Below, piece by piece: positions 1-64,000 of a stretch of 64,000 bases of DNA. The DNA lies in contig NZ_RZNH01000003.1 of NCBI RefSeq assembly GCF_013141825.1, positions 186,001 through 250,000 on the forward strand, written 5' to 3'. The notes beneath the pieces were generated by a model, which saw only the letters and a program-made list of their open reading frames with translations, had not been told where the DNA came from and did no database searches. Origin of the DNA: Marinifilum caeruleilacunae. GTDB lineage: Bacteria; Bacteroidota; Bacteroidia; Bacteroidales; Marinifilaceae. The translations under genes were made by a program, and so were the position numbers. How positions within the stretch are numbered: the stretch's first letter is position 1; every line of letters begins with the position of its first letter.

Positions 1-258
1 GCGTTTTCAGGCGAAGGCATGCCTGAGCACGTGGTGACTTTGGCCGATCAAAGTTTTGTGATTGCCGGCACCTACAATAAGAAAATAAAACTGGTGCAGA
101 TTGATGAACTGGGCAATGTGAAAAGTGAAAAAGAATTCAGTTTGCCGCAGGGTGTAGAACTGAATGATATTGCAGTCTGCGATGCCAATGCTGTAGCCAT
201 TAGTGCCAGCCGATTAGGAGACAAAGCTGATTTGATGGTGTTTAAATTGATATTGTAA
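1..258 (+). CDS. C-terminal end of a hypothetical protein (partial)
   Basis: The reading frame is open from the first base, so the gene starts upstream of the window and only its last 85 codons or so are present. The visible part alternates short hydrophobic beta-strand-like stretches (VTLADQSFVIAGTY, KIKLVQIDELGNV), a pattern common in beta-propeller or PQQ/WD-like repeat proteins. No catalytic motif can be seen. It is followed by a strong intrinsic terminator, so it is the last gene of its transcription unit. Function unknown. Confidence 0.6.
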   Translation, partial: AFSGEGMPEHVVTLADQSFVIAGTYNKKIKLVQIDELGNVKSEKEFSLPQGVELNDIAVCDANAVAISASRLGDKADLMVFKLIL

Positions 259-278
259 GCAAAAAATCACGATAGAGT

Positions 279-313
279 GAAGGGCGAGCTTGTGGCTTGC
301 CCTTTGTTTTTTT
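279..313 (+). terminator. Intrinsic terminator after the partial gene
   Basis: A GC-rich hairpin (arms AAGGGCGAGC and GCTTGCCCTT with one G-U pair, loop of about 5 nt) is followed directly by a run of T. It lies 20 nt after the stop codon of the upstream gene. Confidence 0.8.
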
Positions 314-359
314 CCATAGAAAATTCTAACTGGCTTGTAATTTTCGATCATCTATCAAA

Positions 360-719
360 TCACTCCTTTGGAATAGGCAAACCTTGCATCCTCAGAAAAG
401 AAAGCTTATCCCAATAGCCTCGCTGCAGAATGATTTTGTCGCCTGAAAACTGGAAGAAACCACAGCCTCTCAGACCGAGTGGATCTTTCCACTCCAATAT
501 GGCCCAATCGCCATCTTCGAAAATATTTTCTACAATGCAGGTCATATCTGCGGCAGCAAATTCTTCGGCAAACATATTTCGAATGGCTTCTTTGCCTTTT
601 ACAGGTTCGTTGGCCACCTGGTGGTTTAGGGCATCCTGGTGGTAAAAGTTTGCAATCTGGTCGGCATCGCCTTCATTAAAGGCCTCAACCCAGTTTTGTA
701 GGATTTGTTTGGGTGTCAT
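360..719 (-). CDS. SnoaL-like / NTF2-fold protein
   Basis: A 119-residue protein with the typical start of the SnoaL-like (NTF2-fold) family: an N-terminal helix ending in WVEAFNEGDADQIANFYHQD, then strands carrying EWKDP and a C-terminal GYWDKLSFLRMQGLP. Family members form cone-shaped barrels that bind small hydrophobic molecules or act as isomerases or hydrolases; the substrate cannot be inferred here. The length matches the family. It stands alone, convergent to the preceding gene. Confidence 0.75.
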   Translation of the reverse strand: MTPKQILQNWVEAFNEGDADQIANFYHQDALNHQVANEPVKGKEAIRNMFAEEFAAADMTCIVENIFEDGDWAILEWKDPLGLRGCGFFQFSGDKIILQRGYWDKLSFLRMQGLPIPKE

Positions 720-763
720 TTTATTGATTGATATTGGGGTTTATTTATGAGTTCTTTTGTAGA

Positions 764-1036
764 TTATTTCAAAATCAGAAGTAAGGCAACAATTAATAAT
801 ACACTCACCACAAAACTGGCAATGTAATACCTTCTTTTTTCGAGCATGGCTTTGCTGCGAATTCCTTCTTTCAGGATCTCCATTTCTGCTTTGGGGATCT
901 TTTTAAAACGCACAAAGGTTCGGCGCTTCTCCTTAATCGGGATATTCTCGCGAAAACCTTCCTTATTAGAGGTCAGTTGAGATCGGTTGCCTCTTAGGCG
1001 GCGAATCATATCAAATATGTGACCAGCTGAAGACAT
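764..1036 (-). CDS. Small membrane-anchored hypothetical protein
   Basis: A 90-residue protein with a basic, charged N-terminal two thirds (RRLRGNRSQLTSNKEG, KEKRRTFVRFKKIP) and one C-terminal transmembrane helix (YYIASFVVSVLLIVALLLIL). That gives a tail-anchored topology with the charged domain most likely in the cytoplasm. No known family recognised. It lies downstream of the histidine kinase gene on the same strand with a gap of about 70 nt, so co-transcription is possible. Confidence 0.55.
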   Translation of the reverse strand: MSSAGHIFDMIRRLRGNRSQLTSNKEGFRENIPIKEKRRTFVRFKKIPKAEMEILKEGIRSKAMLEKRRYYIASFVVSVLLIVALLLILK

Positions 1037-1105
1037 GAAAAAGATTTTGAATTGTTAGCAACATAAAAGATAAGAATTGCAAATCATATACTGATCATAT
1101 TTCCA

Positions 1106-2449
1106 TTAAAATCTCAACTTAAACACCGTTTGTTTTGGCTTTGAACTGCAATACAAACTTCCGCCGTGAGCACGAAGAATTTGTCGAGAATAACTCAAGC
1201 CAACACCGCTGCCATTGGTTTTGGTAGTAAAGAATGGAATGAAAATTTCATCGGCAATTTCGGCGGGTATTCCCGGACCATTATCGAGCACATTGATTTC
1301 ACAATTTTGCCCTTTCCTACTGCAATTCACAACAATTTTGCCTTGCTCAGCTTCTCCATTAAATGCTTCTTTTGCGTTCTTTACCAGGTTAATAATTACC
1401 TGTACAATCATCTGTTCATCGGCAACAAAATCGAATGATCTTTTTGGAGTTTGAATTTCCAAATTGCCAGCAAACTCCTCCTTAATCGGCGAAAGCAAAA
1501 TGCTTAAGCGATCGAAAAAATCGATAGAATTTACCTTACCCATAATTGGTTTTGGTGGTTTCGACAGCATTCTGTACGATTTTACAAAATGAATCAGTGC
1601 CTCGCTCATTTCGGTAATCACCCCCAATCCGCTAATGGTTTTTGCCACATTCATGTCATCCTTTTGCGCCTCATCTTCCTTCACTTGTTCTTCCCAAATC
1701 CGCTTTAGCGATTGAGCAATAGAAGTAACCGGAGCCAGTGAATTCATAATTTCATGGCTCAAAACACGAATCAGTTTGATCCAGGCATCCACCTCTTTGC
1801 GTTCCAGTTCTCCGCGAATATCCTGCAAAGTAATTAGTTTTATCAGTTCGTTATCGATACGAATTTCGGAGCAAGCAGTACTAATCTGAACCCGCTCTTT
1901 GGGTGTCGAAAGTTCCAAAACCTGTTTCTGTTTGTTGCCAATCTCAAGCAAAGCTTTTGTAAATCGGGTATCCATTCTGTTGAGCTGACTGATATGGGTA
2001 AGCGCAGGCAAGCCCAACAATTCGAGGGCAGCGGAATTCACATCGCTAATGTGTGTATTTTCCGATAAGACCATCACTCCGGTTGAGATGTTCTGCAAAA
2101 TCTCACCAAAATACTTTTCCCTGATTCTCGATTTGGTTTGTACCTGTTGCAGGATGCCATTCAGCTCGTTTAAACTGCTGTGTAGCTCGTTGATTATTTT
2201 ATTGCCCGATTTTTCGGGGAAACGCAAGCTGGTATCTTCATTTTTAATGGCTTTGATAAAAAAATCGATCTGCTTGTGGGTTTTGTTCAGGAAGCGATGC
2301 AATTCCCAGACTTCCACCATCAGAAACAAAGCAGAAAATCCAATGCTAATGTATGCTGTTGTGGCTATTGAATGCCCACACCAAATGGCGGTGATCAACA
2401 AAACTGAAATTCGCAGAATAAGCGCCAGGTTGTAGTTTTTATAGCCCAT
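1106..2449 (-). CDS. Sensor histidine kinase, NtrY-like
   Basis: Membrane sensor kinase of 447 residues, partner of the adjacent NtrC-type regulator. Two N-terminal transmembrane segments (about residues 7-45) are followed by a PAS-like domain ([20 protein letters not shown]). The DHp domain carries the phosphorylated histidine in the motif [11 protein letters not shown] (H232). The HATPase_c domain has the N box [12 protein letters not shown]1 LDNGPGIP and G2 [15 protein letters not shown] longer frame opens at 2545, but that start would lie deep inside the regulator gene. The ATG at 2449 gives a normal N-terminus and an 11-nt overlap with the regulator stop, typical of translational coupling. 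Signal unknown; divergence from an ABC operon suggests an envelope stress or peptide signal. Confidence 0.88.
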
Positions 2450-3800
2450 ATTTCTTGATTTTATTGTAGAGGGTTTGACGAGAAATTCCAAGTTGGCCTG
2501 ATACGGCAGAAAGATTGCCGGCATGTTTTTCAATGGCCGAAGCAATCAGCTGTGCTTCCATATCTTCCAGGGTTCCTCCAAAATTGTTCACATTGTTTAG
2601 TTCATCATTTTTGAATACAAAATCGTTGGCCGCTAGCTGTGGATGATCCGATAAAATCACCGCTTTTTCGACCGAATGTTGCAATTCTCTTACATTTCCC
2701 GGCCAGGCATAATCTGTAAGCTTTGCAATGGCCTGGCTGGTAATTTTCAAATCTTTCCCATACTTATCGGCATATTTCTGAACAAAGAATTCGGCCAGTT
2801 CCGGAATGTCATCTTTCCGATCGCGCAAAGGTGGCACTTCAATATGAATGGTGTTGATACGATACAAAAGATCTTCCCTGAATTTGCCATCGCTTACCAT
2901 CTGTTGCAGGTTGCCATTGGTTGCACAAATCAAACGCAAATCGACCTTGGTTTGCGAATTGTCTCCCACTTTTGTAAGCAAACGATTTTGCAGCACCGAT
3001 AACAATTTGGCCTGCATGGGCATGCTCAAATTTCCAATCTCATCCAGAAAGAGTGTGCCTTTGTTGGCCGCTTCAATCTTTCCCATTCTATCAGAATGTG
3101 CATCGGTAAAAGCGCCTTTTTTGTGTCCAAACAATTCGCTTTCAAACAAACTTTCAGCCACAGCGCCCATATCCACACTCACCATTACTTTATTCGATCG
3201 TTTCGACAGACGGTGAATTTCTCTGGCAATCAGCTCCTTTCCCGTTCCATTCTCTCCTGTAATCAGCACATTGGCATTGGTATCGGCAACCTTTCGAACC
3301 ATTTTCATGGCACGTTCCCATGTAGCCGACGAGCCAATCAAATCTTTGCTATTTCCATTAATTTCTTCAATCAGCTGCTTTTCTTTCAGCTGCATCTTTT
3401 TCAATTCCTTTTTCGATTGACTCAATTTGCAGGCCGTATCAACGGTAGCAATCATTTTTTCGTTGTCCCAGGGTTTCAGCACAAAATCGGTAGCTCCCAA
3501 ACGAACTGCTTTCACTGCCAGTTCCACATCGCCGTAAGCGGTAATCATTACAACGCTTACACGCGGATATTGCTCCAGAATCTGGCTCAGCCAGTAAATG
3601 CCTTCATTGCCGTTGTTAATTCCGGCGGTAAAGTTCATATCCAGTAAAACCACATCGTAGTCGTTCGATTGCAATTCGGCAAACAAGGTTTTGGGCGATG
3701 ATAAACATTTCAGATTTGCGCAATAAGGCGATAGTAAAAGGTCAAGAGCACTCTGTACACTCCTGTTGTCGTCGACAATTAAGATGTTCGATTTTTTCAT
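2439..3800 (-). CDS. Sigma-54-dependent NtrC-family response regulator
   Basis: Transcription activator of 453 residues. An N-terminal receiver domain has acidic pocket D10/D11 and phospho-acceptor D54 (VVLLDMNF). The AAA+ sigma-54 interaction domain has Walker A GENGTGKE (182-189) and Walker B TLFLDEIG. A C-terminal Fis-type helix-turn-helix includes NLSAVSGQLGISRQTLYNKI. The sigma-54 contact loop reads GAFTDA (229-234) instead of the canonical GAFTGA. First gene of a two-gene operon with the kinase. The divergent ABC operon has a sigma-54-type promoter and an upstream dyad, so that operon is the likely target (inference). Confidence 0.92.
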   Translation of the reverse strand: MKKSNILIVDDNRSVQSALDLLLSPYCANLKCLSSPKTLFAELQSNDYDVVLLDMNFTAGINNGNEGIYWLSQILEQYPRVSVVMITAYGDVELAVKAVRLGATDFVLKPWDNEKMIATVDTACKLSQSKKELKKMQLKEKQLIEEINGNSKDLIGSSATWERAMKMVRKVADTNANVLITGENGTGKELIAREIHRLSKRSNKVMVSVDMGAVAESLFESELFGHKKGAFTDAHSDRMGKIEAANKGTLFLDEIGNLSMPMQAKLLSVLQNRLLTKVGDNSQTKVDLRLICATNGNLQQMVSDGKFREDLLYRINTIHIEVPPLRDRKDDIPELAEFFVQKYADKYGKDLKITSQAIAKLTDYAWPGNVRELQHSVEKAVILSDHPQLAANDFVFKNDELNNVNNFGGTLEDMEAQLIASAIEKHAGNLSAVSGQLGISRQTLYNKIKKYGL

Positions 3801-3870
3801 GAAGAAAAGATAGGTTCGGGTTCGTCTATTATGATTGTTCCCCTAAATTAATCAGCTTTTCAAAATATTT

Positions 3871-3883
3871 GACATACACTGTC
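3871..3883. promoter_or_regulatory. Dyad upstream of the sigma-54 promoter, possible activator site
   Basis: Short inverted repeat GACA-N5-TGTC located about 80 bp upstream of the -24 element, a usual distance for an NtrC-type enhancer site. It lies between the regulator gene and the divergent ABC operon. Short and unproven. Confidence 0.4.
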
Positions 3884-3950
3884 TAATATTTTTACACCCT
3901 CATGCCACAAGCTACACCTTACATGTTGACTTTCTGTTTGTTACAGGTTT

Positions 3951-3965
3951 CGGCACAGCATTCGC
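3951..3965 (+). promoter_or_regulatory. Sigma-54-type promoter of the ABC operon
   Basis: The sequence CGGCACAGCATTCGC matches the -24/-12 consensus TGGCAC-N5-TTGC at all but two positions, with the invariant GG and GC correctly spaced. It ends about 50 nt before the start of the ATPase gene. A divergent NtrC-family activator gene lies immediately upstream, which supports its use. Confidence 0.7.
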
Positions 3966-4013
3966 AATGCTAAGCAATAAATTAATGAATCCATTATTTA
4001 TAAAACAAAGAAT

Positions 4014-4706
4014 ATGATTTCTATTAAGAATTTATCGAAAGTTTTCAGAACTGATGAAATTGAAACTTTGGCCCTAAACGATGTGAATCTGGACATCAAA
4101 GAAGGCGAATTTGTAGCCATTATGGGACCTTCGGGTTGTGGCAAATCTACTCTTTTAAACATTTTGGGGTTACTCGACAATCCATCGGAAGGAGAATACA
4201 ATTTTAAGCAAACTGCTGTTGCGAATTTAAAAGAAGGTCAGCGTACCGATTTGCGAAAAGGGAATATTGGTTTCGTATTTCAATCTTTTAACCTGATTGA
4301 TGAGCTAAATGTTTCCGAAAATGTGGAAATGCCATTGGTATATCAGCGTATCAGCTCTAAAAAGAGAAAAGAAATGGTAAGTAATGTCTTGGATCGCATG
4401 AACATGAGTCACCGAGCAAAACATTATCCACAGCAATTGTCAGGTGGTCAGCAACAGCGTGTTGCCATTGCCCGTGCAGTAGTTTCCAACCCGGGTTTGA
4501 TACTTGCCGATGAGCCTACCGGTAACCTCGATTCAAGAAACGGACAGGAAGTCATGGAACTGCTTACAGAACTAAACCGCGAAGGAACAACCATTATCAT
4601 GGTAACTCACTCAACCAAAGATGCGGGTTATGCACACCGAATTATCAACCTGTTTGATGGAAAAGTAGTCACCGAAGAAAGTGTGGTTGCCGATCAGGTA
4701 TTTTAG
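4014..4706 (+). CDS. ABC transporter ATP-binding protein, LolD/MacB type
   Basis: A 230-residue ATPase of the LolD/MacB/FtsE class. Walker A is GPSGCGKST, the Q-loop is in [20 protein letters not shown], the signature is LSGGQQQR, Walker B is [12 protein letters not shown] and the H-loop is VTHS. The length is that of a stand-alone LolD-type subunit. First gene of an operon with four MacB/FtsX permeases; as the only ATPase there it presumably energises all of them. Such systems (mechanotransmission type) drive periplasmic work such as lipoprotein release or export of peptides. The promoter upstream is sigma-54-like. Confidence 0.93.
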
Positions 4707-4756
4707 AGTTCAAACCTACTAACAATCCTATTTCCTAACTCTCTAATTTCTTTATC

Positions 4757-7075
4757 ATGATATCAAAACATTTAAAAACCTTCCTTTTACACCTTTGGAA
4801 AAACAAACTGTATAGTTTCATTACCATTTTTGGTTTTTCCATTTCCTTAATGTTCATTCTACTATTAAGCATTTACATTAAGAATGAATATTCTGCCGAT
4901 CAGTTTCATGAGAAAAAGGATAGAATTTTTAGATTGACACATGGTGAAGAATGCGGCTTTGCACCTCCATCGGGACCTCTTTTGATGGACAAATTTCCAG
5001 AAGTTGAAAACTATGCCAGAACCAGAGCTTTCGACGGATTCTTAAAATCAGGAGATAGTTCAAAGTTGAAAGCAAGCCTCATGTTTGCTGATTCTTCCTT
5101 TCTGAACATCTTCACTTTTAAGATGATAAAGGGGAATTCTAAAAACGCTTTGTACCGAAAAAACAGCATAGTTCTTACCAAAACATTTGCTTATAAAATG
5201 TTTGGTGGGCTTCCCGAAATTGGAACAAAAGTTACTTTAAACGACATTGCCGATCTGGAGGTGAGTGGAATTATAGAGGATGTCCCAACAAAAACACATT
5301 TTAAATCATTCGAAGCACTTATCCACTTCCCAAGTATGGGAGAAATTTTTGAGATTGAAAATTTTCTTACTTCATTCGGGAGTAATTCCTACGGATTGTA
5401 CATCCTGGCCAAGCCTGGCACTCATTTTCCCGCTAAGGCTAACGAAATTCTTACATTATTCAAAGAAGTAAACTGGATGTTTAAACAAGGCTACGCAAAG
5501 AGCCTGGAAGTAGAGCCCATTGCGGATTCCTATTTTAGTAAATCAACTTCATATAATTCCCAAAATAAAAGCAAACGCTTTGTTTTGGTTCTATCGGGAA
5601 TTGTGATTTTAATTTTAATACTCTCTATTTTCAATTACGTAAACTTAACGGTAGCACAATCCTCATTCCGCAGTCGGGAAATTGCAATTAGAAAGCTTAT
5701 TGGCGGCAAAAAGCACATCTTACTAATGCAGAGTTTATTGGAATCAATCATTGTCTGTTTTATAGCTCTTGTACTTGCTATCCTATTAAGCTTTCAGGTC
5801 GAAACCATATTCAATTCCCTTTTAAATACTGATATTAACCTGTGGAACGAAATTAACGTGGCAAATATCACCAGGCTCATACTTTTTATGGTACTTGTAG
5901 CCTTAGTGGCAGGAATTGTTCCTTCCCTAAAAATTGCCAGCTTCGATCCTATTGAAGTTATGAAAGGAAAGTATCGCATGAAGGAAAAGAGTGTCTACTC
6001 AAAACTCATGATTTGCTTCCAATATGTAATTATTATCAGCCTGATTACCTGTGCTTTTTTCATTCATAAGCAAACCTCTTTCATGCGGAACTATCAGTTG
6101 GGTTTCGAAAAGGAAAACATGCTGACCTTTGAATGCGAGATCCCTGCAAAAAAGCAGAGAGTTCTACAGGAAATTCTACAAAAAATTCCAGGTGTAGAAC
6201 ATGTTTGCCTGACTTGTGGTACTCCTTTAGATGGTGGTAACAATAGCTGCTTTACCTACAATGATAAGCAGGTGAGCTTTCAGTACTTTTATGTAGATAC
6301 TACTTTCTTTAAAATGATGAATATTCCGGTTCAAAAAACCGGGGTTGGATATGCAAAGAATATGTGTTGGATCAACCAAAAAGGTCTGAAGGAATTAGGC
6401 TTGCCAGAAAACGCGAGCAATTTTAAACGAAATGACCAAAACTACCCAATTTATGGTATTGTTCAAGATTTTCATTTCAGAGATTTGAAAAGTGAACTGG
6501 GACCAGCCCTGTTTCGAATTCTTAAGCCTGAGGATGCTGCATGGAGCTTTACCATTAAAATGAATGGTGCAAACAATTATGAAACCATTCAGCACATCAA
6601 AAAAGCTCATAGCAATTTCACCAATGGCGTTCCTTTAAAAATTGATTTTTTCAACGAATCGGTTCAATCCTGGTACGATAAGGAAGAAAAGACGGGTAAA
6701 ATCGTGAAATATTTCGCTTTGCTTACCATTATTATTTCGGTAATGGGATTGTTCGCCATGGCCTTGTACTACGTGCAGCAAAAACAAAAAGAAATTGGTC
6801 TTCGAAAAGTAAATGGCGCCAAAACGCATGAGATTATGAGAATGTTGAATAAAGACTATTCCAACTGGGTGCTTATTGCCTTCGTCATTTCATGCCCCAT
6901 TTCATACTTTGCCATGAACAGATGGCTCGAAAACTTTGCTTACAGAACTGAATTAAGCTGGTGGATTTTTGCCTTAGCAGGAGTTATTGCCATGGGCATT
7001 GCGCTGCTTACCGTTTCATGGCAGTCGTGGAGAGCTGCAAGGAGGAATCCTGTTGAGAGTTTGAGATATGAATAG
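4757..7075 (+). CDS. MacB/FtsX-family ABC permease, copy 1
   Basis: A 772-residue permease. It has an N-terminal transmembrane helix (about residues 18-41) and a large MacB-type periplasmic domain. A first FtsX unit of three helices lies near residues 277-400, the second periplasmic domain near 435-640, and a final FtsX unit at the C-terminus ends WRAARRNPVESLRYE. The start of the last FtsX unit contains EIGLRKVNGAKTHEIMRML, matched closely in the other three copies. Second gene of the operon, 50 nt after the ATPase. Confidence 0.9.
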   Translation: MISKHLKTFLLHLWKNKLYSFITIFGFSISLMFILLLSIYIKNEYSADQFHEKKDRIFRLTHGEECGFAPPSGPLLMDKFPEVENYARTRAFDGFLKSGDSSKLKASLMFADSSFLNIFTFKMIKGNSKNALYRKNSIVLTKTFAYKMFGGLPEIGTKVTLNDIADLEVSGIIEDVPTKTHFKSFEALIHFPSMGEIFEIENFLTSFGSNSYGLYILAKPGTHFPAKANEILTLFKEVNWMFKQGYAKSLEVEPIADSYFSKSTSYNSQNKSKRFVLVLSGIVILILILSIFNYVNLTVAQSSFRSREIAIRKLIGGKKHILLMQSLLESIIVCFIALVLAILLSFQVETIFNSLLNTDINLWNEINVANITRLILFMVLVALVAGIVPSLKIASFDPIEVMKGKYRMKEKSVYSKLMICFQYVIIISLITCAFFIHKQTSFMRNYQLGFEKENMLTFECEIPAKKQRVLQEILQKIPGVEHVCLTCGTPLDGGNNSCFTYNDKQVSFQYFYVDTTFFKMMNIPVQKTGVGYAKNMCWINQKGLKELGLPENASNFKRNDQNYPIYGIVQDFHFRDLKSELGPALFRILKPEDAAWSFTIKMNGANNYETIQHIKKAHSNFTNGVPLKIDFFNESVQSWYDKEEKTGKIVKYFALLTIIISVMGLFAMALYYVQQKQKEIGLRKVNGAKTHEIMRMLNKDYSNWVLIAFVISCPISYFAMNRWLENFAYRTELSWWIFALAGVIAMGIALLTVSWQSWRAARRNPVESLRYE

Positions 7076-7109
7076 TACAAGTTTGCTTAATCACAAATAA
7101 TCTGTCCTA

Positions 7110-9515
7110 ATGATAACAAGCATATTAAAATACAAATTCAATAAATTTTTCCATTCTGACAGGAAGGTTCTAGTTAGTTTGTTGGGTCTGGTAATCGCTC
7201 TTATGGTCGTTATCATTATAGCAGGCATAGCTCATTTCGAATTGGGTTTCGACAAGCATTACAACAACTCACAGAACATTTACAGGATTCAAAACAATCG
7301 TATCTATAGCAAGCTCGAAGATAGAAGTGCGGGTTGTCCGCCGGCAACAGCTCCAAGCATTAAACAAGAAATCAGCGGAGTTTCTGAAGCAACAAGAATA
7401 CGCCCCTTGTTTAATTGCGTACTAAACATTACGAAGAATGGCATTCCCAATCCTTTTAATGAAACAGGAATTTACTATGCCGAAAGCTCATTCTTTAAGA
7501 TCTTTAATCAGGATTTTCTGTTGGGAAACCCGACCGAAGCTTTGAAAGAAGCAAATACTGCAGTTATTACAGAATCCTTTGCCGAAAAACACTTTGAAAG
7601 TAAAGATGTTCTTGGAGAATCGTTTACCTGTAATAGTGAAGAAGGAGAAGTAAAATTACGAATTGTTGGGATCATTAAAGATGTAAGGCCCGATTCCTAT
7701 TTTCAATTCAATTGCCTGATTTCATATCCAACATTAATTGAGCACAATGCCGATGCTCAATATTCATGGGGCTGGAATGCATTCAATACATTTGTTCTTG
7801 TAGAGCCGACAGTTTCTATCGGCCATATCGAACAACAGTTAGAAGAGCTTGTAACAAAATACCAATTATCGCGTGACGAAATGAAACGTGTTTTCACACT
7901 TCAAGCTTTAACTGATATTCATTTAAACTCAAAGTTGAGACATGAAATAGGGGTTCGCGGAAATTTGTTCTCATTAAAGGTTCTAATTGCCATTGCTCTC
8001 TTTATTTTATGTGTTGCCTGGATCAATTACATTAATATTTCATCGGCCAAATCGAAAAAAGAACTCATGGAAGCCGAAATGAAAGCCATTTTCGGAAACA
8101 AAAAATCTTTACGATTTATTGAGAGTATTTTTGATTCGGTATTACTGAATACCATAGGACTCATTGTATCGATCATTTTACTACAAGTTCTTAGTGCTGA
8201 GTTGAATCAGCTTTTCCAGATTAGCTTGCCGAAAATTTCCATTTCAAAATGGTTTCTTCTCATTGCTTGCACCTATCTAATTGCAATTATTTCTGGCTTA
8301 ATACCAGCCTTTTATCTTGAAAGAAGCTTTACATTTAAACGCAAGGCGAAAGCCAATGTAAATCAACGTTACTTAGGAGTAAGGAATGCCTTGGTGGTGT
8401 TTCAGTTCACGGTTTCAAGCATCTTTATCATTACCACTTTGCTTGTGCTGCAACAAATCATGTTTATGGATAAAAAGCAGGAGAAGCTTAATCTTAAAAA
8501 TATTGCCACCATAAGTTCGCTCAACTCCAGTAAAGATCTGCAGAAAGCACAGAGTACTTTTATGCAAGAACTAAGCAGAATACCAGAAATTACATTTGTT
8601 TCTACATCCTCATCAATTCCTGGTGGAAATTATTCAAATGTAATTGGTGGCATCAGGCCAATTGGAGTGGACTTAGACAAAGGAATCAAGTGTCATTTTA
8701 TTGATGTAAGTGAGAATTACTTTAAACTCTACAATATTAAGCTGTTGGCTGGAAGAACTTTTTATTCCAACACAACAAACCCGTCCAATTCAGTAATTGT
8801 GAACCAAAAAGCAGCCTTGATGCTAGGTTATGAAAAGCCGTCCGAAATAATCGATAAAGAGATCGTGATGGAGGAGTTTTTTGGACTGAAAAGAACGATC
8901 ATTGGAGTCGTGGAAGACTTTAATCACCAAACTTTAGATGAACCCATTCAACCACTAATTTATCATTACAAAAAAAGCGGACAGTATATCTCTATTAAAC
9001 ACAACGCTCCATTAAGCGCTGATGTAACACAAAAAATTAAATCTATCTGGAATACCTACTGTCCACAACAGGCTTTTGAACTGCAAAATAATGATCAGTA
9101 TTACGCATTGAAATACGCCAAACACAAAAAATTCAGCAAACTCAGCAGCACTTTTGCGCTCTTAATTATTCTAATCTCCAGCATTGGTTTGTATTCTCTT
9201 GCCCTTTTTTCAATAAGCAGCAGAACCAAAGAAATTGGGATTCGAAAAGCCAATGGCGCCAAAACTCATGAGATTGTAAGTATGCTCAACAAAACATTTA
9301 TCCGCTGGGTTGTGCTTTCTTTTGCCATTGCTTGTCCAATAGCATGGTATATCATGAATCAATGGTTGCAAAGTTTTGCATACAGAACTCAAATTAGTTG
9401 GTGGATCTTTTTCCTTGCCGCAGGAATTTCAATAGGAATTGCACTCCTAACGGTTACCTGGCAATCGTGGAAAGCCGCAAAAAAGAATCCTGTTGTGAGT
9501 TTGAGGTATGAATAA
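7110..9515 (+). CDS. MacB/FtsX-family ABC permease, copy 2
   Basis: An 801-residue paralogue of its neighbours with the same layout: N-terminal helix, periplasmic domain, FtsX unit, second periplasmic domain, FtsX unit. It is the most divergent of the four at its N-terminus and around the first FtsX unit, where the usual REIAIRKLIGG-like box is degenerate (KKELMEAEMKAIFG). The C-terminal box EIGIRKANGAKTHEIVSML and tail NPVVSLRYE are conserved. Separated from copy 1 by 34 nt. Confidence 0.88.
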   Translation: MITSILKYKFNKFFHSDRKVLVSLLGLVIALMVVIIIAGIAHFELGFDKHYNNSQNIYRIQNNRIYSKLEDRSAGCPPATAPSIKQEISGVSEATRIRPLFNCVLNITKNGIPNPFNETGIYYAESSFFKIFNQDFLLGNPTEALKEANTAVITESFAEKHFESKDVLGESFTCNSEEGEVKLRIVGIIKDVRPDSYFQFNCLISYPTLIEHNADAQYSWGWNAFNTFVLVEPTVSIGHIEQQLEELVTKYQLSRDEMKRVFTLQALTDIHLNSKLRHEIGVRGNLFSLKVLIAIALFILCVAWINYINISSAKSKKELMEAEMKAIFGNKKSLRFIESIFDSVLLNTIGLIVSIILLQVLSAELNQLFQISLPKISISKWFLLIACTYLIAIISGLIPAFYLERSFTFKRKAKANVNQRYLGVRNALVVFQFTVSSIFIITTLLVLQQIMFMDKKQEKLNLKNIATISSLNSSKDLQKAQSTFMQELSRIPEITFVSTSSSIPGGNYSNVIGGIRPIGVDLDKGIKCHFIDVSENYFKLYNIKLLAGRTFYSNTTNPSNSVIVNQKAALMLGYEKPSEIIDKEIVMEEFFGLKRTIIGVVEDFNHQTLDEPIQPLIYHYKKSGQYISIKHNAPLSADVTQKIKSIWNTYCPQQAFELQNNDQYYALKYAKHKKFSKLSSTFALLIILISSIGLYSLALFSISSRTKEIGIRKANGAKTHEIVSMLNKTFIRWVVLSFAIACPIAWYIMNQWLQSFAYRTQISWWIFFLAAGISIGIALLTVTWQSWKAAKKNPVVSLRYE

Positions 9516-9527
9516 ATCAAAAAAGAA

Positions 9528-11891
9528 ATGAATATGATTGGATACTATATAAAATCAGCCATAAAGAGCCTTTGGGCCAATGGAAAATTCTCATTGATAA
9601 ATATCATTGGATTCTCCTTTGCCATCTCGGTTTGCCTGGCCATAAGCCTGTTTGTGATTCATGAGTATTCCTACGATAAATATCATGAAAATGGGGATAG
9701 AATATACCGTTTGGTAGATTCAAAGCTCAAATCGAGCAGTATCGATTACCGCACGAAAGATTTGTTGGTGGAAAATTTCCCTGAAATAGAAAAAGCATGC
9801 ATTCTGCATTGCACCTACTTTAAGCCCATTATTAATGTTGGAAATCAATCCTATTATATGGATCAGTTCCTGTCTGCCGATGCGGACCTATTCCAGGTAT
9901 TCGATATTCCTTTAATCCTGGGAAACAAGGAAAAGCCATTTACAGATTTAAATTCTGTGTTGATATCGGAAAGTACTTCGAAACTGCTTTTTGGAGATGA
10001 AAACCCGCTGGGTAAAGAGATTCTTTACCAAAGAGAAACCCGCCTGGTGGTTACGGGAGTATTTAAAGATATGCCCGAATCGTCGAGTATAAAGGCCAGG
10101 TTTATTGCCAATGCCGCAAAAAAGGAATTTCGCTTTTCCTTCTCCTGCACTCAATATGCCGATAAAAGCACACACCGATATCCATTCAGGATCTACTTTT
10201 TACTGAATGAGAAGAGCAATCCTGAAGATTTCAGAAGCAAACTTGTCGAGAAATCGGCAGCCTTACAACCTTATGTGCATGAAGCCGATTTATTGGCATT
10301 AAAAGACATGTATCTTTTTGATACGACCAAAGGGAGTCAAAATAAAAGAGGCAATTACAAGCTATTGCAGATATTGGGTTCCATTGCAGTAATCATCCTG
10401 ATTTTAGCCATTGTAAACTACATAAACCTGGCATTGGCACAGCAGAAAAAGAAGAACCGAATTAGTGGAATTAAGAAAAGCTATGGCGCATCGGGCAGCC
10501 ATTTGTGGGGACAATTTATTACAGAGGCCATCCTGATTTCAAGCCTTGCCTTTCTGTTTGCATTCTTGCTTCTTTGGATGCTTTCGCCTGTTTATGCACT
10601 GGTCTTTAACATTCCTTTCAATATCGATATTTTTGTGCATCCATTTTTGATTCTTGCGCTTTTTGCAAGCATTTTATTGCTTGGTTTTCTGAGCGGATTT
10701 GCTCCTGCCTTTATTCTTTCAAAGGTGAGTCCCATAAGCGTGATGCGAGATACCAACTCAAAAGGATCGAGTAAATCTTACTCCAGGAATGCGTTAATCG
10801 TATTCCAGTTTAGCGTGTCCATTGCCTTAATTGTTTGTGTAATTATTGTTGAAAGGCAGATGTATTACGTAAAGCATAAAAATCTTGGTTTCGAGCCTGA
10901 ATTATTAATTAGGTTACATTCACCTATGCAAACGCCTAAAGATTTTCAGCTGCTAAAAAGCTTTGTATCCGAAATTCAAAACAATCCAAACATTGAAAAT
11001 GTAAGTCTTACCAAAGGAAACCCCGGTGGTGTAACCTTATGGATGGGCGTGGGAGAAGATTACTGGGATCAGGAAACCTACATCCCAACCATTGAAGTAG
11101 ATACTTCTTTCATTTCCACTTTTAAAATTAAGCTGATAGAAGGACGAAATGCCCAACCACACGAAATGGGTAAAGTATGTCTTGTAAACCAAACTTTTTA
11201 CGATTACTTCAGAATGGATAACATCATTGACAAGAGATATGCAAACTACGACGATGATGAAGGCTACAAAATTATTGGTGTGTTTGAAGACTACAACTAT
11301 TCGTCATTACACGAGAAAATTGAGCCAATGGCGATGATTCTGCAAGATGATCAACCCAATGCAGTTTCGCTGAGAATCAATTCCAACAATATTTCCGAAA
11401 CCATGGATTATTTAAAAACGAGTTGGGACCGAGTCCTTTCTTATTATCCGGTTTCCATGAGCTTCTACAAAGAAAGGTATAACAAGATGTACAAGAAAGA
11501 GGAGCGATTGGGGAAAACAATTAGTCTGTTCGCCCTTTTGGCCATAGCCATTTCTTGTTTTGGCATACTGGGTCTTTCCATTTTCTCGGCCGAACAGCGC
11601 ACCAAAGAAATTGGAGTAAGAAAAACCAATGGAGCCAAAACCTACGAAATTATTCAGATGCTGAACCGCGATTTCCTGAAATGGGTAGCACTTTCTTTTC
11701 TCATTGCAAGCCCAATTGCCTGGTATATCATGAACAAATGGCTGCAAAACTTCGCCTATAAAATTGAACTCAGCTGGTGGATTTTCGCCCTGGCCGGAAT
11801 CATTGCCCTGGGCATTGCACTGCTTACGGTTTCGTGGCAGTCGTGGAGGGCAGCAAACAGAAATCCGGTGGAAAGTTTGAGGTATGAATAA
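9528..11891 (+). CDS. MacB/FtsX-family ABC permease, copy 3
   Basis: A 787-residue permease of the same family. N-terminal membrane helix, MacB-like periplasmic domain with the YDKYHENGDRIYRLV box, FtsX helices near residues 280-405 and a C-terminal FtsX unit preceded by EIGVRKTNGAKTYEIIQML. The tail NPVESLRYE is identical to copies 1 and 4. Twelve nt separate it from copy 2, so the genes are one operon. Confidence 0.88.
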   Translation: MNMIGYYIKSAIKSLWANGKFSLINIIGFSFAISVCLAISLFVIHEYSYDKYHENGDRIYRLVDSKLKSSSIDYRTKDLLVENFPEIEKACILHCTYFKPIINVGNQSYYMDQFLSADADLFQVFDIPLILGNKEKPFTDLNSVLISESTSKLLFGDENPLGKEILYQRETRLVVTGVFKDMPESSSIKARFIANAAKKEFRFSFSCTQYADKSTHRYPFRIYFLLNEKSNPEDFRSKLVEKSAALQPYVHEADLLALKDMYLFDTTKGSQNKRGNYKLLQILGSIAVIILILAIVNYINLALAQQKKKNRISGIKKSYGASGSHLWGQFITEAILISSLAFLFAFLLLWMLSPVYALVFNIPFNIDIFVHPFLILALFASILLLGFLSGFAPAFILSKVSPISVMRDTNSKGSSKSYSRNALIVFQFSVSIALIVCVIIVERQMYYVKHKNLGFEPELLIRLHSPMQTPKDFQLLKSFVSEIQNNPNIENVSLTKGNPGGVTLWMGVGEDYWDQETYIPTIEVDTSFISTFKIKLIEGRNAQPHEMGKVCLVNQTFYDYFRMDNIIDKRYANYDDDEGYKIIGVFEDYNYSSLHEKIEPMAMILQDDQPNAVSLRINSNNISETMDYLKTSWDRVLSYYPVSMSFYKERYNKMYKKEERLGKTISLFALLAIAISCFGILGLSIFSAEQRTKEIGVRKTNGAKTYEIIQMLNRDFLKWVALSFLIASPIAWYIMNKWLQNFAYKIELSWWIFALAGIIALGIALLTVSWQSWRAANRNPVESLRYE

Positions 11892-11914
11892 TGAGAAACT
11901 TAATCTATTGAAAA

Positions 11915-14287
11915 ATGATTTTATACAATATTAAATTGGCAATCAGGTCAATCGTTAGAAGCAAATTAATCTCCGGGATTAACATTTTAGGATTAAGCCT
12001 GGGAATTACGGTTTGCATGCTTGTTTTCGGTTTTGTGAACAAGGAGTACAGCACCGATAAGTACCTACCCGAATTTGATAATATTTATGCTATTCTGTTC
12101 GATGATCATGCCAATATATCCCAACCCGTTGTGAATATTTTTAACAACAGGCTTTCGGAAGTTGAAGAAGTTACGCATTATACCCACGAATGGGCTCCAC
12201 AGGTGTATTTGGAAGATGATGCAAAAAATACCTTTAAGTTGAATTACCTGATGGTTGCCGATACAGCTTTCTTTAGAGTTTTTCAATTCAAAACCTTATA
12301 TGGCGAGCCAAAGAAAAACCTGGTAGGTCCTAATAAAATTGTACTGACCCAATCGCTGGCACAAAGAATTTTTGGCAAGTCCAATCCAATTGGGAAGACC
12401 ATCACATACAATTCCACTTACATTCAAAACGAATTGGTTGAAATTGTCGGGGTTATCGAGGATCTTCCTCACAATTCCTCCTGGAAATTTGATGCGGTTT
12501 TATCCATGGAAACCGATTATAAAATGAAAGGTTTCAAGGCCAATCAAACCGCTTGGGGGAATGAGAATTTTAATGCCTACTTAAAAACCAAAGAAGGTGC
12601 AGATAAAACTGCCCTGGAAGAACGTTTGAACAAGTTGTTTAAGGAGCATGCCATAGAAAACTACAAGCGATTCAGCATCAAAATTATTCCTTATCGCGAT
12701 GTATATTTTCACCAGCACGATCTTTCCCACCAAAAACATGGCAACGAGTTCAATGTGAAAATCATTAACACCATTGGCTTGCTGATTTTTATTTTGGCCA
12801 TTTTTAATTTTATCAATCTGGATACTGCACAACGTGAGAAAAAATTAAAAACGCATGGCGTAATAAAGCTCTACGGTGGCAAGAAAAACAAGATGCTTCG
12901 ATTCTTCTCTACCGACTCTTTTTTGGTAGTTTGCGCTGCCTTCTGTTTGATGCTCCTGCTCACCACACTGATTCTGCCATACTATAACAAGCTTACAGAA
13001 TCGGATTATATCCTCCTAGATTTTTTCAAAGGCTGGAATCTTGTTTTCCTCACAAGCATTTTTCTACTAACCATTATCATTACCAATTTCGTTCACACGG
13101 TTCTTAACCGAAAGCATCGTATTTTGGATTTGTTAAGGTCCAACAAAAACGTAAAAAGAAAGAATTACCTGCGAAATTCGCTATTGCTGATACAGTTCGT
13201 TCTGTCAATTATTCTAATTACAAGCATCATTGCGGTTCAGAAACAGAATTACTACGTTAAAAATTTTGATACAGGATTCGAGCTGGAAAAAATCATTTAC
13301 GCCAACACCAATAAAACACTAAGCAGTAAAATCAATGCTTTCAAAGATAAGTTGTCCGATTTGCCCGAAGTTTCAGACATCACCTTCTCTGGCGAAACCA
13401 TTGGCTTTATCGATCAGAATTGGAGCTTGTCCATTAACAACAGGGGAGAGCGACAGCAAGTGAGTTTTGCAAAAACCGATGTCACCGAAAACTTCTTCGA
13501 TTTTATGGGGATTGAATTTCTGAAAGGAGATGCTTTCCGACCAGATTCGCACAAAAGAGTAGAATTTATTTTTAACGAGGCAGCATTTAAAGAGTTTAAC
13601 ATCAAAAAGCTGGAAGATGCAAGGGTGTTGATTTCCAATGATAACAGTCGCGGTAGAATTGTAGGTCAAACCGAAAATTTCCATTTTGAATCCGTTCATT
13701 CCAAAATCAGGCCCATTGGCTTTATGCATTCACCAGATGCCGACAAGGTGGTTTATATCAAGATTAAATCGGATCAGATGAAAAGCATGCATACTACCAT
13801 CGAAAAAATAAATGCCATTTGGAACGAGCTCTCTCCTTCTTTCCCATTCGAGTTTCATTTTCTGGATCAATCCTGGGAACAGCTTTACAAAAAGGAGATT
13901 CAGTTTACCAAGATATTAAACCTGGCTACCATAGTCTCGATTCTTTTAACCTGCATGGGATTAATAGGCTTAAGCTTTTTTGTTGCCGAAAATCGAACCA
14001 AGGAAATCGGCATTAGAAAAACCAATGGTGCCAAAACCCACGAAATTAATCTGATGCTCAATGGCGATATCCTGAAATGGGTACTTATTGCCTTTGTCAT
14101 CTCATGTCCAATATCTTATTATGCCATGGATAAATGGCTCGAGAATTTTGCTTACAGAACCGAACTCAGTTGGTGGATTTTCGCCCTGGCCGGAATCATC
14201 GCCCTGGGCATTGCCTTGTTAACGGTTTCGTGGCAATCGTGGAGGGCGGCCCGAAGAAATCCAGTTGAAAGCTTACGATATGAATAG
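11915..14287 (+). CDS. MacB/FtsX-family ABC permease, copy 4
   Basis: A 790-residue permease and last gene of the operon. Same architecture as copies 1-3. The middle is divergent, with a degenerate first FtsX box, whereas the last 40 or so residues are nearly identical to copies 1 and 3. That contrast suggests gene conversion or strong constraint on the C-terminal FtsX unit. No MacB-type nucleotide-binding domain is fused. Confidence 0.88.
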   Translation: MILYNIKLAIRSIVRSKLISGINILGLSLGITVCMLVFGFVNKEYSTDKYLPEFDNIYAILFDDHANISQPVVNIFNNRLSEVEEVTHYTHEWAPQVYLEDDAKNTFKLNYLMVADTAFFRVFQFKTLYGEPKKNLVGPNKIVLTQSLAQRIFGKSNPIGKTITYNSTYIQNELVEIVGVIEDLPHNSSWKFDAVLSMETDYKMKGFKANQTAWGNENFNAYLKTKEGADKTALEERLNKLFKEHAIENYKRFSIKIIPYRDVYFHQHDLSHQKHGNEFNVKIINTIGLLIFILAIFNFINLDTAQREKKLKTHGVIKLYGGKKNKMLRFFSTDSFLVVCAAFCLMLLLTTLILPYYNKLTESDYILLDFFKGWNLVFLTSIFLLTIIITNFVHTVLNRKHRILDLLRSNKNVKRKNYLRNSLLLIQFVLSIILITSIIAVQKQNYYVKNFDTGFELEKIIYANTNKTLSSKINAFKDKLSDLPEVSDITFSGETIGFIDQNWSLSINNRGERQQVSFAKTDVTENFFDFMGIEFLKGDAFRPDSHKRVEFIFNEAAFKEFNIKKLEDARVLISNDNSRGRIVGQTENFHFESVHSKIRPIGFMHSPDADKVVYIKIKSDQMKSMHTTIEKINAIWNELSPSFPFEFHFLDQSWEQLYKKEIQFTKILNLATIVSILLTCMGLIGLSFFVAENRTKEIGIRKTNGAKTHEINLMLNGDILKWVLIAFVISCPISYYAMDKWLENFAYRTELSWWIFALAGIIALGIALLTVSWQSWRAARRNPVESLRYE

Positions 14288-14300
14288 ATTACCATTAACA

Positions 14301-14721
14301 ATTATCAATGATCAATTAATAATTATCAATTATTAAGAATTTTCAGTTCTGGAGCTATTAATGATGGAAAACAAAATCTTTAATAGCTCCTGATTATCAT
14401 GATCCAAAGATTTAAACAATTTCTCTTCGATATATTCTGTATCATTCAATAACCTTATCCAGTAATTGGTTTCCCTGGCTTCTTTATAAGCAATAGACAT
14501 TTTAGAAATAAAGTCTTTTTTCGAAATGCCTCCTATTGCTTCTTCAATATTAGCTCCGACTGATGTTCCGCTTTTCATCAGTTGCCTTGATAACACAAAC
14601 TCTCTCTTCTCTTTATTCAGATATTGACAGAGCTTTACGATTCTAATGGCAAAAGCATATGATTTTTCAACAATAACATTATGAAACTCTTTTTGCGGCA
14701 TCCTAATTGATCATTGATAAT
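14301..14721. repeat. Inverted repeat flanking the four-helix-bundle gene
   Basis: An 18-bp perfect inverted repeat (ATTATCAATGATCAATTA at 14301-14318 and its reverse complement at 14704-14721), extended by a second matching block ATTAACAATT outside it, encloses exactly one gene. The arms are AT-rich and the unit is about 420 bp long, which resembles a small mobile or mobilised cassette. Confidence 0.7.
14333..14701 (-). CDS. Four-helix bundle protein (23S rRNA intervening-sequence protein family)
   Basis: A 122-residue protein of the S23/IVP family, first known from intervening sequences in 23S rRNA genes and very common as single genes in Bacteroidota. Recognised by the pattern VEKSYAFAIRIVKLCQYL, then LSRQLMKSGTSVGANIEEA and SKMSIAYKEARETNYWIRLL. 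It forms a helical bundle and oligomerises; the cellular role is not established. Located in intergenic DNA between inverted-repeat arms, not in an rRNA gene. Confidence 0.88.
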   Translation of the reverse strand: MPQKEFHNVIVEKSYAFAIRIVKLCQYLNKEKREFVLSRQLMKSGTSVGANIEEAIGGISKKDFISKMSIAYKEARETNYWIRLLNDTEYIEEKLFKSLDHDNQELLKILFSIINSSRTENS

Positions 14722-14723
14722 TC

Positions 14724-15254
14724 TTAATTGTTAATTGTATTTTCTCGTTTGTACCAAGTAATCTCATCGCCCTGATACATGAATTTGTCTACCAGTTTCA
14801 GGCCTAGTTTATCGAGTACTTTCTGAGATTTTTCGTTGGTGGTTAAGGTCATGCTGCAAATTTCTTTGATATCGAGCTTTTCGAAAGCATATTCGATGGC
14901 TGCTTTAGTTGCCTCGGTAATGTAGCCTTTGCCCCAAAATTTACGCAGCAATCGGAAACGCAAATCGTAATAATTGCTGTAGCCGTTTAGCTCTTCTTTT
15001 TCGAGTTTAAAACCTGTCCAGCCCATAAAATTATTGGTTTCCTTATCGATAATGGCCCAGCGCCCAATCCCATTCTCCTGGTATTGTTGCATGATTCCTT
15101 TAATCATTTTTCTGCTCTGGTCGATATCGCGAATGGGTTTGCGCCCTAAAAATTTGTAGACTTCCGGATCGGAGTCCATTTCGAACATTTTTTCGTCGTC
15201 GCTTGGTAATATTTCTCGTAGGTATAGTCGGTCGGTTTCAAGTATAATATTCAT
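14724..15254 (-). CDS. GNAT-family acetyltransferase, RimJ/RimL type
   Basis: A 176-residue N-acetyltransferase. It starts with the typical ETDRLYLREILPSDDEKMFEMDSDPEVYKFLG, has the acetyl-CoA binding loop in RKFWGKGYITEATKAAIEYAF and ends with NEKSQKVLDKLGLK, all hallmarks of the Acetyltransf_3 group that modifies N-terminal amines or small molecules. The ATG at 15254 aligns with relatives better than the upstream ATG at 15290. Substrate unknown. It follows the four-helix-bundle cassette. Confidence 0.85.
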   Translation of the reverse strand: MNIILETDRLYLREILPSDDEKMFEMDSDPEVYKFLGRKPIRDIDQSRKMIKGIMQQYQENGIGRWAIIDKETNNFMGWTGFKLEKEELNGYSNYYDLRFRLLRKFWGKGYITEATKAAIEYAFEKLDIKEICSMTLTTNEKSQKVLDKLGLKLVDKFMYQGDEITWYKRENTINN

Positions 15255-15492
15255 TTCTGATTTCTCGTTTTTTAAAGCCTGATTATACATTGGGACTTCC
15301 TAATGCAAATTACAGGTATTGATTTAACTGAATGATTTAATCTCGTACAAATCTGCGAATTGTGCAAGTTTTTCTTTAGAATAATTCTAATTTAGAACGA
15401 CAAAAATGCTTCAATTGTCTGATTTCCCCTGTATATTCTTATGTTAGGAACACTCTCCAGTTTTTTAGATCAATATTGGCAACAGGCATAAA

Positions 15493-15526
15493 AAAAAGCG
15501 ACAACCTCACAGGTCATCGCTTTTAT
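15493..15526 (-). terminator. Intrinsic terminator of the pyrophosphatase gene
   Basis: An A-rich/GC hairpin (AAAGCGA ... ACCT loop CAC AGGT ... TCGCTTT) sits about 25 nt after the stop codon of the gene and, read on the minus strand, is followed by a T run. Confidence 0.7.
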
Positions 15527-15551
15527 ATCTTAGTCAATCCTTATTTATGGA

Positions 15552-16223
15552 TTATACATGCTTTAAAATGTCTTCCAAATTCTCAAATTTGGTTTTGTAA
15601 TCAGCCATCGAACGAGTGATCACTTCATGAGCTTCCTCCACGCCATAAGTATGGGTAATTTCAGCCTCACTATCTAAACCTGGCATATCCTTATAGGTTA
15701 GGAAATAATGCTTTAAACGATCCACAATTACATCTGGCATGCATTTAATATCAGTAAATTCACCATAAGTAGCATCGTTTATTAGCACAGCAATAATCTT
15801 ATCATCAGCTTCATTTCCGTCAATCATTCTAAATCCACCAATCGGACGAACTTCTGCAATAATATCTCCATGCGAAATTGATTTCTCGGTAAGAACACAA
15901 ATATCCAAAGGGTCTGCATCACCTTTAATATCAGGTTTACCCGATTTTTCGCTACAATAATCACCAACCGACTGTCCACAATAGGTTTGCGGTAAAAATC
16001 CATACAATGCCGGAATTACATTCGAATATTTCTGCGGACGATCAATTTTCAAGTAACCACTTGTTTTGTCAACTTCATATTTAACGGTATCGGTAGGAAC
16101 CATTTCAATAAAAGCCATAACCGATTCCGGCGCCTCATCACCCACATCAAGTCCATGCCAAGGATGCGACTTGTAACGCAAGCCCATTAGTCTTGCAATC
16201 GGATCGTTTAGTTTATTTCCCAT
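15552..16223 (-). CDS. ppa: Inorganic pyrophosphatase (soluble, family I)
   Basis: Hydrolyses pyrophosphate to two phosphates in the cytoplasm, pulling biosynthetic reactions forward. The 223-residue protein has the family I signature: DKTSGYLKIDRPQKYSN, then CSEKSGKPDIKGDADPLDICVLTE with the catalytic DxDPLD aspartates, and the GGFRMIDGNEADDKIIAVL strand. The ATG at 16223 was chosen over an in-frame ATG at 16262 because relatives begin near MGNKLNDPIARLMGL. A promoter-like element lies upstream and a terminator downstream, so it is monocistronic. Confidence 0.93.
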   Translation of the reverse strand: MGNKLNDPIARLMGLRYKSHPWHGLDVGDEAPESVMAFIEMVPTDTVKYEVDKTSGYLKIDRPQKYSNVIPALYGFLPQTYCGQSVGDYCSEKSGKPDIKGDADPLDICVLTEKSISHGDIIAEVRPIGGFRMIDGNEADDKIIAVLINDATYGEFTDIKCMPDVIVDRLKHYFLTYKDMPGLDSEAEITHTYGVEEAHEVITRSMADYKTKFENLEDILKHV

Positions 16224-16560
16224 AGTTAAAAATTTCGTTTGTTGTTTTAGCACAAACAACACAATTCGTTAGCGTATAGCAAATGTAGTAAAACAATATA
16301 AAAATCTACCCTGAAGTCTTTTTCTTTTACACTTAATTCATAATAATGGGTATTTTCCGACAAGCAACTGTCCTAATTCAATGATTTCTACCTGCTAAAC
16401 ACATTCCTGCAAGCATTTCAAAAACTCTTTTCACCAAGCAGTTTAATAATTTTTAACAATCTTTTACAGTCAAATTCGGCAAATGACAGATTTCTGTTAG
16501 AACTCCTACTCACTTTTGTTGCAAAAAGTAAGAAGAACCAAACAGATTTCATTTACCAGC
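16224..16560. promoter_or_regulatory. Divergent intergenic region; -7 element of the pyrophosphatase gene at 16280-16287
   Basis: On the minus strand a TACATTTG sequence (16280-16287) fits the Bacteroidota -7 consensus TAnnTTTG, about 57 nt before the pyrophosphatase start, with a T-rich block at the -33 distance. The rest of this 337-bp gap between two divergent genes shows nothing else I can support. Confidence 0.5.
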
Positions 16561-17307
16561 ATGATTTGTAAGATTAAATTTATCCCAGCATTCATTTGCA
16601 TTGTACTGATTCATTTGAGCCATGTAACCCACGCCCAGTATAGCGATTACTACACTTTTGAAGCCAAGAAAGAAAAGAAGAAAAAATCGAACATGCCACT
16701 CACCATAGCAGGCGGAGTAATAGGTGCCGGTTTGCTTTTGGAATATTCCGGGGTATTCAACAAAAGTAAATTCCAGGACCAGGTATTGTACCGCTTCCCC
16801 AATGTTACCACCAGTATCGACGATTACTTTCAGTACACACCCATTGCCATTGGCATGGGATTAAATGCTTTTGGCGTAAGAGGAGAACACAAATTCACCC
16901 ATCAGCTAAAACGCCTGGCTTTTGCCGAGGCCATTTGCAATGCAACAGTCTTTACCATTAAAACCCAAACCAAGCATACCCGCCCCGATGGTTCGGCTGC
17001 CAACTCTTTTCCTTCGGGACATACAGCACAGGCTTTTTGTGCCGCAGCCTTTCTCGATCGGGAATATGGCAAAAAATACCCCTGGTTGCGCTGGCTGGGT
17101 TATGGCATGGCCACCACAACAGGAGTATGCAGAATACTTAAAAACAGGCATTGGGCCAGCGATGTGGTTCTGGGCGCAGGTATTGGCTACCTATCGGTCG
17201 ATTTAAGTTATCGCCTCTTCGACAGGTGGGAAAGGAACAAAAACCTGCAAATTACACCCATGGTGGGGAATAAAACTTATGGTTTGAATGTGGTTTATAG
17301 GTTTTAG
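16561..17307 (+). CDS. PAP2-family phosphatase, secreted or periplasmic
   Basis: A 248-residue protein of the type 2 phosphatidic acid phosphatase superfamily. A signal peptide (MICKIKFIPAFICIVLIHL, cleavage after THA) precedes a basic segment and the PAP2 core. The motifs are KTQTKHTRPDGSAA (KxxxxxxRP), FPSGHTAQ (PSGH) and RILKNRHWASDV (SRxxxxxHxxxD type). It probably dephosphorylates a lipid phosphate or undecaprenyl pyrophosphate at the periplasmic face. The first in-frame ATG (16516) would add 15 residues before the signal peptide; 16561 is preferred. Confidence 0.85.
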   Translation: MICKIKFIPAFICIVLIHLSHVTHAQYSDYYTFEAKKEKKKKSNMPLTIAGGVIGAGLLLEYSGVFNKSKFQDQVLYRFPNVTTSIDDYFQYTPIAIGMGLNAFGVRGEHKFTHQLKRLAFAEAICNATVFTIKTQTKHTRPDGSAANSFPSGHTAQAFCAAAFLDREYGKKYPWLRWLGYGMATTTGVCRILKNRHWASDVVLGAGIGYLSVDLSYRLFDRWERNKNLQITPMVGNKTYGLNVVYRF

Positions 17308-17340
17308 GTGGGGTGATGCAATTCTGTTCCCCCACCTAAA
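17303..17340. terminator. Bidirectional terminator between convergent genes
   Basis: The inverted repeat TTTAGGTGGGG / CCCCACCTAAA overlaps the stop codon of the PAP2 gene and lies 18 nt before the 3' end of the opposing gene. It can serve both strands. Confidence 0.6.
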
Positions 17341-17357
17341 TCATTATTAATTACTCA

Positions 17358-17894
17358 TTAAAAATGATAGCCTATTCGTAACCTTATATTTGGTGCAGGA
17401 CCATCCATGTTATGGCTAAAGCCAAGATCTTTGGTATATCGACGCTGAAAACCCCAACCTGCGCCAATTTCATAATCAAAATGTTTCCCTATTGCTCGGC
17501 GCATCCCGATAGATGGAATGCAAAGAAATGCTCCCATTTTTTCTTTCCTGCTTCCAACTTCAAACCAGTCGAAAGTATAACTGGTTTTTAGTGCCAGGAA
17601 GAAGCCTTTATCTCTATTTTCCTTTGAATACCACCTGGGCTCAAGAGTAAAAACAGGAGAAGAAAATAGGAATGACCGGTCATCATAGAACGACCCCCAA
17701 GCTCCTATATCAATTCCCATTTCACCCCGAATGGCAACTTTATTTAGAACTTCATATTCACCATAAATCCAAGCCCCTAAAAATCCGGCCTGAAGTCCAA
17801 ATATGCTTTTGTCTTGATTTTGCAATTCCTGTTTTTGCGATTTAGCAGGAACGCTTAATACTAGAATTGATAAAATTACGATTACTTTTTTCAT
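17358..17894 (-). CDS. Outer-membrane beta-barrel protein, hypothetical
   Basis: A 178-residue protein with a signal peptide (KKVIVILSILVLSVPAKS) and a series of amphipathic strands rich in Gly and aromatic residues (GLQAGFLGAWIYGEYEVLNK, GWGFQRRYTKDLGFS), ending in the strand IRLRIGYHF with a terminal Phe, as usual for barrels inserted by BamA. Small (about 8 strands) and of unknown function. Confidence 0.75.
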   Translation of the reverse strand: MKKVIVILSILVLSVPAKSQKQELQNQDKSIFGLQAGFLGAWIYGEYEVLNKVAIRGEMGIDIGAWGSFYDDRSFLFSSPVFTLEPRWYSKENRDKGFFLALKTSYTFDWFEVGSRKEKMGAFLCIPSIGMRRAIGKHFDYEIGAGWGFQRRYTKDLGFSHNMDGPAPNIRLRIGYHF

Positions 17895-18159
17895 TTTATG
17901 ATTAATTTATGAAATGATTAATAATCGTAGTGTTATTATTTTAATAAGGTCTTCTAATCTAGCAAATATTTTTAATTACCAATAACTTAATTTGATATAT
18001 ATTCCCGAAAATATCAAAAAATATGATTAATCCGGATTTTATTTATCCGATCAACACACTAAAATAAGATCATACATAATTAATTTATTTTTATTAAATT
18101 GCCTTAATTTATTTTAAGGCAAAATCTCGCTCATATAACCTCTTTTAATTGTAAATTTG

Positions 18160-19299
18160 ATGAAACACATATCCATCACAATTTGTTTTATTATTTATTC
18201 TATTGTGACTTTCGCACAATTAAGAATATCAGAAAATTCTGGTTTCCCAGAATTTGACACTAAAACACAGATAAAAGAATTATTGGTAAATTATTTCAAT
18301 TCCAGTCCTGATAGTACTTACAACAACCCTTATTGGACTGAAATAGAGAAACAATCGTATAAACATTTCGATTTTCTTAGTAAAGAATTAAGACCAAGTA
18401 TATATATGGGCTTACCTGTTCATATACTTCAAATTGATCAGGTAAAGGATTCTCTATACAAAGCAAAGGTGATGTTCTATGGGGTACAAAAAGACAATAC
18501 CCCATACGTATTAGGCATTTTTAATTATATGATCGATATCAATAAGAAAAAACTTTCTAATGCCTTATTCTACAATAGAGAATATTGGAACAAGTTTGAA
18601 GTAGGAATGATAGATTACTATGTTTCCCCTAAAATTGCTTTTAATAATAAGGAAGCTAAAATCATGCTTCGTCAATCTCAAAATCTCTGCAATTATTTTG
18701 ACAAGCCAATGAAAAAAGTTGAATATTATTTTGCGGATAATTACGAAGAGGTTTTACGAGTAAAGGGAATTGATTTTTTATATGGCGCCGGTGGTTCTAA
18801 AAAACCAACAGGAACAGCCTTTCAAGGCAAGATATTTTGTTCTGGTCAGAATGAAACCTACGGACACGAGATATTTCATATTTTAATTGATCCTCATTTT
18901 GTGAATAAACATTATTACGTGAGTGAAGGAATGGCTTGTTTACTATTTGGCAGCCGTGGTAAACCTTTGAATTGGCATCTCCAAAGAGCACATCACCATT
19001 TGAAAGAGCACCCTGAAATTGACTTAAGTGATTTTTTCAATCTATACGCTATAGATGAATATACTTCTTACCCTTATATTATAGGAGGACTTTTTTGTTG
19101 GTTGATTTACGAAGAACATGGCAAAGAGGGACTCTTGCAACTCATGAACTCAGGCAAATCGGATATGGAATACCAAAGACACATCATAAAGACCCTTCGG
19201 CTAGAAGGGAAAGATTTGAATAAATATATCAGAAAAAAGATAGAGGAGAAATCGCAAAGAACACAGAATGTATTAAGACAACAAATTCTTGATTCCTAG
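18160..19299 (+). CDS. Secreted HExxH protein, putative metallopeptidase
   Basis: A 379-residue protein with a signal peptide (KHISITICFIIYSIVTFAQ). Its centre holds YGHEIFHILIDPHF, an HExxH zinc motif, followed 18 residues later by a glutamate in SEGMACLLFG, as in gluzincin metallopeptidases. No standard family recognised. Preceded by about 260 nt of very AT-rich DNA; stands alone. Protease activity is inferred from the motif only. The ATG at 18160 is preferred to the TTG before it. Confidence 0.65.
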   Translation: MKHISITICFIIYSIVTFAQLRISENSGFPEFDTKTQIKELLVNYFNSSPDSTYNNPYWTEIEKQSYKHFDFLSKELRPSIYMGLPVHILQIDQVKDSLYKAKVMFYGVQKDNTPYVLGIFNYMIDINKKKLSNALFYNREYWNKFEVGMIDYYVSPKIAFNNKEAKIMLRQSQNLCNYFDKPMKKVEYYFADNYEEVLRVKGIDFLYGAGGSKKPTGTAFQGKIFCSGQNETYGHEIFHILIDPHFVNKHYYVSEGMACLLFGSRGKPLNWHLQRAHHHLKEHPEIDLSDFFNLYAIDEYTSYPYIIGGLFCWLIYEEHGKEGLLQLMNSGKSDMEYQRHIIKTLRLEGKDLNKYIRKKIEEKSQRTQNVLRQQILDS

Positions 19300-19471
19300 C
19301 CTTTAATAACATAAATACCTGAACTAATAACAAATAAAATATCAGAAGAAAAGTTCTTGCAGAATCAACACTTGAAAATCTCAATCCAAAACGTAATCCG
19401 TCATCAATTGTGAACTAGAGCAACATATTCAATTCACCTCCCAAAAAATCATTACTAATTACCAATTGCCA

Positions 19472-20155
19472 TCACCCTCCCCAGCCATCACGATCCAGGC
19501 TTCGGTATTGAATGGCTTCGGCCAGGTGTTCGCTTTCGATGTCCTGCGATCCGGCCAGGTCGGCAATGGTTCTGGAAACTTTCAGGATACGGTCGTAAGC
19601 ACGGGCCGAGAGTCCCACTTTTTCCATGGCATTTTTGAGCAATTCTTTTCCTTCGGCTTTGGGCTGACAGTATTGTCGCAAAAGCTTGGAGGTCATTTGG
19701 GCATTGCAATGCATTCCTTCAATTTCCTCAAACCTCTCTTCCTGAATTTGCCTTGCCTTTTCTACCCTTGCCCTAATTTCTTCGCTCTTTTCAGACAAGC
19801 GGCTGTCCGATATCTTCTCGAAAGAGACAGGAACAACTTCGATATGAATGTCGATTCGATCTAATAAGGGGCCGCTGATTTTACTCAGGTATTTTTGCAC
19901 CATGCCGGGCGCACAAACGCAGTCTTTCTCGGGGTGATTGTAATATCCGCAAGGACATGGATTCATAGACGAGATGAGCATGGTACTGGCTGGGTAATCC
20001 ACAGTGAATTTTGCCCGTGAAATGGTAATGGTCCGATCTTCGAGAGGTTGGCGCATTACCTCTAGAACAGTTCTTTTGAATTCGGGCAATTCATCGAGAA
20101 AGAGTACACCATTGTGCGATAAGGAAATTTCGCCTGGCTGGGGAAAGGTTCCACC
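19472..20155 (-). pseudogene. comM: yifB/comM, 3' fragment (interrupted Mg-chelatase-like AAA+ ATPase)
   Basis: C-terminal 227 codons of the YifB/ComM family. The frame is open up to the island boundary and reads GGTFPQPGEISLSHNGVLFLDELPEFKR (Walker B), then the cysteine-rich SSMNPCPCGYYNHPEKDCVC and sensor regions. The gene's front half lies 23.8 kb away at 43941-44718. ComM is a branch-migration helicase used in natural transformation of other bacteria. With the AAA+ core split and part of it lost, function is surely abolished. Confidence 0.92.
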
Positions 20156-20280
20156 TGTTAATTTTAAAACAAAATGCTAAAAACGACAAATAAATCATGA
20201 CTTTTTATACAAAAGAAGGTGCAAAAACTATAAAATTATTAACAATAACACTTTAATATTTACAAAACATGATGCTAAAT
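20156..20280. repeat. Left transposon end with TnsB-type binding repeats
   Basis: Starts TGTTAATTTT. TGC-containing repeats lie at 20175 (TGCTAAAAACG), 20220 (TGCAAAAACTA) and 20273 (TGCTAAATTTT), spaced 45 and 53 nt, the last within the start of tnsA. Multiple directly repeated transposase sites at the ends are usual for Tn7-like elements. Confidence 0.6.
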
Positions 20281-20970
20281 TTTAATAAGCGTATAAGAGA
20301 AATTCCCTTAAAAAACTCCTCTTTATCAGGCGTAATTAACTCCTCTCAGATAAATAAAATTATTCAATTTGAATCATCATTAGAGCGTGATTTCATTTAT
20401 CTTCTAGAGTTTGATATTTACGTTGACAAATATTTAGAACAACCTCTAGAGATTTCATACAATGATACTATAGGTAATTCTAAAAAATACATACCGGATT
20501 TCGCTATTAGCTATCTCGATGATAGACCAAATGAAATAATAGAAATTAAACATTGTAGTTCACTACAAGAAAAACAGGAAGAATTAATTCCTAAATTTAG
20601 AGCTGCAGAACAGTTCTGTGAAGAAAATAATTCAATTTTTAAGGTAATTACCGAGGAACATATAAGAAAAGACAAAGGTATTGAACTTGAAAATTATAAG
20701 TTTTTATCTAGGTATCGTAATTATTTTAACAATTTAAACTCTAATAATAGCGTGTTGTTTACTCAAAATTCAGATCATCTTGTTTTATACAATAGGATGT
20801 TTGAATTCAAAAAATGTACTGTAAAGTATCTGATTGATCAGTGTACCTCGGATTTTGAGAAAAAAGCTGAATTATTATTTTTAACTTGGTGTCTAGTCGC
20901 AACAAATTTCTTTTCAATTGATTTTACTAAAAAAATCAATACTAATTCTATAATATGGTACAACGAATAG
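20269..20970 (+). CDS. tnsA: TnsA-like endonuclease
   Basis: A 233-residue TnsA-type nuclease, which cuts the 5' ends of the transposon so that it moves by cut-and-paste. The N-terminal domain has SSLERDFIYLLEFD, YIPDFAISYLDD and the PD-(D/E)xK lysine in IIEIKHCSS, so the catalytic E, D and K positions are intact. A C-terminal helical region of about 100 residues probably contacts TnsC. First gene after the left end; its stop overlaps the tnsB start by 16 nt, which indicates coupling. Confidence 0.88.
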   Translation: MMLNFNKRIREIPLKNSSLSGVINSSQINKIIQFESSLERDFIYLLEFDIYVDKYLEQPLEISYNDTIGNSKKYIPDFAISYLDDRPNEIIEIKHCSSLQEKQEELIPKFRAAEQFCEENNSIFKVITEEHIRKDKGIELENYKFLSRYRNYFNNLNSNNSVLFTQNSDHLVLYNRMFEFKKCTVKYLIDQCTSDFEKKAELLFLTWCLVATNFFSIDFTKKINTNSIIWYNE

Positions 20971-22814
20971 TCTTTGAAATTGGTAACAAAGTAGAGTTTA
21001 AAGGAAACCATGCTGTCATAATAAAGATAGCTGACATTGATAAAGTAAGCATACAAATGTTAGAAACAAACATTGTACATACTGTCAAAACTTCAGAAAT
21101 TAGATATGTTGAGAAATCTAGACAAATTAAGTATAGACCGTTCGATGCTTTAACTGATAAAGAATGGCATATTGCTAATAAGAGATATAAAATCATCAAA
21201 CCTATACTGGAAGAGAAAGCCAGTTTAGATAAAATCAAGCAGATTGCAATCGAAAATCATGTTCATTATACTACATTGTATCGATGGATAAAAGCATATC
21301 GAAAAGAAGGGTTAATATCTGCATTGGCATCACAAAAAAGGTCTGGTGGTAAAAATAAAAGTAGATTATCTATCCTTGTTGATACTATAATAGATGAAAC
21401 CATTGTTAATGTCTATTTAACCCCTTCAAAGAAATCCATTTCAAAAGTAATAAGAACAATCATTATGGAGTGTAAAGATCAAGATATCAATCCTCCACAT
21501 CCTAATACCATTAGAAATCGAATTAAAAATCTTTCTGAGGAAGAAGTTCTGAAATCAAGGTATGGTAAAAAAATATCAAGAGATAAATTCGAACCAATAA
21601 AGTCACATTTCCCTGGTGCTAACTATCCTCTATCCGTTGTGCAGATAGATCATACTTGTGTAGATATTATTTTGGTTGATGAATTATATCGAAAACCTTT
21701 CATGAGACCGTATATAACAGCAGCAATTGATGTATATAGCCGTATGGTCGTTGGTTTACACCTATCATTTGATCCTCCTGGAGCAATGGGAACAGGTATG
21801 TGCCTTGCGAATGCAATATTAGGCAAAGAAATGACATTAGAAAGGCATAACATCAAAGGCGAATGGCCTTGTTGGGGAACAATGGCTACAATTCACGTGG
21901 ATAATGCAAAAGAGTTTAGAGGTCATATGCTCAAACGTGCATGTATGGAATATGGAATAAATATTGAGCATAGACCAGTTGCAACTCCTCACTGGGGTGG
22001 TCATATTGAAAGAGTACTTGGTACCTTTACAAAAGAAATCCACAACCTGCCTGGCTCCACATTTTCAAATGTAAAAGACAGAAAAAATTATAACTCTCAA
22101 GTAAAGGCTGCACTAACAATCTCAGAATTTGAAAAGTGGTTACTTACATATATAATAAATGTATACCACAAAAAAATACATTCCTCAATTGGAGTTACTC
22201 CATTAGAAAAATTTAAACAAGGAATTCTAGGAGAAAACGGAACTGGTCTTCCTTCTAAGATATTTGATGAAAGGCGGGTGCGATTAGATTTTATGCCATT
22301 CTTTGAAAGAACAATTCAGGAATATGGCGTTGTTATAGATCATGTCTATTATTATGATGATGTTCTAAGAAAATACATTCACTCAAGAGAAAAAAGCACG
22401 AAATACAGCCCTAAAAAGAAGTTTGTTTTTAAACGAGATCCACGAGATATCAGTCAAATTTATTTCTATGATCCTGAACTTAACGACTATTTCGACATCC
22501 CATACCGTGATACATCTAAACCTCCAATTTCCATTTGGGAATTCAATGAAGTAGTAACTAAACTTCAGAAAGAAAATGAATCAATAAATGAAGACATGAT
22601 ATTCGAAGCTTACAGGGATATGGAAAAAATTGAACTTAAAGCAATTCGTGAAACAAGGAGGCTTAAACGGTTTTCTCGCCTTTCCGATAAAAGAAATGAG
22701 AATATACACGATGAATTAAACAGGCAGGAAGAAATCAACCAAGATAATAAAGCGAATAACATTCCAAATATTTTACCATTTGATGACATCGATGATGAAG
22801 CATTTACATCCTAG
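20955..22814 (+). CDS. tnsB: TnsB-like DDE transposase
   Basis: A 619-residue transposase of the Mu/Tn7 integrase superfamily that joins the 3' ends to the target. An N-terminal helix-turn-helix region (HYTTLYRWIKAYRKEGLISAL) is followed by an RNase H-fold core with catalytic D232 (VVQIDHTCVD), D316 (IHVDNAKEF) and E352 (GGHIERVLG), then a Mu-type beta-barrel domain and a charged tail that in relatives binds TnsC. All catalytic residues are present, so it is probably active. Overlaps tnsA and tnsC. Confidence 0.93.
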   Translation: MVQRIVFEIGNKVEFKGNHAVIIKIADIDKVSIQMLETNIVHTVKTSEIRYVEKSRQIKYRPFDALTDKEWHIANKRYKIIKPILEEKASLDKIKQIAIENHVHYTTLYRWIKAYRKEGLISALASQKRSGGKNKSRLSILVDTIIDETIVNVYLTPSKKSISKVIRTIIMECKDQDINPPHPNTIRNRIKNLSEEEVLKSRYGKKISRDKFEPIKSHFPGANYPLSVVQIDHTCVDIILVDELYRKPFMRPYITAAIDVYSRMVVGLHLSFDPPGAMGTGMCLANAILGKEMTLERHNIKGEWPCWGTMATIHVDNAKEFRGHMLKRACMEYGINIEHRPVATPHWGGHIERVLGTFTKEIHNLPGSTFSNVKDRKNYNSQVKAALTISEFEKWLLTYIINVYHKKIHSSIGVTPLEKFKQGILGENGTGLPSKIFDERRVRLDFMPFFERTIQEYGVVIDHVYYYDDVLRKYIHSREKSTKYSPKKKFVFKRDPRDISQIYFYDPELNDYFDIPYRDTSKPPISIWEFNEVVTKLQKENESINEDMIFEAYRDMEKIELKAIRETRRLKRFSRLSDKRNENIHDELNRQEEINQDNKANNIPNILPFDDIDDEAFTS

Positions 22815-23679
22815 AACAGCAAAGATAGTAGAGAATTTCACTGATGAAAATCGGATCTTTTCCATAAAAAAACCGAAATGGATAGGCTATACTCATGCAC
22901 ATACCATTCTAAAAAAACTGGAGAATCTTAGAGATTATCCAAGGAATTTACGCATGCCAAACCTTTTATTAGTCGGTGATTCCAACAACGGAAAGACTAT
23001 TTTACTTAATAAATTCACCGAAGAAAATAAAAGCTACGTTGAAGAAGCTAGCCAAGAAAAACGAATCCCTATTTTAATGATACAAGCCCCTCCTGATCCT
23101 GACGAAAAAAGATTTTATAATACAATTTTAGAAAGTCTATTTGCCCCATATAAATCATCTGAAAAGATAGAGATGCGACAGCAAAGAGTTATTCACCTTT
23201 TAAGGAAAGTTCAACTAAAAATGCTTATTATTGATGAAATTCATCACTTGTTAGCCGGCACTATGGCAAAACAACGATCCTTTCTAAATGTACTTAAGTA
23301 TTTGGCTAATGAACTAATGATTCCTTTTGTATGTTCAGGAACGCGCGAAGCTTTACACGCCATTCAAACTGACCCTCAACTTGCAAATCGATTTGAACCA
23401 AAAGTTTTACCCAGATGGCAAAATGACGAAGATTATTTGAGGCTACTAGCATCTTTTGAGCGTATACTTCCATTAAAAAATGCTTCTCTACTAATAGAAA
23501 ACTCTCTGGCAAGTACAATTCTTTTAAAAAGCGAAGGATTAATTGGTGAAATCTCAAAAATATTGGAGTTATCATCGATACTTGCTATTGAATCAGGAAT
23601 TGAAAAAATTAATCAAAATATTTTAGAAAATATAGATTACACCCCTCCAAGTGAACGTAAAAAAATGATGTATCGATGA
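22795..23679 (+). CDS. tnsC: TnsC/TniB-like AAA+ target regulator
   Basis: A 294-residue AAA+ ATPase that bridges transposase and target selector. Walker A GDSNNGKT (61-68), Walker B LIIDEIHHLLAG, sensor region VCSGTREALHA and the arginine region NRFEPKVLPRW fit the TniB family. The ATG at 22795 (MKHLHPRTAK) matches relatives better than the upstream in-frame ATGs and TTG; it overlaps tnsB by 20 nt. A second, divergent copy lies at 42335-43219. Confidence 0.92.
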   Translation: MKHLHPRTAKIVENFTDENRIFSIKKPKWIGYTHAHTILKKLENLRDYPRNLRMPNLLLVGDSNNGKTILLNKFTEENKSYVEEASQEKRIPILMIQAPPDPDEKRFYNTILESLFAPYKSSEKIEMRQQRVIHLLRKVQLKMLIIDEIHHLLAGTMAKQRSFLNVLKYLANELMIPFVCSGTREALHAIQTDPQLANRFEPKVLPRWQNDEDYLRLLASFERILPLKNASLLIENSLASTILLKSEGLIGEISKILELSSILAIESGIEKINQNILENIDYTPPSERKKMMYR

Positions 23680-24656
23680 AATCTTTTAGGGGAAATAAAC
23701 ATATTTGGCCAGGTTATGTTCCCCCAAATAAAAATGAATTATTATCCAGTTGGATATTTAGAAATTCAAGAGAGCACAAAATTAAGCCTCATTCTTTTAC
23801 CAAGTATTATTTGGATACATCAAGTTTCTGGACTAGAGATGTTGATAAATTTATCAATAATAAAATTTTACATTTAATTTATAATCAAACTCCATTATCG
23901 TTCAATCAGATCAAGAACATGCAGCTTACTAGTTATCAAGATATTATTTTCAACGGCGAGCTCTTAACTTCATATTCACAAGGAATATCTAACCTAGGTA
24001 TATATCATAGAAAAAGAAAACAAAATGGACTTTTAATATGTCCAACTTGTTTAGGACGAGATAAGTATTATAAAAAAAACTGGAGGTTATTAACTTCTAT
24101 TGGGTGCCTGGTGTGTAACTCTTATTATATTGACTGTTGTCCCAAATGTCTTTCCCCAATTATATTTCAACGACTTGCCATTGGAGAAAAGGCTATTTAT
24201 AATGAATACCCAATGTATTTGTGTTGGAAATGTCTCTATGATTACAGAAAAATAAGACAAACTAAATTACCTCAAATAGTATGGGACTATCAGAATTATA
24301 TTGATAAAACCATTTTTGACGGTTATAATACACACATAAAATATTCATTCTTATATTTCCAAGTAATATTCTTAATTCTTAGAAGAGTTCAATCAAGTTC
24401 TATTCTATGGACACGAATTAGAGATGCTTTTATTAAAGAGTTTGACATTTCGGAGCTTGAATTATTTCAGAGAAGTCAATTCCCATCTTTTAAACTAAGA
24501 TCGAAGATTCTTCCCTTAATTTTTGTCATATTGGAAGGCTGGCCTGATAATTTTGTGACTTTTTGTAAAAAGTATAACCTTAGATACTCAGATTTTACAA
24601 GAGGGGAACAGGAGCTACCGTATTGGTTTTACAAAGTTTTCAGAGATTTCTTTTAA
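23676..24656 (+). CDS. tniQ: TniQ/TnsD-like target-selection protein
   Basis: A 326-residue TniQ-family protein with the usual opening (HIWPGYVPPNKNELLSSWIFR). Zinc-binding cysteine pairs follow in ICPTCLGRD, IGCLVCNSYY, DCCPKCLSP and LCWKCLYD, then a helical C-terminal region of about 120 residues. TniQ proteins recognise the attachment site and recruit TnsC. As the only one here, it is the likely comM-recognising factor (inference). Its ATG overlaps the tnsC stop by 4 nt, closing the tnsABC-tniQ operon. Confidence 0.88.
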   Translation: MKSFRGNKHIWPGYVPPNKNELLSSWIFRNSREHKIKPHSFTKYYLDTSSFWTRDVDKFINNKILHLIYNQTPLSFNQIKNMQLTSYQDIIFNGELLTSYSQGISNLGIYHRKRKQNGLLICPTCLGRDKYYKKNWRLLTSIGCLVCNSYYIDCCPKCLSPIIFQRLAIGEKAIYNEYPMYLCWKCLYDYRKIRQTKLPQIVWDYQNYIDKTIFDGYNTHIKYSFLYFQVIFLILRRVQSSSILWTRIRDAFIKEFDISELELFQRSQFPSFKLRSKILPLIFVILEGWPDNFVTFCKKYNLRYSDFTRGEQELPYWFYKVFRDFF

Positions 24657-24924
24657 TTCTACCTTGAAAAAATAATATTGGCAGAATCTTCAAGAATATC
24701 CTTGCTCATAGCCTTTTATTTTCTTCATCCTCTAGTATACTTCTATTATGCTTTACTCATATTAGAATTGTTATTTCACATTCACACTTTATGCACCCCA
24801 AAATTAAGAATAATCTATTTAATGCTTTTTACAAATTTCTCGATAAGGAACGGTCAATTATCAGAAATAACACAGATTATTAGATCTACTCAACAAGTTG
24901 TATTTTGCCTTAATTTAACGACAA
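24657..24924. other. Gap between transposition genes and cargo
   Basis: AT-rich stretch after tniQ. An open frame starting with TTG crosses it, but its composition and hydrophobic low-complexity translation do not look like a real gene. Nothing else recognised before the promoter of the next gene. Confidence 0.5.
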
Positions 24925-24956
24925 TTTGCACATTAGCGAAAAAATATGTATATTTG
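24925..24956 (+). promoter_or_regulatory. Bacteroidota-type promoter of the Xre/RES module
   Basis: TTTG at 24925-24928 and TATATTTG at 24949-24956, spaced 20 nt, match the -33/-7 consensus of the major sigma factor of the phylum. The start codon of the antitoxin is 27 nt downstream. Confidence 0.7.
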
Positions 24957-24974
24957 TCTAAAATAAAAGACAAA
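24953..24974. promoter_or_regulatory. Operator-like inverted repeat over the transcription start
   Basis: TTTGTC and GACAAA arms separated by 10 nt overlap the end of the -7 box and the expected start point. This is the place for autorepression by the Xre-type antitoxin encoded just downstream, as is known for such modules. Confidence 0.6.
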
Positions 24975-24982
24975 ATGCACTT

Positions 24983-25459
24983 ATGATAGCAGAAAAGAAA
25001 AAAACACGCACAAATGTGGGATTATCTAACATTGAAGAATATTTAAAGGATGTTCGATCAAAGAGTTCCGATGCTTTATCGTCAGAATGGGCTTTTGTCA
25101 CGATTTTAAACAAAAATCTTTCAGCAGATGATTTCAGTCTATTTTACAACAAAGCATCAGAATTAGGAATCTCTAAAAAAGAGTACGCTAAGGTTCTACA
25201 CATAAACGTAAGAACATTAGAAAGAAATCTTAAAAATGAATTTACTCTTAAAGTTGACAAATACGAAAATGCTGTACGAATCTTCTCTATGATGATTCAC
25301 GGCATAGAAGTATTTGGTGAAACTGCTAGGTTTTCAAACTGGCTAAAAAACCATAGCCGAGCATTAGGTTGTAGACCTGTAGAATTACTTGAAACTATTG
25401 CCGGAATACAGATAGTAGACGATGAAATTACTCGAATAGAGTATGGCGTTTACTTCTAA
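24983..25459 (+). CDS. Xre/MbcA/ParS-type antitoxin
   Basis: A 158-residue antitoxin of the DUF2384 family. The central helix-turn-helix-like part (ELGISKKEYAKVLHINVRTLERNL) is followed by a C-terminal DUF2384 region (ENAVRIFSMMIHGIEVFG, FSNWLKNHSRALGCRPVELLET) that in relatives plugs the NAD-binding pocket of a RES toxin. A RES gene follows, but 228 nt downstream instead of directly adjacent. Own promoter and operator lie upstream. Confidence 0.88.
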   Translation: MIAEKKKTRTNVGLSNIEEYLKDVRSKSSDALSSEWAFVTILNKNLSADDFSLFYNKASELGISKKEYAKVLHINVRTLERNLKNEFTLKVDKYENAVRIFSMMIHGIEVFGETARFSNWLKNHSRALGCRPVELLETIAGIQIVDDEITRIEYGVYF

Positions 25460-25687
25460 TTCTTGATATTCAATTTAAATTTTAAAAACCAATGAAATGA
25501 GATACGACACAAGCTAAAAAAACATGGGGAAAGTTGAGCAACTGGAAAATATCGATGGGTACTTGACCTAATAAGACTCAACGTAAAGATAACGATATAT
25601 TAAATTTTAGATTTTTGATACATGAAGAAAACAATTACTAGTCCTGATTAGCTCCAAAAGTAGTAGGCAGGCATAAATAGAGAAATT
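25460..25687. other. Unusual gap inside the toxin-antitoxin module
   Basis: Antitoxin and RES toxin genes normally touch. Here 228 nt with stop codons in all frames separate them. The middle contains short coding-like remnants but nothing identifiable. It may be a scar of an insertion or hold a separate signal for the toxin gene. Confidence 0.4.
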
Positions 25688-26149
25688 ATGCAAAAAAAGG
25701 TATACAGGATATGTCCAACAGTTAGAGCTGAAGACATATCGGGTTATGGTTCAAAGATGGTAGGTGGCCGTTTTAACTCAAAAGGAAGAGCTGTAGTTTA
25801 CACATCTTCCTCAATTTCTCTCTCAATAGTTGAAGTGCTTGCACATTACTCTATTGAGACAAGTCCGAAGGATTTGTCTTTAGTGACAATTTCCTTTCCG
25901 GAAGATTCTATTAAGATTAAAAGTGCAGAAGATTTAGATTCAAGCTGGAAAGATACCCCAGTAAGCACTTATGCTAAATCTATTGGGGATGCTTGGATAG
26001 ACAGTTTAGAAAGCTTGGTTCTTGCAGTTCCAAGTGTTGTAAATCCTTACGAAGTTAATTATATCATTAACCCAAATCACCCAAGGTTTAATGAAGTCAC
26101 AATAGAAAAAGTTGAAGATTGGTTCTTCGACGACAGATTAATAAAGTAA
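25688..26149 (+). CDS. RES-domain toxin (NAD+-degrading family)
   Basis: A 153-residue RES protein. The family consumes NAD+ and stops growth when free of antitoxin. The family residues are visible: YRICPTVRAEDISGYGSKMVGGRFNSKGRAVVYTSSS includes the G-x-RFN and Y-x-S pocket elements. SIVEVLAHYSIE carries the conserved glutamate, and WFFDDRLIK ends the protein as in relatives. Length typical. Followed by a strong terminator. Confidence 0.88.
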   Translation: MQKKVYRICPTVRAEDISGYGSKMVGGRFNSKGRAVVYTSSSISLSIVEVLAHYSIETSPKDLSLVTISFPEDSIKIKSAEDLDSSWKDTPVSTYAKSIGDAWIDSLESLVLAVPSVVNPYEVNYIINPNHPRFNEVTIEKVEDWFFDDRLIK

Positions 26150-26177
26150 ACAATCAAAAAGACAACAATAAAAAAAA

Positions 26178-26204
26178 GGAGACTTGACAAGTCTCCTTTT
26201 TTTT
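26178..26204 (+). terminator. Intrinsic terminator of the Xre/RES module
   Basis: Perfect 8-bp stem GGAGACTT / AAGTCTCC with a 3-nt loop followed by eight T. Located 29 nt after the RES stop codon. Confidence 0.88.
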
Positions 26205-26344
26205 AGTTTTCAACAGTTCGTACAAATCAACTAGGTTATCCTTGTCTTACTGAGTAATTCAAGTATTCTCAACTTGCAAACAAACCCTAATAATAAACCT
26301 ATTTTACAATACAGTAACACTTCCAATCAACTAAACTAACGTTA

Positions 26345-26744
26345 GATCATATTTAGGCCAAAAAGGAAGCGGCGAAGTTACAATAGTATATAATGGGAGT
26401 TCAACCGAATTAGATAAACCTCTTATAGTATTTGAAAGATTTGATACATGGAAAATTCTTACTCCTAATGCCTCTAGCACTAATGTGACTTGGGATGATT
26501 ATCTCAACAATGAACTTTTCTGATTCATTTTAATGATAACTTTCAAGGAGATTTAAACGCTAGAGGTTATGATTTAGTTTTTGTAGACTATGAAAATGGT
26601 ACAGAATATATTCAACGAAATGCTTATTTACTCCATAGAATTCCTACAAATCTGTGACAAACTGCATCCATGTTGTAGCTTATAAATTAACAGATTATTC
26701 AGCTTTAAAAACAGATTTCATGCTTGATAGACCAGTAATATAAC
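26345..26744 (+). pseudogene. Decayed fragment of a secreted esterase-like/surface protein
   Basis: Coding remnants in shifted frames read GSGEVTIVYNGSSTELDKP, VFERFDTWKI, then after a stop GYDLVFVDYENGTEYIQRNA and finally VVAYKLTDYSALKTDF. The GYDLVFVD...YIQRNA segment resembles a conserved block of large secreted Bacteroidota proteins with an alpha/beta-hydrolase-like part. At least two stops or frameshifts and large missing parts make it non-functional. Confidence 0.5.
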
Positions 26745-27444
26745 ATACAGATCCAAAGTATAATCTTTATGAATCCTGCTTGCAACGAGTTGTGATATGT
26801 CTTCATCACTGCAAAGAGTCTTATTTGCTTCATTATTTACACAATCTCATTCTTAACGCCTTTAAATGTACCACTTATTGCATACTAAAATTGTATTTTT
26901 GTTCATAAATTATTTTTAGACCTTTGTTTGTTATTGAATTTTCAGTTATTTCTCATGACCGTGTATTAAAGTTTTAGTTTCTAAAAATTTTAAAACTTAA
27001 AAAATATACAGAATTAGCACTCTACTAACTCGAGCTCGCCATAATATATAGTTTAATTGATCCAATAAAACTCTTACACCAATCCAATGTCAAATGTTTT
27101 AATACAATTAAACACAACTTTTTCTTCTATGTTTTTATGTATTTTTACATATTTATTATTTAGGATCCTTATAAATTTCATAAATAATTATTTCGTAATA
27201 TTATCCTCTTTCCCGCACTATTGCTCAAACATTGTGTTTTAACCTTTTACGGGCATTGATTTCGATTTAATTTATTATTTATCAGCTAATGAAATTTTAT
27301 TAGATTTAGTTATTAGAAATTTTTAAAAAGCCTACAACAGCTTACCGTTGTTTTTTATGTTTTTTCGAAATTTTGCTGACTTGAAGCAATAAAGATATGG
27401 GATCCCTATTATTAATTTTTATTAACTTTTAATTTTTTTTAATT
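26745..27444. other. AT-rich leader region before the RiPP cluster
   Basis: About 700 nt without a coding frame. A weak hairpin (ACAAC/GTTGT) with a T6 run near 27333-27357 could end upstream transcription. The promoter of the peptide gene must lie in the last 100 nt, but no clean consensus is visible. Confidence 0.4.
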
Positions 27445-27609
27445 ATGAATGATTTATTAGGTTTTGAATTAGTAGATCTAAGTGACATTTCTCAGCTTAA
27501 TCTAGCAAAAACTCCAACATGTGGTGGATGTGGAGGAAGTAATGGAAACTGTGAAGGCGGAGGATGTGGCAAAGATTGGGGCAATTGCGGGGGAGCAAAA
27601 TTAGAATAG
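27445..27609 (+). CDS. RiPP precursor peptide, Gly/Cys-rich core
   Basis: A 54-residue peptide immediately before a radical SAM/SPASM maturase and an ABC exporter. The leader, about residues 1-25, is acidic and hydrophobic (MNDLLGFELVDLSDISQLNL). The core is rich in Gly and holds five cysteines (C26, C29, C36, C41, C48) in blocks such as CGGCGGSNGNC and CEGGGCGKDWGNCGG. This leader/core split and context fit a ribosomally made, post-translationally modified peptide, most likely with thioether (sactipeptide or ranthipeptide) links. The exact class is unknown. Confidence 0.8.
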   Translation: MNDLLGFELVDLSDISQLNLAKTPTCGGCGGSNGNCEGGGCGKDWGNCGGAKLE

Positions 27610-27623
27610 TGACACAAATATAA

Positions 27624-27651
27624 AGACTTTAGGGTAATAACCCTAAAGTCT
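27624..27651 (+). terminator. Hairpin between precursor and maturase genes
   Basis: Perfect 11-bp stem AGACTTTAGGG / CCCTAAAGTCT with a 6-nt loop, without a strong T run. Such hairpins after precursor genes lower read-through or protect the upstream message, giving more precursor than enzyme. Confidence 0.6.
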
Positions 27652-27675
27652 AAACTTCTTAAAACACACCAAAAA

Positions 27676-29067
27676 ATGCTAGAAGATTTTCATTTTATAA
27701 AGAATAAAACAACATATGTAGCTTTTCATATCCCATCGAGCAAATTTTTTCGATTAACATCTAAAAGTTATAGTCTGGCTGAAGATGTTGCTAATGATGA
27801 AAACATATCAATTCTATCTAAGATTCATAATTTGTCAGAAGATGATATTATGATGTTTGTAGATAACCTTAACAGTTCTGTACCTACTATTAATAATGTA
27901 TCTTCAAAAAACAAAAAAAAGATTGCAAGAGTGACAATTCATGTAGCAAATGATTGCAATTTAGCTTGCACTTATTGTTATGGTAATGAAGGCACTTATA
28001 ATCATGAAAAAAAATTAATGAGTGCTAAAACAGCTGAAGATATTGCTTATTTCTTAATAAACAACTTTACAGAAGTAGAAGGAATTGTTTTTTTCGGAGG
28101 CGAACCACTTTTGAATCCTCAAATCATAAAGTTAATCTGTGAAATATTTAGGAAACATGAAAAAGAGTTTCCTATACCAAAGTTCAGCATTATAACCAAT
28201 GGCACGATACTTAATTCTTGCATAATTGATCTTATTGATGAATACCTCGAAACTGTAGTGGTAAGTATAGATGGTCCACAAGAAGCAAATGATTTACACA
28301 GGAAATATAAAAATGGCAATGGTAGTTATAATAAAATTGAAAAGTTCATAACAACCATAAAAAGCAAGACTAAAGCGTTAGTAAAATTTGAAGCTACTTA
28401 CACAAATGATCATTATAGCAGAGGTTATTCAAAACAAGCTATAAGTTCTTTCATAAAAAATACGTTCAAAATTCAAGGTTCTCTTGTTGAAGAAATGTTT
28501 GATGATTCTTATGATGATAGAGTTTCAGATACTCCAACATCAAAAGAAATTAAAGAGTTATTTTACTCTTCAAATGGCGAAAATATCGTATTAAGTGAAA
28601 ATTTTATTGATATAATCCTCTCTATTGCAAAAGGGGCTAAAAGGCAAATGTGTCCAATTGGAGAAGATATAGTCGCAATTTCAGTTGACGGTGAGATCCT
28701 TCCATGTCACGTTTTACTTAACGATGATAAATTCAGCTTTGGAAATATTTATTCAGAAAACATATTTAACAACCCATCAATATACTATGACCAATTTCCA
28801 TTTTTAAAAACTAGCTCATTAAAAATTGGCACATGTAGCTCTTGTTGGATAAGGAATTTATGTGGCGGCTGTGTTTTAAGATGGTTTTACGATAATAATA
28901 AAAAGGTATTCTTTAATAATCCACATCCAGAATTGTGCAAAGCCACCAAGAGCTTTTATGAAGAAATTATTTTGAATTTAGCAGAGCTTCAAAAAGATAA
29001 TGATCAATACATTAAGTTTGTTAATGTATTGACAAAAGAATTAAATCCATCGACATGTTCAATGTGA
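27676..29067 (+). CDS. Radical SAM/SPASM peptide maturase
   Basis: A 463-residue radical SAM enzyme. An N-terminal region of about 80 residues resembles a peptide-binding (RRE-like) domain. The 4Fe-4S cluster motif CNLACTYC gives C94, C98 and C101, followed by YGNEG, FFGGEPLLNP and SIDGPQEAN. The C-terminal SPASM domain has cysteines in MCPIGED, LPCHVLL, GTCSSCW, LCGGCV and ELCKATK for auxiliary clusters. It presumably installs thioether or related crosslinks in the adjacent Cys-rich peptide. Its stop overlaps the ABC transporter start by 13 nt. Confidence 0.9.
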   Translation: MLEDFHFIKNKTTYVAFHIPSSKFFRLTSKSYSLAEDVANDENISILSKIHNLSEDDIMMFVDNLNSSVPTINNVSSKNKKKIARVTIHVANDCNLACTYCYGNEGTYNHEKKLMSAKTAEDIAYFLINNFTEVEGIVFFGGEPLLNPQIIKLICEIFRKHEKEFPIPKFSIITNGTILNSCIIDLIDEYLETVVVSIDGPQEANDLHRKYKNGNGSYNKIEKFITTIKSKTKALVKFEATYTNDHYSRGYSKQAISSFIKNTFKIQGSLVEEMFDDSYDDRVSDTPTSKEIKELFYSSNGENIVLSENFIDIILSIAKGAKRQMCPIGEDIVAISVDGEILPCHVLLNDDKFSFGNIYSENIFNNPSIYYDQFPFLKTSSLKIGTCSSCWIRNLCGGCVLRWFYDNNKKVFFNNPHPELCKATKSFYEEIILNLAELQKDNDQYIKFVNVLTKELNPSTCSM

Positions 29068-30758
29068 AAATCAATCATAAATATAGTGTCCTAATTGGAT
29101 ATTTTCGACAACATAAGAAAAAAGCCCTTTGGGGAGGGCTTTTTATGATGCTAAATGTATTATTGATTCTTCCAACACCGCTGATTACAATGTATTTAAT
29201 TGATACAATATTACCAGCAAAAAATTATAATTTATTAGGCATTATTAGCATGTCAGCAATTGCACTAATTGCATTAAAGGGAGTTTCAAATTCACTTCAG
29301 CATTTATTTTTTCAGAGCTTTAATGAATGTGTTATTTTTAAAATTCAATTAGATCTGTTTGAAAAAGTACAAACAATACCTCAGTTTATTCGAAAGAAAA
29401 TGCATACTGGATATATAATGTCCAGAATTAAAGAAGATCCAGAAAGATTACAAAGTCTTTTAATTGAGTCTTTTTTTACAATAATTAAAGATGGGTTGAC
29501 TTTTATCGTTGGAATAAGTATTATTTTCTATTTACATTGGAAATTAGCATTAATTTCTGTGGTACTATTACCTTTATATACTCTAACATTACAATTTTAT
29601 AGTAAAAAAGTTAAAAAAGCTTCTCAAATTTACTATGAGCATAAAGCTATAGTGTCCAAGAAAGTTCAAGAATCTATTTCTTTGTTAGATTTGTTTAAAC
29701 AATTTAATGCACAAAAATATGATGCTATTAAATTTGTAAAATTATTGAAAAATTCCACAAAAAGTAGTCTCAAAAAAACAATGCTAAATGCATATAGTTC
29801 TATTATGGTGGGGTTTATAGGTGGTCTTGGTCCTATTCTCATTATATGGTATGGAATAGCAGAAATTATGAATGGTAATTTATTATTAGGTGAATTAATT
29901 GCATTTAACTCATTTCTAGGGTATTTATTTGGCCCAACAGATAGACTCACAAAACTCAACATAAACATACAGCAATCTTTGGTGGCCTGGGATCGTATTT
30001 ATGAATATTTATTTGAATTATATAAAGAACCGATTTCTTTATCTAATAAAAATATTAGTAAAACTCTAATTGGTGAGATAAAATTTAATGAAATTTCGTT
30101 TTCATATGATTCAAAAAAAATACTGAACAAATGTAATTTATTTATTCCAGGAAAATCAACAGTTGCTATAATAGGAGAAAGTGGATGTGGAAAATCAACA
30201 TTAGTAAGTTTATTAACCTTGGTTAACACAAATTACGATGGAAGTATATTAATCGATAATCTTAATATCAAGGATTTAGATTCTTTTAAGTATAAAGATC
30301 AAATAGCTATCGTGACACAGGAACCTATGCTTTTTCATAACACCATTTATAACAATATAGCTTTAGGCAAAAATTCAATTACATTAGACAAAATAATTTA
30401 TGCTTGTAAAATAGTAAAAATACATGATTTTGTATCATCACTGCCAAAAGGTTATGATACTATTCTAGATGAAAGGGGTATTAATTTATCAATAGGCCAA
30501 AAACAAAGAATTGCATTAGCAAGAGCAATTGTTAGGGATCCAAAAATTCTCATTTTAGACGAACCAACCTCAAATTTAGATTTGGAAACGGAAAAATTAC
30601 TATTCAATGACCTTAACAACTTTATAAAATCACGAACTACAATTATTATCACTCATAGACTTGACATAAATCTAAGATTGGATTACCTAATAACTTTAAA
30701 ATCGAACCAAATCACAGTATCTGAAAAACTGAAAGAATCTCTTAGTTCCTTAATCTAA
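29055..30758 (+). CDS. ABC exporter, membrane and ATPase domains fused
   Basis: A 567-residue half-transporter. Six membrane helices occupy residues 20-300 and the ATPase domain follows with Walker A GESGCGKST, signature LSIGQKQRIALARA, Walker B ILILDEPTSNLD and H-loop ITHR. No N-terminal C39 peptidase domain is present, so leader removal must be done by another protease or by none. Translationally coupled to the maturase; most likely it exports the modified peptide across the inner membrane. Confidence 0.9.
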   Translation: MFNVKINHKYSVLIGYFRQHKKKALWGGLFMMLNVLLILPTPLITMYLIDTILPAKNYNLLGIISMSAIALIALKGVSNSLQHLFFQSFNECVIFKIQLDLFEKVQTIPQFIRKKMHTGYIMSRIKEDPERLQSLLIESFFTIIKDGLTFIVGISIIFYLHWKLALISVVLLPLYTLTLQFYSKKVKKASQIYYEHKAIVSKKVQESISLLDLFKQFNAQKYDAIKFVKLLKNSTKSSLKKTMLNAYSSIMVGFIGGLGPILIIWYGIAEIMNGNLLLGELIAFNSFLGYLFGPTDRLTKLNINIQQSLVAWDRIYEYLFELYKEPISLSNKNISKTLIGEIKFNEISFSYDSKKILNKCNLFIPGKSTVAIIGESGCGKSTLVSLLTLVNTNYDGSILIDNLNIKDLDSFKYKDQIAIVTQEPMLFHNTIYNNIALGKNSITLDKIIYACKIVKIHDFVSSLPKGYDTILDERGINLSIGQKQRIALARAIVRDPKILILDEPTSNLDLETEKLLFNDLNNFIKSRTTIIITHRLDINLRLDYLITLKSNQITVSEKLKESLSSLI

Positions 30759-30781
30759 TAAACTTCTCATATTTACACTGC

Positions 30782-33163
30782 ATGAAAAATTCATTTTTAA
30801 AGATCGCTTTTAAGAATATAATTAATGAAAAAGTTAGTTCTGCTTTTAATATAATTGGATTTTCGCTTACACTAACAACAGTATTGTTGATTTCTTTTTA
30901 TGTAATTAATGAATTGAGTTATGATACCTTTCATAAAGATTATAAAAACATATTTCGCAGTACGATAAAAAGCACTTTTGAAAATGGAGAGGTAAGCGAA
31001 ACAGCAGGTGTAATTCATTCCATAGGACCTCGAATAAATGAAGAAGTTCCATCTATAGAATCCTTTACTCGAATTTATCCAGAATGGCAAACATTGGTAA
31101 TTAAAAATAAATTAAACTCTTATTCTGAGTCGGAAATAGCCTATGTTGATCCAGGCTTCTTTTCTGTGTTTTCATTCCAATTTATAGAAGGTAATTCTAC
31201 TCAATTTATCAAGAAAAATAGCTTGATAATAAACAAAAAAACGGCGATTAAGTATTTTGGCAATAAATCAGGATTAAATGAAATATTAACAATAAAAAAC
31301 ATTGAATATAGGGTAATTGGAATCATAGAAGACTTTCCTCCAAATTCACATTTTGATTTTAACTTATTAATACCAATTTCCTCTAAAGATTTTGGAGAGA
31401 ATTTATTTTATCAAGGAGGTAGTTTCTACACATATTTCAAAATTAAATACCAAGCTAATCAAGTTAATGTTCTATCGCAAGTTAATTCAATTGCACGTAG
31501 ATTATACTTGGAATACGATGAAAGAAAAAAGAATGAAACTAGATCAATACAAATGGCTTTACAGCCATTAAATAGAATTCATCTACACTCTCACTTTAGA
31601 AATGAATTAAAAGTCAATGGGAATCTATTCTATGTTAAGATTAATATATTCCTAGCAATACTTTTACTTTTAATTTCGACAATTAACTTCATTAATACAA
31701 CTACTGTTATATCAGAAAAAAGATCAAAAAGCATTGGAATTCAAAAAGTTCTCGGAGCATCAAGAATTCAGTTAATCCAAAATATAATTCTTGAGATAAT
31801 GATACCGCCTCTGATTGCATTAATTATCGCAATCCTATTAGCGTTTAGTCTAAATAATTATTTCATGCCACTATTAGGGTTTTCAATTCCATTAAGTGCA
31901 ATATTATCATGGAAATCTATAATGATACTAATTATTTTAGGCATTATAGTTATTCTCCTATCAACAGTATATCCCGCTTTATATCTTTCAAAACTACCAG
32001 TATTAAATATTATGTCAGGATATAGTGCAACAGGAATTCATAGAAATTCACTATTATATAAAATTTTATTATGCTTTCAATTTGCATCCTCTATCTTTTT
32101 AATAATTTCCTTATTGCAGATTACCCAACAAATCAATTATTTAAAGAAAAAAGATTTAGGATTCAATAAGAACAATGTTTTAGTTTTTACAAATATTTCG
32201 CATCAAACAAAGAAAAAACTACCTATTATCCAAGGTGAGCTATGTAAATTACCATTTGTTAAAAATGTATCTAGCTCGAAACAAATTCCAGGCGAAAGAA
32301 TGCCCGAGGCTGAATTCAAATTATTTCAGGCCCATGATTCTAAATGGTCCGAATGTAATGTTATAAGAGGTGACTGTCATTATATCCCTACACTTGAATT
32401 AAACTTACTTGAAGGAAGAAACTTTAGAAATTACAAGAATTTAGATAAAGACGTAACTATAATAAACGAGAGTGCAGCGAAAGCAATTGGAAAAGAAAGT
32501 CTATTAGGAACGCAAATTAATCTAGATGGGAAGATTTACTCCATCATTGGAATTGTACAAAATTTTCATATTGAATCACTTCATAATAATATTAAACCTA
32601 TATTTATTGTTTTAGGAAAATCCGGCACAACTGATTTAGCTATAAATATTAATTCAATAAATCAAAAGAATAATATAAATCGCATAAAATCAATTTTTAA
32701 TGATATTGCTCCTGAGTATATACCGTTTTCATACTTCTTAAAGGATCGATTCAATCAAATGTATAAAAGCGAAGATCAAATCCAAAGAATTTTATTAACA
32801 TTTTGTTATATTGCCATTATCATTTCAATAATGGGAGTATGGGCATTCTCATCTCTTTTTCTTCAAAAAAAGCAGAAAGAAATTGCAATTCGAAAAGTAT
32901 TGGGAGCAAACAATATAAACTTATTTACTTTATTAATAAAGAATTTTTTACCATGGATACTAATTGCGTTTATTATATCATCCCCTCTTGTTTTTATATT
33001 TATATCTACTTGGTTAGATGCGTATATTTATAAAATAGAAATTTCCATATTATATTATATATATACTATAATTAGTGTTATTGTAGTAGTTATTATGGCA
33101 GTAATCTATCACTACCTTGTAATGATTAAAGCTCAGCCAGTTACAATTTTAAAGAAGGAATAA
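30782..33163 (+). CDS. MacB/FtsX-family permease in the RiPP cluster
   Basis: A 793-residue permease with N-terminal helix, MacB-like periplasmic domains and two FtsX units; boxes KSIGIQKVLGASRIQLIQN and EIAIRKVLGANNINLFTLL mark the FtsX starts. It follows the exporter by 23 nt, so it belongs to the operon. No MacB-type ATPase gene is in the island, so it would need a partner from elsewhere, such as a chromosomal LolD-like ATPase. A role in self-immunity or second-step export is inferred. Relatives occur at 4757-14287. Confidence 0.85.
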   Translation: MKNSFLKIAFKNIINEKVSSAFNIIGFSLTLTTVLLISFYVINELSYDTFHKDYKNIFRSTIKSTFENGEVSETAGVIHSIGPRINEEVPSIESFTRIYPEWQTLVIKNKLNSYSESEIAYVDPGFFSVFSFQFIEGNSTQFIKKNSLIINKKTAIKYFGNKSGLNEILTIKNIEYRVIGIIEDFPPNSHFDFNLLIPISSKDFGENLFYQGGSFYTYFKIKYQANQVNVLSQVNSIARRLYLEYDERKKNETRSIQMALQPLNRIHLHSHFRNELKVNGNLFYVKINIFLAILLLLISTINFINTTTVISEKRSKSIGIQKVLGASRIQLIQNIILEIMIPPLIALIIAILLAFSLNNYFMPLLGFSIPLSAILSWKSIMILIILGIIVILLSTVYPALYLSKLPVLNIMSGYSATGIHRNSLLYKILLCFQFASSIFLIISLLQITQQINYLKKKDLGFNKNNVLVFTNISHQTKKKLPIIQGELCKLPFVKNVSSSKQIPGERMPEAEFKLFQAHDSKWSECNVIRGDCHYIPTLELNLLEGRNFRNYKNLDKDVTIINESAAKAIGKESLLGTQINLDGKIYSIIGIVQNFHIESLHNNIKPIFIVLGKSGTTDLAININSINQKNNINRIKSIFNDIAPEYIPFSYFLKDRFNQMYKSEDQIQRILLTFCYIAIIISIMGVWAFSSLFLQKKQKEIAIRKVLGANNINLFTLLIKNFLPWILIAFIISSPLVFIFISTWLDAYIYKIEISILYYIYTIISVIVVVIMAVIYHYLVMIKAQPVTILKKE

Positions 33164-33619
33164 AAATTAAATCTTACTCGTTAGTATTTTGTCTAATCAT
33201 AACATCCAAGGGTAAAATCACAAACTCCACTTTAAAGAAAATTACATTAATTAGATTTTTCAACTGAAATACTTTTAGAGAGGGAATTTTTAATATCATA
33301 TAAATACAAAAGAGAACATTCAAGTATTTTGTTGATATTTTCTCACTGTATACATTTTTATTATCAAATTCTTTCACAGCTTTTATTATTTTAGATGTTC
33401 CTTTAGCATCTCAAAATTCCAGAGATAAAATAACTTCAAATTCTAATATATTTTAATGATTCGAAATATTATATAGAATTGCCACTTATATTAAAAACTA
33501 TCAAAATTCTTTTACTAAAGAAGATTATAAGATTTTATTTTCTGTAATATGTTCCCATATAAATTCAATTAGAGTAATTGAATCAAACTTGGATGATCAT
33601 TAAAGTATTGTAGAGTAAA
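33164..33619. other. AT-rich gap with small coding remnants
   Basis: No convincing gene. Between about 33477 and 33603 a stop-free stretch on the plus strand reads ATYIKNYQNSFTKEDYKILF and ends NLDDH, which looks like the tail of a decayed small gene; no start is in frame. Confidence 0.35.
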
Positions 33620-33740
33620 ATAAAGTTCATAAAATCGTCCGTTTTATAAAACAAATCAGATAATCAAAAATAATCATAGCTTAATAGTTACATTTTCCGT
33701 TTTATTTAATAGTTTTATAAATTATGCATTTATAAAACTA
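33620..33740. promoter_or_regulatory. Putative res site of the serine resolvase
   Basis: Just upstream of the resolvase gene lie three related blocks built on GTTTTATAAA: an imperfect dyad near 33625-33652, a partial copy near 33695-33708 and a perfect dyad (AGTTTTATAAA, 7-nt spacer, TTTATAAAACT) at 33711-33739. Multi-subsite arrays of about 28-bp dyads are how Tn3-type resolvases are organised; the last dyad overlaps the promoter region, so autoregulation is likely. Confidence 0.6.
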
Positions 33741-33744
33741 ATTT

Positions 33745-34314
33745 ATGATATTTGGATATGCTCGGGTCTCTACTCCAGAGCAAAACATTAGTAGTCAAAT
33801 TTCGATGTTAAAAGATGCTGGTTGTAAGAAAGTTTATACTGATACTGCAAGTGGAGTTAGAGAAAATAGAAATGGTCTCAAAGAATTAATGCAAACAATT
33901 AGAAAAGGAGATACTGTAATTGTATATCGCGTTGATAGAATTTTTCGATCACTCAAAAATATGGTCGAGTTAATTGAAACATTCAATCAAATGCAAGTAA
34001 ACTTCACAAGTTTATCTGAACCACAATTTGACACAACCTCTGCCAATGGTAAATTCTTACTTCAGATTTTTGGAGCTGTAGCTGAATTTGAGCGTAATCT
34101 AATTAGTGAAAGAACTAAAATAGGTCTAGTTAATGCCAGAAAAAGGAAAAAGTTATTAGGAAGACCTAAGGGACCTACGAAAGATAGCCTTGATAAATAC
34201 GAATACGCCTGTCATTTATATGAAAATAAAAATTATCCTATTGATAAAGCATGTCAAGCAGCTGGGATTAGTAAGACAACTTTTTATCGTATAGATAAAA
34301 TGAAAAATAAATAA
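33745..34314 (+). CDS. tniR: Serine resolvase (TniR/Tn3 type)
   Basis: A 189-residue small serine recombinase. The catalytic domain begins FGYARVSTPEQN with R7 and S9, has VDRIFRSLKNM (R65, R68) and EFERNLISERTKIGL, all conserved for activity. The C-terminal helix-turn-helix is DKACQAAGISKTTFYRI. Such enzymes resolve cointegrates formed by replicative transposons such as Tn5053/Tn402. Here it sits in the middle of an element that also carries TnsA, where cointegrates are not expected. A res-like site precedes it. Confidence 0.92.
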   Translation: MIFGYARVSTPEQNISSQISMLKDAGCKKVYTDTASGVRENRNGLKELMQTIRKGDTVIVYRVDRIFRSLKNMVELIETFNQMQVNFTSLSEPQFDTTSANGKFLLQIFGAVAEFERNLISERTKIGLVNARKRKKLLGRPKGPTKDSLDKYEYACHLYENKNYPIDKACQAAGISKTTFYRIDKMKNK

Positions 34315-34391
34315 TCATGGATGTAGAAGGATTGCCTGATTATATCTATCAATTCATGACTTCGATGTTTGTAGTTTAATTTTTCTAAATA

Positions 34392-34820
34392 TTAATTTAT
34401 ATCCATATCATGCTGAATTCCTCCTCCATTCCATTTACCTGTCACTGACCAAATTTCATAATGAAGTAACCATTCCGATATCCATGGTACCAATATATCA
34501 GCAAGCAACATGCTTGTATCCCACTCTCTTGCCCTTTTATAATAAAGACATAACCATTGCTTATCCTCGCTGTATAAATGATTGAAATCGTCTTCTTTTT
34601 TTCTTTTTCTTAAAACTGGTGAAAGGACATAAACATTGGGAGATTTCCCTAGCCTGTAGATCAATTTAATTTTATACTTTTCACTTAATGGACTTGGCTG
34701 CAAGTTATGTTTCCATGTAAGTACATTTTTGCTAATTGTAACAGTAGAAGAGGGAAATAAACTCTTCAATTTCCCTCTTTGTATTCCTAAATTAATGATA
34801 TTTTTTTTTATTTTATCCAT
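34392..34820 (-). CDS. E2-like protein of a short type II CBASS
   Basis: A 142-residue protein with the layout of CBASS E2-only (short Cap2) proteins: an N-terminal alpha/beta segment (LTWKHNLQPSPLSEKYKIKLIY), a PNVYVLSPVL strand, and the block KQWLCLYYKRAREWD holding the only cysteine-centred motif, a candidate catalytic Cys. ILVPWISEWLLHYEIWSVTGKWNGGG completes the fold. In studied systems the E2 protein attaches the cyclase to targets or to itself and raises activity. Its ATG overlaps the cyclase stop by 8 nt; last gene of the operon. Confidence 0.8.
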   Translation of the reverse strand: MDKIKKNIINLGIQRGKLKSLFPSSTVTISKNVLTWKHNLQPSPLSEKYKIKLIYRLGKSPNVYVLSPVLRKRKKEDDFNHLYSEDKQWLCLYYKRAREWDTSMLLADILVPWISEWLLHYEIWSVTGKWNGGGIQHDMDIN

Positions 34821-36039
34821 GAAAATTGTGGTTTTTTACTGTTTCTCCTACCGCTCCTAAAATTCCAGTTCCTCTTGCCATTTTAAGGGCGCCTACTTCC
34901 CGTTTTTTCAAAAGTCGCTCTCCATAAGCATTAAAAGCCTTATTCATAACATCTTCACCAAAGGGCCTTTTAAGAGATTCAACAATTAATGGTAATGAAG
35001 GTTTCAGTGATAGAGCACTTATATCTTTTTTTACCTGATTTAACCAAGAATAAAAATTTTCCTGCTTTTTAGGATTCTCTGGCCATTTATCTGCAAAATT
35101 TTCTTCCTGATTCACAGGATTTCCAATCCATTTAATCATTCTTCCATGCTCTTCGGAATATCTCTCTTCAATTTCTAATTCCAATTGATTAACAATATTT
35201 ACAAGAGCATCCATTATATTTCCTTCCCTTCGGTATGCCTTAGCCGAAAGTGTTGTAATAATGATTGAAATTGGCTTGTGTTCATCTCCATTAAACATGA
35301 TGTCACGATGTCGTTTTAATATCTGGATCACGCGTTGTAAGGGCAATTTATTCTCCTGGTATTTTGGAACAGGTTGAACTGCCTCACTCATCCAAATAGC
35401 TTTTTTAAAATCAATGTTTGCAATATTGAAAAACCACTTGCCGTAACCAAAAGGATTGCTTTTCATCCAATTAAGATGATTGGTGTCTGAATAATAATTC
35501 TCATCCTGATTATCCGTAATTCGAATTGCCAAATCGTTTACCTCTCCTAGATCAGTTGCAGCAAAGGCCTTTTCTAATACTTCACGATAACCAGAGTCTA
35601 CTACTGCAGGAAGAATATCCATATGATATCGTTCTTTTATATTTGGCGAATCCTGACGATATTCAAGTGTCCAACATCTCCTTCCTTCATCGTCAAGCAT
35701 TTTTTTGTAAGTTTCGTTATCTTTTATGCGATCACCTACTTTTTGTTTTACTCCGTACTGAGCCCAGTTTGGATTTTTTCCTTTTAATTGGCAAACCAGA
35801 TCAATATCCATATCATCATTTTCGTTAATAGGCTTGATCATAGTTCCAAGCATAAAAGAGCCTTGAGGTAAAATTTCAGGCATATAAGGTGCCAAACTTG
35901 ATTTCTCATCCGAAAGCCATTTTCCTACTGCCTGATAACTGTCAACAGCTGCGTTATATTGTGTCTCATTAATGTCAAGGGATTCTCCCAAGTTTTCCAA
36001 CAAATCATTAATTTGTATTTTCTGTTCAGGTGTCATCAT
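34813..36039 (-). CDS. CD-NTase (CBASS cyclic nucleotide synthase)
   Basis: A 408-residue nucleotidyltransferase of the cGAS/DncV-like family. The catalytic site has PQGSFMLGT (GS helix), DDMDIDLVCQL (metal-binding D-x-D) and the third aspartate in ERYHMDILPAV; a C-terminal helical domain follows. On phage infection such enzymes make a cyclic oligonucleotide that switches on the effector. ATG 36039 was chosen over an in-frame TTG at 36045; it starts 2 nt after the effector gene ends. The product nucleotide cannot be told from sequence by eye. Confidence 0.9.
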   Translation of the reverse strand: MMTPEQKIQINDLLENLGESLDINETQYNAAVDSYQAVGKWLSDEKSSLAPYMPEILPQGSFMLGTMIKPINENDDMDIDLVCQLKGKNPNWAQYGVKQKVGDRIKDNETYKKMLDDEGRRCWTLEYRQDSPNIKERYHMDILPAVVDSGYREVLEKAFAATDLGEVNDLAIRITDNQDENYYSDTNHLNWMKSNPFGYGKWFFNIANIDFKKAIWMSEAVQPVPKYQENKLPLQRVIQILKRHRDIMFNGDEHKPISIIITTLSAKAYRREGNIMDALVNIVNQLELEIEERYSEEHGRMIKWIGNPVNQEENFADKWPENPKKQENFYSWLNQVKKDISALSLKPSLPLIVESLKRPFGEDVMNKAFNAYGERLLKKREVGALKMARGTGILGAVGETVKNHNFHG

Positions 36040-36041
36040 TT

Positions 36042-37193
36042 TCAATTGGGTTTTATTTCAATAGTTTTTACAAATCCTTTTCTCTTACTGTTTTGGTCAT
36101 AAATTAACATTCCCATATCTGCTTTAGGCATCCAAACTCTTCCCAGTTCAACCGCAGTAGCAACAGGCATTGAAGGGAAAATATTTAAAACCGTATCCTG
36201 TCCATGTTTTGCTTTAATTTCATCAAAAGCATAACGCATAAGTTTCCTAAATTCCATAAGTTGATTTCTGGTTCTTAAAAAATCATTGCTAGGGGAATCT
36301 ATTTTTATTGACCAAATAGAGGTATCCTCACCAAGGACAGATTCAATTCTATCGTCAGTGATTGTTGCACTAAGTTCAAATTTTAAGGCTACTTTTTTTG
36401 TTATTTTATCTGGAGCAACCAATCGAAATTTGATCAGTTCCGTTTCATCAAGCCACTTCCATGTTGAAGGTTCCCGGTGTAATTGGTAAACTTCAGCAGG
36501 ATAAATATCATTTAATAGGGTACCTAATTGAATCAACAAGGGTTGAGGAGCTAATGCAAAAATAGAGTAATGGTGGTGTGGACTGTTTTCTTCTAAATAT
36601 TTTAATTTTTCAGAAAATTGATTGTTTAAGTTTTCTCTTTGAATTTCCCAAAAGATTTCTTTATCGTCCTCAAAAAGTGTATTGTGCATACCAAGATCTA
36701 TAGTTTTATATTCCGCCGGAAAATAGTTTGGTATTACTGCTTCACGAACACGATTATAGGACAAAGGAGTATCATGAGTTCCTACTTTTGCACCAAACAA
36801 AACAATGTGTGACTTCTTATCCGGACTGATACCTGTTAATAATTCAATTCTTTCCTCATGATCCTTTTTCATTTGGATTAATCGTATAGCAGAAAATTCA
36901 TCCTCGCGCTTTTTATCATCAATTAAACGATGGCATTCATCGCATACCAGCATCAAATTAGAAAAATCGATTTCCAATTTTGGAGATAAGACTTCATCGT
37001 AGCGAGGTCCATTTGGAGAATAAGCATAAATATGTGCTATATATGAAATATTCATTTGATTCATAGTAGCACCATGGCGCCAAAGCGGTTTGTTACAACC
37101 TTCAAATTGACACCGACCTGCAGAACTTGTCCACAATTGGGTTTTTACTAATACTGGTATTGAGGGCCTGCTGTTAGATTGTTTTTTTGTCAT
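36042..37193 (-). CDS. cap5: HNH-SAVED effector nuclease of CBASS (Cap5-like)
   Basis: A 383-residue effector. The N-terminal HNH nuclease has zinc cysteines (GRCQFEGCNKPL ... VCDECHRLID) and the catalytic histidine in SYIAHIYAYSPNGPR. The C-terminal SAVED domain, about residues 140-380, contains FALAPQPLLIQLGTLLND and VYQLHREPSTWKW. In known systems SAVED binds the cyclic nucleotide and the HNH domain then shreds DNA, killing the infected cell. First gene of the three-gene CBASS operon. Confidence 0.9.
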   Translation of the reverse strand: MTKKQSNSRPSIPVLVKTQLWTSSAGRCQFEGCNKPLWRHGATMNQMNISYIAHIYAYSPNGPRYDEVLSPKLEIDFSNLMLVCDECHRLIDDKKREDEFSAIRLIQMKKDHEERIELLTGISPDKKSHIVLFGAKVGTHDTPLSYNRVREAVIPNYFPAEYKTIDLGMHNTLFEDDKEIFWEIQRENLNNQFSEKLKYLEENSPHHHYSIFALAPQPLLIQLGTLLNDIYPAEVYQLHREPSTWKWLDETELIKFRLVAPDKITKKVALKFELSATITDDRIESVLGEDTSIWSIKIDSPSNDFLRTRNQLMEFRKLMRYAFDEIKAKHGQDTVLNIFPSMPVATAVELGRVWMPKADMGMLIYDQNSKRKGFVKTIEIKPN

Positions 37194-37418
37194 TTAAAAT
37201 ACTAATTCATTTTTATATTAATTTACCATGTTTGAAGCCATATCCAATAAATATCATTGCATCCTTTATCATACTTACAAATCATATCGAATTTTATTTA
37301 TCACATAATTATATTTTTTGTACATTTAAAAATTAATTATTGAAAATTTTCGACACCTTGCAATTTCAATACGAAAATCGTTACCAACGCTTTTGCGTAT
37401 ATAATATGAACAGGCATA
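37194..37418. other. Divergent intergenic region between CBASS and the sigma/Panacea pair
   Basis: 225 nt, strongly AT-rich, must hold promoters for both directions. I see TTTG-containing blocks on both strands but no full consensus that I would assign. Confidence 0.4.
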
Positions 37419-38081
37419 ATGATCCAATCATTACAATTAAAAAAAGTAGATACACAAGAGCTAATTCTTCAATTTCAAAATATTAAGTCTTCAGAAGAAA
37501 ATCGGGATCAAGCTTTTGCAGTTTTATGTACTCGTTTTAGAGAGAGAATTCTTAATAAATGTGAGATAAGATGTAATCAATTTGGTTATAATATAACTGT
37601 TGCTGAGACAATTGCAGAAAGAACATTTTATAAATATGCTAAAAGCCCAGGGTTTGATATTACAAAATCAAAAGCTTCAAGTATTGATATTGCTTTTGAA
37701 CTGTATCTGCTTGGGATTGCTAAAAGAGAGTTAACAAATTATTTTAGAGAAGAAAAGAAGAAACTAAATGGCACTTATTATGATGGTAATGAGCAAATTA
37801 TTGAAAACTTACCTAAAGTTGACATTAGTAAAATGAATCTCAAAGCAAGAATTATGCATTTGGCTATTTTATCACTCCCTGATAAACATCGAACTATATA
37901 TCTAACATATAAATACTATGAAAAAATTGGTTGTAATTTACCAAGATCATTACTCTCTAAACTCCGTGAGCATCTAGGTGTTAGTCAAAACACTATCCGT
38001 TCATATAAAAAGGAGGCCATTGATAAAATCAATAGTTATATTGAAGTTATGGAAGCAACTAAAAACATTTCAAATGAATAA
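37419..38081 (+). CDS. Sigma-70-like (ECF-like) protein
   Basis: A 220-residue protein resembling small sigma factors. The N-terminal helical part has FAVLCTRFRERILNKCEIR and the region ELTNYFREEKKKL, corresponding to the region 2 tail. The C-terminal part has LAILSLPDKHRTIYLTYKYYEKIG and the helix-turn-helix LREHLGVSQNTIRSYKKEAIDKI, similar to region 4 with a short insertion. Its stop overlaps the start of a Panacea-domain gene by 8 nt, so the two are made together. Whether it acts as a sigma factor, an autoregulator or a toxin is open. Confidence 0.6.
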   Translation: MIQSLQLKKVDTQELILQFQNIKSSEENRDQAFAVLCTRFRERILNKCEIRCNQFGYNITVAETIAERTFYKYAKSPGFDITKSKASSIDIAFELYLLGIAKRELTNYFREEKKKLNGTYYDGNEQIIENLPKVDISKMNLKARIMHLAILSLPDKHRTIYLTYKYYEKIGCNLPRSLLSKLREHLGVSQNTIRSYKKEAIDKINSYIEVMEATKNISNE

Positions 38082-38817
38082 TTCTATTTTTGATGATTAT
38101 TGGGGAGAAATAGGAATTGATTTTCCTAAAAATGAAGCTCAATTAAATTCTTTCAATAAACAGTACTGTGATTACTCGTTTGAGGGAAATATTAATGCTA
38201 TCAATCCATCGTCAATACTCAAATCTTTAAAAAAAGAATCAAAAGTTATATCCGGTGTTGACTATCACAAAAGAACTATCCTAGCTGCTGAAATTGTTTA
38301 TCAATTACATAAGGAGTTTACGATGGGGCATTTAAAACTTCAGAAACTTATTTATTTGTGCGAACAATGCACTAATATGCAAATACACACAAATTTTTTA
38401 AAGCAAGCAATGGGTCCTTTTGATCCACATATGATGAGATCAATTGATAAACAACTTAAAAAAAACAAATGGTTTAATTTCACAAAAAATGATTTTCCTT
38501 TATATAAACCACTGGATAATATTGGAAGTCATAAAATCTGGTATGATAGATACTTTGAAGATTATTCTACTCAAATTAATTTCTTAATTGAAACCTTCCG
38601 TAAAAGTAAAAGTGACAAAGTAGAACTGGTTGCTACTATTTATGCATGCTGGCTAGAAGCAATTGACAATAATCAAATTGTTAGTGAAAATTTACTGTTA
38701 GAGAAAGTTTATAAATGGTCTAAAGAAAAAATTAAATTTCCTGCCTCAAGTATCCAAAGAGCTATAAAATGGATGGATGAAAAAGGCATCAAACCATCTG
38801 AAGAGGTAATTATCTAA
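38074..38817 (+). CDS. Panacea-domain (DUF4065, SocA-like) protein, likely antitoxin
   Basis: A 247-residue protein with the Panacea core FTMGHLKLQKLIYLCEQ ... LKQAMGPFDPHMMRSIDKQL. Panacea domains neutralise many unrelated toxins in two-gene modules, and a related domain makes SocA a proteolytic adaptor. ATG 38074 (MNNSIFDDYWGEIG) overlaps the upstream stop, fitting translational coupling; the frame opens earlier at 37978 but inside the previous gene. The unusual partner is the sigma-like protein before it. Confidence 0.8.
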   Translation: MNNSIFDDYWGEIGIDFPKNEAQLNSFNKQYCDYSFEGNINAINPSSILKSLKKESKVISGVDYHKRTILAAEIVYQLHKEFTMGHLKLQKLIYLCEQCTNMQIHTNFLKQAMGPFDPHMMRSIDKQLKKNKWFNFTKNDFPLYKPLDNIGSHKIWYDRYFEDYSTQINFLIETFRKSKSDKVELVATIYACWLEAIDNNQIVSENLLLEKVYKWSKEKIKFPASSIQRAIKWMDEKGIKPSEEVII

Positions 38818-38859
38818 CAATTTACAACAAACCTCTCCATAATTTTTGGAGGAGAAGTA

Positions 38860-39645
38860 TCATTTTTTATTATTAGCAATACAATCTTGCATAAATAACA
38901 ACAACCTTTGTTGAACATACGCAAATAGTTTATCGCCATTCTCAGTCAAATAGTCATTCACCATGATTTGATTGTAATTTTTTCCATTTATATCTTCATA
39001 AGAAAATAATGGATACCCCTCTTTCATTGTGAAGTAATTAATTAATAATCTTCCAAGCCTTTTATTTCCATCAATAAATGATTGATGCAGCCAAATAAAC
39101 TTTGCTAGTTTTACGCCTTTCATAATAGGACAACCATTCCCAGAATTAATTTCATGAATTATTTTATTCATATTCTCGTAAACATCATTTATCGAACTTA
39201 GTGGTTCGATTTTTTTAATTCCAAACTCCGGAGAATAAATAGATAGAAGATTATCAACTTGTTTTAATGAATAATTGTGTTGTTTATTTTCCTTAGCTTC
39301 AAAATAATAAACATCATCTTCCCAGAATTCCTCAAATAAAGAACCATGCATGTTAATAACCAATTCTATTGAAAATTTCTCATTTTGGTTTATAGCTTGT
39401 ATCATCCGATTTAGAGCCCTAAACATTCCTCTCTGCTCATAGATATCCCTTACTTTTATATTTTTTCCTGAAATAAGACCACTACCAAGCAATTGAATAG
39501 TTTGTTCAAGGGTTAATTTATTTCCTTCCAGACGATTTGTGCAGTTCACATATCTGCACTGCTCTAAAAATTTATCCTCCTTTGATTGTGATAAATCTAA
39601 TTTACGATATTCTTTGAAAACATTCTCTATGTCAACTGATCCCAT
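38860..39645 (-). CDS. Fic-domain protein with N-terminal inhibitory motif
   Basis: A 261-residue Fic enzyme, probably an AMP-transferase. The active-site loop HQSFIDGNKRLGRLL matches HxFx(D/E)GN(G/K)R with all residues needed for catalysis. The N-terminal CTNRLEGNKLT fits the (S/T)xxxE(G/N) inhibitory helix, so activity is probably self-restrained. The flap region EAKENKQHNYSLK precedes the core. Target unknown. ATG 39645 is preferred to a TTG at 39666. Convergent with the Panacea gene. Confidence 0.88.
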   Translation of the reverse strand: MGSVDIENVFKEYRKLDLSQSKEDKFLEQCRYVNCTNRLEGNKLTLEQTIQLLGSGLISGKNIKVRDIYEQRGMFRALNRMIQAINQNEKFSIELVINMHGSLFEEFWEDDVYYFEAKENKQHNYSLKQVDNLLSIYSPEFGIKKIEPLSSINDVYENMNKIIHEINSGNGCPIMKGVKLAKFIWLHQSFIDGNKRLGRLLINYFTMKEGYPLFSYEDINGKNYNQIMVNDYLTENGDKLFAYVQQRLLLFMQDCIANNKK

Positions 39646-39873
39646 TCTATTTTTTTCATTTAGCAATTAATTCTCTAAATTTAAGGAATTAGTACATTAA
39701 AAATTTATAGGCTTATTACACTCCTGATGTAGTTCCAATTTTGGACTATAGTTATCAACACCACTAACTCACAAAAGGATAGCTAATTAGTTAAAATAAA
39801 AGAATCATTTTCTAAGTTCGTAACTTTAAATGGAAAAATGATCTAATTATAAACTCATAAATCCAGCAAAAAG
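39646..39873. other. Intergenic region between fic and mazE-like gene
   Basis: 228 nt of AT-rich DNA that must hold divergent promoters. No consensus strong enough to assign and no coding frame seen. Confidence 0.35.
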
Positions 39874-40089
39874 ATGAAGGTAATAATAGTTAAAGGAGAT
39901 ATTAAAATAGATATTGAACTTCCAAATGAAACTTGCAATAGACTTAACTTAAGAGAAGATATTCAGTACAATTTAAATCTTAGAAATGGAGTAATTACTT
40001 TTACCCCAATTAGAAGGAGAAAGTATATATTGAAGAACCTATTAAACCAAATCAACGATTCCAATTTACATAACGATATGTTATTTTAA
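39874..40089 (+). CDS. MazE/AbrB-like antitoxin, orphan
   Basis: A 71-residue protein with the MazE pattern: a swapped-hairpin DNA-binding part (KIDIELPNETCNRLNLREDIQYNLNLRNGVITFTPIRRRK) followed by the helix YILKNLLNQI that in relatives contacts a MazF toxin. No MazF gene follows; the next frame is a zinc-ribbon microprotein. It may guard against MazF of another element or be a remnant. Confidence 0.6.
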   Translation: MKVIIVKGDIKIDIELPNETCNRLNLREDIQYNLNLRNGVITFTPIRRRKYILKNLLNQINDSNLHNDMLF

Positions 40090-40122
40090 AAAAGCTTCAG
40101 GAGTTTAAAAAATCCAGAATAT

Positions 40123-40260
40123 ATGAACAGAAAATGTCCTAAATGTGGAAGCTCTAAAATAAAAACTATTAAGCCGATTAAAATTGATCTGTTTGTGAGC
40201 TATTATTTAGTAAGTTGTGAAACTTTCGATCATGAATTTGAAATTCAAAAATCCGATTGA
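40123..40260 (+). CDS. Zinc-ribbon microprotein
   Basis: A 45-residue frame starting MNRKCPKCGSSKIKTIKP and ending FDHEFEIQKSD. One CPKC pair is followed by a single later Cys and a His (SCETFDHEF), enough for a small zinc knuckle. Located 33 nt after the MazE-like gene, on the same strand. Too short for the usual gene callers, but its composition looks coding. Function unknown. Confidence 0.5.
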   Translation: MNRKCPKCGSSKIKTIKPIKIDLFVSYYLVSCETFDHEFEIQKSD

Positions 40261-40343
40261 TTACCTTATTACGACATTTATAATAGTGCAGTTAATTATT
40301 ATAAATTTTTATTAGGTTTATTCAAATTTGTAACAATCACAAT

Positions 40344-40577
40344 ATGGAAATTACATCATATTCAGATTTCAGAAGGAATTTAAAAAATCATCTAGATGCA
40401 CTATGTGCATCCAATGCTCCCTTATATATAACTAGATCGAAAGGTGACGATATTGTTGTTATCTCTAAATCAGAATATATGAGCATCCAAGAAACAATTT
40501 ATTTGATGTCTAATCCGAGAAATGCTCAAAGATTAGCTGAATCTTTGGATGAATATCAGAAAAGAGAAATTAACTAG
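40344..40577 (+). CDS. YefM/Phd-like antitoxin, orphan
   Basis: A 77-residue protein of the Phd/YefM family: MEITSYSDFRRNLKNHLDAL is the N-terminal DNA-binding fold and ITRSKGDDIVVISKSEYMSIQETIYLM the central part, followed by the NAQRLAESLDEY toxin-binding helix. No RelE/YoeB-like toxin gene follows; the next gene is convergent and unrelated. Confidence 0.8.
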   Translation: MEITSYSDFRRNLKNHLDALCASNAPLYITRSKGDDIVVISKSEYMSIQETIYLMSNPRNAQRLAESLDEYQKREIN

Positions 40578-40578
40578 T

Positions 40579-40770
40579 TTAGTAATTACTTTTAACAATT
40601 TTATAGCCTGCCTTATCTAATTCATGATAAATATCTCTAACTATTTGGTTACATTCTTCAGGAGTTAAAACCGCAGTCATCGAAGTTTTAGCCTCATTCC
40701 ATCTCATAAGATATATTGCTTCAAACAATGCTAATTCAACCTTTTCATTTTTATCTTCACTATTTCTCAT
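40579..40770 (-). CDS. Small hypothetical protein
   Basis: A 63-residue, mostly helical protein (VELALFEAIYLMRWNEAKTS, CNQIVRDIYHELDKAGYKIV) encoded opposite and directly next to the YefM-like gene, where a toxin would be expected. No family recognised. It may be real, as it has an ATG and no low-complexity bias. Confidence 0.45.
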   Translation of the reverse strand: MRNSEDKNEKVELALFEAIYLMRWNEAKTSMTAVLTPEECNQIVRDIYHELDKAGYKIVKSNY

Positions 40771-40842
40771 CAGTCCAAATTTGTAATAATATTATTTTAC
40801 CTATTCGAAACCTTTTAAGTTTACTTTTCTTAAAATAAGTAA

Positions 40843-41757
40843 TTAAAATTGTCTCCAAAAAGTTGTATCAAACTCTTTAGTTTCAAATTCGGTTTGAATA
40901 GCTTCAGGGTATGTATCGAAAAAATCATATCCTGTTATTGCTTCAAGATAATCTATTGTAACAGTGTATTTAAATATATCCTTCTCAATATAATCATTCT
41001 TACTATCATGGTGTGGAAAATAGAATACAATCACATGTGGAAAGTCAGCACCATTCTCCATCACAACAACTTTATAGAAGTAGTCTGGAACAAAAATTGA
41101 ATTATTATCTCCAACCTTTTCAGCTTCTCTGTCATCAATTAAAATACCTCCAGAATAAACCCATACTTCATTTCCTTTAGCAACGATATCATCCTGTATC
41201 CATCTTTCAGCCTTAAACCAAACTCCACCACTACCGTTGAGTCCATAATGTAGCTGAGGCACTATATTAGACATATAGTTGCCTTCAAAAATTGTTAATT
41301 CATCGTCTATATCTGACATTTTTTTGTCAAAATTGGCATATTTCCCATCTTTATCCCTATCTCCTCCAAGAACCTTATAAGGGCAATAATGACCACGAGC
41401 ATAGTTAAAGGCTCTGAATAATCCATCATATTCATTATCCTTAACTGCATCATTAATATCGGGATCCTCGCGAAATTTCTTAAAGCGTGATTTTCGTTCT
41501 GGTGTTTTTAAGTAATCAGGAATTATATGATATACAGTATAGTTAGGGATTCTACATTCAGCATTAAAACTATTTACATAAGCAGTACGTACCAAAATTT
41601 TATTATTATCCGGTTGTCCCCATTTCATATGCTCATCATATAAGGATTTCTCTCTAATAGTAAGCTCATCGAAATACTTTTGTGCAATTGCAGTGCTTGA
41701 ATAAAACGAAGTAAAAAATACTATAAGAATATAGAACTGTTTTTTAAAAGTCTTCAT
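40843..41757 (-). CDS. Secreted DNA/RNA non-specific endonuclease
   Basis: A 304-residue protein with a signal peptide (FYILIVFFTSFYSSTAIAQ). The NUC1-type beta-beta-alpha-metal core shows the RGH box (FNYARGHYCP; the catalytic His), the NIVPQLHYGLNG metal-binding asparagine region and VWVYSGGIL. The family degrades DNA and RNA outside the cytoplasm, for nutrient use or defence against foreign DNA. Being secreted, it is unusual cargo next to intracellular defence genes. Confidence 0.82.
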   Translation of the reverse strand: MKTFKKQFYILIVFFTSFYSSTAIAQKYFDELTIREKSLYDEHMKWGQPDNNKILVRTAYVNSFNAECRIPNYTVYHIIPDYLKTPERKSRFKKFREDPDINDAVKDNEYDGLFRAFNYARGHYCPYKVLGGDRDKDGKYANFDKKMSDIDDELTIFEGNYMSNIVPQLHYGLNGSGGVWFKAERWIQDDIVAKGNEVWVYSGGILIDDREAEKVGDNNSIFVPDYFYKVVVMENGADFPHVIVFYFPHHDSKNDYIEKDIFKYTVTIDYLEAITGYDFFDTYPEAIQTEFETKEFDTTFWRQF

Positions 41758-42334
41758 GTCTTATTGATCTATTTTAGTTAATAATTATTGGCTTGCAGAT
41801 GATTAGTTCAAGTTATTTTCAATATTATGCATTTCGATATATGTAAATTAACACTCAAAACTTTTTACTTTACCGCAATATTATAGTACATAAGTTATAA
41901 CATATTTTGAGAAAAAAATATATTCCTCTTCTAATATTTTTTTTGATTATCCATATTTTAGAACTAATTACTTGAAAGAAAGTTACCGCTTTCATATTTT
42001 CCGGTAATAGACCATTCAAACTAAGCATTTTTAGTGGAATAATCAATAACTCTATTGATTTCAACATTATAGGACCAAGAGAAAGTTGGATCTGCATTTC
42101 TCGTATAATTATAAATTATAATATTTGGATGAATTGCTTCTGAATATGCTGTACCAAATTTAAAAGCCAATGATATTAGGTCCTGCATAAAATAAATGCC
42201 CCCTCTTAATTTTATCTGAAATCACTTTTTTATTTAATAAATGTTTTTAATTTTATAATGCAAAAAAAATCACAAATCTCATTAGTAATCTATTACTTAA
42301 CTCTTGCAAAGAATCCCCTTAACTTTATACAACA
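41758..42334. other. 577-bp non-coding gap with a decayed reverse-strand gene
   Basis: On the minus strand about 42173-41964 the DNA still reads AFKFGTAYSEAIHPNIIIYN, NADPTFSWSYNVEINR and, after a stop, FEWSITGKYESGNF, which looks like part of a secreted beta-rich protein. The remainder is AT-rich and contains the end-like sequence described next. Confidence 0.4.
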
Positions 42335-42345
42335 GTGCAACACAT
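42242..42345. repeat. Internal sequence resembling the left transposon end
   Basis: TGTTTTTAATTTTATAATGC followed by A-rich sequence and ACAAAT looks like the true left end (TGTTAATTTT ... ATGCTAAAAACGACAAAT). TGC repeats at 42259 and 42305 are spaced 46 nt, as at the left end (45 nt). AT richness makes chance similarity possible. It directly precedes the second tnsC-like gene. Confidence 0.35.
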
Positions 42346-43219
42346 AGATGAATCAATTAGATATATTTTAGATAAAAGTAAGGAGGATAGAATTTTCTTT
42401 TCAAAATGTGATAAATGGTTCGATTACAGGAAGGCAAGCGAAATATTTAAAATATTGGAGGACTTACTAAAACATCCACCTGTTCTCCGCATGCCAAATC
42501 TACTAATTACAGCAGAGACGAATAATGGAAAAACTGCATTAGTACGTAAGTTCTACTCAAAATATAAGCCACATGTCGAAATTGAAAATAATAGAATATC
42601 TGGAAGAGCAATATATGTGCAAGCCCCTCCAATACCAGATGAAAGAAGATTTTACAACACCTTACTTGAAGAACTAAATATTTCATACTGCATTTCAGAT
42701 AAACTCGAAAAAAAAAGAATCCAAGTTCTTAATGCTTTGCAAAACTTAGGAACGAAGATGGTTATTATTGATGAAATTCATCATATACAAGCAGGATCGC
42801 TTGTCAAACAAATAGCATTTATAAACATGCTTATAACACTATCTGATCTTCTTCAAATTGTGATAATTACAGTGGGTATTTTTGAAGCACATAGCTCTTT
42901 CGCAATTTCCTCTCAATTCTCCAATCGCTTCGATTGGATTTCTTTGCCAAAATGGGAGTTGAACGAAGACTATTTTCGACTTTTAGAAAATTTTGCAAAG
43001 TTTCTGCCTCTGCATCATCCATCAACTATACAAGATCCCAAAATAGCTTCAAAAATACTAAAAATGAGTGAGGGCACCATTGGTGAAATATCAAAAATAC
43101 TTACTATTGCGAGTATAAAAGCCATTATTTCTGAGACAGAACAAGTTGATAGTCATATTCTAGAAAATATCAATTATTTGACACCATCAAATCGGAGAGC
43201 TTATTCATCTTTTTTTTGA
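42335..43219 (+). CDS. Second TnsC/TniB-like AAA+ ATPase
   Basis: A 294-residue paralogue of TnsC (22795-23679) and of the same length. Walker A AETNNGKT (60-67) and Walker B MVIIDEIHHIQAG are intact; the shared blocks LRMPNLL, APP-PDERRFYNTLLEEL and EGTIGEISKIL are visible. Differences lie in the sensor region (TVGIFEAHSS in place of CSGTREALHA) and the C-terminal tail. The start codon is GTG. No transposase or TniQ gene accompanies it. It could be an alternative target adaptor or the relic of a second transposon. Confidence 0.88.
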   Translation: MQHIDESIRYILDKSKEDRIFFSKCDKWFDYRKASEIFKILEDLLKHPPVLRMPNLLITAETNNGKTALVRKFYSKYKPHVEIENNRISGRAIYVQAPPIPDERRFYNTLLEELNISYCISDKLEKKRIQVLNALQNLGTKMVIIDEIHHIQAGSLVKQIAFINMLITLSDLLQIVIITVGIFEAHSSFAISSQFSNRFDWISLPKWELNEDYFRLLENFAKFLPLHHPSTIQDPKIASKILKMSEGTIGEISKILTIASIKAIISETEQVDSHILENINYLTPSNRRAYSSFF

Positions 43220-43803
43220 TCAATTAGAATACTCTTTCTGTAACAATTAGTAACACCTTCACGATTTAAATATCTGTATATTGTAGCCCTAGATTTATTT
43301 AATATTTTAACGATCTTTTCAACTTCAATTCCTTTTAAATACATATTTTTGGCTTTTCGAGCTGCAACCTTATCGTAATTTCCTTTAATTCGCCCCCCTA
43401 CCACTCCTTTCAATTTAGCTTTTGCAAGACCAACTCTCGTATCCCGTAGATAAACGGAATCTTTCATATCAATAAAATTTCGGCAAATTACGAGAAATTG
43501 CCTATTTGTCTCAGTATTAAAGCATGGCTCTGAAAGACTTTTATAATGAATTCCCATTCCCTCTAATTCCAATAGAAATCGGATAAAATTAACTACTTGT
43601 ATGCCTAAACGATCATTGGAATAGACTACCAGAGTATCATCACGATAGAGAGAATCTTTAATCCTTTCCAATAAAGACCTTTCTCTTTCACCCTTTATGT
43701 AATTAAATTGAATAATTTTTTCACACCCTTCTTTTTGAAGAGCAATGATATCGTTCTCTACTTCTCCATCTTTAAAATAACTATAAGTAAAGCCTATTTT
43801 CAT
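43201..43803 (-). CDS. Serine-resolvase homologue lacking catalytic residues
   Basis: A 200-residue protein alignable along its length with the active resolvase at 33745. The start reads KIGFTYSYFKDGE, so the catalytic Ser (S9) is Tyr and R7 is Tyr. D64/R65 are kept, but the arginine at 68 is Ile and the ERxLIxERT box is KDSVYLRDT. The C-terminal helix-turn-helix (VEKIVKILNKSRATIYRYLN) is well preserved. A DNA-binding, non-recombining protein is therefore likely. Tail-to-tail with the second tnsC-like gene, 19-nt overlap. Confidence 0.75.
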   Translation of the reverse strand: MKIGFTYSYFKDGEVENDIIALQKEGCEKIIQFNYIKGERERSLLERIKDSLYRDDTLVVYSNDRLGIQVVNFIRFLLELEGMGIHYKSLSEPCFNTETNRQFLVICRNFIDMKDSVYLRDTRVGLAKAKLKGVVGGRIKGNYDKVAARKAKNMYLKGIEVEKIVKILNKSRATIYRYLNREGVTNCYRKSILIDQKKDE

Positions 43804-43859
43804 GTTTATAACTTTAAATTTAAAAAATTAAATTTTTATAAATTTGGAATATTGTTTTA

Positions 43860-43940
43860 TATCGGAGAAATGGTATTAGCATATGTTAATGTAAATTTGC
43901 AAAAGCAATTGTATTTTTGCATCTTCTAATGTAAATGACA
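43860..43940. repeat. Right transposon end
   Basis: Read inward the end begins TGTCATTTAC, with a TGCAAAAA site at 43914-43921 (minus strand), exactly 20 nt from the tip as at the left end, and a further TGCTAAT at 43875-43881. The comM frame resumes immediately outside. Confidence 0.6.
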
Positions 43941-44718
43941 CCAATGTTCCGGCAACCGAGTGAATTTTGGTGGTTTCCAATGCTTCCTGCAGACTCAAAG
44001 GCGGTAATATTCCGGGAATTCGTTTGGCCAGCATGGTTTTTCCTGCACCCGGAGGACCAATCATGATGATGTTATGCCCACCGGCTGCCGCAATTTCCAA
44101 AGCTCGTTTTACATTCTCCTGCCCCTTTACATCGGCAAAATCGTGTGGGAACTGATTCAGATGAGCGTAAAATTCGGCCCTGGTATCTACTTCGGTAGCG
44201 GGAATTTCTGCATCGCCTTTTAAAAATCCGATCACCTCGCTTATATTTTCTGCCCCATACACTTTTAGCTTGTTGACCACTGCAGCTTCGCGGGCATTTT
44301 CTTTGGGCAATATCAAGGCTTTGAATCCTTCTTCCCGGGCCTGAATGGCCATTGGCAAAACTCCTTTTATGGGCACCAAACTTCCATCCAATGACAGTTC
44401 GCCCATAATTACGAATTCCTCCAGATTCTCGCATTGCATCTGTTCAGTTGCTGTTAATATACCAATGGCAAGTGGCAAATCGTAGGCCGACCCTTCTTTT
44501 CTGATATCGGCAGGAGCCATATTGATAATGATCTTCTTCCCGGGGATTTTATAGCCGGCTTCTCTCAAAGCAGAATCGATGCGTTGCTGACTTTCCTTTA
44601 CTGCATTATCGGGCAATCCAACAATGGAAAATCGCACACCGGGAAAAACATTCACCTCAATGGTAATTGTAGTTGCATGAATGCCATAAACAGCACTTCC
44701 GTAGGTTTTAACAAGCAT
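43941..44718 (-). pseudogene. comM: yifB/comM, 5' fragment
   Basis: First 259 codons of the YifB/ComM family. MLVKTYGSAVYGIHATTITIEV is the Lon-protease-like S5 N-domain, then NIIMIGPPGAGKTMLAKRIPGILPPLS (Walker A) leads to TTKIHSVAGTL, where the island begins. In relatives the next 27 or so residues include RPFRSPHHT and a VGGG run; these are absent at both junctions. The frame runs 21 codons into the island before a stop, so a truncated product could be made. Confidence 0.92.
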
Positions 44719-45111
44719 ATATCCAGATTTTTAACAAACAAAATATTTTTGCTGAATATAACAATAATTTTTACCCTCTAAAAACATCTTATTAATTTAT
44801 AGATAAATAGATTGATGAAGCATGAAACAAAGTGCCAAATCATTTCACAAAAACTCCATCATTCAAGTCAAACCTCTTGTAATGTTTTACGAATATTATT
44901 TTGTTTAACTATATGTAATCAAATCTTTGCAATCGCAAAGCTAGCCTATCATACAGAAAGTTCATTTATTACAAATTCCACAAAACAACTTAAACTTCTC
45001 ATTTTTTATTTGTTACAAATTCTCTATTTTCTATAATTATAATTTTTAAATCTCATCTTTAAACGCTATTATTACTTATCAATATTTTTAATCAATAAAA
45101 AACCACACAAA
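44719..45111. other. Intergenic region between comM and the OmpA-family gene
   Basis: 393 nt, AT-rich. A 74-codon open frame on the plus strand has a low-complexity hydrophobic translation and is not convincing. It must contain divergent promoters for comM and the OmpA gene, but no consensus could be assigned with confidence. Confidence 0.4.
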
Positions 45112-46209
45112 ATGAAAAGTAAATTTATTTTAATTCCCCTCTTATTTTCCTGTTTCTATTCCATTGCCCAGGAATTGCCAACAAATCCAAAACCAGGAAA
45201 ATGTTACGTTAAATGCATTACCAAGGATGTATTCGAGGAAATCGAAGAAACAGTTGAAATTAGTCCGGCTTACACGAAACTGGAAATAGTTCCGGCGGTA
45301 TACAAAACTGTTACAGAAAGAGTTTTGGTAAAAGAGGCCAGTAAGAAGTTGGTTTATGTGCCTGCAGTGTATGAAACCATAGAGGTAGCCTATACTAAAA
45401 AAACAAAAAGAACAGACCTGGAGGTAATTCCCGCCAGCTTTGGGAAAAGTTCAGAAACAATAGAAGTTTATCCCAAAACATCAGGTTGGGAATACACAGA
45501 GATGGAAGACTGCCCCTCGGTAAATAAAGAAGATTGTGTAATTGCTTGTTTTGTTGAATATCCTGCCCAACACACAACTGTTCCAACAATTACCTTAAGC
45601 AAAGATGCCAGCACACGGAACATTCCCATAAAAGAAGAGCATTCCACCTATAAAAAGCAAGTCATAAAGGAACCTGCCAGAATGGAAGAAGTTGAAATTC
45701 CCGCAGAATATGCCATGATCGAAAAGCAGGTACTTGTTTCGCCGGCTAGCACAAAAAAAGTTGAAGTTCCGTCGAAAATGAAAACCATTAAAAGAACGGT
45801 TCTTGTTGAAAAAGGAGGTATTAGCAGCTGGGAAGAAATTGAGTGCGATTTGCTTCAGCCTAACCTGCTGCCTATTTATTATGAATTGGGTAGCGCAAGG
45901 TTAACGCCCGATTCCAAGAAGACAATTGATAAAATTCTCTTGCCAATTTTGAACGAAAAACCTGTGAAAATCGAAATTATGGCTCATACCGATTCAAGAG
46001 GAAATGACGATTACAATATGGCATTATCGCAACAAAGAGCGAATGCGGTGGTGAATTACCTGGTAACGCAAGGAATTGAACGCAACAGGCTTACGGCAAA
46101 AGGTTATGGCGAAACCCGTCTGATTAACCGTTGCGCAAATGGTGTAGATTGTTCGGAAGAAGAGCATCAGAAAAACAGGAGAACCGAATTCCGCATTGTA
46201 AATCAGTAA
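45112..46209 (+). CDS. OmpA-family outer-membrane/peptidoglycan-binding protein
   Basis: A 365-residue protein with signal peptide (MKSKFILIPLLFSCFYSIAQ). The middle has repeated beta segments of the type YKTVTERVLV / KLVYVPAVYETIEV / EIPAEYAMIEKQVLV, which look like tandem copies of a 25-30 residue unit. The C-terminal OmpA domain, about residues 265-365, has IEIMAHTDSRGNDDYNMALSQQRA and NRRTEFRI for peptidoglycan contact. It probably links the cell wall with the outer membrane. Ends at a shared terminator. Confidence 0.88.
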   Translation: MKSKFILIPLLFSCFYSIAQELPTNPKPGKCYVKCITKDVFEEIEETVEISPAYTKLEIVPAVYKTVTERVLVKEASKKLVYVPAVYETIEVAYTKKTKRTDLEVIPASFGKSSETIEVYPKTSGWEYTEMEDCPSVNKEDCVIACFVEYPAQHTTVPTITLSKDASTRNIPIKEEHSTYKKQVIKEPARMEEVEIPAEYAMIEKQVLVSPASTKKVEVPSKMKTIKRTVLVEKGGISSWEEIECDLLQPNLLPIYYELGSARLTPDSKKTIDKILLPILNEKPVKIEIMAHTDSRGNDDYNMALSQQRANAVVNYLVTQGIERNRLTAKGYGETRLINRCANGVDCSEEEHQKNRRTEFRIVNQ

Positions 46210-46242
46210 TCATGAATGATGATTGATTTAAACACTCTCAAA

Positions 46243-47373
46243 TTAAAAGTCCTTCCTTTGGGAGGACTTTTTTATGATTCTGTACACCGGGAATTCATTA
46301 TGCTCTTCCACGAGTTTTATGGAATAATTATCCCAGGCTTGCTGTTTCATTAAATCGAAATATTTATAATGCAAGTGCCAATCGTGTAGGTCATCTGAAT
46401 TGATAGATGAATTCAAGACAATTGGTTTATTTACCGCATAAGCAATGTAATACACAAATTCTTTCACACTTAAATTATCAGCTTTTATTTCTGTGTCACT
46501 CAATAAAACATCTGCACTCTCTGCTCCCCAATCATACTGGTGGCAATCCCACAAATGAGCATCCGATTGAAGATGAAATGTCAGATAATCTCCCACTTCA
46601 GATTTTGGAATGATGTTTAGATGAAAATAATTGAGCAAATAATCTTTTACGTCTTCTGCATTTACAGCATGGTTTAGACTAAGAGCACAATACTGATCCA
46701 AATTTTTATCCACCTGAACCTGCCTTTTATGAACACCTATAAAATAGCTTAGTAGCACTGATAGTTTGCCTCGAAATATGCGATGGTCTTTTTTGTGTAA
46801 AATTTCAAGATTATCTGTTCCACTATCTTCCACCTCAAGTTGAATCCCATCCACCGAAACAGCAGTTTCCGATTCTGCAACAATTGTTTTTTCCTGTACC
46901 TTCAGTATAGAGTGAACATTTGCTATAGCCATATTGCTTCGCAAAAATTTCTTCACCAAACGGTCGTTTAGATCGGCTGCCTTTCCTTTCCAAAGAACCT
47001 GCCCCTTTGTATTCATCAAAACCCCGTAGGGAAGTGTTTGAACTTTAAACTTTTCGAAAGTTTGCCCATTAAAATCAAGTGCAATAGCTAAACGATTCTC
47101 CTTCTTAGCCAGGTATTTTTCTATTCGATGAATGGGTTCGTTAAACAGGGAAACAATATAAAAGTTGCGCGGATTTTGCTTTTGCAAAACAGCCAGGTAT
47201 TTTGCTACATGCACACATGGTGCACACCATGTTGCCGAAAAATCGATGTAGTACAAGCTGTTGCTACTGGTCTCCACAATCTGATTCTCTTGAAGGATTT
47301 CATCAAGCAAAATCTGTCCTGACAAAAACAGGGGAAAAACAAACGATAAAACAAGTACAAATATCCTTTTCAT
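46243..47373 (-). CDS. Secreted thioredoxin-like protein with long C-terminal extension
   Basis: A 376-residue protein with signal peptide (MKRIFVLVLSFVFPLFLSGQ) and a thioredoxin-fold domain with the redox motif WCAPCVHVAKYL in residues 40-150. The remaining 220 residues resemble the uncharacterised C-terminal regions of Bacteroidota TlpA-like proteins. It probably acts in periplasmic disulfide chemistry. The ATG at 47373 is preferred over 47412 since it starts the signal peptide. Its stop codon lies in the terminator stem. Confidence 0.8.
   Translation of the reverse strand: MKRIFVLVLSFVFPLFLSGQILLDEILQENQIVETSSNSLYYIDFSATWCAPCVHVAKYLAVLQKQNPRNFYIVSLFNEPIHRIEKYLAKKENRLAIALDFNGQTFEKFKVQTLPYGVLMNTKGQVLWKGKAADLNDRLVKKFLRSNMAIANVHSILKVQEKTIVAESETAVSVDGIQLEVEDSGTDNLEILHKKDHRIFRGKLSVLLSYFIGVHKRQVQVDKNLDQYCALSLNHAVNAEDVKDYLLNYFHLNIIPKSEVGDYLTFHLQSDAHLWDCHQYDWGAESADVLLSDTEIKADNLSVKEFVYYIAYAVNKPIVLNSSINSDDLHDWHLHYKYFDLMKQQAWDNYSIKLVEEHNEFPVYRIIKKSSQRKDF
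46245..46272. terminator. Bidirectional terminator between OmpA-family and thioredoxin-like genes
   Basis: Stem AAAAGTCCTtCC / GGaGGACTTTT with loop TTTG and T or A runs on both sides. The stem includes the last codons of the minus-strand gene. Confidence 0.8.
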
Positions 47374-47459
47374 TTTCAGAGAATCAGTAAAAAAACTTTT
47401 AAATCTAAGCAAACATAATTAAAATCTGAATTTATCACCTCATTATTTCAGGATATCAA

Positions 47460-47492
47460 AAAAAAAAGCTGCAACTTTTTAAGCTGCAGCTC
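47460..47492 (-). terminator. Intrinsic terminator of the isomerase gene
   Basis: On the minus strand AGCTGCAGCT pairs with AGTTGCAGCT (one G-U) and a T9 run follows; it lies 20 nt after the stop codon. Confidence 0.8.
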
Positions 47493-47510
47493 TATATATT
47501 TTATCAATCT

Positions 47511-48086
47511 TTATTTTGTTTTTGCTTCGATGTACTGAATCAGGCAATGAATTACTTTAATGTGAATTTCCTGAACCCGATCGGAGTAGGCTTTCCACGG
47601 CACCCTGATTTCAACATCGCACATTTCTGCCATTTCGCCCCCGCTTTTTCCTGTTAATCCAACAACAGTCATTCCTTTTTCTTTGGCCGCTTTAATGGCA
47701 TTAATTACATTGGCCGAGTTGCCAGAAGTGCTGATGCCCAAAAATACATCTCCTTTTTGTCCCATGCCTTCTACATATCTCGAAAAAATATAGTCGAAAC
47801 CATAATCGTTACCCACACAGGTAATATGGCTTGGATCGGAGATGGCTACGGCCGCCATTCCAGGACGATTATCGCGGAAGCGCCCCGTTAATTCTTCGGC
47901 AAAATGCATGGCATCACACATCGATCCACCATTTCCACACGAAATTATTTTTCCGCCATTTTTAATTGAATCAGCCATTAATTCCCCCGCTTTTTCAATG
48001 GCTTTAAAGTTCTCGTCATTGGCAAGAAATTCATTCAGAACCGCTTGTGCATCAAGAAAACTTTGCTTTATATCGTTTATGATCAT
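47511..48086 (-). CDS. gmhA: SIS-domain sugar isomerase, GmhA-like
   Basis: A 191-residue protein of the GmhA/DiaA group. It has the SIS-fold motifs [22 protein letters not shown], the loop [19 protein letters not shown] and [15 protein letters not shown], with the C-terminal helix [16 protein letters not shown]. GmhA converts sedoheptulose 7-phosphate to D-glycero-D-manno-heptose 7-phosphate for LPS. No other heptose gene is nearby, so a DiaA-like or other sugar role is possible. Monocistronic. Confidence 0.85.
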
Positions 48087-48206
48087 GCTTTAAAATTTTT
48101 ATCAAAAGTAAGAAATGAAGCTTAGAATTAAGAATTATGCCATTAAAAATATGGATGCTGCGCTGAACAACAACGGCAAAAGCTTGTATGCCGGCATCGA
48201 ATAAAA

Positions 48207-49064
48207 ATGGACTTTTCAAGTTTTATTTCTAAGTTTACTATAAAATCCAACAATAAACCTATGCTACCAATAAGACAACGACTTTACGAGGTAATTTTTG
48301 AGGCTGACACTAAAATCGGAAAGTTTTTCGATCTTTCTTTACTCATTGTAATTCTGCTGAGTATTCTCTTTGTAATGTTGGAGAGCGTTCCATCCATCGA
48401 AAACAAATACCACGATATCCTGAAAATTGCGGAATGGATCATTACCATTATTTTTAGTATTGAATACATCGTCAGGATCTGGATTGTACGACATCCGCGA
48501 AAATACATCTTTAGTTTTTATGGAATGATCGACCTTTTATCGGTCTTGCCGAGTTATTTGGCATTGGTTTTTGCCGGAACACAAGGTTTAATGGTTATTC
48601 GTGCATTACGTTTGCTTCGTGTTTTCAGAATCCTGAAACTCAACCGATATTTAAAAGAAAGTGCCGTTATTATTCGGGCATTGCGCGAAAGTCGTTATAA
48701 AATTTCTGTTTTCCTGTTTGGTGTACTAACCCTGGTCATCATTATTGGTACAGTAATGTATTTGGTAGAAGGTGCCGAACATGGCTTTACCAGTATTCCC
48801 CGCGGTATTTACTGGGCCGTAGTAACACTTACCACAGTTGGCTATGGCGATATTTCTCCTGAAACTTCTGTAGGACAATTTTTGGCAAGTATGGTAATGA
48901 TTATTGGTTATGCGATTATTGCCGTTCCAACCGGGATCGTTACTGCCGAGCTGACCAAACACAGTCAGAAAGAAACCTCAAGCCGCGTATGTCCCGAATG
49001 TCTTACCGAAGGGCATAATCATGATGCAAAATATTGCAACGAATGCGGTACAAAACTCAATTAA
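48207..49064 (+). CDS. Voltage-gated ion channel (potassium type)
   Basis: A 285-residue protein with six membrane segments. S4-like helix residues are RALRLLRVFRILKLNRYL, with regularly spaced arginines, so it has a voltage sensor. The pore loop reads AVVTLTTVGYGDISPET, whose TVGYGD filter is selective for potassium. A C-terminal soluble tail has a four-cysteine zinc ribbon (VCPECLTEGH ... KYCNECGTKL). Acts in the inner membrane. Confidence 0.9.
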   Translation: MDFSSFISKFTIKSNNKPMLPIRQRLYEVIFEADTKIGKFFDLSLLIVILLSILFVMLESVPSIENKYHDILKIAEWIITIIFSIEYIVRIWIVRHPRKYIFSFYGMIDLLSVLPSYLALVFAGTQGLMVIRALRLLRVFRILKLNRYLKESAVIIRALRESRYKISVFLFGVLTLVIIIGTVMYLVEGAEHGFTSIPRGIYWAVVTLTTVGYGDISPETSVGQFLASMVMIIGYAIIAVPTGIVTAELTKHSQKETSSRVCPECLTEGHNHDAKYCNECGTKLN

Positions 49065-49249
49065 ATCGAAAGTGATTTTTTGCATTTTTTAACGTAGCTA
49101 TCCTTGTAAAATATCCGAATAATTTCAGATTTTATCGGTATATTTGTACGTCTCATTCATCAACAGGCAATCGGCAAACGAAAAGTCTGTTGCGAGAACA
49201 AACAATTACCTATACCACTTATTAACAACAAGGTATAAAACAACTTATT

Positions 49250-49600
49250 ATGGGATTTACGAGCGGTTTCTTTAAAAGACCACAACATAAACGATTCAAT
49301 TTGCAACCTCGATACTGGGACCCTGCAAAAGAAGAGAGAGAAGATCGTGAGCGAAGAATAAAATCGGAGCTTGGGATTAAGGATGAAGATGGTCAGTACG
49401 TTCCAAATATCAAAGGCAGAATGAGAAGTGAACTTCGTCATAAGCTCTCGGATGCCAGTGGCGCAAGAAAGAAATCGAACATCCGATTGCTTGTCATTTT
49501 TGTGATTCTTGCCGTTGTTGCCTATGCCTATGTTTTTGGTTGGGATGAATTGTTGGAAAGGATTATTGGCGGTATGGAAAGTTTAAAGTCTAATCGCTAA
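49250..49600 (+). CDS. Hypothetical protein with C-terminal membrane helix
   Basis: A 116-residue protein conserved in appearance with Bacteroidota proteins that precede mutL: basic, charged N-terminus (RFNLQPRYWDPAKEEREDRERR), then IRLLVIFVILAVVAYAYVFGW as a membrane helix near residues 82-100. Lies 21 nt before mutL, probably one operon. Function unknown. Confidence 0.75.
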   Translation: MGFTSGFFKRPQHKRFNLQPRYWDPAKEEREDRERRIKSELGIKDEDGQYVPNIKGRMRSELRHKLSDASGARKKSNIRLLVIFVILAVVAYAYVFGWDELLERIIGGMESLKSNR

Positions 49601-49621
49601 CGTCAAATTTCAAACGAATAT

Positions 49622-51604
49622 ATGTCAGATTTGATACAGATACTGCCTGACAATGTTGCCAATCAGATTGCTGCAGGTGAGGTAGTTCAAAGACCGGCTT
49701 CGGTGGTAAAAGAGCTTGTTGAAAATGCGATAGATGCCGGTGCTGGTTCCATAAAAATTAATCTTAAAGATGCGGGTAAAACCCTGATTCAGGTCATCGA
49801 CAATGGCTGTGGTATGTCTGCTACAGATGCCAGGTTGGCTTTTGAGCGCCATGCAACATCGAAAATTCGCAGAGCGGGTGACCTGTTCGGGATTCGTACC
49901 ATGGGTTTCCGTGGCGAAGCTTTGGCTTCGATTGCTGCAATTGCCAATGTTGAGCTAAAAACAAAACGTACCGAAGATGAATTGGGTACACACATTGTGA
50001 TTGATGGCTCGGAATTGGTTTCGCAGGAAGCATCGGCCTGTAGCGATGGCAGTAACTTCATTGTAAAAAACCTGTTTTTCAATGTACCTGCCCGCCGAAA
50101 ATTCCTAAAGGCAAACTCTACCGAACTTCGAAACATCATTACCGAATTTCACAGAATCGTTTTATCGCATCCCGATATTGCTTTTACACTGATACATAAC
50201 GACAGCGAAGTATACAATCTTCCTGCATCTCATATCCGTCAGCGAATTATTAATGTGTTTGGGAAAAGTATGAACTCCCGACTGATTAGCATTAAAACTG
50301 ACACCAGTATTGTAAAGCTTACCGGATTTATTGGGAAGCCAAAAAATGCAAAGAAAAACACGGGAGAACAGTTCTTTTTCGTGAACAATCGTTTCATGCG
50401 CCATCCGTATTTTTACAAGGCGGTGATACAGGCTTACGATAAGATTTTGCCTCCTGAAACCATTCCACCATACTTCATTTTCTTCGAGGTAGATCCTCAA
50501 ATTATTGATATCAATATTCATCCAACCAAAACAGAAATTAAGTTCGAGGATGAAAGAGCGATTTATCAGATTATTCAGGCTTCTATTCGCGAGGCTTTGG
50601 GGAAATTCAACATTGTACCTTCCATCGATTTTGATGAAGATACCAGTCTTGAAATTCCTGTTGCCGATGAAAACACCGAGGTGGAAGCTCCAATGATTAA
50701 GGTGAACCCTGAGTTTAATCCCTTCGATGCCGAATCGAGTTTCAACCCTTTCGATGCCGAAAAGAATTACAATCCTTTCGAGCAATCGGCAAACTCTATT
50801 GAGTCGAATCCTTTTTTCCAGGAGTTTAAAGCCAAAACACCAGAAACTGGAACAGCAAGAGCGCCCAAAAAACAGGTTCCTGACGATTGGGAAAAACTCT
50901 ACGAAAATCAGTCGGCTCCAGCAGAAGAGAAAATAGAGAAGCAACCGGTAATCGACAGGGAAAATATTCCTGATTATTTCCAGGCTCCAGAGATTCCAGC
51001 TCCTCAGCAAACGCAAATTCAGGCTGCCGATCAGCCCAAGAAAACAAAGAATTTTTTCCAGCTGAAGAACAAATACATCCTTACGCCCATTCGCTCTGGT
51101 TTAATGATTATTGACCAGCGAAAGGCACACGAAAGAATCTTGTTCGAGAAGTTCATGAGCTCCCTGGAAAATCACCAGGGAATTGCACAGCAAACACTTT
51201 TTCCTCAAACCATAGAGTTAAATGCATCGGACTATACCCTTTTGCAGGTGATTTTGGAAGATGTAAAAGCCTTGGGTTTTGATATCAGGGAATTTGGAAA
51301 GAAAACATTTGTGATTAACGGCACACCTGCCGATATTCAAAACTGTGAGCCAAAGGAGCTATTGGAAAACTTGCTGGCCAATTACAAAACCAACCAGCTT
51401 GATGTAAAGCTGAAGGTTCGCGAAAACCTGGCAAAATCATTGGCAAAAGCTTCGGCTGTAAACTATGGAAAATCGCTTAGCAACGAAGAAATGAGTTCGA
51501 TTATTGATCAGCTATTCGCTTGCAACGTTCCCAATTTTACGCCTGATGGCAAGCCGGTAATATCCGTTTTGGAAACCCAGGAACTGGAAAATCGATTCAA
51601 ATAA
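49622..51604 (+). CDS. mutL: DNA mismatch repair protein MutL
   Basis: A 660-residue MutL that couples mismatch recognition by MutS to strand removal. The N-terminal GHKL ATPase has NQIAAGEVVQRPASVVKE, DNGCGM and GFRGEALASIA. The linker, about residues 360-400, contains three copies of an N-P-F repeat (FNPFDAE). The C-terminal dimerisation domain shows IDQRKAHERILFE where endonuclease-type MutL has DQHAxxERxxxE, and ends with TPDGKP in place of a CPHGRP box, so nuclease activity is doubtful. Confidence 0.95.
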   Translation: MSDLIQILPDNVANQIAAGEVVQRPASVVKELVENAIDAGAGSIKINLKDAGKTLIQVIDNGCGMSATDARLAFERHATSKIRRAGDLFGIRTMGFRGEALASIAAIANVELKTKRTEDELGTHIVIDGSELVSQEASACSDGSNFIVKNLFFNVPARRKFLKANSTELRNIITEFHRIVLSHPDIAFTLIHNDSEVYNLPASHIRQRIINVFGKSMNSRLISIKTDTSIVKLTGFIGKPKNAKKNTGEQFFFVNNRFMRHPYFYKAVIQAYDKILPPETIPPYFIFFEVDPQIIDINIHPTKTEIKFEDERAIYQIIQASIREALGKFNIVPSIDFDEDTSLEIPVADENTEVEAPMIKVNPEFNPFDAESSFNPFDAEKNYNPFEQSANSIESNPFFQEFKAKTPETGTARAPKKQVPDDWEKLYENQSAPAEEKIEKQPVIDRENIPDYFQAPEIPAPQQTQIQAADQPKKTKNFFQLKNKYILTPIRSGLMIIDQRKAHERILFEKFMSSLENHQGIAQQTLFPQTIELNASDYTLLQVILEDVKALGFDIREFGKKTFVINGTPADIQNCEPKELLENLLANYKTNQLDVKLKVRENLAKSLAKASAVNYGKSLSNEEMSSIIDQLFACNVPNFTPDGKPVISVLETQELENRFK

Positions 51605-51729
51605 GAGCATAAATTCTACAAACAAGGCTTTTAGCCTGACAAACTGTCTTGCAATTATGAGCCGAAGCCTGTAATTTTAAATTGGTCTGACTATTGTTAG
51701 ACTTCAGTTAAATTTTAAAAGCATATCGA

Positions 51730-52464
51730 ATGACACAATACAGACCTCCACTGTTGAACTTGCCTCCAGTGGTTAAAAATCTTTTGATTATAAATGTAAT
51801 ATTACTTCTAGCTACTTATGTTGTCCAATCAAAATTTGGCATTGATTTAAAACAACATATGGGCTTATACTATCCAGGATCTGATTTTTTCAGGCCTCAT
51901 CAAATTTTCACACACATGTTTATGCATGGTGATCTTACTCACTTGTTTTTTAACATGTTTGCTTTATTCATGTTTGGTAGAGTTCTGGAAAGTGTGTGGG
52001 GACCAAAACGCTTTTTATCCTTTTATTTAATAACTGGCCTTGGGGCGGCATTTTTGCATCTCTTAGTTTCATTTATTGAATATAAGGTGGCTATATCATC
52101 TCTTGGTCCAGAACAATTAGAGTATTTCAAGGAACTTGCTGCTCAAGGAAAATATATTCCTGGAACTGTTTCAGAAAAAGTAACTTCAATAATGTACGCA
52201 CCTACGGTTGGTGCATCGGGAGCTGTTTTTGGCATTCTTTTAGGCTTTGGTATGCTATTTCCCAATACCGAACTGATGTTAATATTCCCGCCTATTCCAA
52301 TTAAAGCAAAGTATTTTGTAATTGGTTATGGAGCTATTGAGTTGTACCTGGCATTTTTAAATAGACCTGGTGATAATATCGCTCACTTTGCCCATTTGGG
52401 AGGGATGATATTTGGTTATATTCTGATTAAATACTGGCAGAAAAATTCGAATCGTTTTTATTAA
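51730..52464 (+). CDS. Rhomboid-family intramembrane protease 1
   Basis: A 244-residue membrane protein with six helices. The catalytic dyad motifs are VGASGAVFGILLGFG (Ser in helix 4) and NIAHFAHLGGMIFGY (His in helix 6); the HMFMHGDLTHLFFNMFALFMFG segment is the conserved helix 2. Cleaves membrane-embedded substrates. A second rhomboid gene follows on the same strand after 55 nt, a frequent pair in Bacteroidota. Confidence 0.92.
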   Translation: MTQYRPPLLNLPPVVKNLLIINVILLLATYVVQSKFGIDLKQHMGLYYPGSDFFRPHQIFTHMFMHGDLTHLFFNMFALFMFGRVLESVWGPKRFLSFYLITGLGAAFLHLLVSFIEYKVAISSLGPEQLEYFKELAAQGKYIPGTVSEKVTSIMYAPTVGASGAVFGILLGFGMLFPNTELMLIFPPIPIKAKYFVIGYGAIELYLAFLNRPGDNIAHFAHLGGMIFGYILIKYWQKNSNRFY

Positions 52465-52519
52465 ATTGTATACAATAAAAATTAAGTAAGAAAGTTTATA
52501 TCGATAATGAAGGTTGATT

Positions 52520-53458
52520 ATGAGCGTGAACTTTAACAATCCATATCAGAGCTATTCAAACCAAAACATTTGGGATGGAATTAAGAATTCCTTTAAAGAA
52601 GGAAGTAATCTTACCAAGTTAATTTATATCAACTTAGGAGTATTCCTAATTGTTAAGATATTAAATGTATTTTCTTTCTTCATAGGAGTTCAGGGCAATC
52701 AAGTTTCATTTATAGTCCATTGGCTTTCTGTTCCTGCGGATACAAGTGCATTGCTAGGAAGACCTTGGACTGTTTTCTCCTATATGTTCTTACATGAGGG
52801 TTTCTGGCATATCCTTATCAACATGCTTTGGTTATTTTTGTTTGGTAGAATTTTCCTAACCTATCTTGACCAGAAAAAACTATTAAGCATATATATTTTA
52901 GGAGGATTAACAGGTGCTGCAACATATATTTTTGCTTACAATATATTTCCTGTATTTCAGGACGTTCGATTCGGAGCTTACGCACTTGGAGCCTCAGCCT
53001 CGGTAATGGCAATAGTTCTAGCCACCGTAGTTTATGCTCCAAACCACCAATTTCATTTAATCTTTATTGGACCTATTAAAATCAAATATTTTGCAATTTT
53101 CTTTATCATTTCTGATATCATTAATATACCAGATGGTAATGCCGGCGGACACATTGCTCATTTAGGTGGTGCTTTTTATGGCTGGTTGTTTATTTCTCAA
53201 TTGCGAAAAGGCAAGGATATTTCGAGTGGTTTTAACTCTTTGATGGATTCTTTTTTCGGCCTGTTTACCAGAAAAAAGAAAATGAAGGTGAGTTATAAAA
53301 ACACTCGCAACATGAGCGATGAAGAGTATAACAAATCCAAGAAAGTAAACCAGGAAGAATTGAATCGAATTCTGGATAAAATTGCCAAATCGGGATACGA
53401 TAGTTTAAGCAAGGAAGAGAAAGAGATTCTTTTTAAATCGAGTAACCAAAAGGAATAG
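52520..53458 (+). CDS. Rhomboid-family intramembrane protease 2
   Basis: A 312-residue protein of the rhomboid family with catalytic Ser in YALGASASVMAIVLA and His in GGHIAHLGGAFYGW, plus helix 2 with HEGFWHILINMLWLFLFG. It has a cytoplasmic C-terminal tail of about 80 charged residues (GFNSLMDSFFGLFTRKKK, KKVNQEELNRILDKIAKSGY), matching the DUF6576-like tail of such proteins. ATG 52520 chosen over a TTG at 52514. Confidence 0.9.
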   Translation: MSVNFNNPYQSYSNQNIWDGIKNSFKEGSNLTKLIYINLGVFLIVKILNVFSFFIGVQGNQVSFIVHWLSVPADTSALLGRPWTVFSYMFLHEGFWHILINMLWLFLFGRIFLTYLDQKKLLSIYILGGLTGAATYIFAYNIFPVFQDVRFGAYALGASASVMAIVLATVVYAPNHQFHLIFIGPIKIKYFAIFFIISDIINIPDGNAGGHIAHLGGAFYGWLFISQLRKGKDISSGFNSLMDSFFGLFTRKKKMKVSYKNTRNMSDEEYNKSKKVNQEELNRILDKIAKSGYDSLSKEEKEILFKSSNQKE

Positions 53459-53462
53459 TGAA

Positions 53463-54536
53463 TTGAAAAACTTCCTCCATAAAGCTTTAGTTGCCTTTAG
53501 CCTGATATTTTCAGGCTCATTACTCATTGCCTATATTGCTCCGCATGTTAGTCCTGAGGAATTCTGGTTGCCCGCATTTTGGGGTTTGGCCTATCCTTAT
53601 TTACTACTGGCGAACGTTATTTTTACAGTGTACTGGATGCTGCGTCGACGTTGGAGTTTTCTAATTCCTCTCATTGCAATACTTATAGGGTATGGTCATT
53701 TGCAGGATTTCATTCAGATTAAGCGCTCAAATACCGAAGCAAACGAATCGGCTTCCATAAAAATAATGACCTACAATGTGCGTTCTTTCGACAAATACGA
53801 ATGGAGCAAGGACAAGAAAACGCCGGATAAAATGCTTGAACTTCTCAAGCAGAACCAGGCTGATGTATATTGTTTCCAGGAGTTTCATAATACCCGCAAA
53901 GGATTGTTAAGTCTGTACAACTTGAAAAAAGCGACGGGCTGTAAATATTTGTTTATTGGCAGAAAGGCCAATGGCGTTGCCTTTTTCTCTAAATATCCGA
54001 TTGTTAAAAAGGGCGAAATCAATTTTGCCAAAGACAATTGGTGCAATGCCATTTATGCCGATATCAAGAAAAATGGAAAAATTGTAAGGGTTTACAACCT
54101 GCACCTTGAATCGAACAGGTTAGGCGGTCGAAATTATGCCTTTATCAACAAAAAGGAATTTAAGGCCGACGAGCAGGAACTGGAAGAGATCAAAGACATT
54201 TCCTTCAGGCTTCAGCATGCTTTTATTCGCAGGGCAAAACAAGCAGAAATCATCAGGGGCCATATCGATAAATCTCCTCATCCAACCATTGTTTGTGGCG
54301 ATTTTAATGATACACCACACTCCTATACCTATCGAAAAATAAAGAACGATTTTACCGATTGTTTCAGGGAGCAAGGCATTGGAATTGGAACCACCTATTC
54401 GGGCGATTTCCCTTCTTTCAGGATTGATTTTGTGCTACACGATGAGCAAACCGTTTGCTACAACTACAAAAGAATCAAGAAGAAATATTCCGATCATTTC
54501 CCGGTTTTTACAGAACTAAACTTTGTGGAAAAATAA
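53463..54536 (+). CDS. Endonuclease/exonuclease/phosphatase-family protein, membrane-anchored
   Basis: A 357-residue protein with three N-terminal hydrophobic segments (residues 1-80) and a C-terminal EEP hydrolase domain: MTYNVRSFD, VYCFQEFHN, YNLHLESNR, ICGDFNDTP-like CGDFNDTPHSY and the final SDHFPVFTEL with catalytic His. The family includes phosphodiesterases and sphingomyelinases. The start appears to be TTG at 53463, 4 nt after the rhomboid stop, since no ATG lies before the membrane segments. Confidence 0.85.
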   Translation: MKNFLHKALVAFSLIFSGSLLIAYIAPHVSPEEFWLPAFWGLAYPYLLLANVIFTVYWMLRRRWSFLIPLIAILIGYGHLQDFIQIKRSNTEANESASIKIMTYNVRSFDKYEWSKDKKTPDKMLELLKQNQADVYCFQEFHNTRKGLLSLYNLKKATGCKYLFIGRKANGVAFFSKYPIVKKGEINFAKDNWCNAIYADIKKNGKIVRVYNLHLESNRLGGRNYAFINKKEFKADEQELEEIKDISFRLQHAFIRRAKQAEIIRGHIDKSPHPTIVCGDFNDTPHSYTYRKIKNDFTDCFREQGIGIGTTYSGDFPSFRIDFVLHDEQTVCYNYKRIKKKYSDHFPVFTELNFVEK

Positions 54537-54620
54537 TTCAGCAGACAGGATTTTTCACCTGGATATTCGAAAAATCTGCGAAAGCATTACTGCGAGAACA
54601 CTTCTTTTTTTATGAAGATT

Positions 54621-55343
54621 CTACTTTAAACGCAAGCTGATATCACGTTTTGAAACGTAAATATTGTAGTCTTTCGTTTGGTACTTTGCAACAATATTTA
54701 AGGTAGTATCGACTTTGGTATTGGCTGGAAAAACAAATTCGTAACGTGCCGATCCTCCACTTGTATAAATTGGTTTTGCCGCGGGTGGAATGTATTGACC
54801 CTGCATCAATTCCGTAACATAGAATATCACATTTTTAGAGTAATTGCTTAAGAACAATTTGAGTACTACACGATCCGATTTTACAAATTTTTCAATTTCT
54901 ATATCAGGAAAATTCTTTCGCAAGCTTCCATCGCGTTTGTACTCTTTTAAACCCAATCCTGGCTGTCCTTTCATGTAAGGAGTTTCGGCCCAAACTTTAC
55001 CATTGGCATAGTATTTTTTCTGAAGGCCGTCTTTTTCGTCGTTTATATAGGGAGTAAAACTGTAGATATTACCATTCTTATGGTACTTTTTGGCTATGCC
55101 ATTCTTTTCATCGTTTGCATACATGATTTCATCGCTCAAAGCTCCCGACGAATAGTAATACCGGGTAACACCATCACGAACCCCATTTTTGTATGTAATC
55201 TCTGCCGTTAGTTTATTTTGCTCATCGTACTTCTTTACCACCCCATTTTCAACAAAGTCCTGATCGCTGCCAGAAGCACGATCTGATTTTTGCTCACAGG
55301 CAAACAAAATAAAAGCAATAAATATCAATAATTTATATTTCAT
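54621..55343 (-). CDS. Lipoprotein with MORN-like (YwqK-type) repeats
   Basis: A 240-residue protein with a lipoprotein signal (KYKLLIFIAFILFAC, Cys as lipid site). Four or more repeats of the form YYSSGALSDEIMYANDEKNGIAKKYHKNG are spread over residues 30-140, as in the YwqK family of MORN-like repeats. The rest is a beta-rich domain. No toxin neighbour, so the antitoxin name of the family does not apply here. Function unknown. Confidence 0.8.
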   Translation of the reverse strand: MKYKLLIFIAFILFACEQKSDRASGSDQDFVENGVVKKYDEQNKLTAEITYKNGVRDGVTRYYYSSGALSDEIMYANDEKNGIAKKYHKNGNIYSFTPYINDEKDGLQKKYYANGKVWAETPYMKGQPGLGLKEYKRDGSLRKNFPDIEIEKFVKSDRVVLKLFLSNYSKNVIFYVTELMQGQYIPPAAKPIYTSGGSARYEFVFPANTKVDTTLNIVAKYQTKDYNIYVSKRDISLRLK

Positions 55344-55444
55344 CAAGAGATTGTTATTTTCCGGAATTCGAAAAGAATTTGCATAACTCTCAATAAAAAT
55401 AAATTAAACATTGAAAACTTAAAAATTATTCAGGGATAAATAAG

Positions 55445-56368
55445 CTACATAAGCTTCTTTCTCTTTAAAAGATACGATTGAAGTACATTATTGAACTCTT
55501 TTCGGATATCAGCTTCTACCAAATCGATGGAAAACTGGCTGCACAGCAAATCGAGTTCGTTGAAGAATTTTTGCTGTTCTTCCTGGTACATGTCTTTAAT
55601 ATCACTCGGATTTAACTTTACACTTTCACCCGTTTCCAAATCAACAAACTGACTTGGTCGATTTTCGAAATTAAAATCCAACTCCAGATCCTTATCGCGA
55701 ACAGCGAATAAAATCACTTCGTGTTTGTTGAAACGCAAGTGTTGCAATGATTCCATGATTTCCTTTGGCGACTCACCACCTGTAAAATCTGAAAATACAA
55801 TTACCAGCGATCTTTTGTGTAAGCCCTCGGCCAACTTGTGCAAAGTATCGGCAATTTTGGTTTCTCTTTTTGTTCCAATTTCTTCGGCATGATATACCTT
55901 GTGCAAATGAGAATACAGCAATTGGGCGTGGGTAAGAGAAAGTTTGGAAGGGGTAAGCAGATCAATCTTATCGGAAAATGTACAAAGGCCAACAGCATCT
56001 CTCTGTTTTCTCAACAAATGAATTAATGCGGCTGCACACAGCACCGAATAACTCAATTTTGTTTGGTGTTTCGATTGGTAAGGAAACAACATAGACGAAG
56101 AGGTGTCGATCACAATATGCGCGCGCAAATTGGTCTCTTCCTCGAATTGCTTTACGAACATTTTATCGCTGCGGGCATACAATTTCCAATCGATATGCTT
56201 TGTCGATTCTCCTTTGTTGTACAAACGGTGTTCAGCAAATTCTACCGAGAAGCCATGATACGGACTACGATGCAAGCCAATCAGGAAACCTTCTACAATT
56301 TGATGTGCCAGAAGTTCCAAATTATCGAATTGCTCGAACTGTATGAGGTCTGATAATTGCTTTACCAT
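55445..56368 (-). CDS. DUF58 protein (MoxR-associated, VWA-like)
   Basis: A 307-residue protein with the DUF58 hallmark RLYNKGESTKHIDWKLYARSDKMFVKQFEEETN followed by a VWA-like fold (AHIVIDTSSSMLF for the metal site and VFSDFTGG). Such proteins work with MoxR-type AAA+ ATPases in assembling or folding large complexes. No moxR gene is in view. Ends at 55445; ATG 56368 (MVKQLSDLIQFEQFDN) is preferred to the one at 56395. Confidence 0.87.
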   Translation of the reverse strand: MVKQLSDLIQFEQFDNLELLAHQIVEGFLIGLHRSPYHGFSVEFAEHRLYNKGESTKHIDWKLYARSDKMFVKQFEEETNLRAHIVIDTSSSMLFPYQSKHQTKLSYSVLCAAALIHLLRKQRDAVGLCTFSDKIDLLTPSKLSLTHAQLLYSHLHKVYHAEEIGTKRETKIADTLHKLAEGLHKRSLVIVFSDFTGGESPKEIMESLQHLRFNKHEVILFAVRDKDLELDFNFENRPSQFVDLETGESVKLNPSDIKDMYQEEQQKFFNELDLLCSQFSIDLVEADIRKEFNNVLQSYLLKRKKLM

Positions 56369-56381
56369 TTTAATTTTCAGA

Positions 56382-56414
56382 TAAAAAAAGGGCATAGATC
56401 AACCTCTATGCCCT
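56382..56414 (-). terminator. Intrinsic terminator of trxA
   Basis: Stem AGGGCATAG / CTATGCCCT (loop 8 nt) followed on the minus strand by a run of seven T. Lies 20 nt after the trxA stop. Confidence 0.85.
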
Positions 56415-56433
56415 AAATATTTTTATACTCTTC

Positions 56434-56751
56434 TTACAAAAGAGCATCAATTTTTTCTGCTAAGCTCGATTTTGGAACTGCTCCAACTTGCTTATCAACA
56501 ACTTCTCCTCCTTTAAAGAAAAGAACAGTAGGAATATTACGGATTCCAAATTTAGCTGAAGTTGCAGGGCTGCTGTCAACATCCAATTTGGTTACTACGA
56601 TTTTTCCATCGTAATCAGTTGCCAATTCGTCTACAATTGGACCAACCATTCTACATGGACCACACCACTCTGCCCAAAAGTCCACCAATACTGGCTTATC
56701 TGATTTCAAAACAACTTCTTCAAAATTAGAATCGTTCACTTCAATTGTCAT
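56434..56751 (-). CDS. trxA: Thioredoxin
   Basis: A 105-residue thioredoxin, normal length, with the active site FWAEWCGPCRMVGP and the cis-proline loop RNIPTVLFF. Reduces disulfides in the cytoplasm, supplying ribonucleotide reductase and others. It is 49 nt downstream of dnaE on the same strand, so the two may share a transcript that ends at the terminator at 56382-56414. Confidence 0.95.
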   Translation of the reverse strand: MTIEVNDSNFEEVVLKSDKPVLVDFWAEWCGPCRMVGPIVDELATDYDGKIVVTKLDVDSSPATSAKFGIRNIPTVLFFKGGEVVDKQVGAVPKSSLAEKIDALL

Positions 56752-56800
56752 GGTAATCTATTTTTTAGCGTTTATGTATTTTATTTAAAACTAGTGCAAT

Positions 56801-59800
56801 TTAGTTAATTTTGAATTTAATTTCCGCATTATTTTCAAAATATTCGATTAAATCATTTGTTAACTCCACCCGATAACTTCTCGAAAACATTTTCAATGCC
56901 TTTTTCCCATTGTCATAAATCTCAAAATTAAGTTTCATGCTTCCCTTGTTCTCATCTACGCAGTTATAGATTTCTGTCACCAGTTCATCGGTCAAAGCCG
57001 ATAAAGGAATTTCAAGTGTAAACTCCTTTGCTTTCTTCTCTAGAACCTCAGAAAGCATCATGATATTTTTCACCTTAAATTCGAGCTCGGTAGAATCCTT
57101 AGGCCACGAACGTGTCTGCACCCTACCGCTAATATAGATCGAAAGTCCTTCGACAAAATAGTTTCCAAATTCGATAAAATCTTTTCCGAAAAATGCCAGT
57201 TCATAAGAATCAGAGAAATCTTCAACCCCAACAATGGCAAATGGATTTCCATTTTTGGTGGTTCCCCTTCGAATTGCAGTAATCATCCCTGCAATATTTA
57301 CATCCTTATTGGCAAAGCTTTCAAAATCTGATGACAATTCAGAAATACTCGCATTACAAAAGTTATTAATGGTTGTCTTAAAATCATCAAGCGGATGTGC
57401 CGACAAATAAATTCCAATTAGTTCCTTCTCTTTATTCAGGCGTTCCAGCTTTCCCCATTCTGCACACTCAGGTGCTTTAGGCGGAGTTACCACATAATCA
57501 TCAACGCCACCAAAAAGGGTTTGCTGGTTGTTAATTTTTTCTGCCTGAAGCTTATTTCCATATTTCACCAGGTGCTCCATAAAGGTCACATCGTTTTCAT
57601 CTGGCTGGAAATACTGACTTCTTTTCAGTCCGAAGCTATCGAAACCTCCCGACATGGCAAGATTTTCAAGTGTTCTCTTGTTTACGGACCTAAGGTTTAC
57701 ACGCTCAACAAAATCGAAAATATCCTTGAACGGACCATTTTTTCGTTCTTCGATAATATCGGCAACAGCCTGTTCTCCTACCCCTTTAACACCGGCCATT
57801 CCAAAACGAATCTCACCATGTTTATTTACGGTAAATGTTTTGTAGGATTCGTTTACATCTGGCCCAAGTACTGGCAATCCCATACGTTTACACTCATCCA
57901 TAAAAATGGTCACTTTCGTGATATCGGATAAGTTACGACTAAGAACGGCAGCCATAAACTCGGCTGGGTAATGTGCCTTAAGGAATCCTGTTTGATAGGC
58001 AATGTAGGCATAACATACCGAGTGCGATTTGTTAAATGCATATTTGGCAAATGCCTCCCAATCCGACCAGATTTTCTCAATCAGCTTATCGGCTTTGGCA
58101 TTATCGCCATTCACACCTTCCATAAACTTTGGGTTGTCATGGCAACCATTGATAAACTCAACCTTCAGTTTATCCATCATTGCAATGATCTTTTTCCCCA
58201 TCGCCTTACGTAAGGAATCGGACATCCCACGAGTAAACTGCCCCAGTGCTCTCGACTGGAGCATCACCTGCTCCTGGTAAACGGTAATTCCGTATGTATC
58301 CTTCAGGTAATCCTCCATTATTGGGTGATCGTAGGTAATTTCCTCTTCCCCGTTTTTTCTTCGAATGAAGGATGGTATATATTCCATTGGTCCCGGACGA
58401 TACAAAGCATTCATGGCAACCAAATCTTCGAAACGGTTTGGTTTAAGTGCCCTAAGGTGCTTTTTCATTCCCGGCGACTCGAACTGGAAAATGGCAGTTG
58501 TTTCACCACGGCTAAACAACTGGAATGTCTTTTCATTTTCAAGGTCAACATTGTTAATGTCGACATCGATATCTTTCGACAGTTTTACATTGGACAAAAC
58601 CTCTTTGATGATAGATAAGGTTTTCAAACCCAGGAAATCCATTTTCAGGAGGCCAATATCTTCTACAAAGCGTCCATCGTATTGTGTGGTAAGCAGTTCC
58701 TCACCTTTGGTTGGCATTACCGGAAGGTGCTCGTCAAGCGGATTTTTTCCAATAAGAACACCACAGGCATGTACACCTGTTTGTCTTACCGAACCTTCCA
58801 GGGACTCTGCAAACTTTATTGTTCTTGCGATTAAAGGATTTGGCGAATCTTTTTCTTCCAGCAGCAAAGGCTCTTCTTCATAAGCCTTTTTGAAACTCAT
58901 TTTTGGAGCTTCAGGTACCAATTTGGCCAACCTGTTGGCTTCCGCCAGATCTAGTCGCAGCACTCGCGCTACATCTTTAATGGAACTTTTTGTTGCCATT
59001 GTACCAAAAGTACAGATGTGAGCTACTTTGTCCTGTCCGTATTTATCGGTTACATAGTCGAGTACTTCCTGTCTTCCATCATCATCGAAGTCGATATCCA
59101 CATCGGGCATGGAGATACGATCGGGATTTAGGAAACGCTCGAACAGCAAATCGTATTTAATAGGGTCGACATCGGTAATGGAAATGCAGTAAGCTACTGC
59201 CGAACCGGCTGCCGAACCACGACCCGGACCTACAATTACGCCATTGTCTTTTGCCCAGTTGATAAAATCCTGAGTAATTAAGAAATACCCTGGAAAACCC
59301 ATTGTTTTAATGGTATTCAGCTCAAATTCGAGTCGTTCTACCACATGTTCTTCCAGCTCGTCGCCATAGCGTTTTTTGGCACCTTCGAAAGCAAGGTGTT
59401 CCAAATAGTCGGCTTCCAGTTTAATGGGCAATACTTTCTCGTATCCACCAATTTTTTCGTAACGCTCTTTTTCAAACTCTTCAATTAGCGCTGCCTCATC
59501 GAATTTTTCCTTGTATTCTTCTAAAGTTCCAAACTCCTCCGGAATATCGAAGGGAGGCATAATTGGGTTACAATCCAGTTCGAAAGCTTCAACTTTCTCT
59601 GCAATTTCTATGGTATTTGCCAATGCTTCCGGCACATCGGCAAAAAGTTCATTCATTTCATCGGTGGTTTTGAACCACTCCTGTTTGGTATAACGCATAC
59701 GTGTAGGGTCGTCGTAATCGCGACCTGTATTCAGGCAAACCAAAACATCATGAGCCGCAGCATCTTCTGCATTCACAAAATGCGAATCGTTGGTGGCAAT

Positions 59801-61177
59801 TACCTTCACACCCAATTCGGCTCCCAACTGTCGAATTACCTTATTTACTTTTACCTGGTTTTCCCAAACATCGGTTTTCAGGCGAGGGTCGTCGTTGGGA
59901 TGACGCATAATTTCGAGGTAGTAATCTTCTCCAAATACATCTTTGTACCAAAGAATGGTTTCCTTGGCTTTTTCGATACTACCTGCCATGATGTGCTGAG
60001 AAACTTCACCACCCAAACATGCACTGCTCACAATTAAGCCTTCACTATACTGTTCCAGCAAATCTTTATCGATTCGTGGTTTGTAGTACATCCCATCGGT
60101 ATGCGCAATGGATGTTAATTTGAGTAGACTCTGATATCCTTTATAGTTTTTAGCCAGGAGAATAAGGTGATGCCCCGATCCGTCGGACTTGTTTTCTTTT
60201 ACAAGGTGTCCGCGTTTTGCCACATAGGCTTCCACTCCAATAATAGGTTTGATGCCTGCTTTTGCACAAGAAACATGAAACTCTTTGATTCCGAACATAC
60301 TGCCATGATCTGTTAAAGCCAGGGCGGGCATGCCATCTTCTTTTGCTTTTGCGGCAAGGGCGGAGGTTTTTGCTGCTCCGTCGAGAATGGAGTATTGCGA
60401 ATGAACATGCAAATGAACAAAATCTTGTTTGTTGATGTTCTTTGCGGCTTCTTTTCTTTTGCGTTCTTCTTTTTCGATTGAGATGTCGTCGAAGGCGGTC
60501 TTTACCTTAAAGGATTCGTACTTGATTCCGACAAGCTCGATCGGTTTTGGATTATTGATTTTGAATGCCTGAACCTGCTCGGGTGTCATTTTGTGCAGGT
60601 CGGGACTTAGGCCATCGACACGAATCAGCTCGAGGAAACAGCGTGATGTTGCCTCCACATCGGCAGCTGCATTGTGTGCTTCGGCAAAGGGAACTCCAAA
60701 CAGTTTTGTGTGCAGTTCGGTAAGGGTTGGATTTTTTAATTGTCCGCGACGTTTTAAATCGCAAAACTCCTTACTGCCTAGCATGGTATCGAGAGAGGAT
60801 GCTGTTACCAGGTCTCTCTCATTTAGTTCGCATCGCAAGAGTTCGCATCCAACAATATTGATATCGAAGGATACGTTGTGTCCGATGATGAATTTTGATT
60901 TACGGACATCTTCCATGAAATCGTTTAGGGCCTCGATGAGAGGTATTCCTTTTTCGTGTGCGATTTCGGTTGAGATACCGTGTACTGCTACTACATCTTC
61001 GGGAATGGTGTATCCGTCGGGTGTAATTACATGGTTTTTTGCAAAAAGGAAATTCCCTTCGATATCATGACATTGCCATGCCAACTGTACCATTCTTGGC
61101 CAATTGTCGAAATCGTCTAAAGGTGCTTTCCATTTTTTGGGTAAGCCGGTTGTTTCGGTATCAAATATTAAAAACAT
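56801..61177 (-). CDS. dnaE: DNA polymerase III alpha subunit with N-terminal proofreading exonuclease domain
   Basis: A 1458-residue replicative polymerase. Residues 1-190 form a DnaQ-like DEDDh exonuclease with D6/E8 in FDTETTG, HNVSFD and HNAAADVE, so all catalytic positions are kept. The PHP domain starts near 253 (FVHLHVHSQYSILDGAAK). The polymerase core has the catalytic aspartates in PDVDIDFDDDGR, and the C-terminus carries helix-hairpin-helix and OB-fold regions. Usual DnaE has about 1160-1260 residues, so the fusion is clear. Exonuclease and polymerase act in cis. Confidence 0.95.
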   Translation of the reverse strand: MFLIFDTETTGLPKKWKAPLDDFDNWPRMVQLAWQCHDIEGNFLFAKNHVITPDGYTIPEDVVAVHGISTEIAHEKGIPLIEALNDFMEDVRKSKFIIGHNVSFDINIVGCELLRCELNERDLVTASSLDTMLGSKEFCDLKRRGQLKNPTLTELHTKLFGVPFAEAHNAAADVEATSRCFLELIRVDGLSPDLHKMTPEQVQAFKINNPKPIELVGIKYESFKVKTAFDDISIEKEERKRKEAAKNINKQDFVHLHVHSQYSILDGAAKTSALAAKAKEDGMPALALTDHGSMFGIKEFHVSCAKAGIKPIIGVEAYVAKRGHLVKENKSDGSGHHLILLAKNYKGYQSLLKLTSIAHTDGMYYKPRIDKDLLEQYSEGLIVSSACLGGEVSQHIMAGSIEKAKETILWYKDVFGEDYYLEIMRHPNDDPRLKTDVWENQVKVNKVIRQLGAELGVKVIATNDSHFVNAEDAAAHDVLVCLNTGRDYDDPTRMRYTKQEWFKTTDEMNELFADVPEALANTIEIAEKVEAFELDCNPIMPPFDIPEEFGTLEEYKEKFDEAALIEEFEKERYEKIGGYEKVLPIKLEADYLEHLAFEGAKKRYGDELEEHVVERLEFELNTIKTMGFPGYFLITQDFINWAKDNGVIVGPGRGSAAGSAVAYCISITDVDPIKYDLLFERFLNPDRISMPDVDIDFDDDGRQEVLDYVTDKYGQDKVAHICTFGTMATKSSIKDVARVLRLDLAEANRLAKLVPEAPKMSFKKAYEEEPLLLEEKDSPNPLIARTIKFAESLEGSVRQTGVHACGVLIGKNPLDEHLPVMPTKGEELLTTQYDGRFVEDIGLLKMDFLGLKTLSIIKEVLSNVKLSKDIDVDINNVDLENEKTFQLFSRGETTAIFQFESPGMKKHLRALKPNRFEDLVAMNALYRPGPMEYIPSFIRRKNGEEEITYDHPIMEDYLKDTYGITVYQEQVMLQSRALGQFTRGMSDSLRKAMGKKIIAMMDKLKVEFINGCHDNPKFMEGVNGDNAKADKLIEKIWSDWEAFAKYAFNKSHSVCYAYIAYQTGFLKAHYPAEFMAAVLSRNLSDITKVTIFMDECKRMGLPVLGPDVNESYKTFTVNKHGEIRFGMAGVKGVGEQAVADIIEERKNGPFKDIFDFVERVNLRSVNKRTLENLAMSGGFDSFGLKRSQYFQPDENDVTFMEHLVKYGNKLQAEKINNQQTLFGGVDDYVVTPPKAPECAEWGKLERLNKEKELIGIYLSAHPLDDFKTTINNFCNASISELSSDFESFANKDVNIAGMITAIRRGTTKNGNPFAIVGVEDFSDSYELAFFGKDFIEFGNYFVEGLSIYISGRVQTRSWPKDSTELEFKVKNIMMLSEVLEKKAKEFTLEIPLSALTDELVTEIYNCVDENKGSMKLNFEIYDNGKKALKMFSRSYRVELTNDLIEYFENNAEIKFKIN

Positions 61178-61506
61178 CTCAAAATCAGAATTATAGCATT
61201 TTTTGCCTTAAAATGTAGGCTGAATGCGAAGATAAGGAATTAATTTGTGTGATTTGGAAGATTCTGCAGTTCTTTGATGTCTCTGCAAAATGGATGGGTA
61301 AGTGCAATTTTTGAACAGGCTACAAGCCTCAAACTACAAGCCTTAAACTGCAAGCTGCGTGAGGGATTGAAGTGGAAAGCCCACAGCGAGGAACGAGCGA
61401 GGACTTGCAACGCAAAGCCCGACCCGAAGGGGCACGCCCAAGTGCTTAGGAATTAGGCAATGAAACTTAGTTTGAATAAGGGTATAAATTATTCTTAAAC
61501 AAGCTG
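61178..61506. other. Gap upstream of dnaE and rpsP containing a structured repeat
   Basis: The minus strand close to dnaE has a TATCTTCG sequence near 61224-61231 as a possible -7 box. The middle is occupied by the repeat described at 61320-61440. No gene is visible. Confidence 0.4.
61320..61440. repeat. GC-rich structured repeat
   Basis: Two tandem 16-mers (CTACAAGCCTNAAACT; overlapping at 61320 and 61334) lead into a GC-rich block, 61354-61440, with hairpin-forming segments (GTGG AAAGC CCAC) and the motif CGAGGAACGAGCGAGGACTT ending GGGGCACGCCC. Its composition is far from the AT-rich surroundings. Similar blocks are scattered in intergenic regions of other Bacteroidota, as I recall; the role is unknown. 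Confidence 0.55.
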
Positions 61507-61536
61507 TTTCGATTCAAAAATAAAATTGTATCTTTG
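61507..61536 (+). promoter_or_regulatory. Promoter of the rpsP-rimM operon
   Basis: TTTC (61507-61510) and TATCTTTG (61529-61536) fit the -33/-7 consensus with 18-nt spacing. The start codon lies about 77 nt downstream. Confidence 0.65.
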
Positions 61537-61551
61537 TCGCGCTTATAAATC

Positions 61552-61567
61552 GTGGTATGTATACCAC
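61552..61567 (+). promoter_or_regulatory. Small hairpin in the rpsP leader
   Basis: Palindrome GTGGTATGTATACCAC in the 5' leader between promoter and rpsP. Could bind a protein for autoregulation; not shown. Confidence 0.4.
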
Positions 61568-61612
61568 AACTATAATAGTAGGCAAATTTATTAATCTTAT
61601 TTTAAAAGAGTT

Positions 61613-62155
61613 ATGCCAGTAAAAATTAGACTAGCAAGACACGGTCGTAAAAGACGTGCATTCTACCACATCGTGGTAGCAGATAGCAGAGCGCCACGTG
61701 ATGGTAGATACATTGAGCGTATTGGATCATACAATCCAAACACCAATCCTGCTACAATTGACCTAGATTTTGACAAAGCCTTAACCTGGCTTGGAAATGG
61801 TGCTCAGCCTACCGATACTGCAAGAGCAATTTTATCGTACGAAGGTGTGATGATGAAAAAGCACTTGTTAGAAGGTGTTAAAAAAGGTGCTTTTGATGAA
61901 GCAGCTGCTGAAGAAAAATACCAGGCTTGGAAGCAAGAGAAAGTAGCTAAGATCAACGCGAAGAAAGATGGTCTTGCAAAAGCTGCTGACGAAGCTAAAG
62001 CTGCACGTTTGGAAGCAGAAGCTAAGATTAGCTCTGACAGAGCTGAAGCAATCGCTAAGAAAGCTGCTGAAGCTGAAGCTGCTGCTAAAGCTGAAGAAGC
62101 TGGTGACGATGCTGAAGCTGCAAACGAAGAAGGAGCTGAAGAAACTGAAGCTTAA
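61613..62155 (+). CDS. rpsP: 30S ribosomal protein S16 with long C-terminal tail
   Basis: A 180-residue S16. The first 80 residues are the conserved fold ([40 protein letters not shown]). The last 100 are a lysine/alanine/glutamate-rich, helical tail ([20 protein letters not shown]), not present in the roughly 80-residue S16 of most bacteria but usual in Bacteroidota. Part of the 30S body. Followed by rimM after 10 nt. Confidence 0.96.
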
Positions 62156-62165
62156 TTTGAATTGC

Positions 62166-62702
62166 ATGCTTAGAAAAGAGGATTGTTATTTAGCGGGTAC
62201 TTTTACCAAAACTCATGGAGTGAAGGGTGAATTGGTTGCTAAAACAAATGGTGATCTTCTTGAAAGAAATAAATTGGAATCAATCCTTGTCGATATTGAC
62301 GGAGGATTGGTTCCTTTTTTTATTCCTAAAAATGGAATTAGCTCGAGAAATCATTCGAGTGTTAGAATTTTATTGGAAGATATGTCGACGGAGGAAAAGG
62401 CCAAAAGGTTTATTGCCTGCGATATTTATGTTCCGATGAAAGATGTACCTGACTTTATTGAGGAAGAGGATGAACTTGATCCGAATGTGCTAATTGGTTT
62501 CACCTATATAGATGAAGAAAAAGGCGAACTTGGCGAGATTGTTGACATTCAGGATTTTTCCGGCAATATTGTGATGGTAATTGAGATAAATGAAGAGGAG
62601 GTGATGATTCCTTTTGCCGACGAAAACTTTATTGATCTTGATGAAGAAAGCAAAACCATTTGCATGGAAACGCCTGATGGTTTGCTAGATTTGTATCTAT
62701 AG
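62166..62702 (+). CDS. rimM: Ribosome maturation factor RimM
   Basis: A 178-residue RimM, which helps assemble the 30S head around S19. It starts MLRKEDCYLAGTFTKTHGVKGELV and its second domain has LGEIVDIQDFSGNIVMVI and MIPFADENFIDLDEESKTI, all conserved. The ATG at 62166 was chosen by homology; the reading frame opens far earlier, inside rpsP. Second gene of the rpsP operon, as in most bacteria. Confidence 0.95.
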   Translation: MLRKEDCYLAGTFTKTHGVKGELVAKTNGDLLERNKLESILVDIDGGLVPFFIPKNGISSRNHSSVRILLEDMSTEEKAKRFIACDIYVPMKDVPDFIEEEDELDPNVLIGFTYIDEEKGELGEIVDIQDFSGNIVMVIEINEEEVMIPFADENFIDLDEESKTICMETPDGLLDLYL

Positions 62703-62787
62703 CTTCGACTCCGCTCAGCTACCTTACTTTCGACTCCAAAATTTAAACAAACTCCTGTTTACCGATCAGATCGCTGTTTGATCACTT

Positions 62788-63207
62788 TTAGCCTACGACT
62801 TCTTTTTCGAATTCGCGAATTCTTATTTTTAGGGTTTCGGGTACGGGAATGCTTGTTCCCAATTTTTGACTGTAACCCACCATTACCTGTGATGTTTTGG
62901 TTTTTATTTCGCCTGTTACCGAATCGACGATATTCTGGTAGAGTCGGACACTTTTGTTCCCAATTTTGTGAATTCTGGTATGCACTTCGATTTTATCGTG
63001 CAGGGTGATTGAAGATAGGTAGTCGATTTCGAGATGAGCAACAATTAAGGCAGAATCGTTCCAATCGATCACCTGTCCGTATACCTGCTGAAAATAGTCC
63101 ATTCTTGCCAAATCTAAATAACTTAACTGCACGCCATTGTTTGCGTGTCCCATTAGATCGATATCGCCAAAGCGGATTTGTATTTTCTTGATGTGATTGA
63201 ATTCCAT
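62788..63207 (-). CDS. Acyl-CoA thioesterase, 4HBT family
   Basis: A 139-residue hot-dog fold protein: KKIQIRFGDIDLMGHANNGVQLSYLDLARMDYF holds the catalytic Asp of the 4-hydroxybenzoyl-CoA thioesterase type, then DYLSSITLHDKIEVHTRI. Hydrolyses an acyl-CoA of unknown chain. ATG 63207 chosen; the in-frame codon at 63216 is a TTG. Convergent with rimM. Confidence 0.85.
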   Translation of the reverse strand: MEFNHIKKIQIRFGDIDLMGHANNGVQLSYLDLARMDYFQQVYGQVIDWNDSALIVAHLEIDYLSSITLHDKIEVHTRIHKIGNKSVRLYQNIVDSVTGEIKTKTSQVMVGYSQKLGTSIPVPETLKIRIREFEKEVVG

Positions 63208-63375
63208 TTTCTTCAAATTTTGGACGAAGGTAAGAAGTAATTACGAATTAGGAATTACGAATTGCGATGATTTAAACTTCTGCATTTAAAAAATCACGAA
63301 CTGAGGTGCAACTTTTGATTGACTTGTTCGTCCTTTAAAAAGTACGAAACGATTATTTACCTAAAACCATAAAAT

Positions 63376-64000
63376 ATGAGATCAAAACGTATTACTTCCC
63401 TGATTGCTGTTTTTGCTTTGGTAGTAAGCAGTACAATTGCATTTGCCCAGAAAACAGAGAATCGAAAAGTGGGTTCTTTCGAATCGATTAGCCTTTCGAT
63501 TGCAGCCAAGGTTTATGTGAGCCAGGAAAACAACACATCGGTAAAAATTAAAGGTTATTCCGACGATTTGGAAGAAATTATTACCGAAGTTGATGGATCA
63601 ACTTTAAAAATTAAGCGCAAAAAGAACAAAGGCTGGGGTTGGAACTCCCGTTCATTTAAAAAAGTAGAGGTTTACATTTCTACTCCTAATGTTGAGGACC
63701 TTAGAATTTCGGGTTCGGGTAACATTATTGCCAAAACTCCGATTGAATCGGGCAGTATAGATTATTCGATCAGCGGAAGTGGAAATATCATTATCGACCA
63801 GTTGAAAGCGGATAACCTGGAGTGCCATATTTCAGGTTCTGGCGACATTCGTTTAAAAGGAGCATGTAAGGATGAATTTGAGATTCATATTAGTGGTTCT
63901 GGCGATATTGAAGCTGGTTATTTTGAAGCCAAATCGGTAGAGGTACGCATTTCGGGTTCGGGCGACTGTAAGGTTTATGCTTCGGAAAGAATTAATGCTC
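63376..64000 (+). CDS. GIN-domain (DUF2807) secreted protein, partial
   Basis: Starts MRSKRITSLIAVFALVVSSTIAFAQ (signal peptide) and stays open through the end of the window (208 codons seen). The rest shows repeated beta-helix-like units with the motif ISGSG (ISGSGNII, ISGSGDI, four or more copies), as in the head GIN domain / DUF2807 family. Proteins of this kind are surface or periplasmic and of unknown role. The C-terminus lies outside the window. Confidence 0.88.
   Translation, partial: MRSKRITSLIAVFALVVSSTIAFAQKTENRKVGSFESISLSIAAKVYVSQENNTSVKIKGYSDDLEEIITEVDGSTLKIKRKKNKGWGWNSRSFKKVEVYISTPNVEDLRISGSGNIIAKTPIESGSIDYSISGSGNIIIDQLKADNLECHISGSGDIRLKGACKDEFEIHISGSGDIEAGYFEAKSVEVRISGSGDCKVYASERINA

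Follow-up and report, generated by a model that had tools for sequence, protein, structure and literature searches.

A second TnsC-type ATPase and a resolvase homologue without catalytic residues form a candidate target-selection module in the place of TnsE in a comM-inserted Tn7-like transposon

In Marinifilum caeruleilacunae, a Tn7-like transposon inserted in comM encodes at its right end a second TnsC/TniB-type AAA+ ATPase (TnsC2), which faces a serine resolvase homologue that has lost its catalytic residues (ResX). It is, in our judgement, an evenly balanced possibility that TnsC2-ResX is a second target-selection module that took the place of TnsE. An earlier note on this DNA had left three options for the pair, namely alternative target selection, an immunity function or a relic. 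The first is now the best supported, by the presence of the pair in a second genus beside other cargo, by purifying selection on TnsC2 and by the lack of an intact tnsE. The window, that is, the whole 64,000-nucleotide stretch that was analysed, contains the following features.

19472..20089, - strand: 3' part of host comM; the comM sequence reaches the left end at 20155
20156..20268: left terminus of the transposon, TGTTAATTTT..., with CCACC just before it (20151-20155)
20269..20970, + strand: tnsA (Pfam Tn7_TnsA-like_N, E 1.5e-15)
20955..22814, + strand: tnsB, DDE transposase (Pfam Mu-transpos_C, E 3.6e-7; rve, E 4.3e-5)
22780..23679, + strand: tnsC1 (Pfam TniB, E 7.3e-74)
23676..24656, + strand: tniQ, 326 aa (Pfam TniQ, E 1.9e-14); tnsE is absent 3' of it, in contrast to most relatives
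33745..34314, + strand: ResA, ordinary serine resolvase with catalytic residues present (96% aa identity to ResA of Ancylomarina sp. DW003)
42206..43943: right-end block in common with DW003 (upstream region, TnsC2, ResX and right end; 93.2% nt identity)
42335..43219, + strand: TnsC2, second TnsC/TniB-type AAA+ ATPase, 294 aa, GTG start (Pfam TniB, E 5e-53)
43201..43803, - strand: ResX, Tn3-type serine resolvase fold without catalytic residues, 200 aa (Pfam Resolvase, E 1.8e-8; HTH_7, E 2.1e-7)
43876..43940: right terminus of the transposon, containing a repeated 21-bp motif and ending in ...ATGACA
43876..44718, - strand: open frame starting in the 5' part of host comM and running into the transposon end; comM down to about 43946

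The ordered tnsA, tnsB, tnsC and tniQ genes, the TGT...ACA ends and the insertion in comM place the element in the comM group of Tn7-like transposons. The full tnsABC-tniQ set at the left, described before, was borne out by Pfam matches to all four genes, whereas ResA and the comM/yifB insertion site were absent from the earlier description. We infer that the 21-bp right-end motif is TnsB-site-like.

TnsC2 and ResX had been described as a tail-to-tail pair, and the end of TnsC2 indeed overlaps ResX by 19 bp. Alignment of 49 serine recombinases upheld the reported losses in ResX (S9, R7, R68 and the ERxLIxERT box): R7 and S9 are both replaced by Y, Q13 by G and R68 by I, and K, D, R and D stand at the four E/R positions of ERxLIxERT. 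Eight of the 11 catalytic positions are altered, and D64, R65 and T124 are retained. R7 was present in all 47 other sequences of the alignment (both ResX rows excluded) and S9 in 46. The DNA-binding domain, stated to be kept, is recognised in the C-terminal HTH_7 match. ResX thus has the catalytic-domain fold, long helix and HTH of a serine resolvase, and lacks the Ser nucleophile, R7, R68 and ERxLIxERT of an active one. A duplicate of ResA was rejected as its origin, because in the tree the two ResX sequences shared a long branch beside L004 (96/72), apart from ResA.

The claim that another TnsC/TniB copy with intact Walker motifs sits at the right end was confirmed by the TnsC2 frame, its TniB match, Walker A (AETNNGKT) and Walker B (MVIIDE); the Arg of the NRF motif is also kept. 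The start proposed before, 42242, could not be maintained, being upstream of the TnsC2 frame, which stays open for 298 aa only. Ala replaces the first Gly of Walker A in TnsC2, as it does in 6 of 78 other TnsC proteins. TnsC2 is 44% identical to TnsC1 over 289 columns and deviates at nine near-invariant TnsC positions (eight in the DW003 copy), compared with a median of zero among the 78; four of the latter, two of them fragments, deviate at 13-15 positions. A phylogeny of both TnsC copies had been suggested as a check, and in our tree TnsC2 was separate from the TnsC1 clade of these elements, on a long branch (1.13) of uncertain place. Given this branch and the near-invariant departures, TnsC2 may be incompatible with the TnsB of the element.

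We scanned one genome per species (84,980 species) with a TnsC profile, whose patterns could miss distant cases, and kept the best 80 of 99 relatives. The co-occurrence proposed as a check was found once: Ancylomarina sp. DW003, of another genus in the same family, has TnsC2 (94% aa identity) and ResX (90%) in its own comM element. No third case of the pair was found in 32 genomes with a related TnsC. Of 295 genomes of the order, two had any match to TnsC2, the window's and G230 (42%); of 57 genomes of the family, three had any match, with an orthologue only in the window's genome and DW003 (G359). When 58 relatives and 395 genomes of the phylum (42 with a match) were searched with ResX, long matches beyond the window's own were at most 34% identical. 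Viral contigs scanned with ResX and with TnsC2 contained no relative. Searching plasmids with ResX returned at least 5000 records, all below 60% identity; the 15 matches listed were 32-34% identical, and those not hypothetical were named recombinases, two with further names. The matches listed in a plasmid search with TnsB were relatives other than Tn7.

By blastn (E up to 1e-5), the window and DW003 elements have only three blocks in common, besides a 29-bp match between the two tnsC genes: the left core with the comM flank (19474-24684, 85.8% nt), the ResA block (33636-34307, 89.3% nt) and the right-end block. The left cores are sisters, as are the TnsC1 proteins in the tree. Cargo between the blocks is unrelated, with CBASS-like and other genes in the window and, read by eye, efflux and metal-transport-like open frames in DW003. 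With its position at one end unchanged despite different cargo, TnsC2-ResX behaves as a part of the transposon. The CBASS-like operon of the window (34392-37193, - strand) encodes an E2-like protein, a nucleotide cyclase and an HNH-SAVED effector.

Between the two genomes, dN/dS was 0.124 for TnsC2 and 0.395 for ResX, with 0.121 for TnsA, 0.090 for TnsB, 0.073 for TnsC1, 0.165 for TniQ and 0.039 for ResA. In neutral simulations with an equal number of changes, none of 4000 had amino-acid changes as few as TnsC2; the share was 0.043 for ResX. Neither gene has an internal stop in either genome. TnsC2 is under strong purifying selection, not relaxed as the earlier note had considered, and ResX is probably maintained under weak selection, with a marginal signal. 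The dS values of ResX and TnsC2 were 0.12-0.20, compared with 0.48-0.61 for the left core, so exchange or transfer of the right end is the more recent event. The element is thus mosaic, its right-end block being 93% and its left core 86% identical to DW003.

We compared the tnsE content of 25 elements, those of the window, DW003 and 23 related genomes (some partial); both comM flanks were covered in 19 of them, the window's and DW003's included. An intact tnsE frame of 545-617 aa (stop to stop) was present in 16 of the 17 other two-flank Bacteroidota comM elements, always on the strand opposite tniQ and in 14 tail-to-tail with it. The exception, G329, had neither tnsE nor a visible substitute, and none of the 17 had a second TnsC. 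In two of the 16 (G334, G355), tnsE is located at the right end beside comM, which is the place of ResX. Since the TnsE family profile was built from 19 members, their matches hold by construction, and the existence of the frame is what counts. As for the six elements without both flanks, four had tnsE in the covered part (G327, G333, G352, G354), and in G331 and G343 it was in another locus of each (L049 and L066, in the latter on the same strand as tniQ).

DW003 has a decayed tnsE fragment beside tniQ, which covers roughly the first 176 codons and is interrupted by stops and frame changes, and the family profile had no match at E <= 1 across the window's whole genome. Judged by TnsC1, the closest relatives are those of Aquimarina, Chryseobacterium rhizoplanae and C. 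vrystaatense, and these have an intact tnsE behind tniQ. The fragment, together with these intact genes, indicates that the lineage once had TnsE and then lost it. Because the two TnsC1 proteins are sisters, tnsE loss in the pair-carrying elements counts as one event at most. Close 3' of tniQ in the window, where most relatives have tnsE, are genes for an Xre/MbcA/ParS-type antitoxin and a RES-domain protein (24983-26149, + strand). In Hymenobacter metallilatus (L169 of G333, 875-3690), tniQ and tnsE occupy the right end in tail-to-tail orientation, and tnsABC is on a different contig; this arrangement resembles that of TnsC2 and ResX.

Sequence profiles did not name this tnsE family: none of 10 members had a Pfam match below E 0.06, none of five had an NCBIfam match, and a PDB sequence search was equally negative. 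On the basis of its predicted model, we identify the family as TnsE, the plasmid/replication-fork selector, as settled by fold comparison. The model had a low mean confidence (58.6), and its six best Foldseek matches were all C-terminal domains of TnsE, with E-values of 0.13-0.47, none significant singly. Fold comparison gave Z scores of 10.4 (9d5l), 10.3 (5d17) and 9.8 (5d16), with 6.2 for the next entry, where a best Z of 7-8 is common without true kinship. The middle part of the model resembles SSB/RPA OB folds, and SSB domains are reported for TnsE in the parts consulted of Faure et al. (PMC10293859). The TnsE_C profile gave three matches in 21 proteobacterial genomes (17.3, 16.2 and 15.9 bits), all under the cut-off of 26.7. 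They fell in frames of 572, 598 and 585 aa, the L048, L045 and L068 frames also matched by the family profile (coordinates hand-mapped). A control gave a sub-cut-off match in 1 of 14 genomes, so a single such match is weak. Sections of Faure et al. (PMC10293859) describe the TnsE of Tn6022-like elements as weakly detected and distant from the other transposon genes, and, in the portion consulted of a review (PMC11406308), TnsE homologues are almost universal in comM-targeting elements.

According to parts of the same review (PMC11406308), Tn7-like elements often have two pathways, one for a safe chromosomal site and one for mobile plasmids. Without TnsE the second pathway is vacant, and a dead resolvase that binds DNA and comes with a TnsC of its own would be a plausible substitute. 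In this proposal, TnsABC1 and TniQ would retain the homing pathway into comM. ResX, which still folds, should bind DNA but is unable to cut it, and would mark a target, at which a dedicated TnsC2 ring would form through contact with ResX and recruit the shared TnsA and TnsB. By analogy with the "res site hunters" of the Tn5053 type, the likeliest target would be a site of the resolvase type, carried by a plasmid or another mobile element. The fuller version, a built-in res-site hunter replacing TnsE in which the element's dead resolvase would find the target, and hence two complete pathways with separate AAA+ hubs and one TnsAB, is tentative, and we hold it to be possible but doubtful. Both pair-carrying insertions are in comM, so no insertion by the proposed pathway is known. 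Passages of Benler et al. (PMC8649781) also place Tn7-like elements without recognisable tnsE on plasmids, which means that the loss of TnsE does not by itself call for a substitute. Moreover, as the left cores are sisters and there are only two carriers, the loss may be a single event and a coincidence.

Alternatively, the pair might serve regulation or immunity, with ResX binding the right end of the transposon or a promoter and an altered TnsC2 ring blocking or modulating TnsC1-TnsAB, without new targets. The start of ResX is 137 bp from the right end, and an operator search found short AT-rich inverted repeats before ResX and around the TnsC2 start, which may be chance, and no ResX site. 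These positions and the departures of TnsC2 at near-invariant residues are consistent with such a role. We nevertheless consider it unlikely, because TnsC2 keeps the Walker motifs and the Arg of NRF, the 17 other comM elements manage without a second TnsC, and the missing tnsE in both carriers would be left unexplained.

That ResX and TnsC2 are cargo passengers, brought in by another element and having some other function or none, seems quite improbable. The rarity of the pair (orthologues in two genomes only), the weak constraint on ResX and the position of TnsC2 outside the TnsC1 clade would fit a passenger, but the right-end place is fixed while other cargo differs, TnsC2 is strongly constrained, and no tnsB or tniQ remnant was found within 10 kb of the pair in DW003 (L017). 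A decaying second tnsC and resolvase left by an older element or a tandem insertion, the relic option of the earlier note, is very improbable: L073 does have two tnsABC sets side by side at comM and the dN/dS of ResX is 0.395 with marginal evidence of selection, but both frames are intact in two genera, TnsC2 is not relaxed, and the broken gene is tnsE.

Returning to the target-selection reading, Tn5053-type elements reportedly hunt for res sites occupied by a resolvase, which there belongs to the target, and the same hunting is said of the Tn5053/Tn402 family. These transposons likewise have a TniB-type ATPase and a target choice tied to DNA-bound resolvase, but here the resolvase would be the element's own and dead. 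TnsE works with the common TnsC, whereas the present pair brings a second one. ResX would share with TnsE a second selector slot, and in some relatives tnsE has the same right-end place and strand; however, ResX is a resolvase with no sequence or fold relation to TnsE, and was rejected as a TnsE itself. In the consulted parts of the review (PMC11406308), Tn5053 lacks TnsA, which the window's element has, and TniQ does the targeting. TnsF of Tn6022, an inactive tyrosine recombinase operonic with tniQ, is the comM target selector (PMC10293859) and, like ResX, a dead site-specific recombinase in a comM-inserted Tn7-like element. ResX cannot be TnsF, because it is of the serine family, faces an orphan tnsC and is outside any tniQ operon. 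It is also unlikely to select comM, since insertion there is common to 17 other elements without ResX. TniR/tnsR and other resolvases of Tn7-like elements are thought to resolve cointegrates, according to portions of Benler et al. (PMC8649781); they too are serine resolvase genes inside the element, but ResX lacks the catalytic residues and its element has TnsA and a complete ResA. Extra, distinct tnsC genes appear in the consulted part of the TnsC survey of Faure et al. (PMC10293859), but these are operonic with tnsB, whereas TnsC2 is alone with ResX.

The main text of Faure et al. (PMC10293859) does not contain the words "serine", "resolvase" or "TnsC2". In the parts of the open-access literature consulted, as distinct from subscription papers and supplements, we found no serine-resolvase target selector or orphan TnsC like TnsC2, in line with the earlier statement that no such pair is described. 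The pair has the appearance of a new mode of insertion-site choice that derives from a resolvase. Unrelated DNA-binding machines have been recruited as Tn7-like target selectors (TnsD, TnsE, TnsF and Cas complexes); if our reading is true, a serine resolvase with its own TnsC joins this list, as a compact two-protein targeting module and a link to the res-hunting of Tn5053/Tn402. Given the contrast with sister elements that carry TnsE, the replacement lends itself to a direct test.

Some minor observations concern ResA and the insertion site. A complete ResA-type resolvase (67-71% identity) was present in 7 of the 23 other elements despite tnsA. As cointegrate resolution should be unneeded in elements with tnsA, the role of ResA is puzzling; resolvases in such Tn7-like elements are commented on in passages of Benler et al. 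(PMC8649781). The 5-bp target duplication CCACC is on both sides in the DW003 element only, the right copy of the window being gone through a flank deletion: about 80 bp of host comM of DW003 (L017, about 11610-11700) are absent at the window's right end (43940-43946). The comM 5' part stops before residue 245 of a 255-residue query in 12 of 25 element entries, and the left flank begins at residue 1 in 18 of 19; deletion may be favoured in the DNA adjoining the right end. In L080, L073 and L094, tnsA adjoins the comM 5' part, so that these elements are inserted in the opposite orientation.
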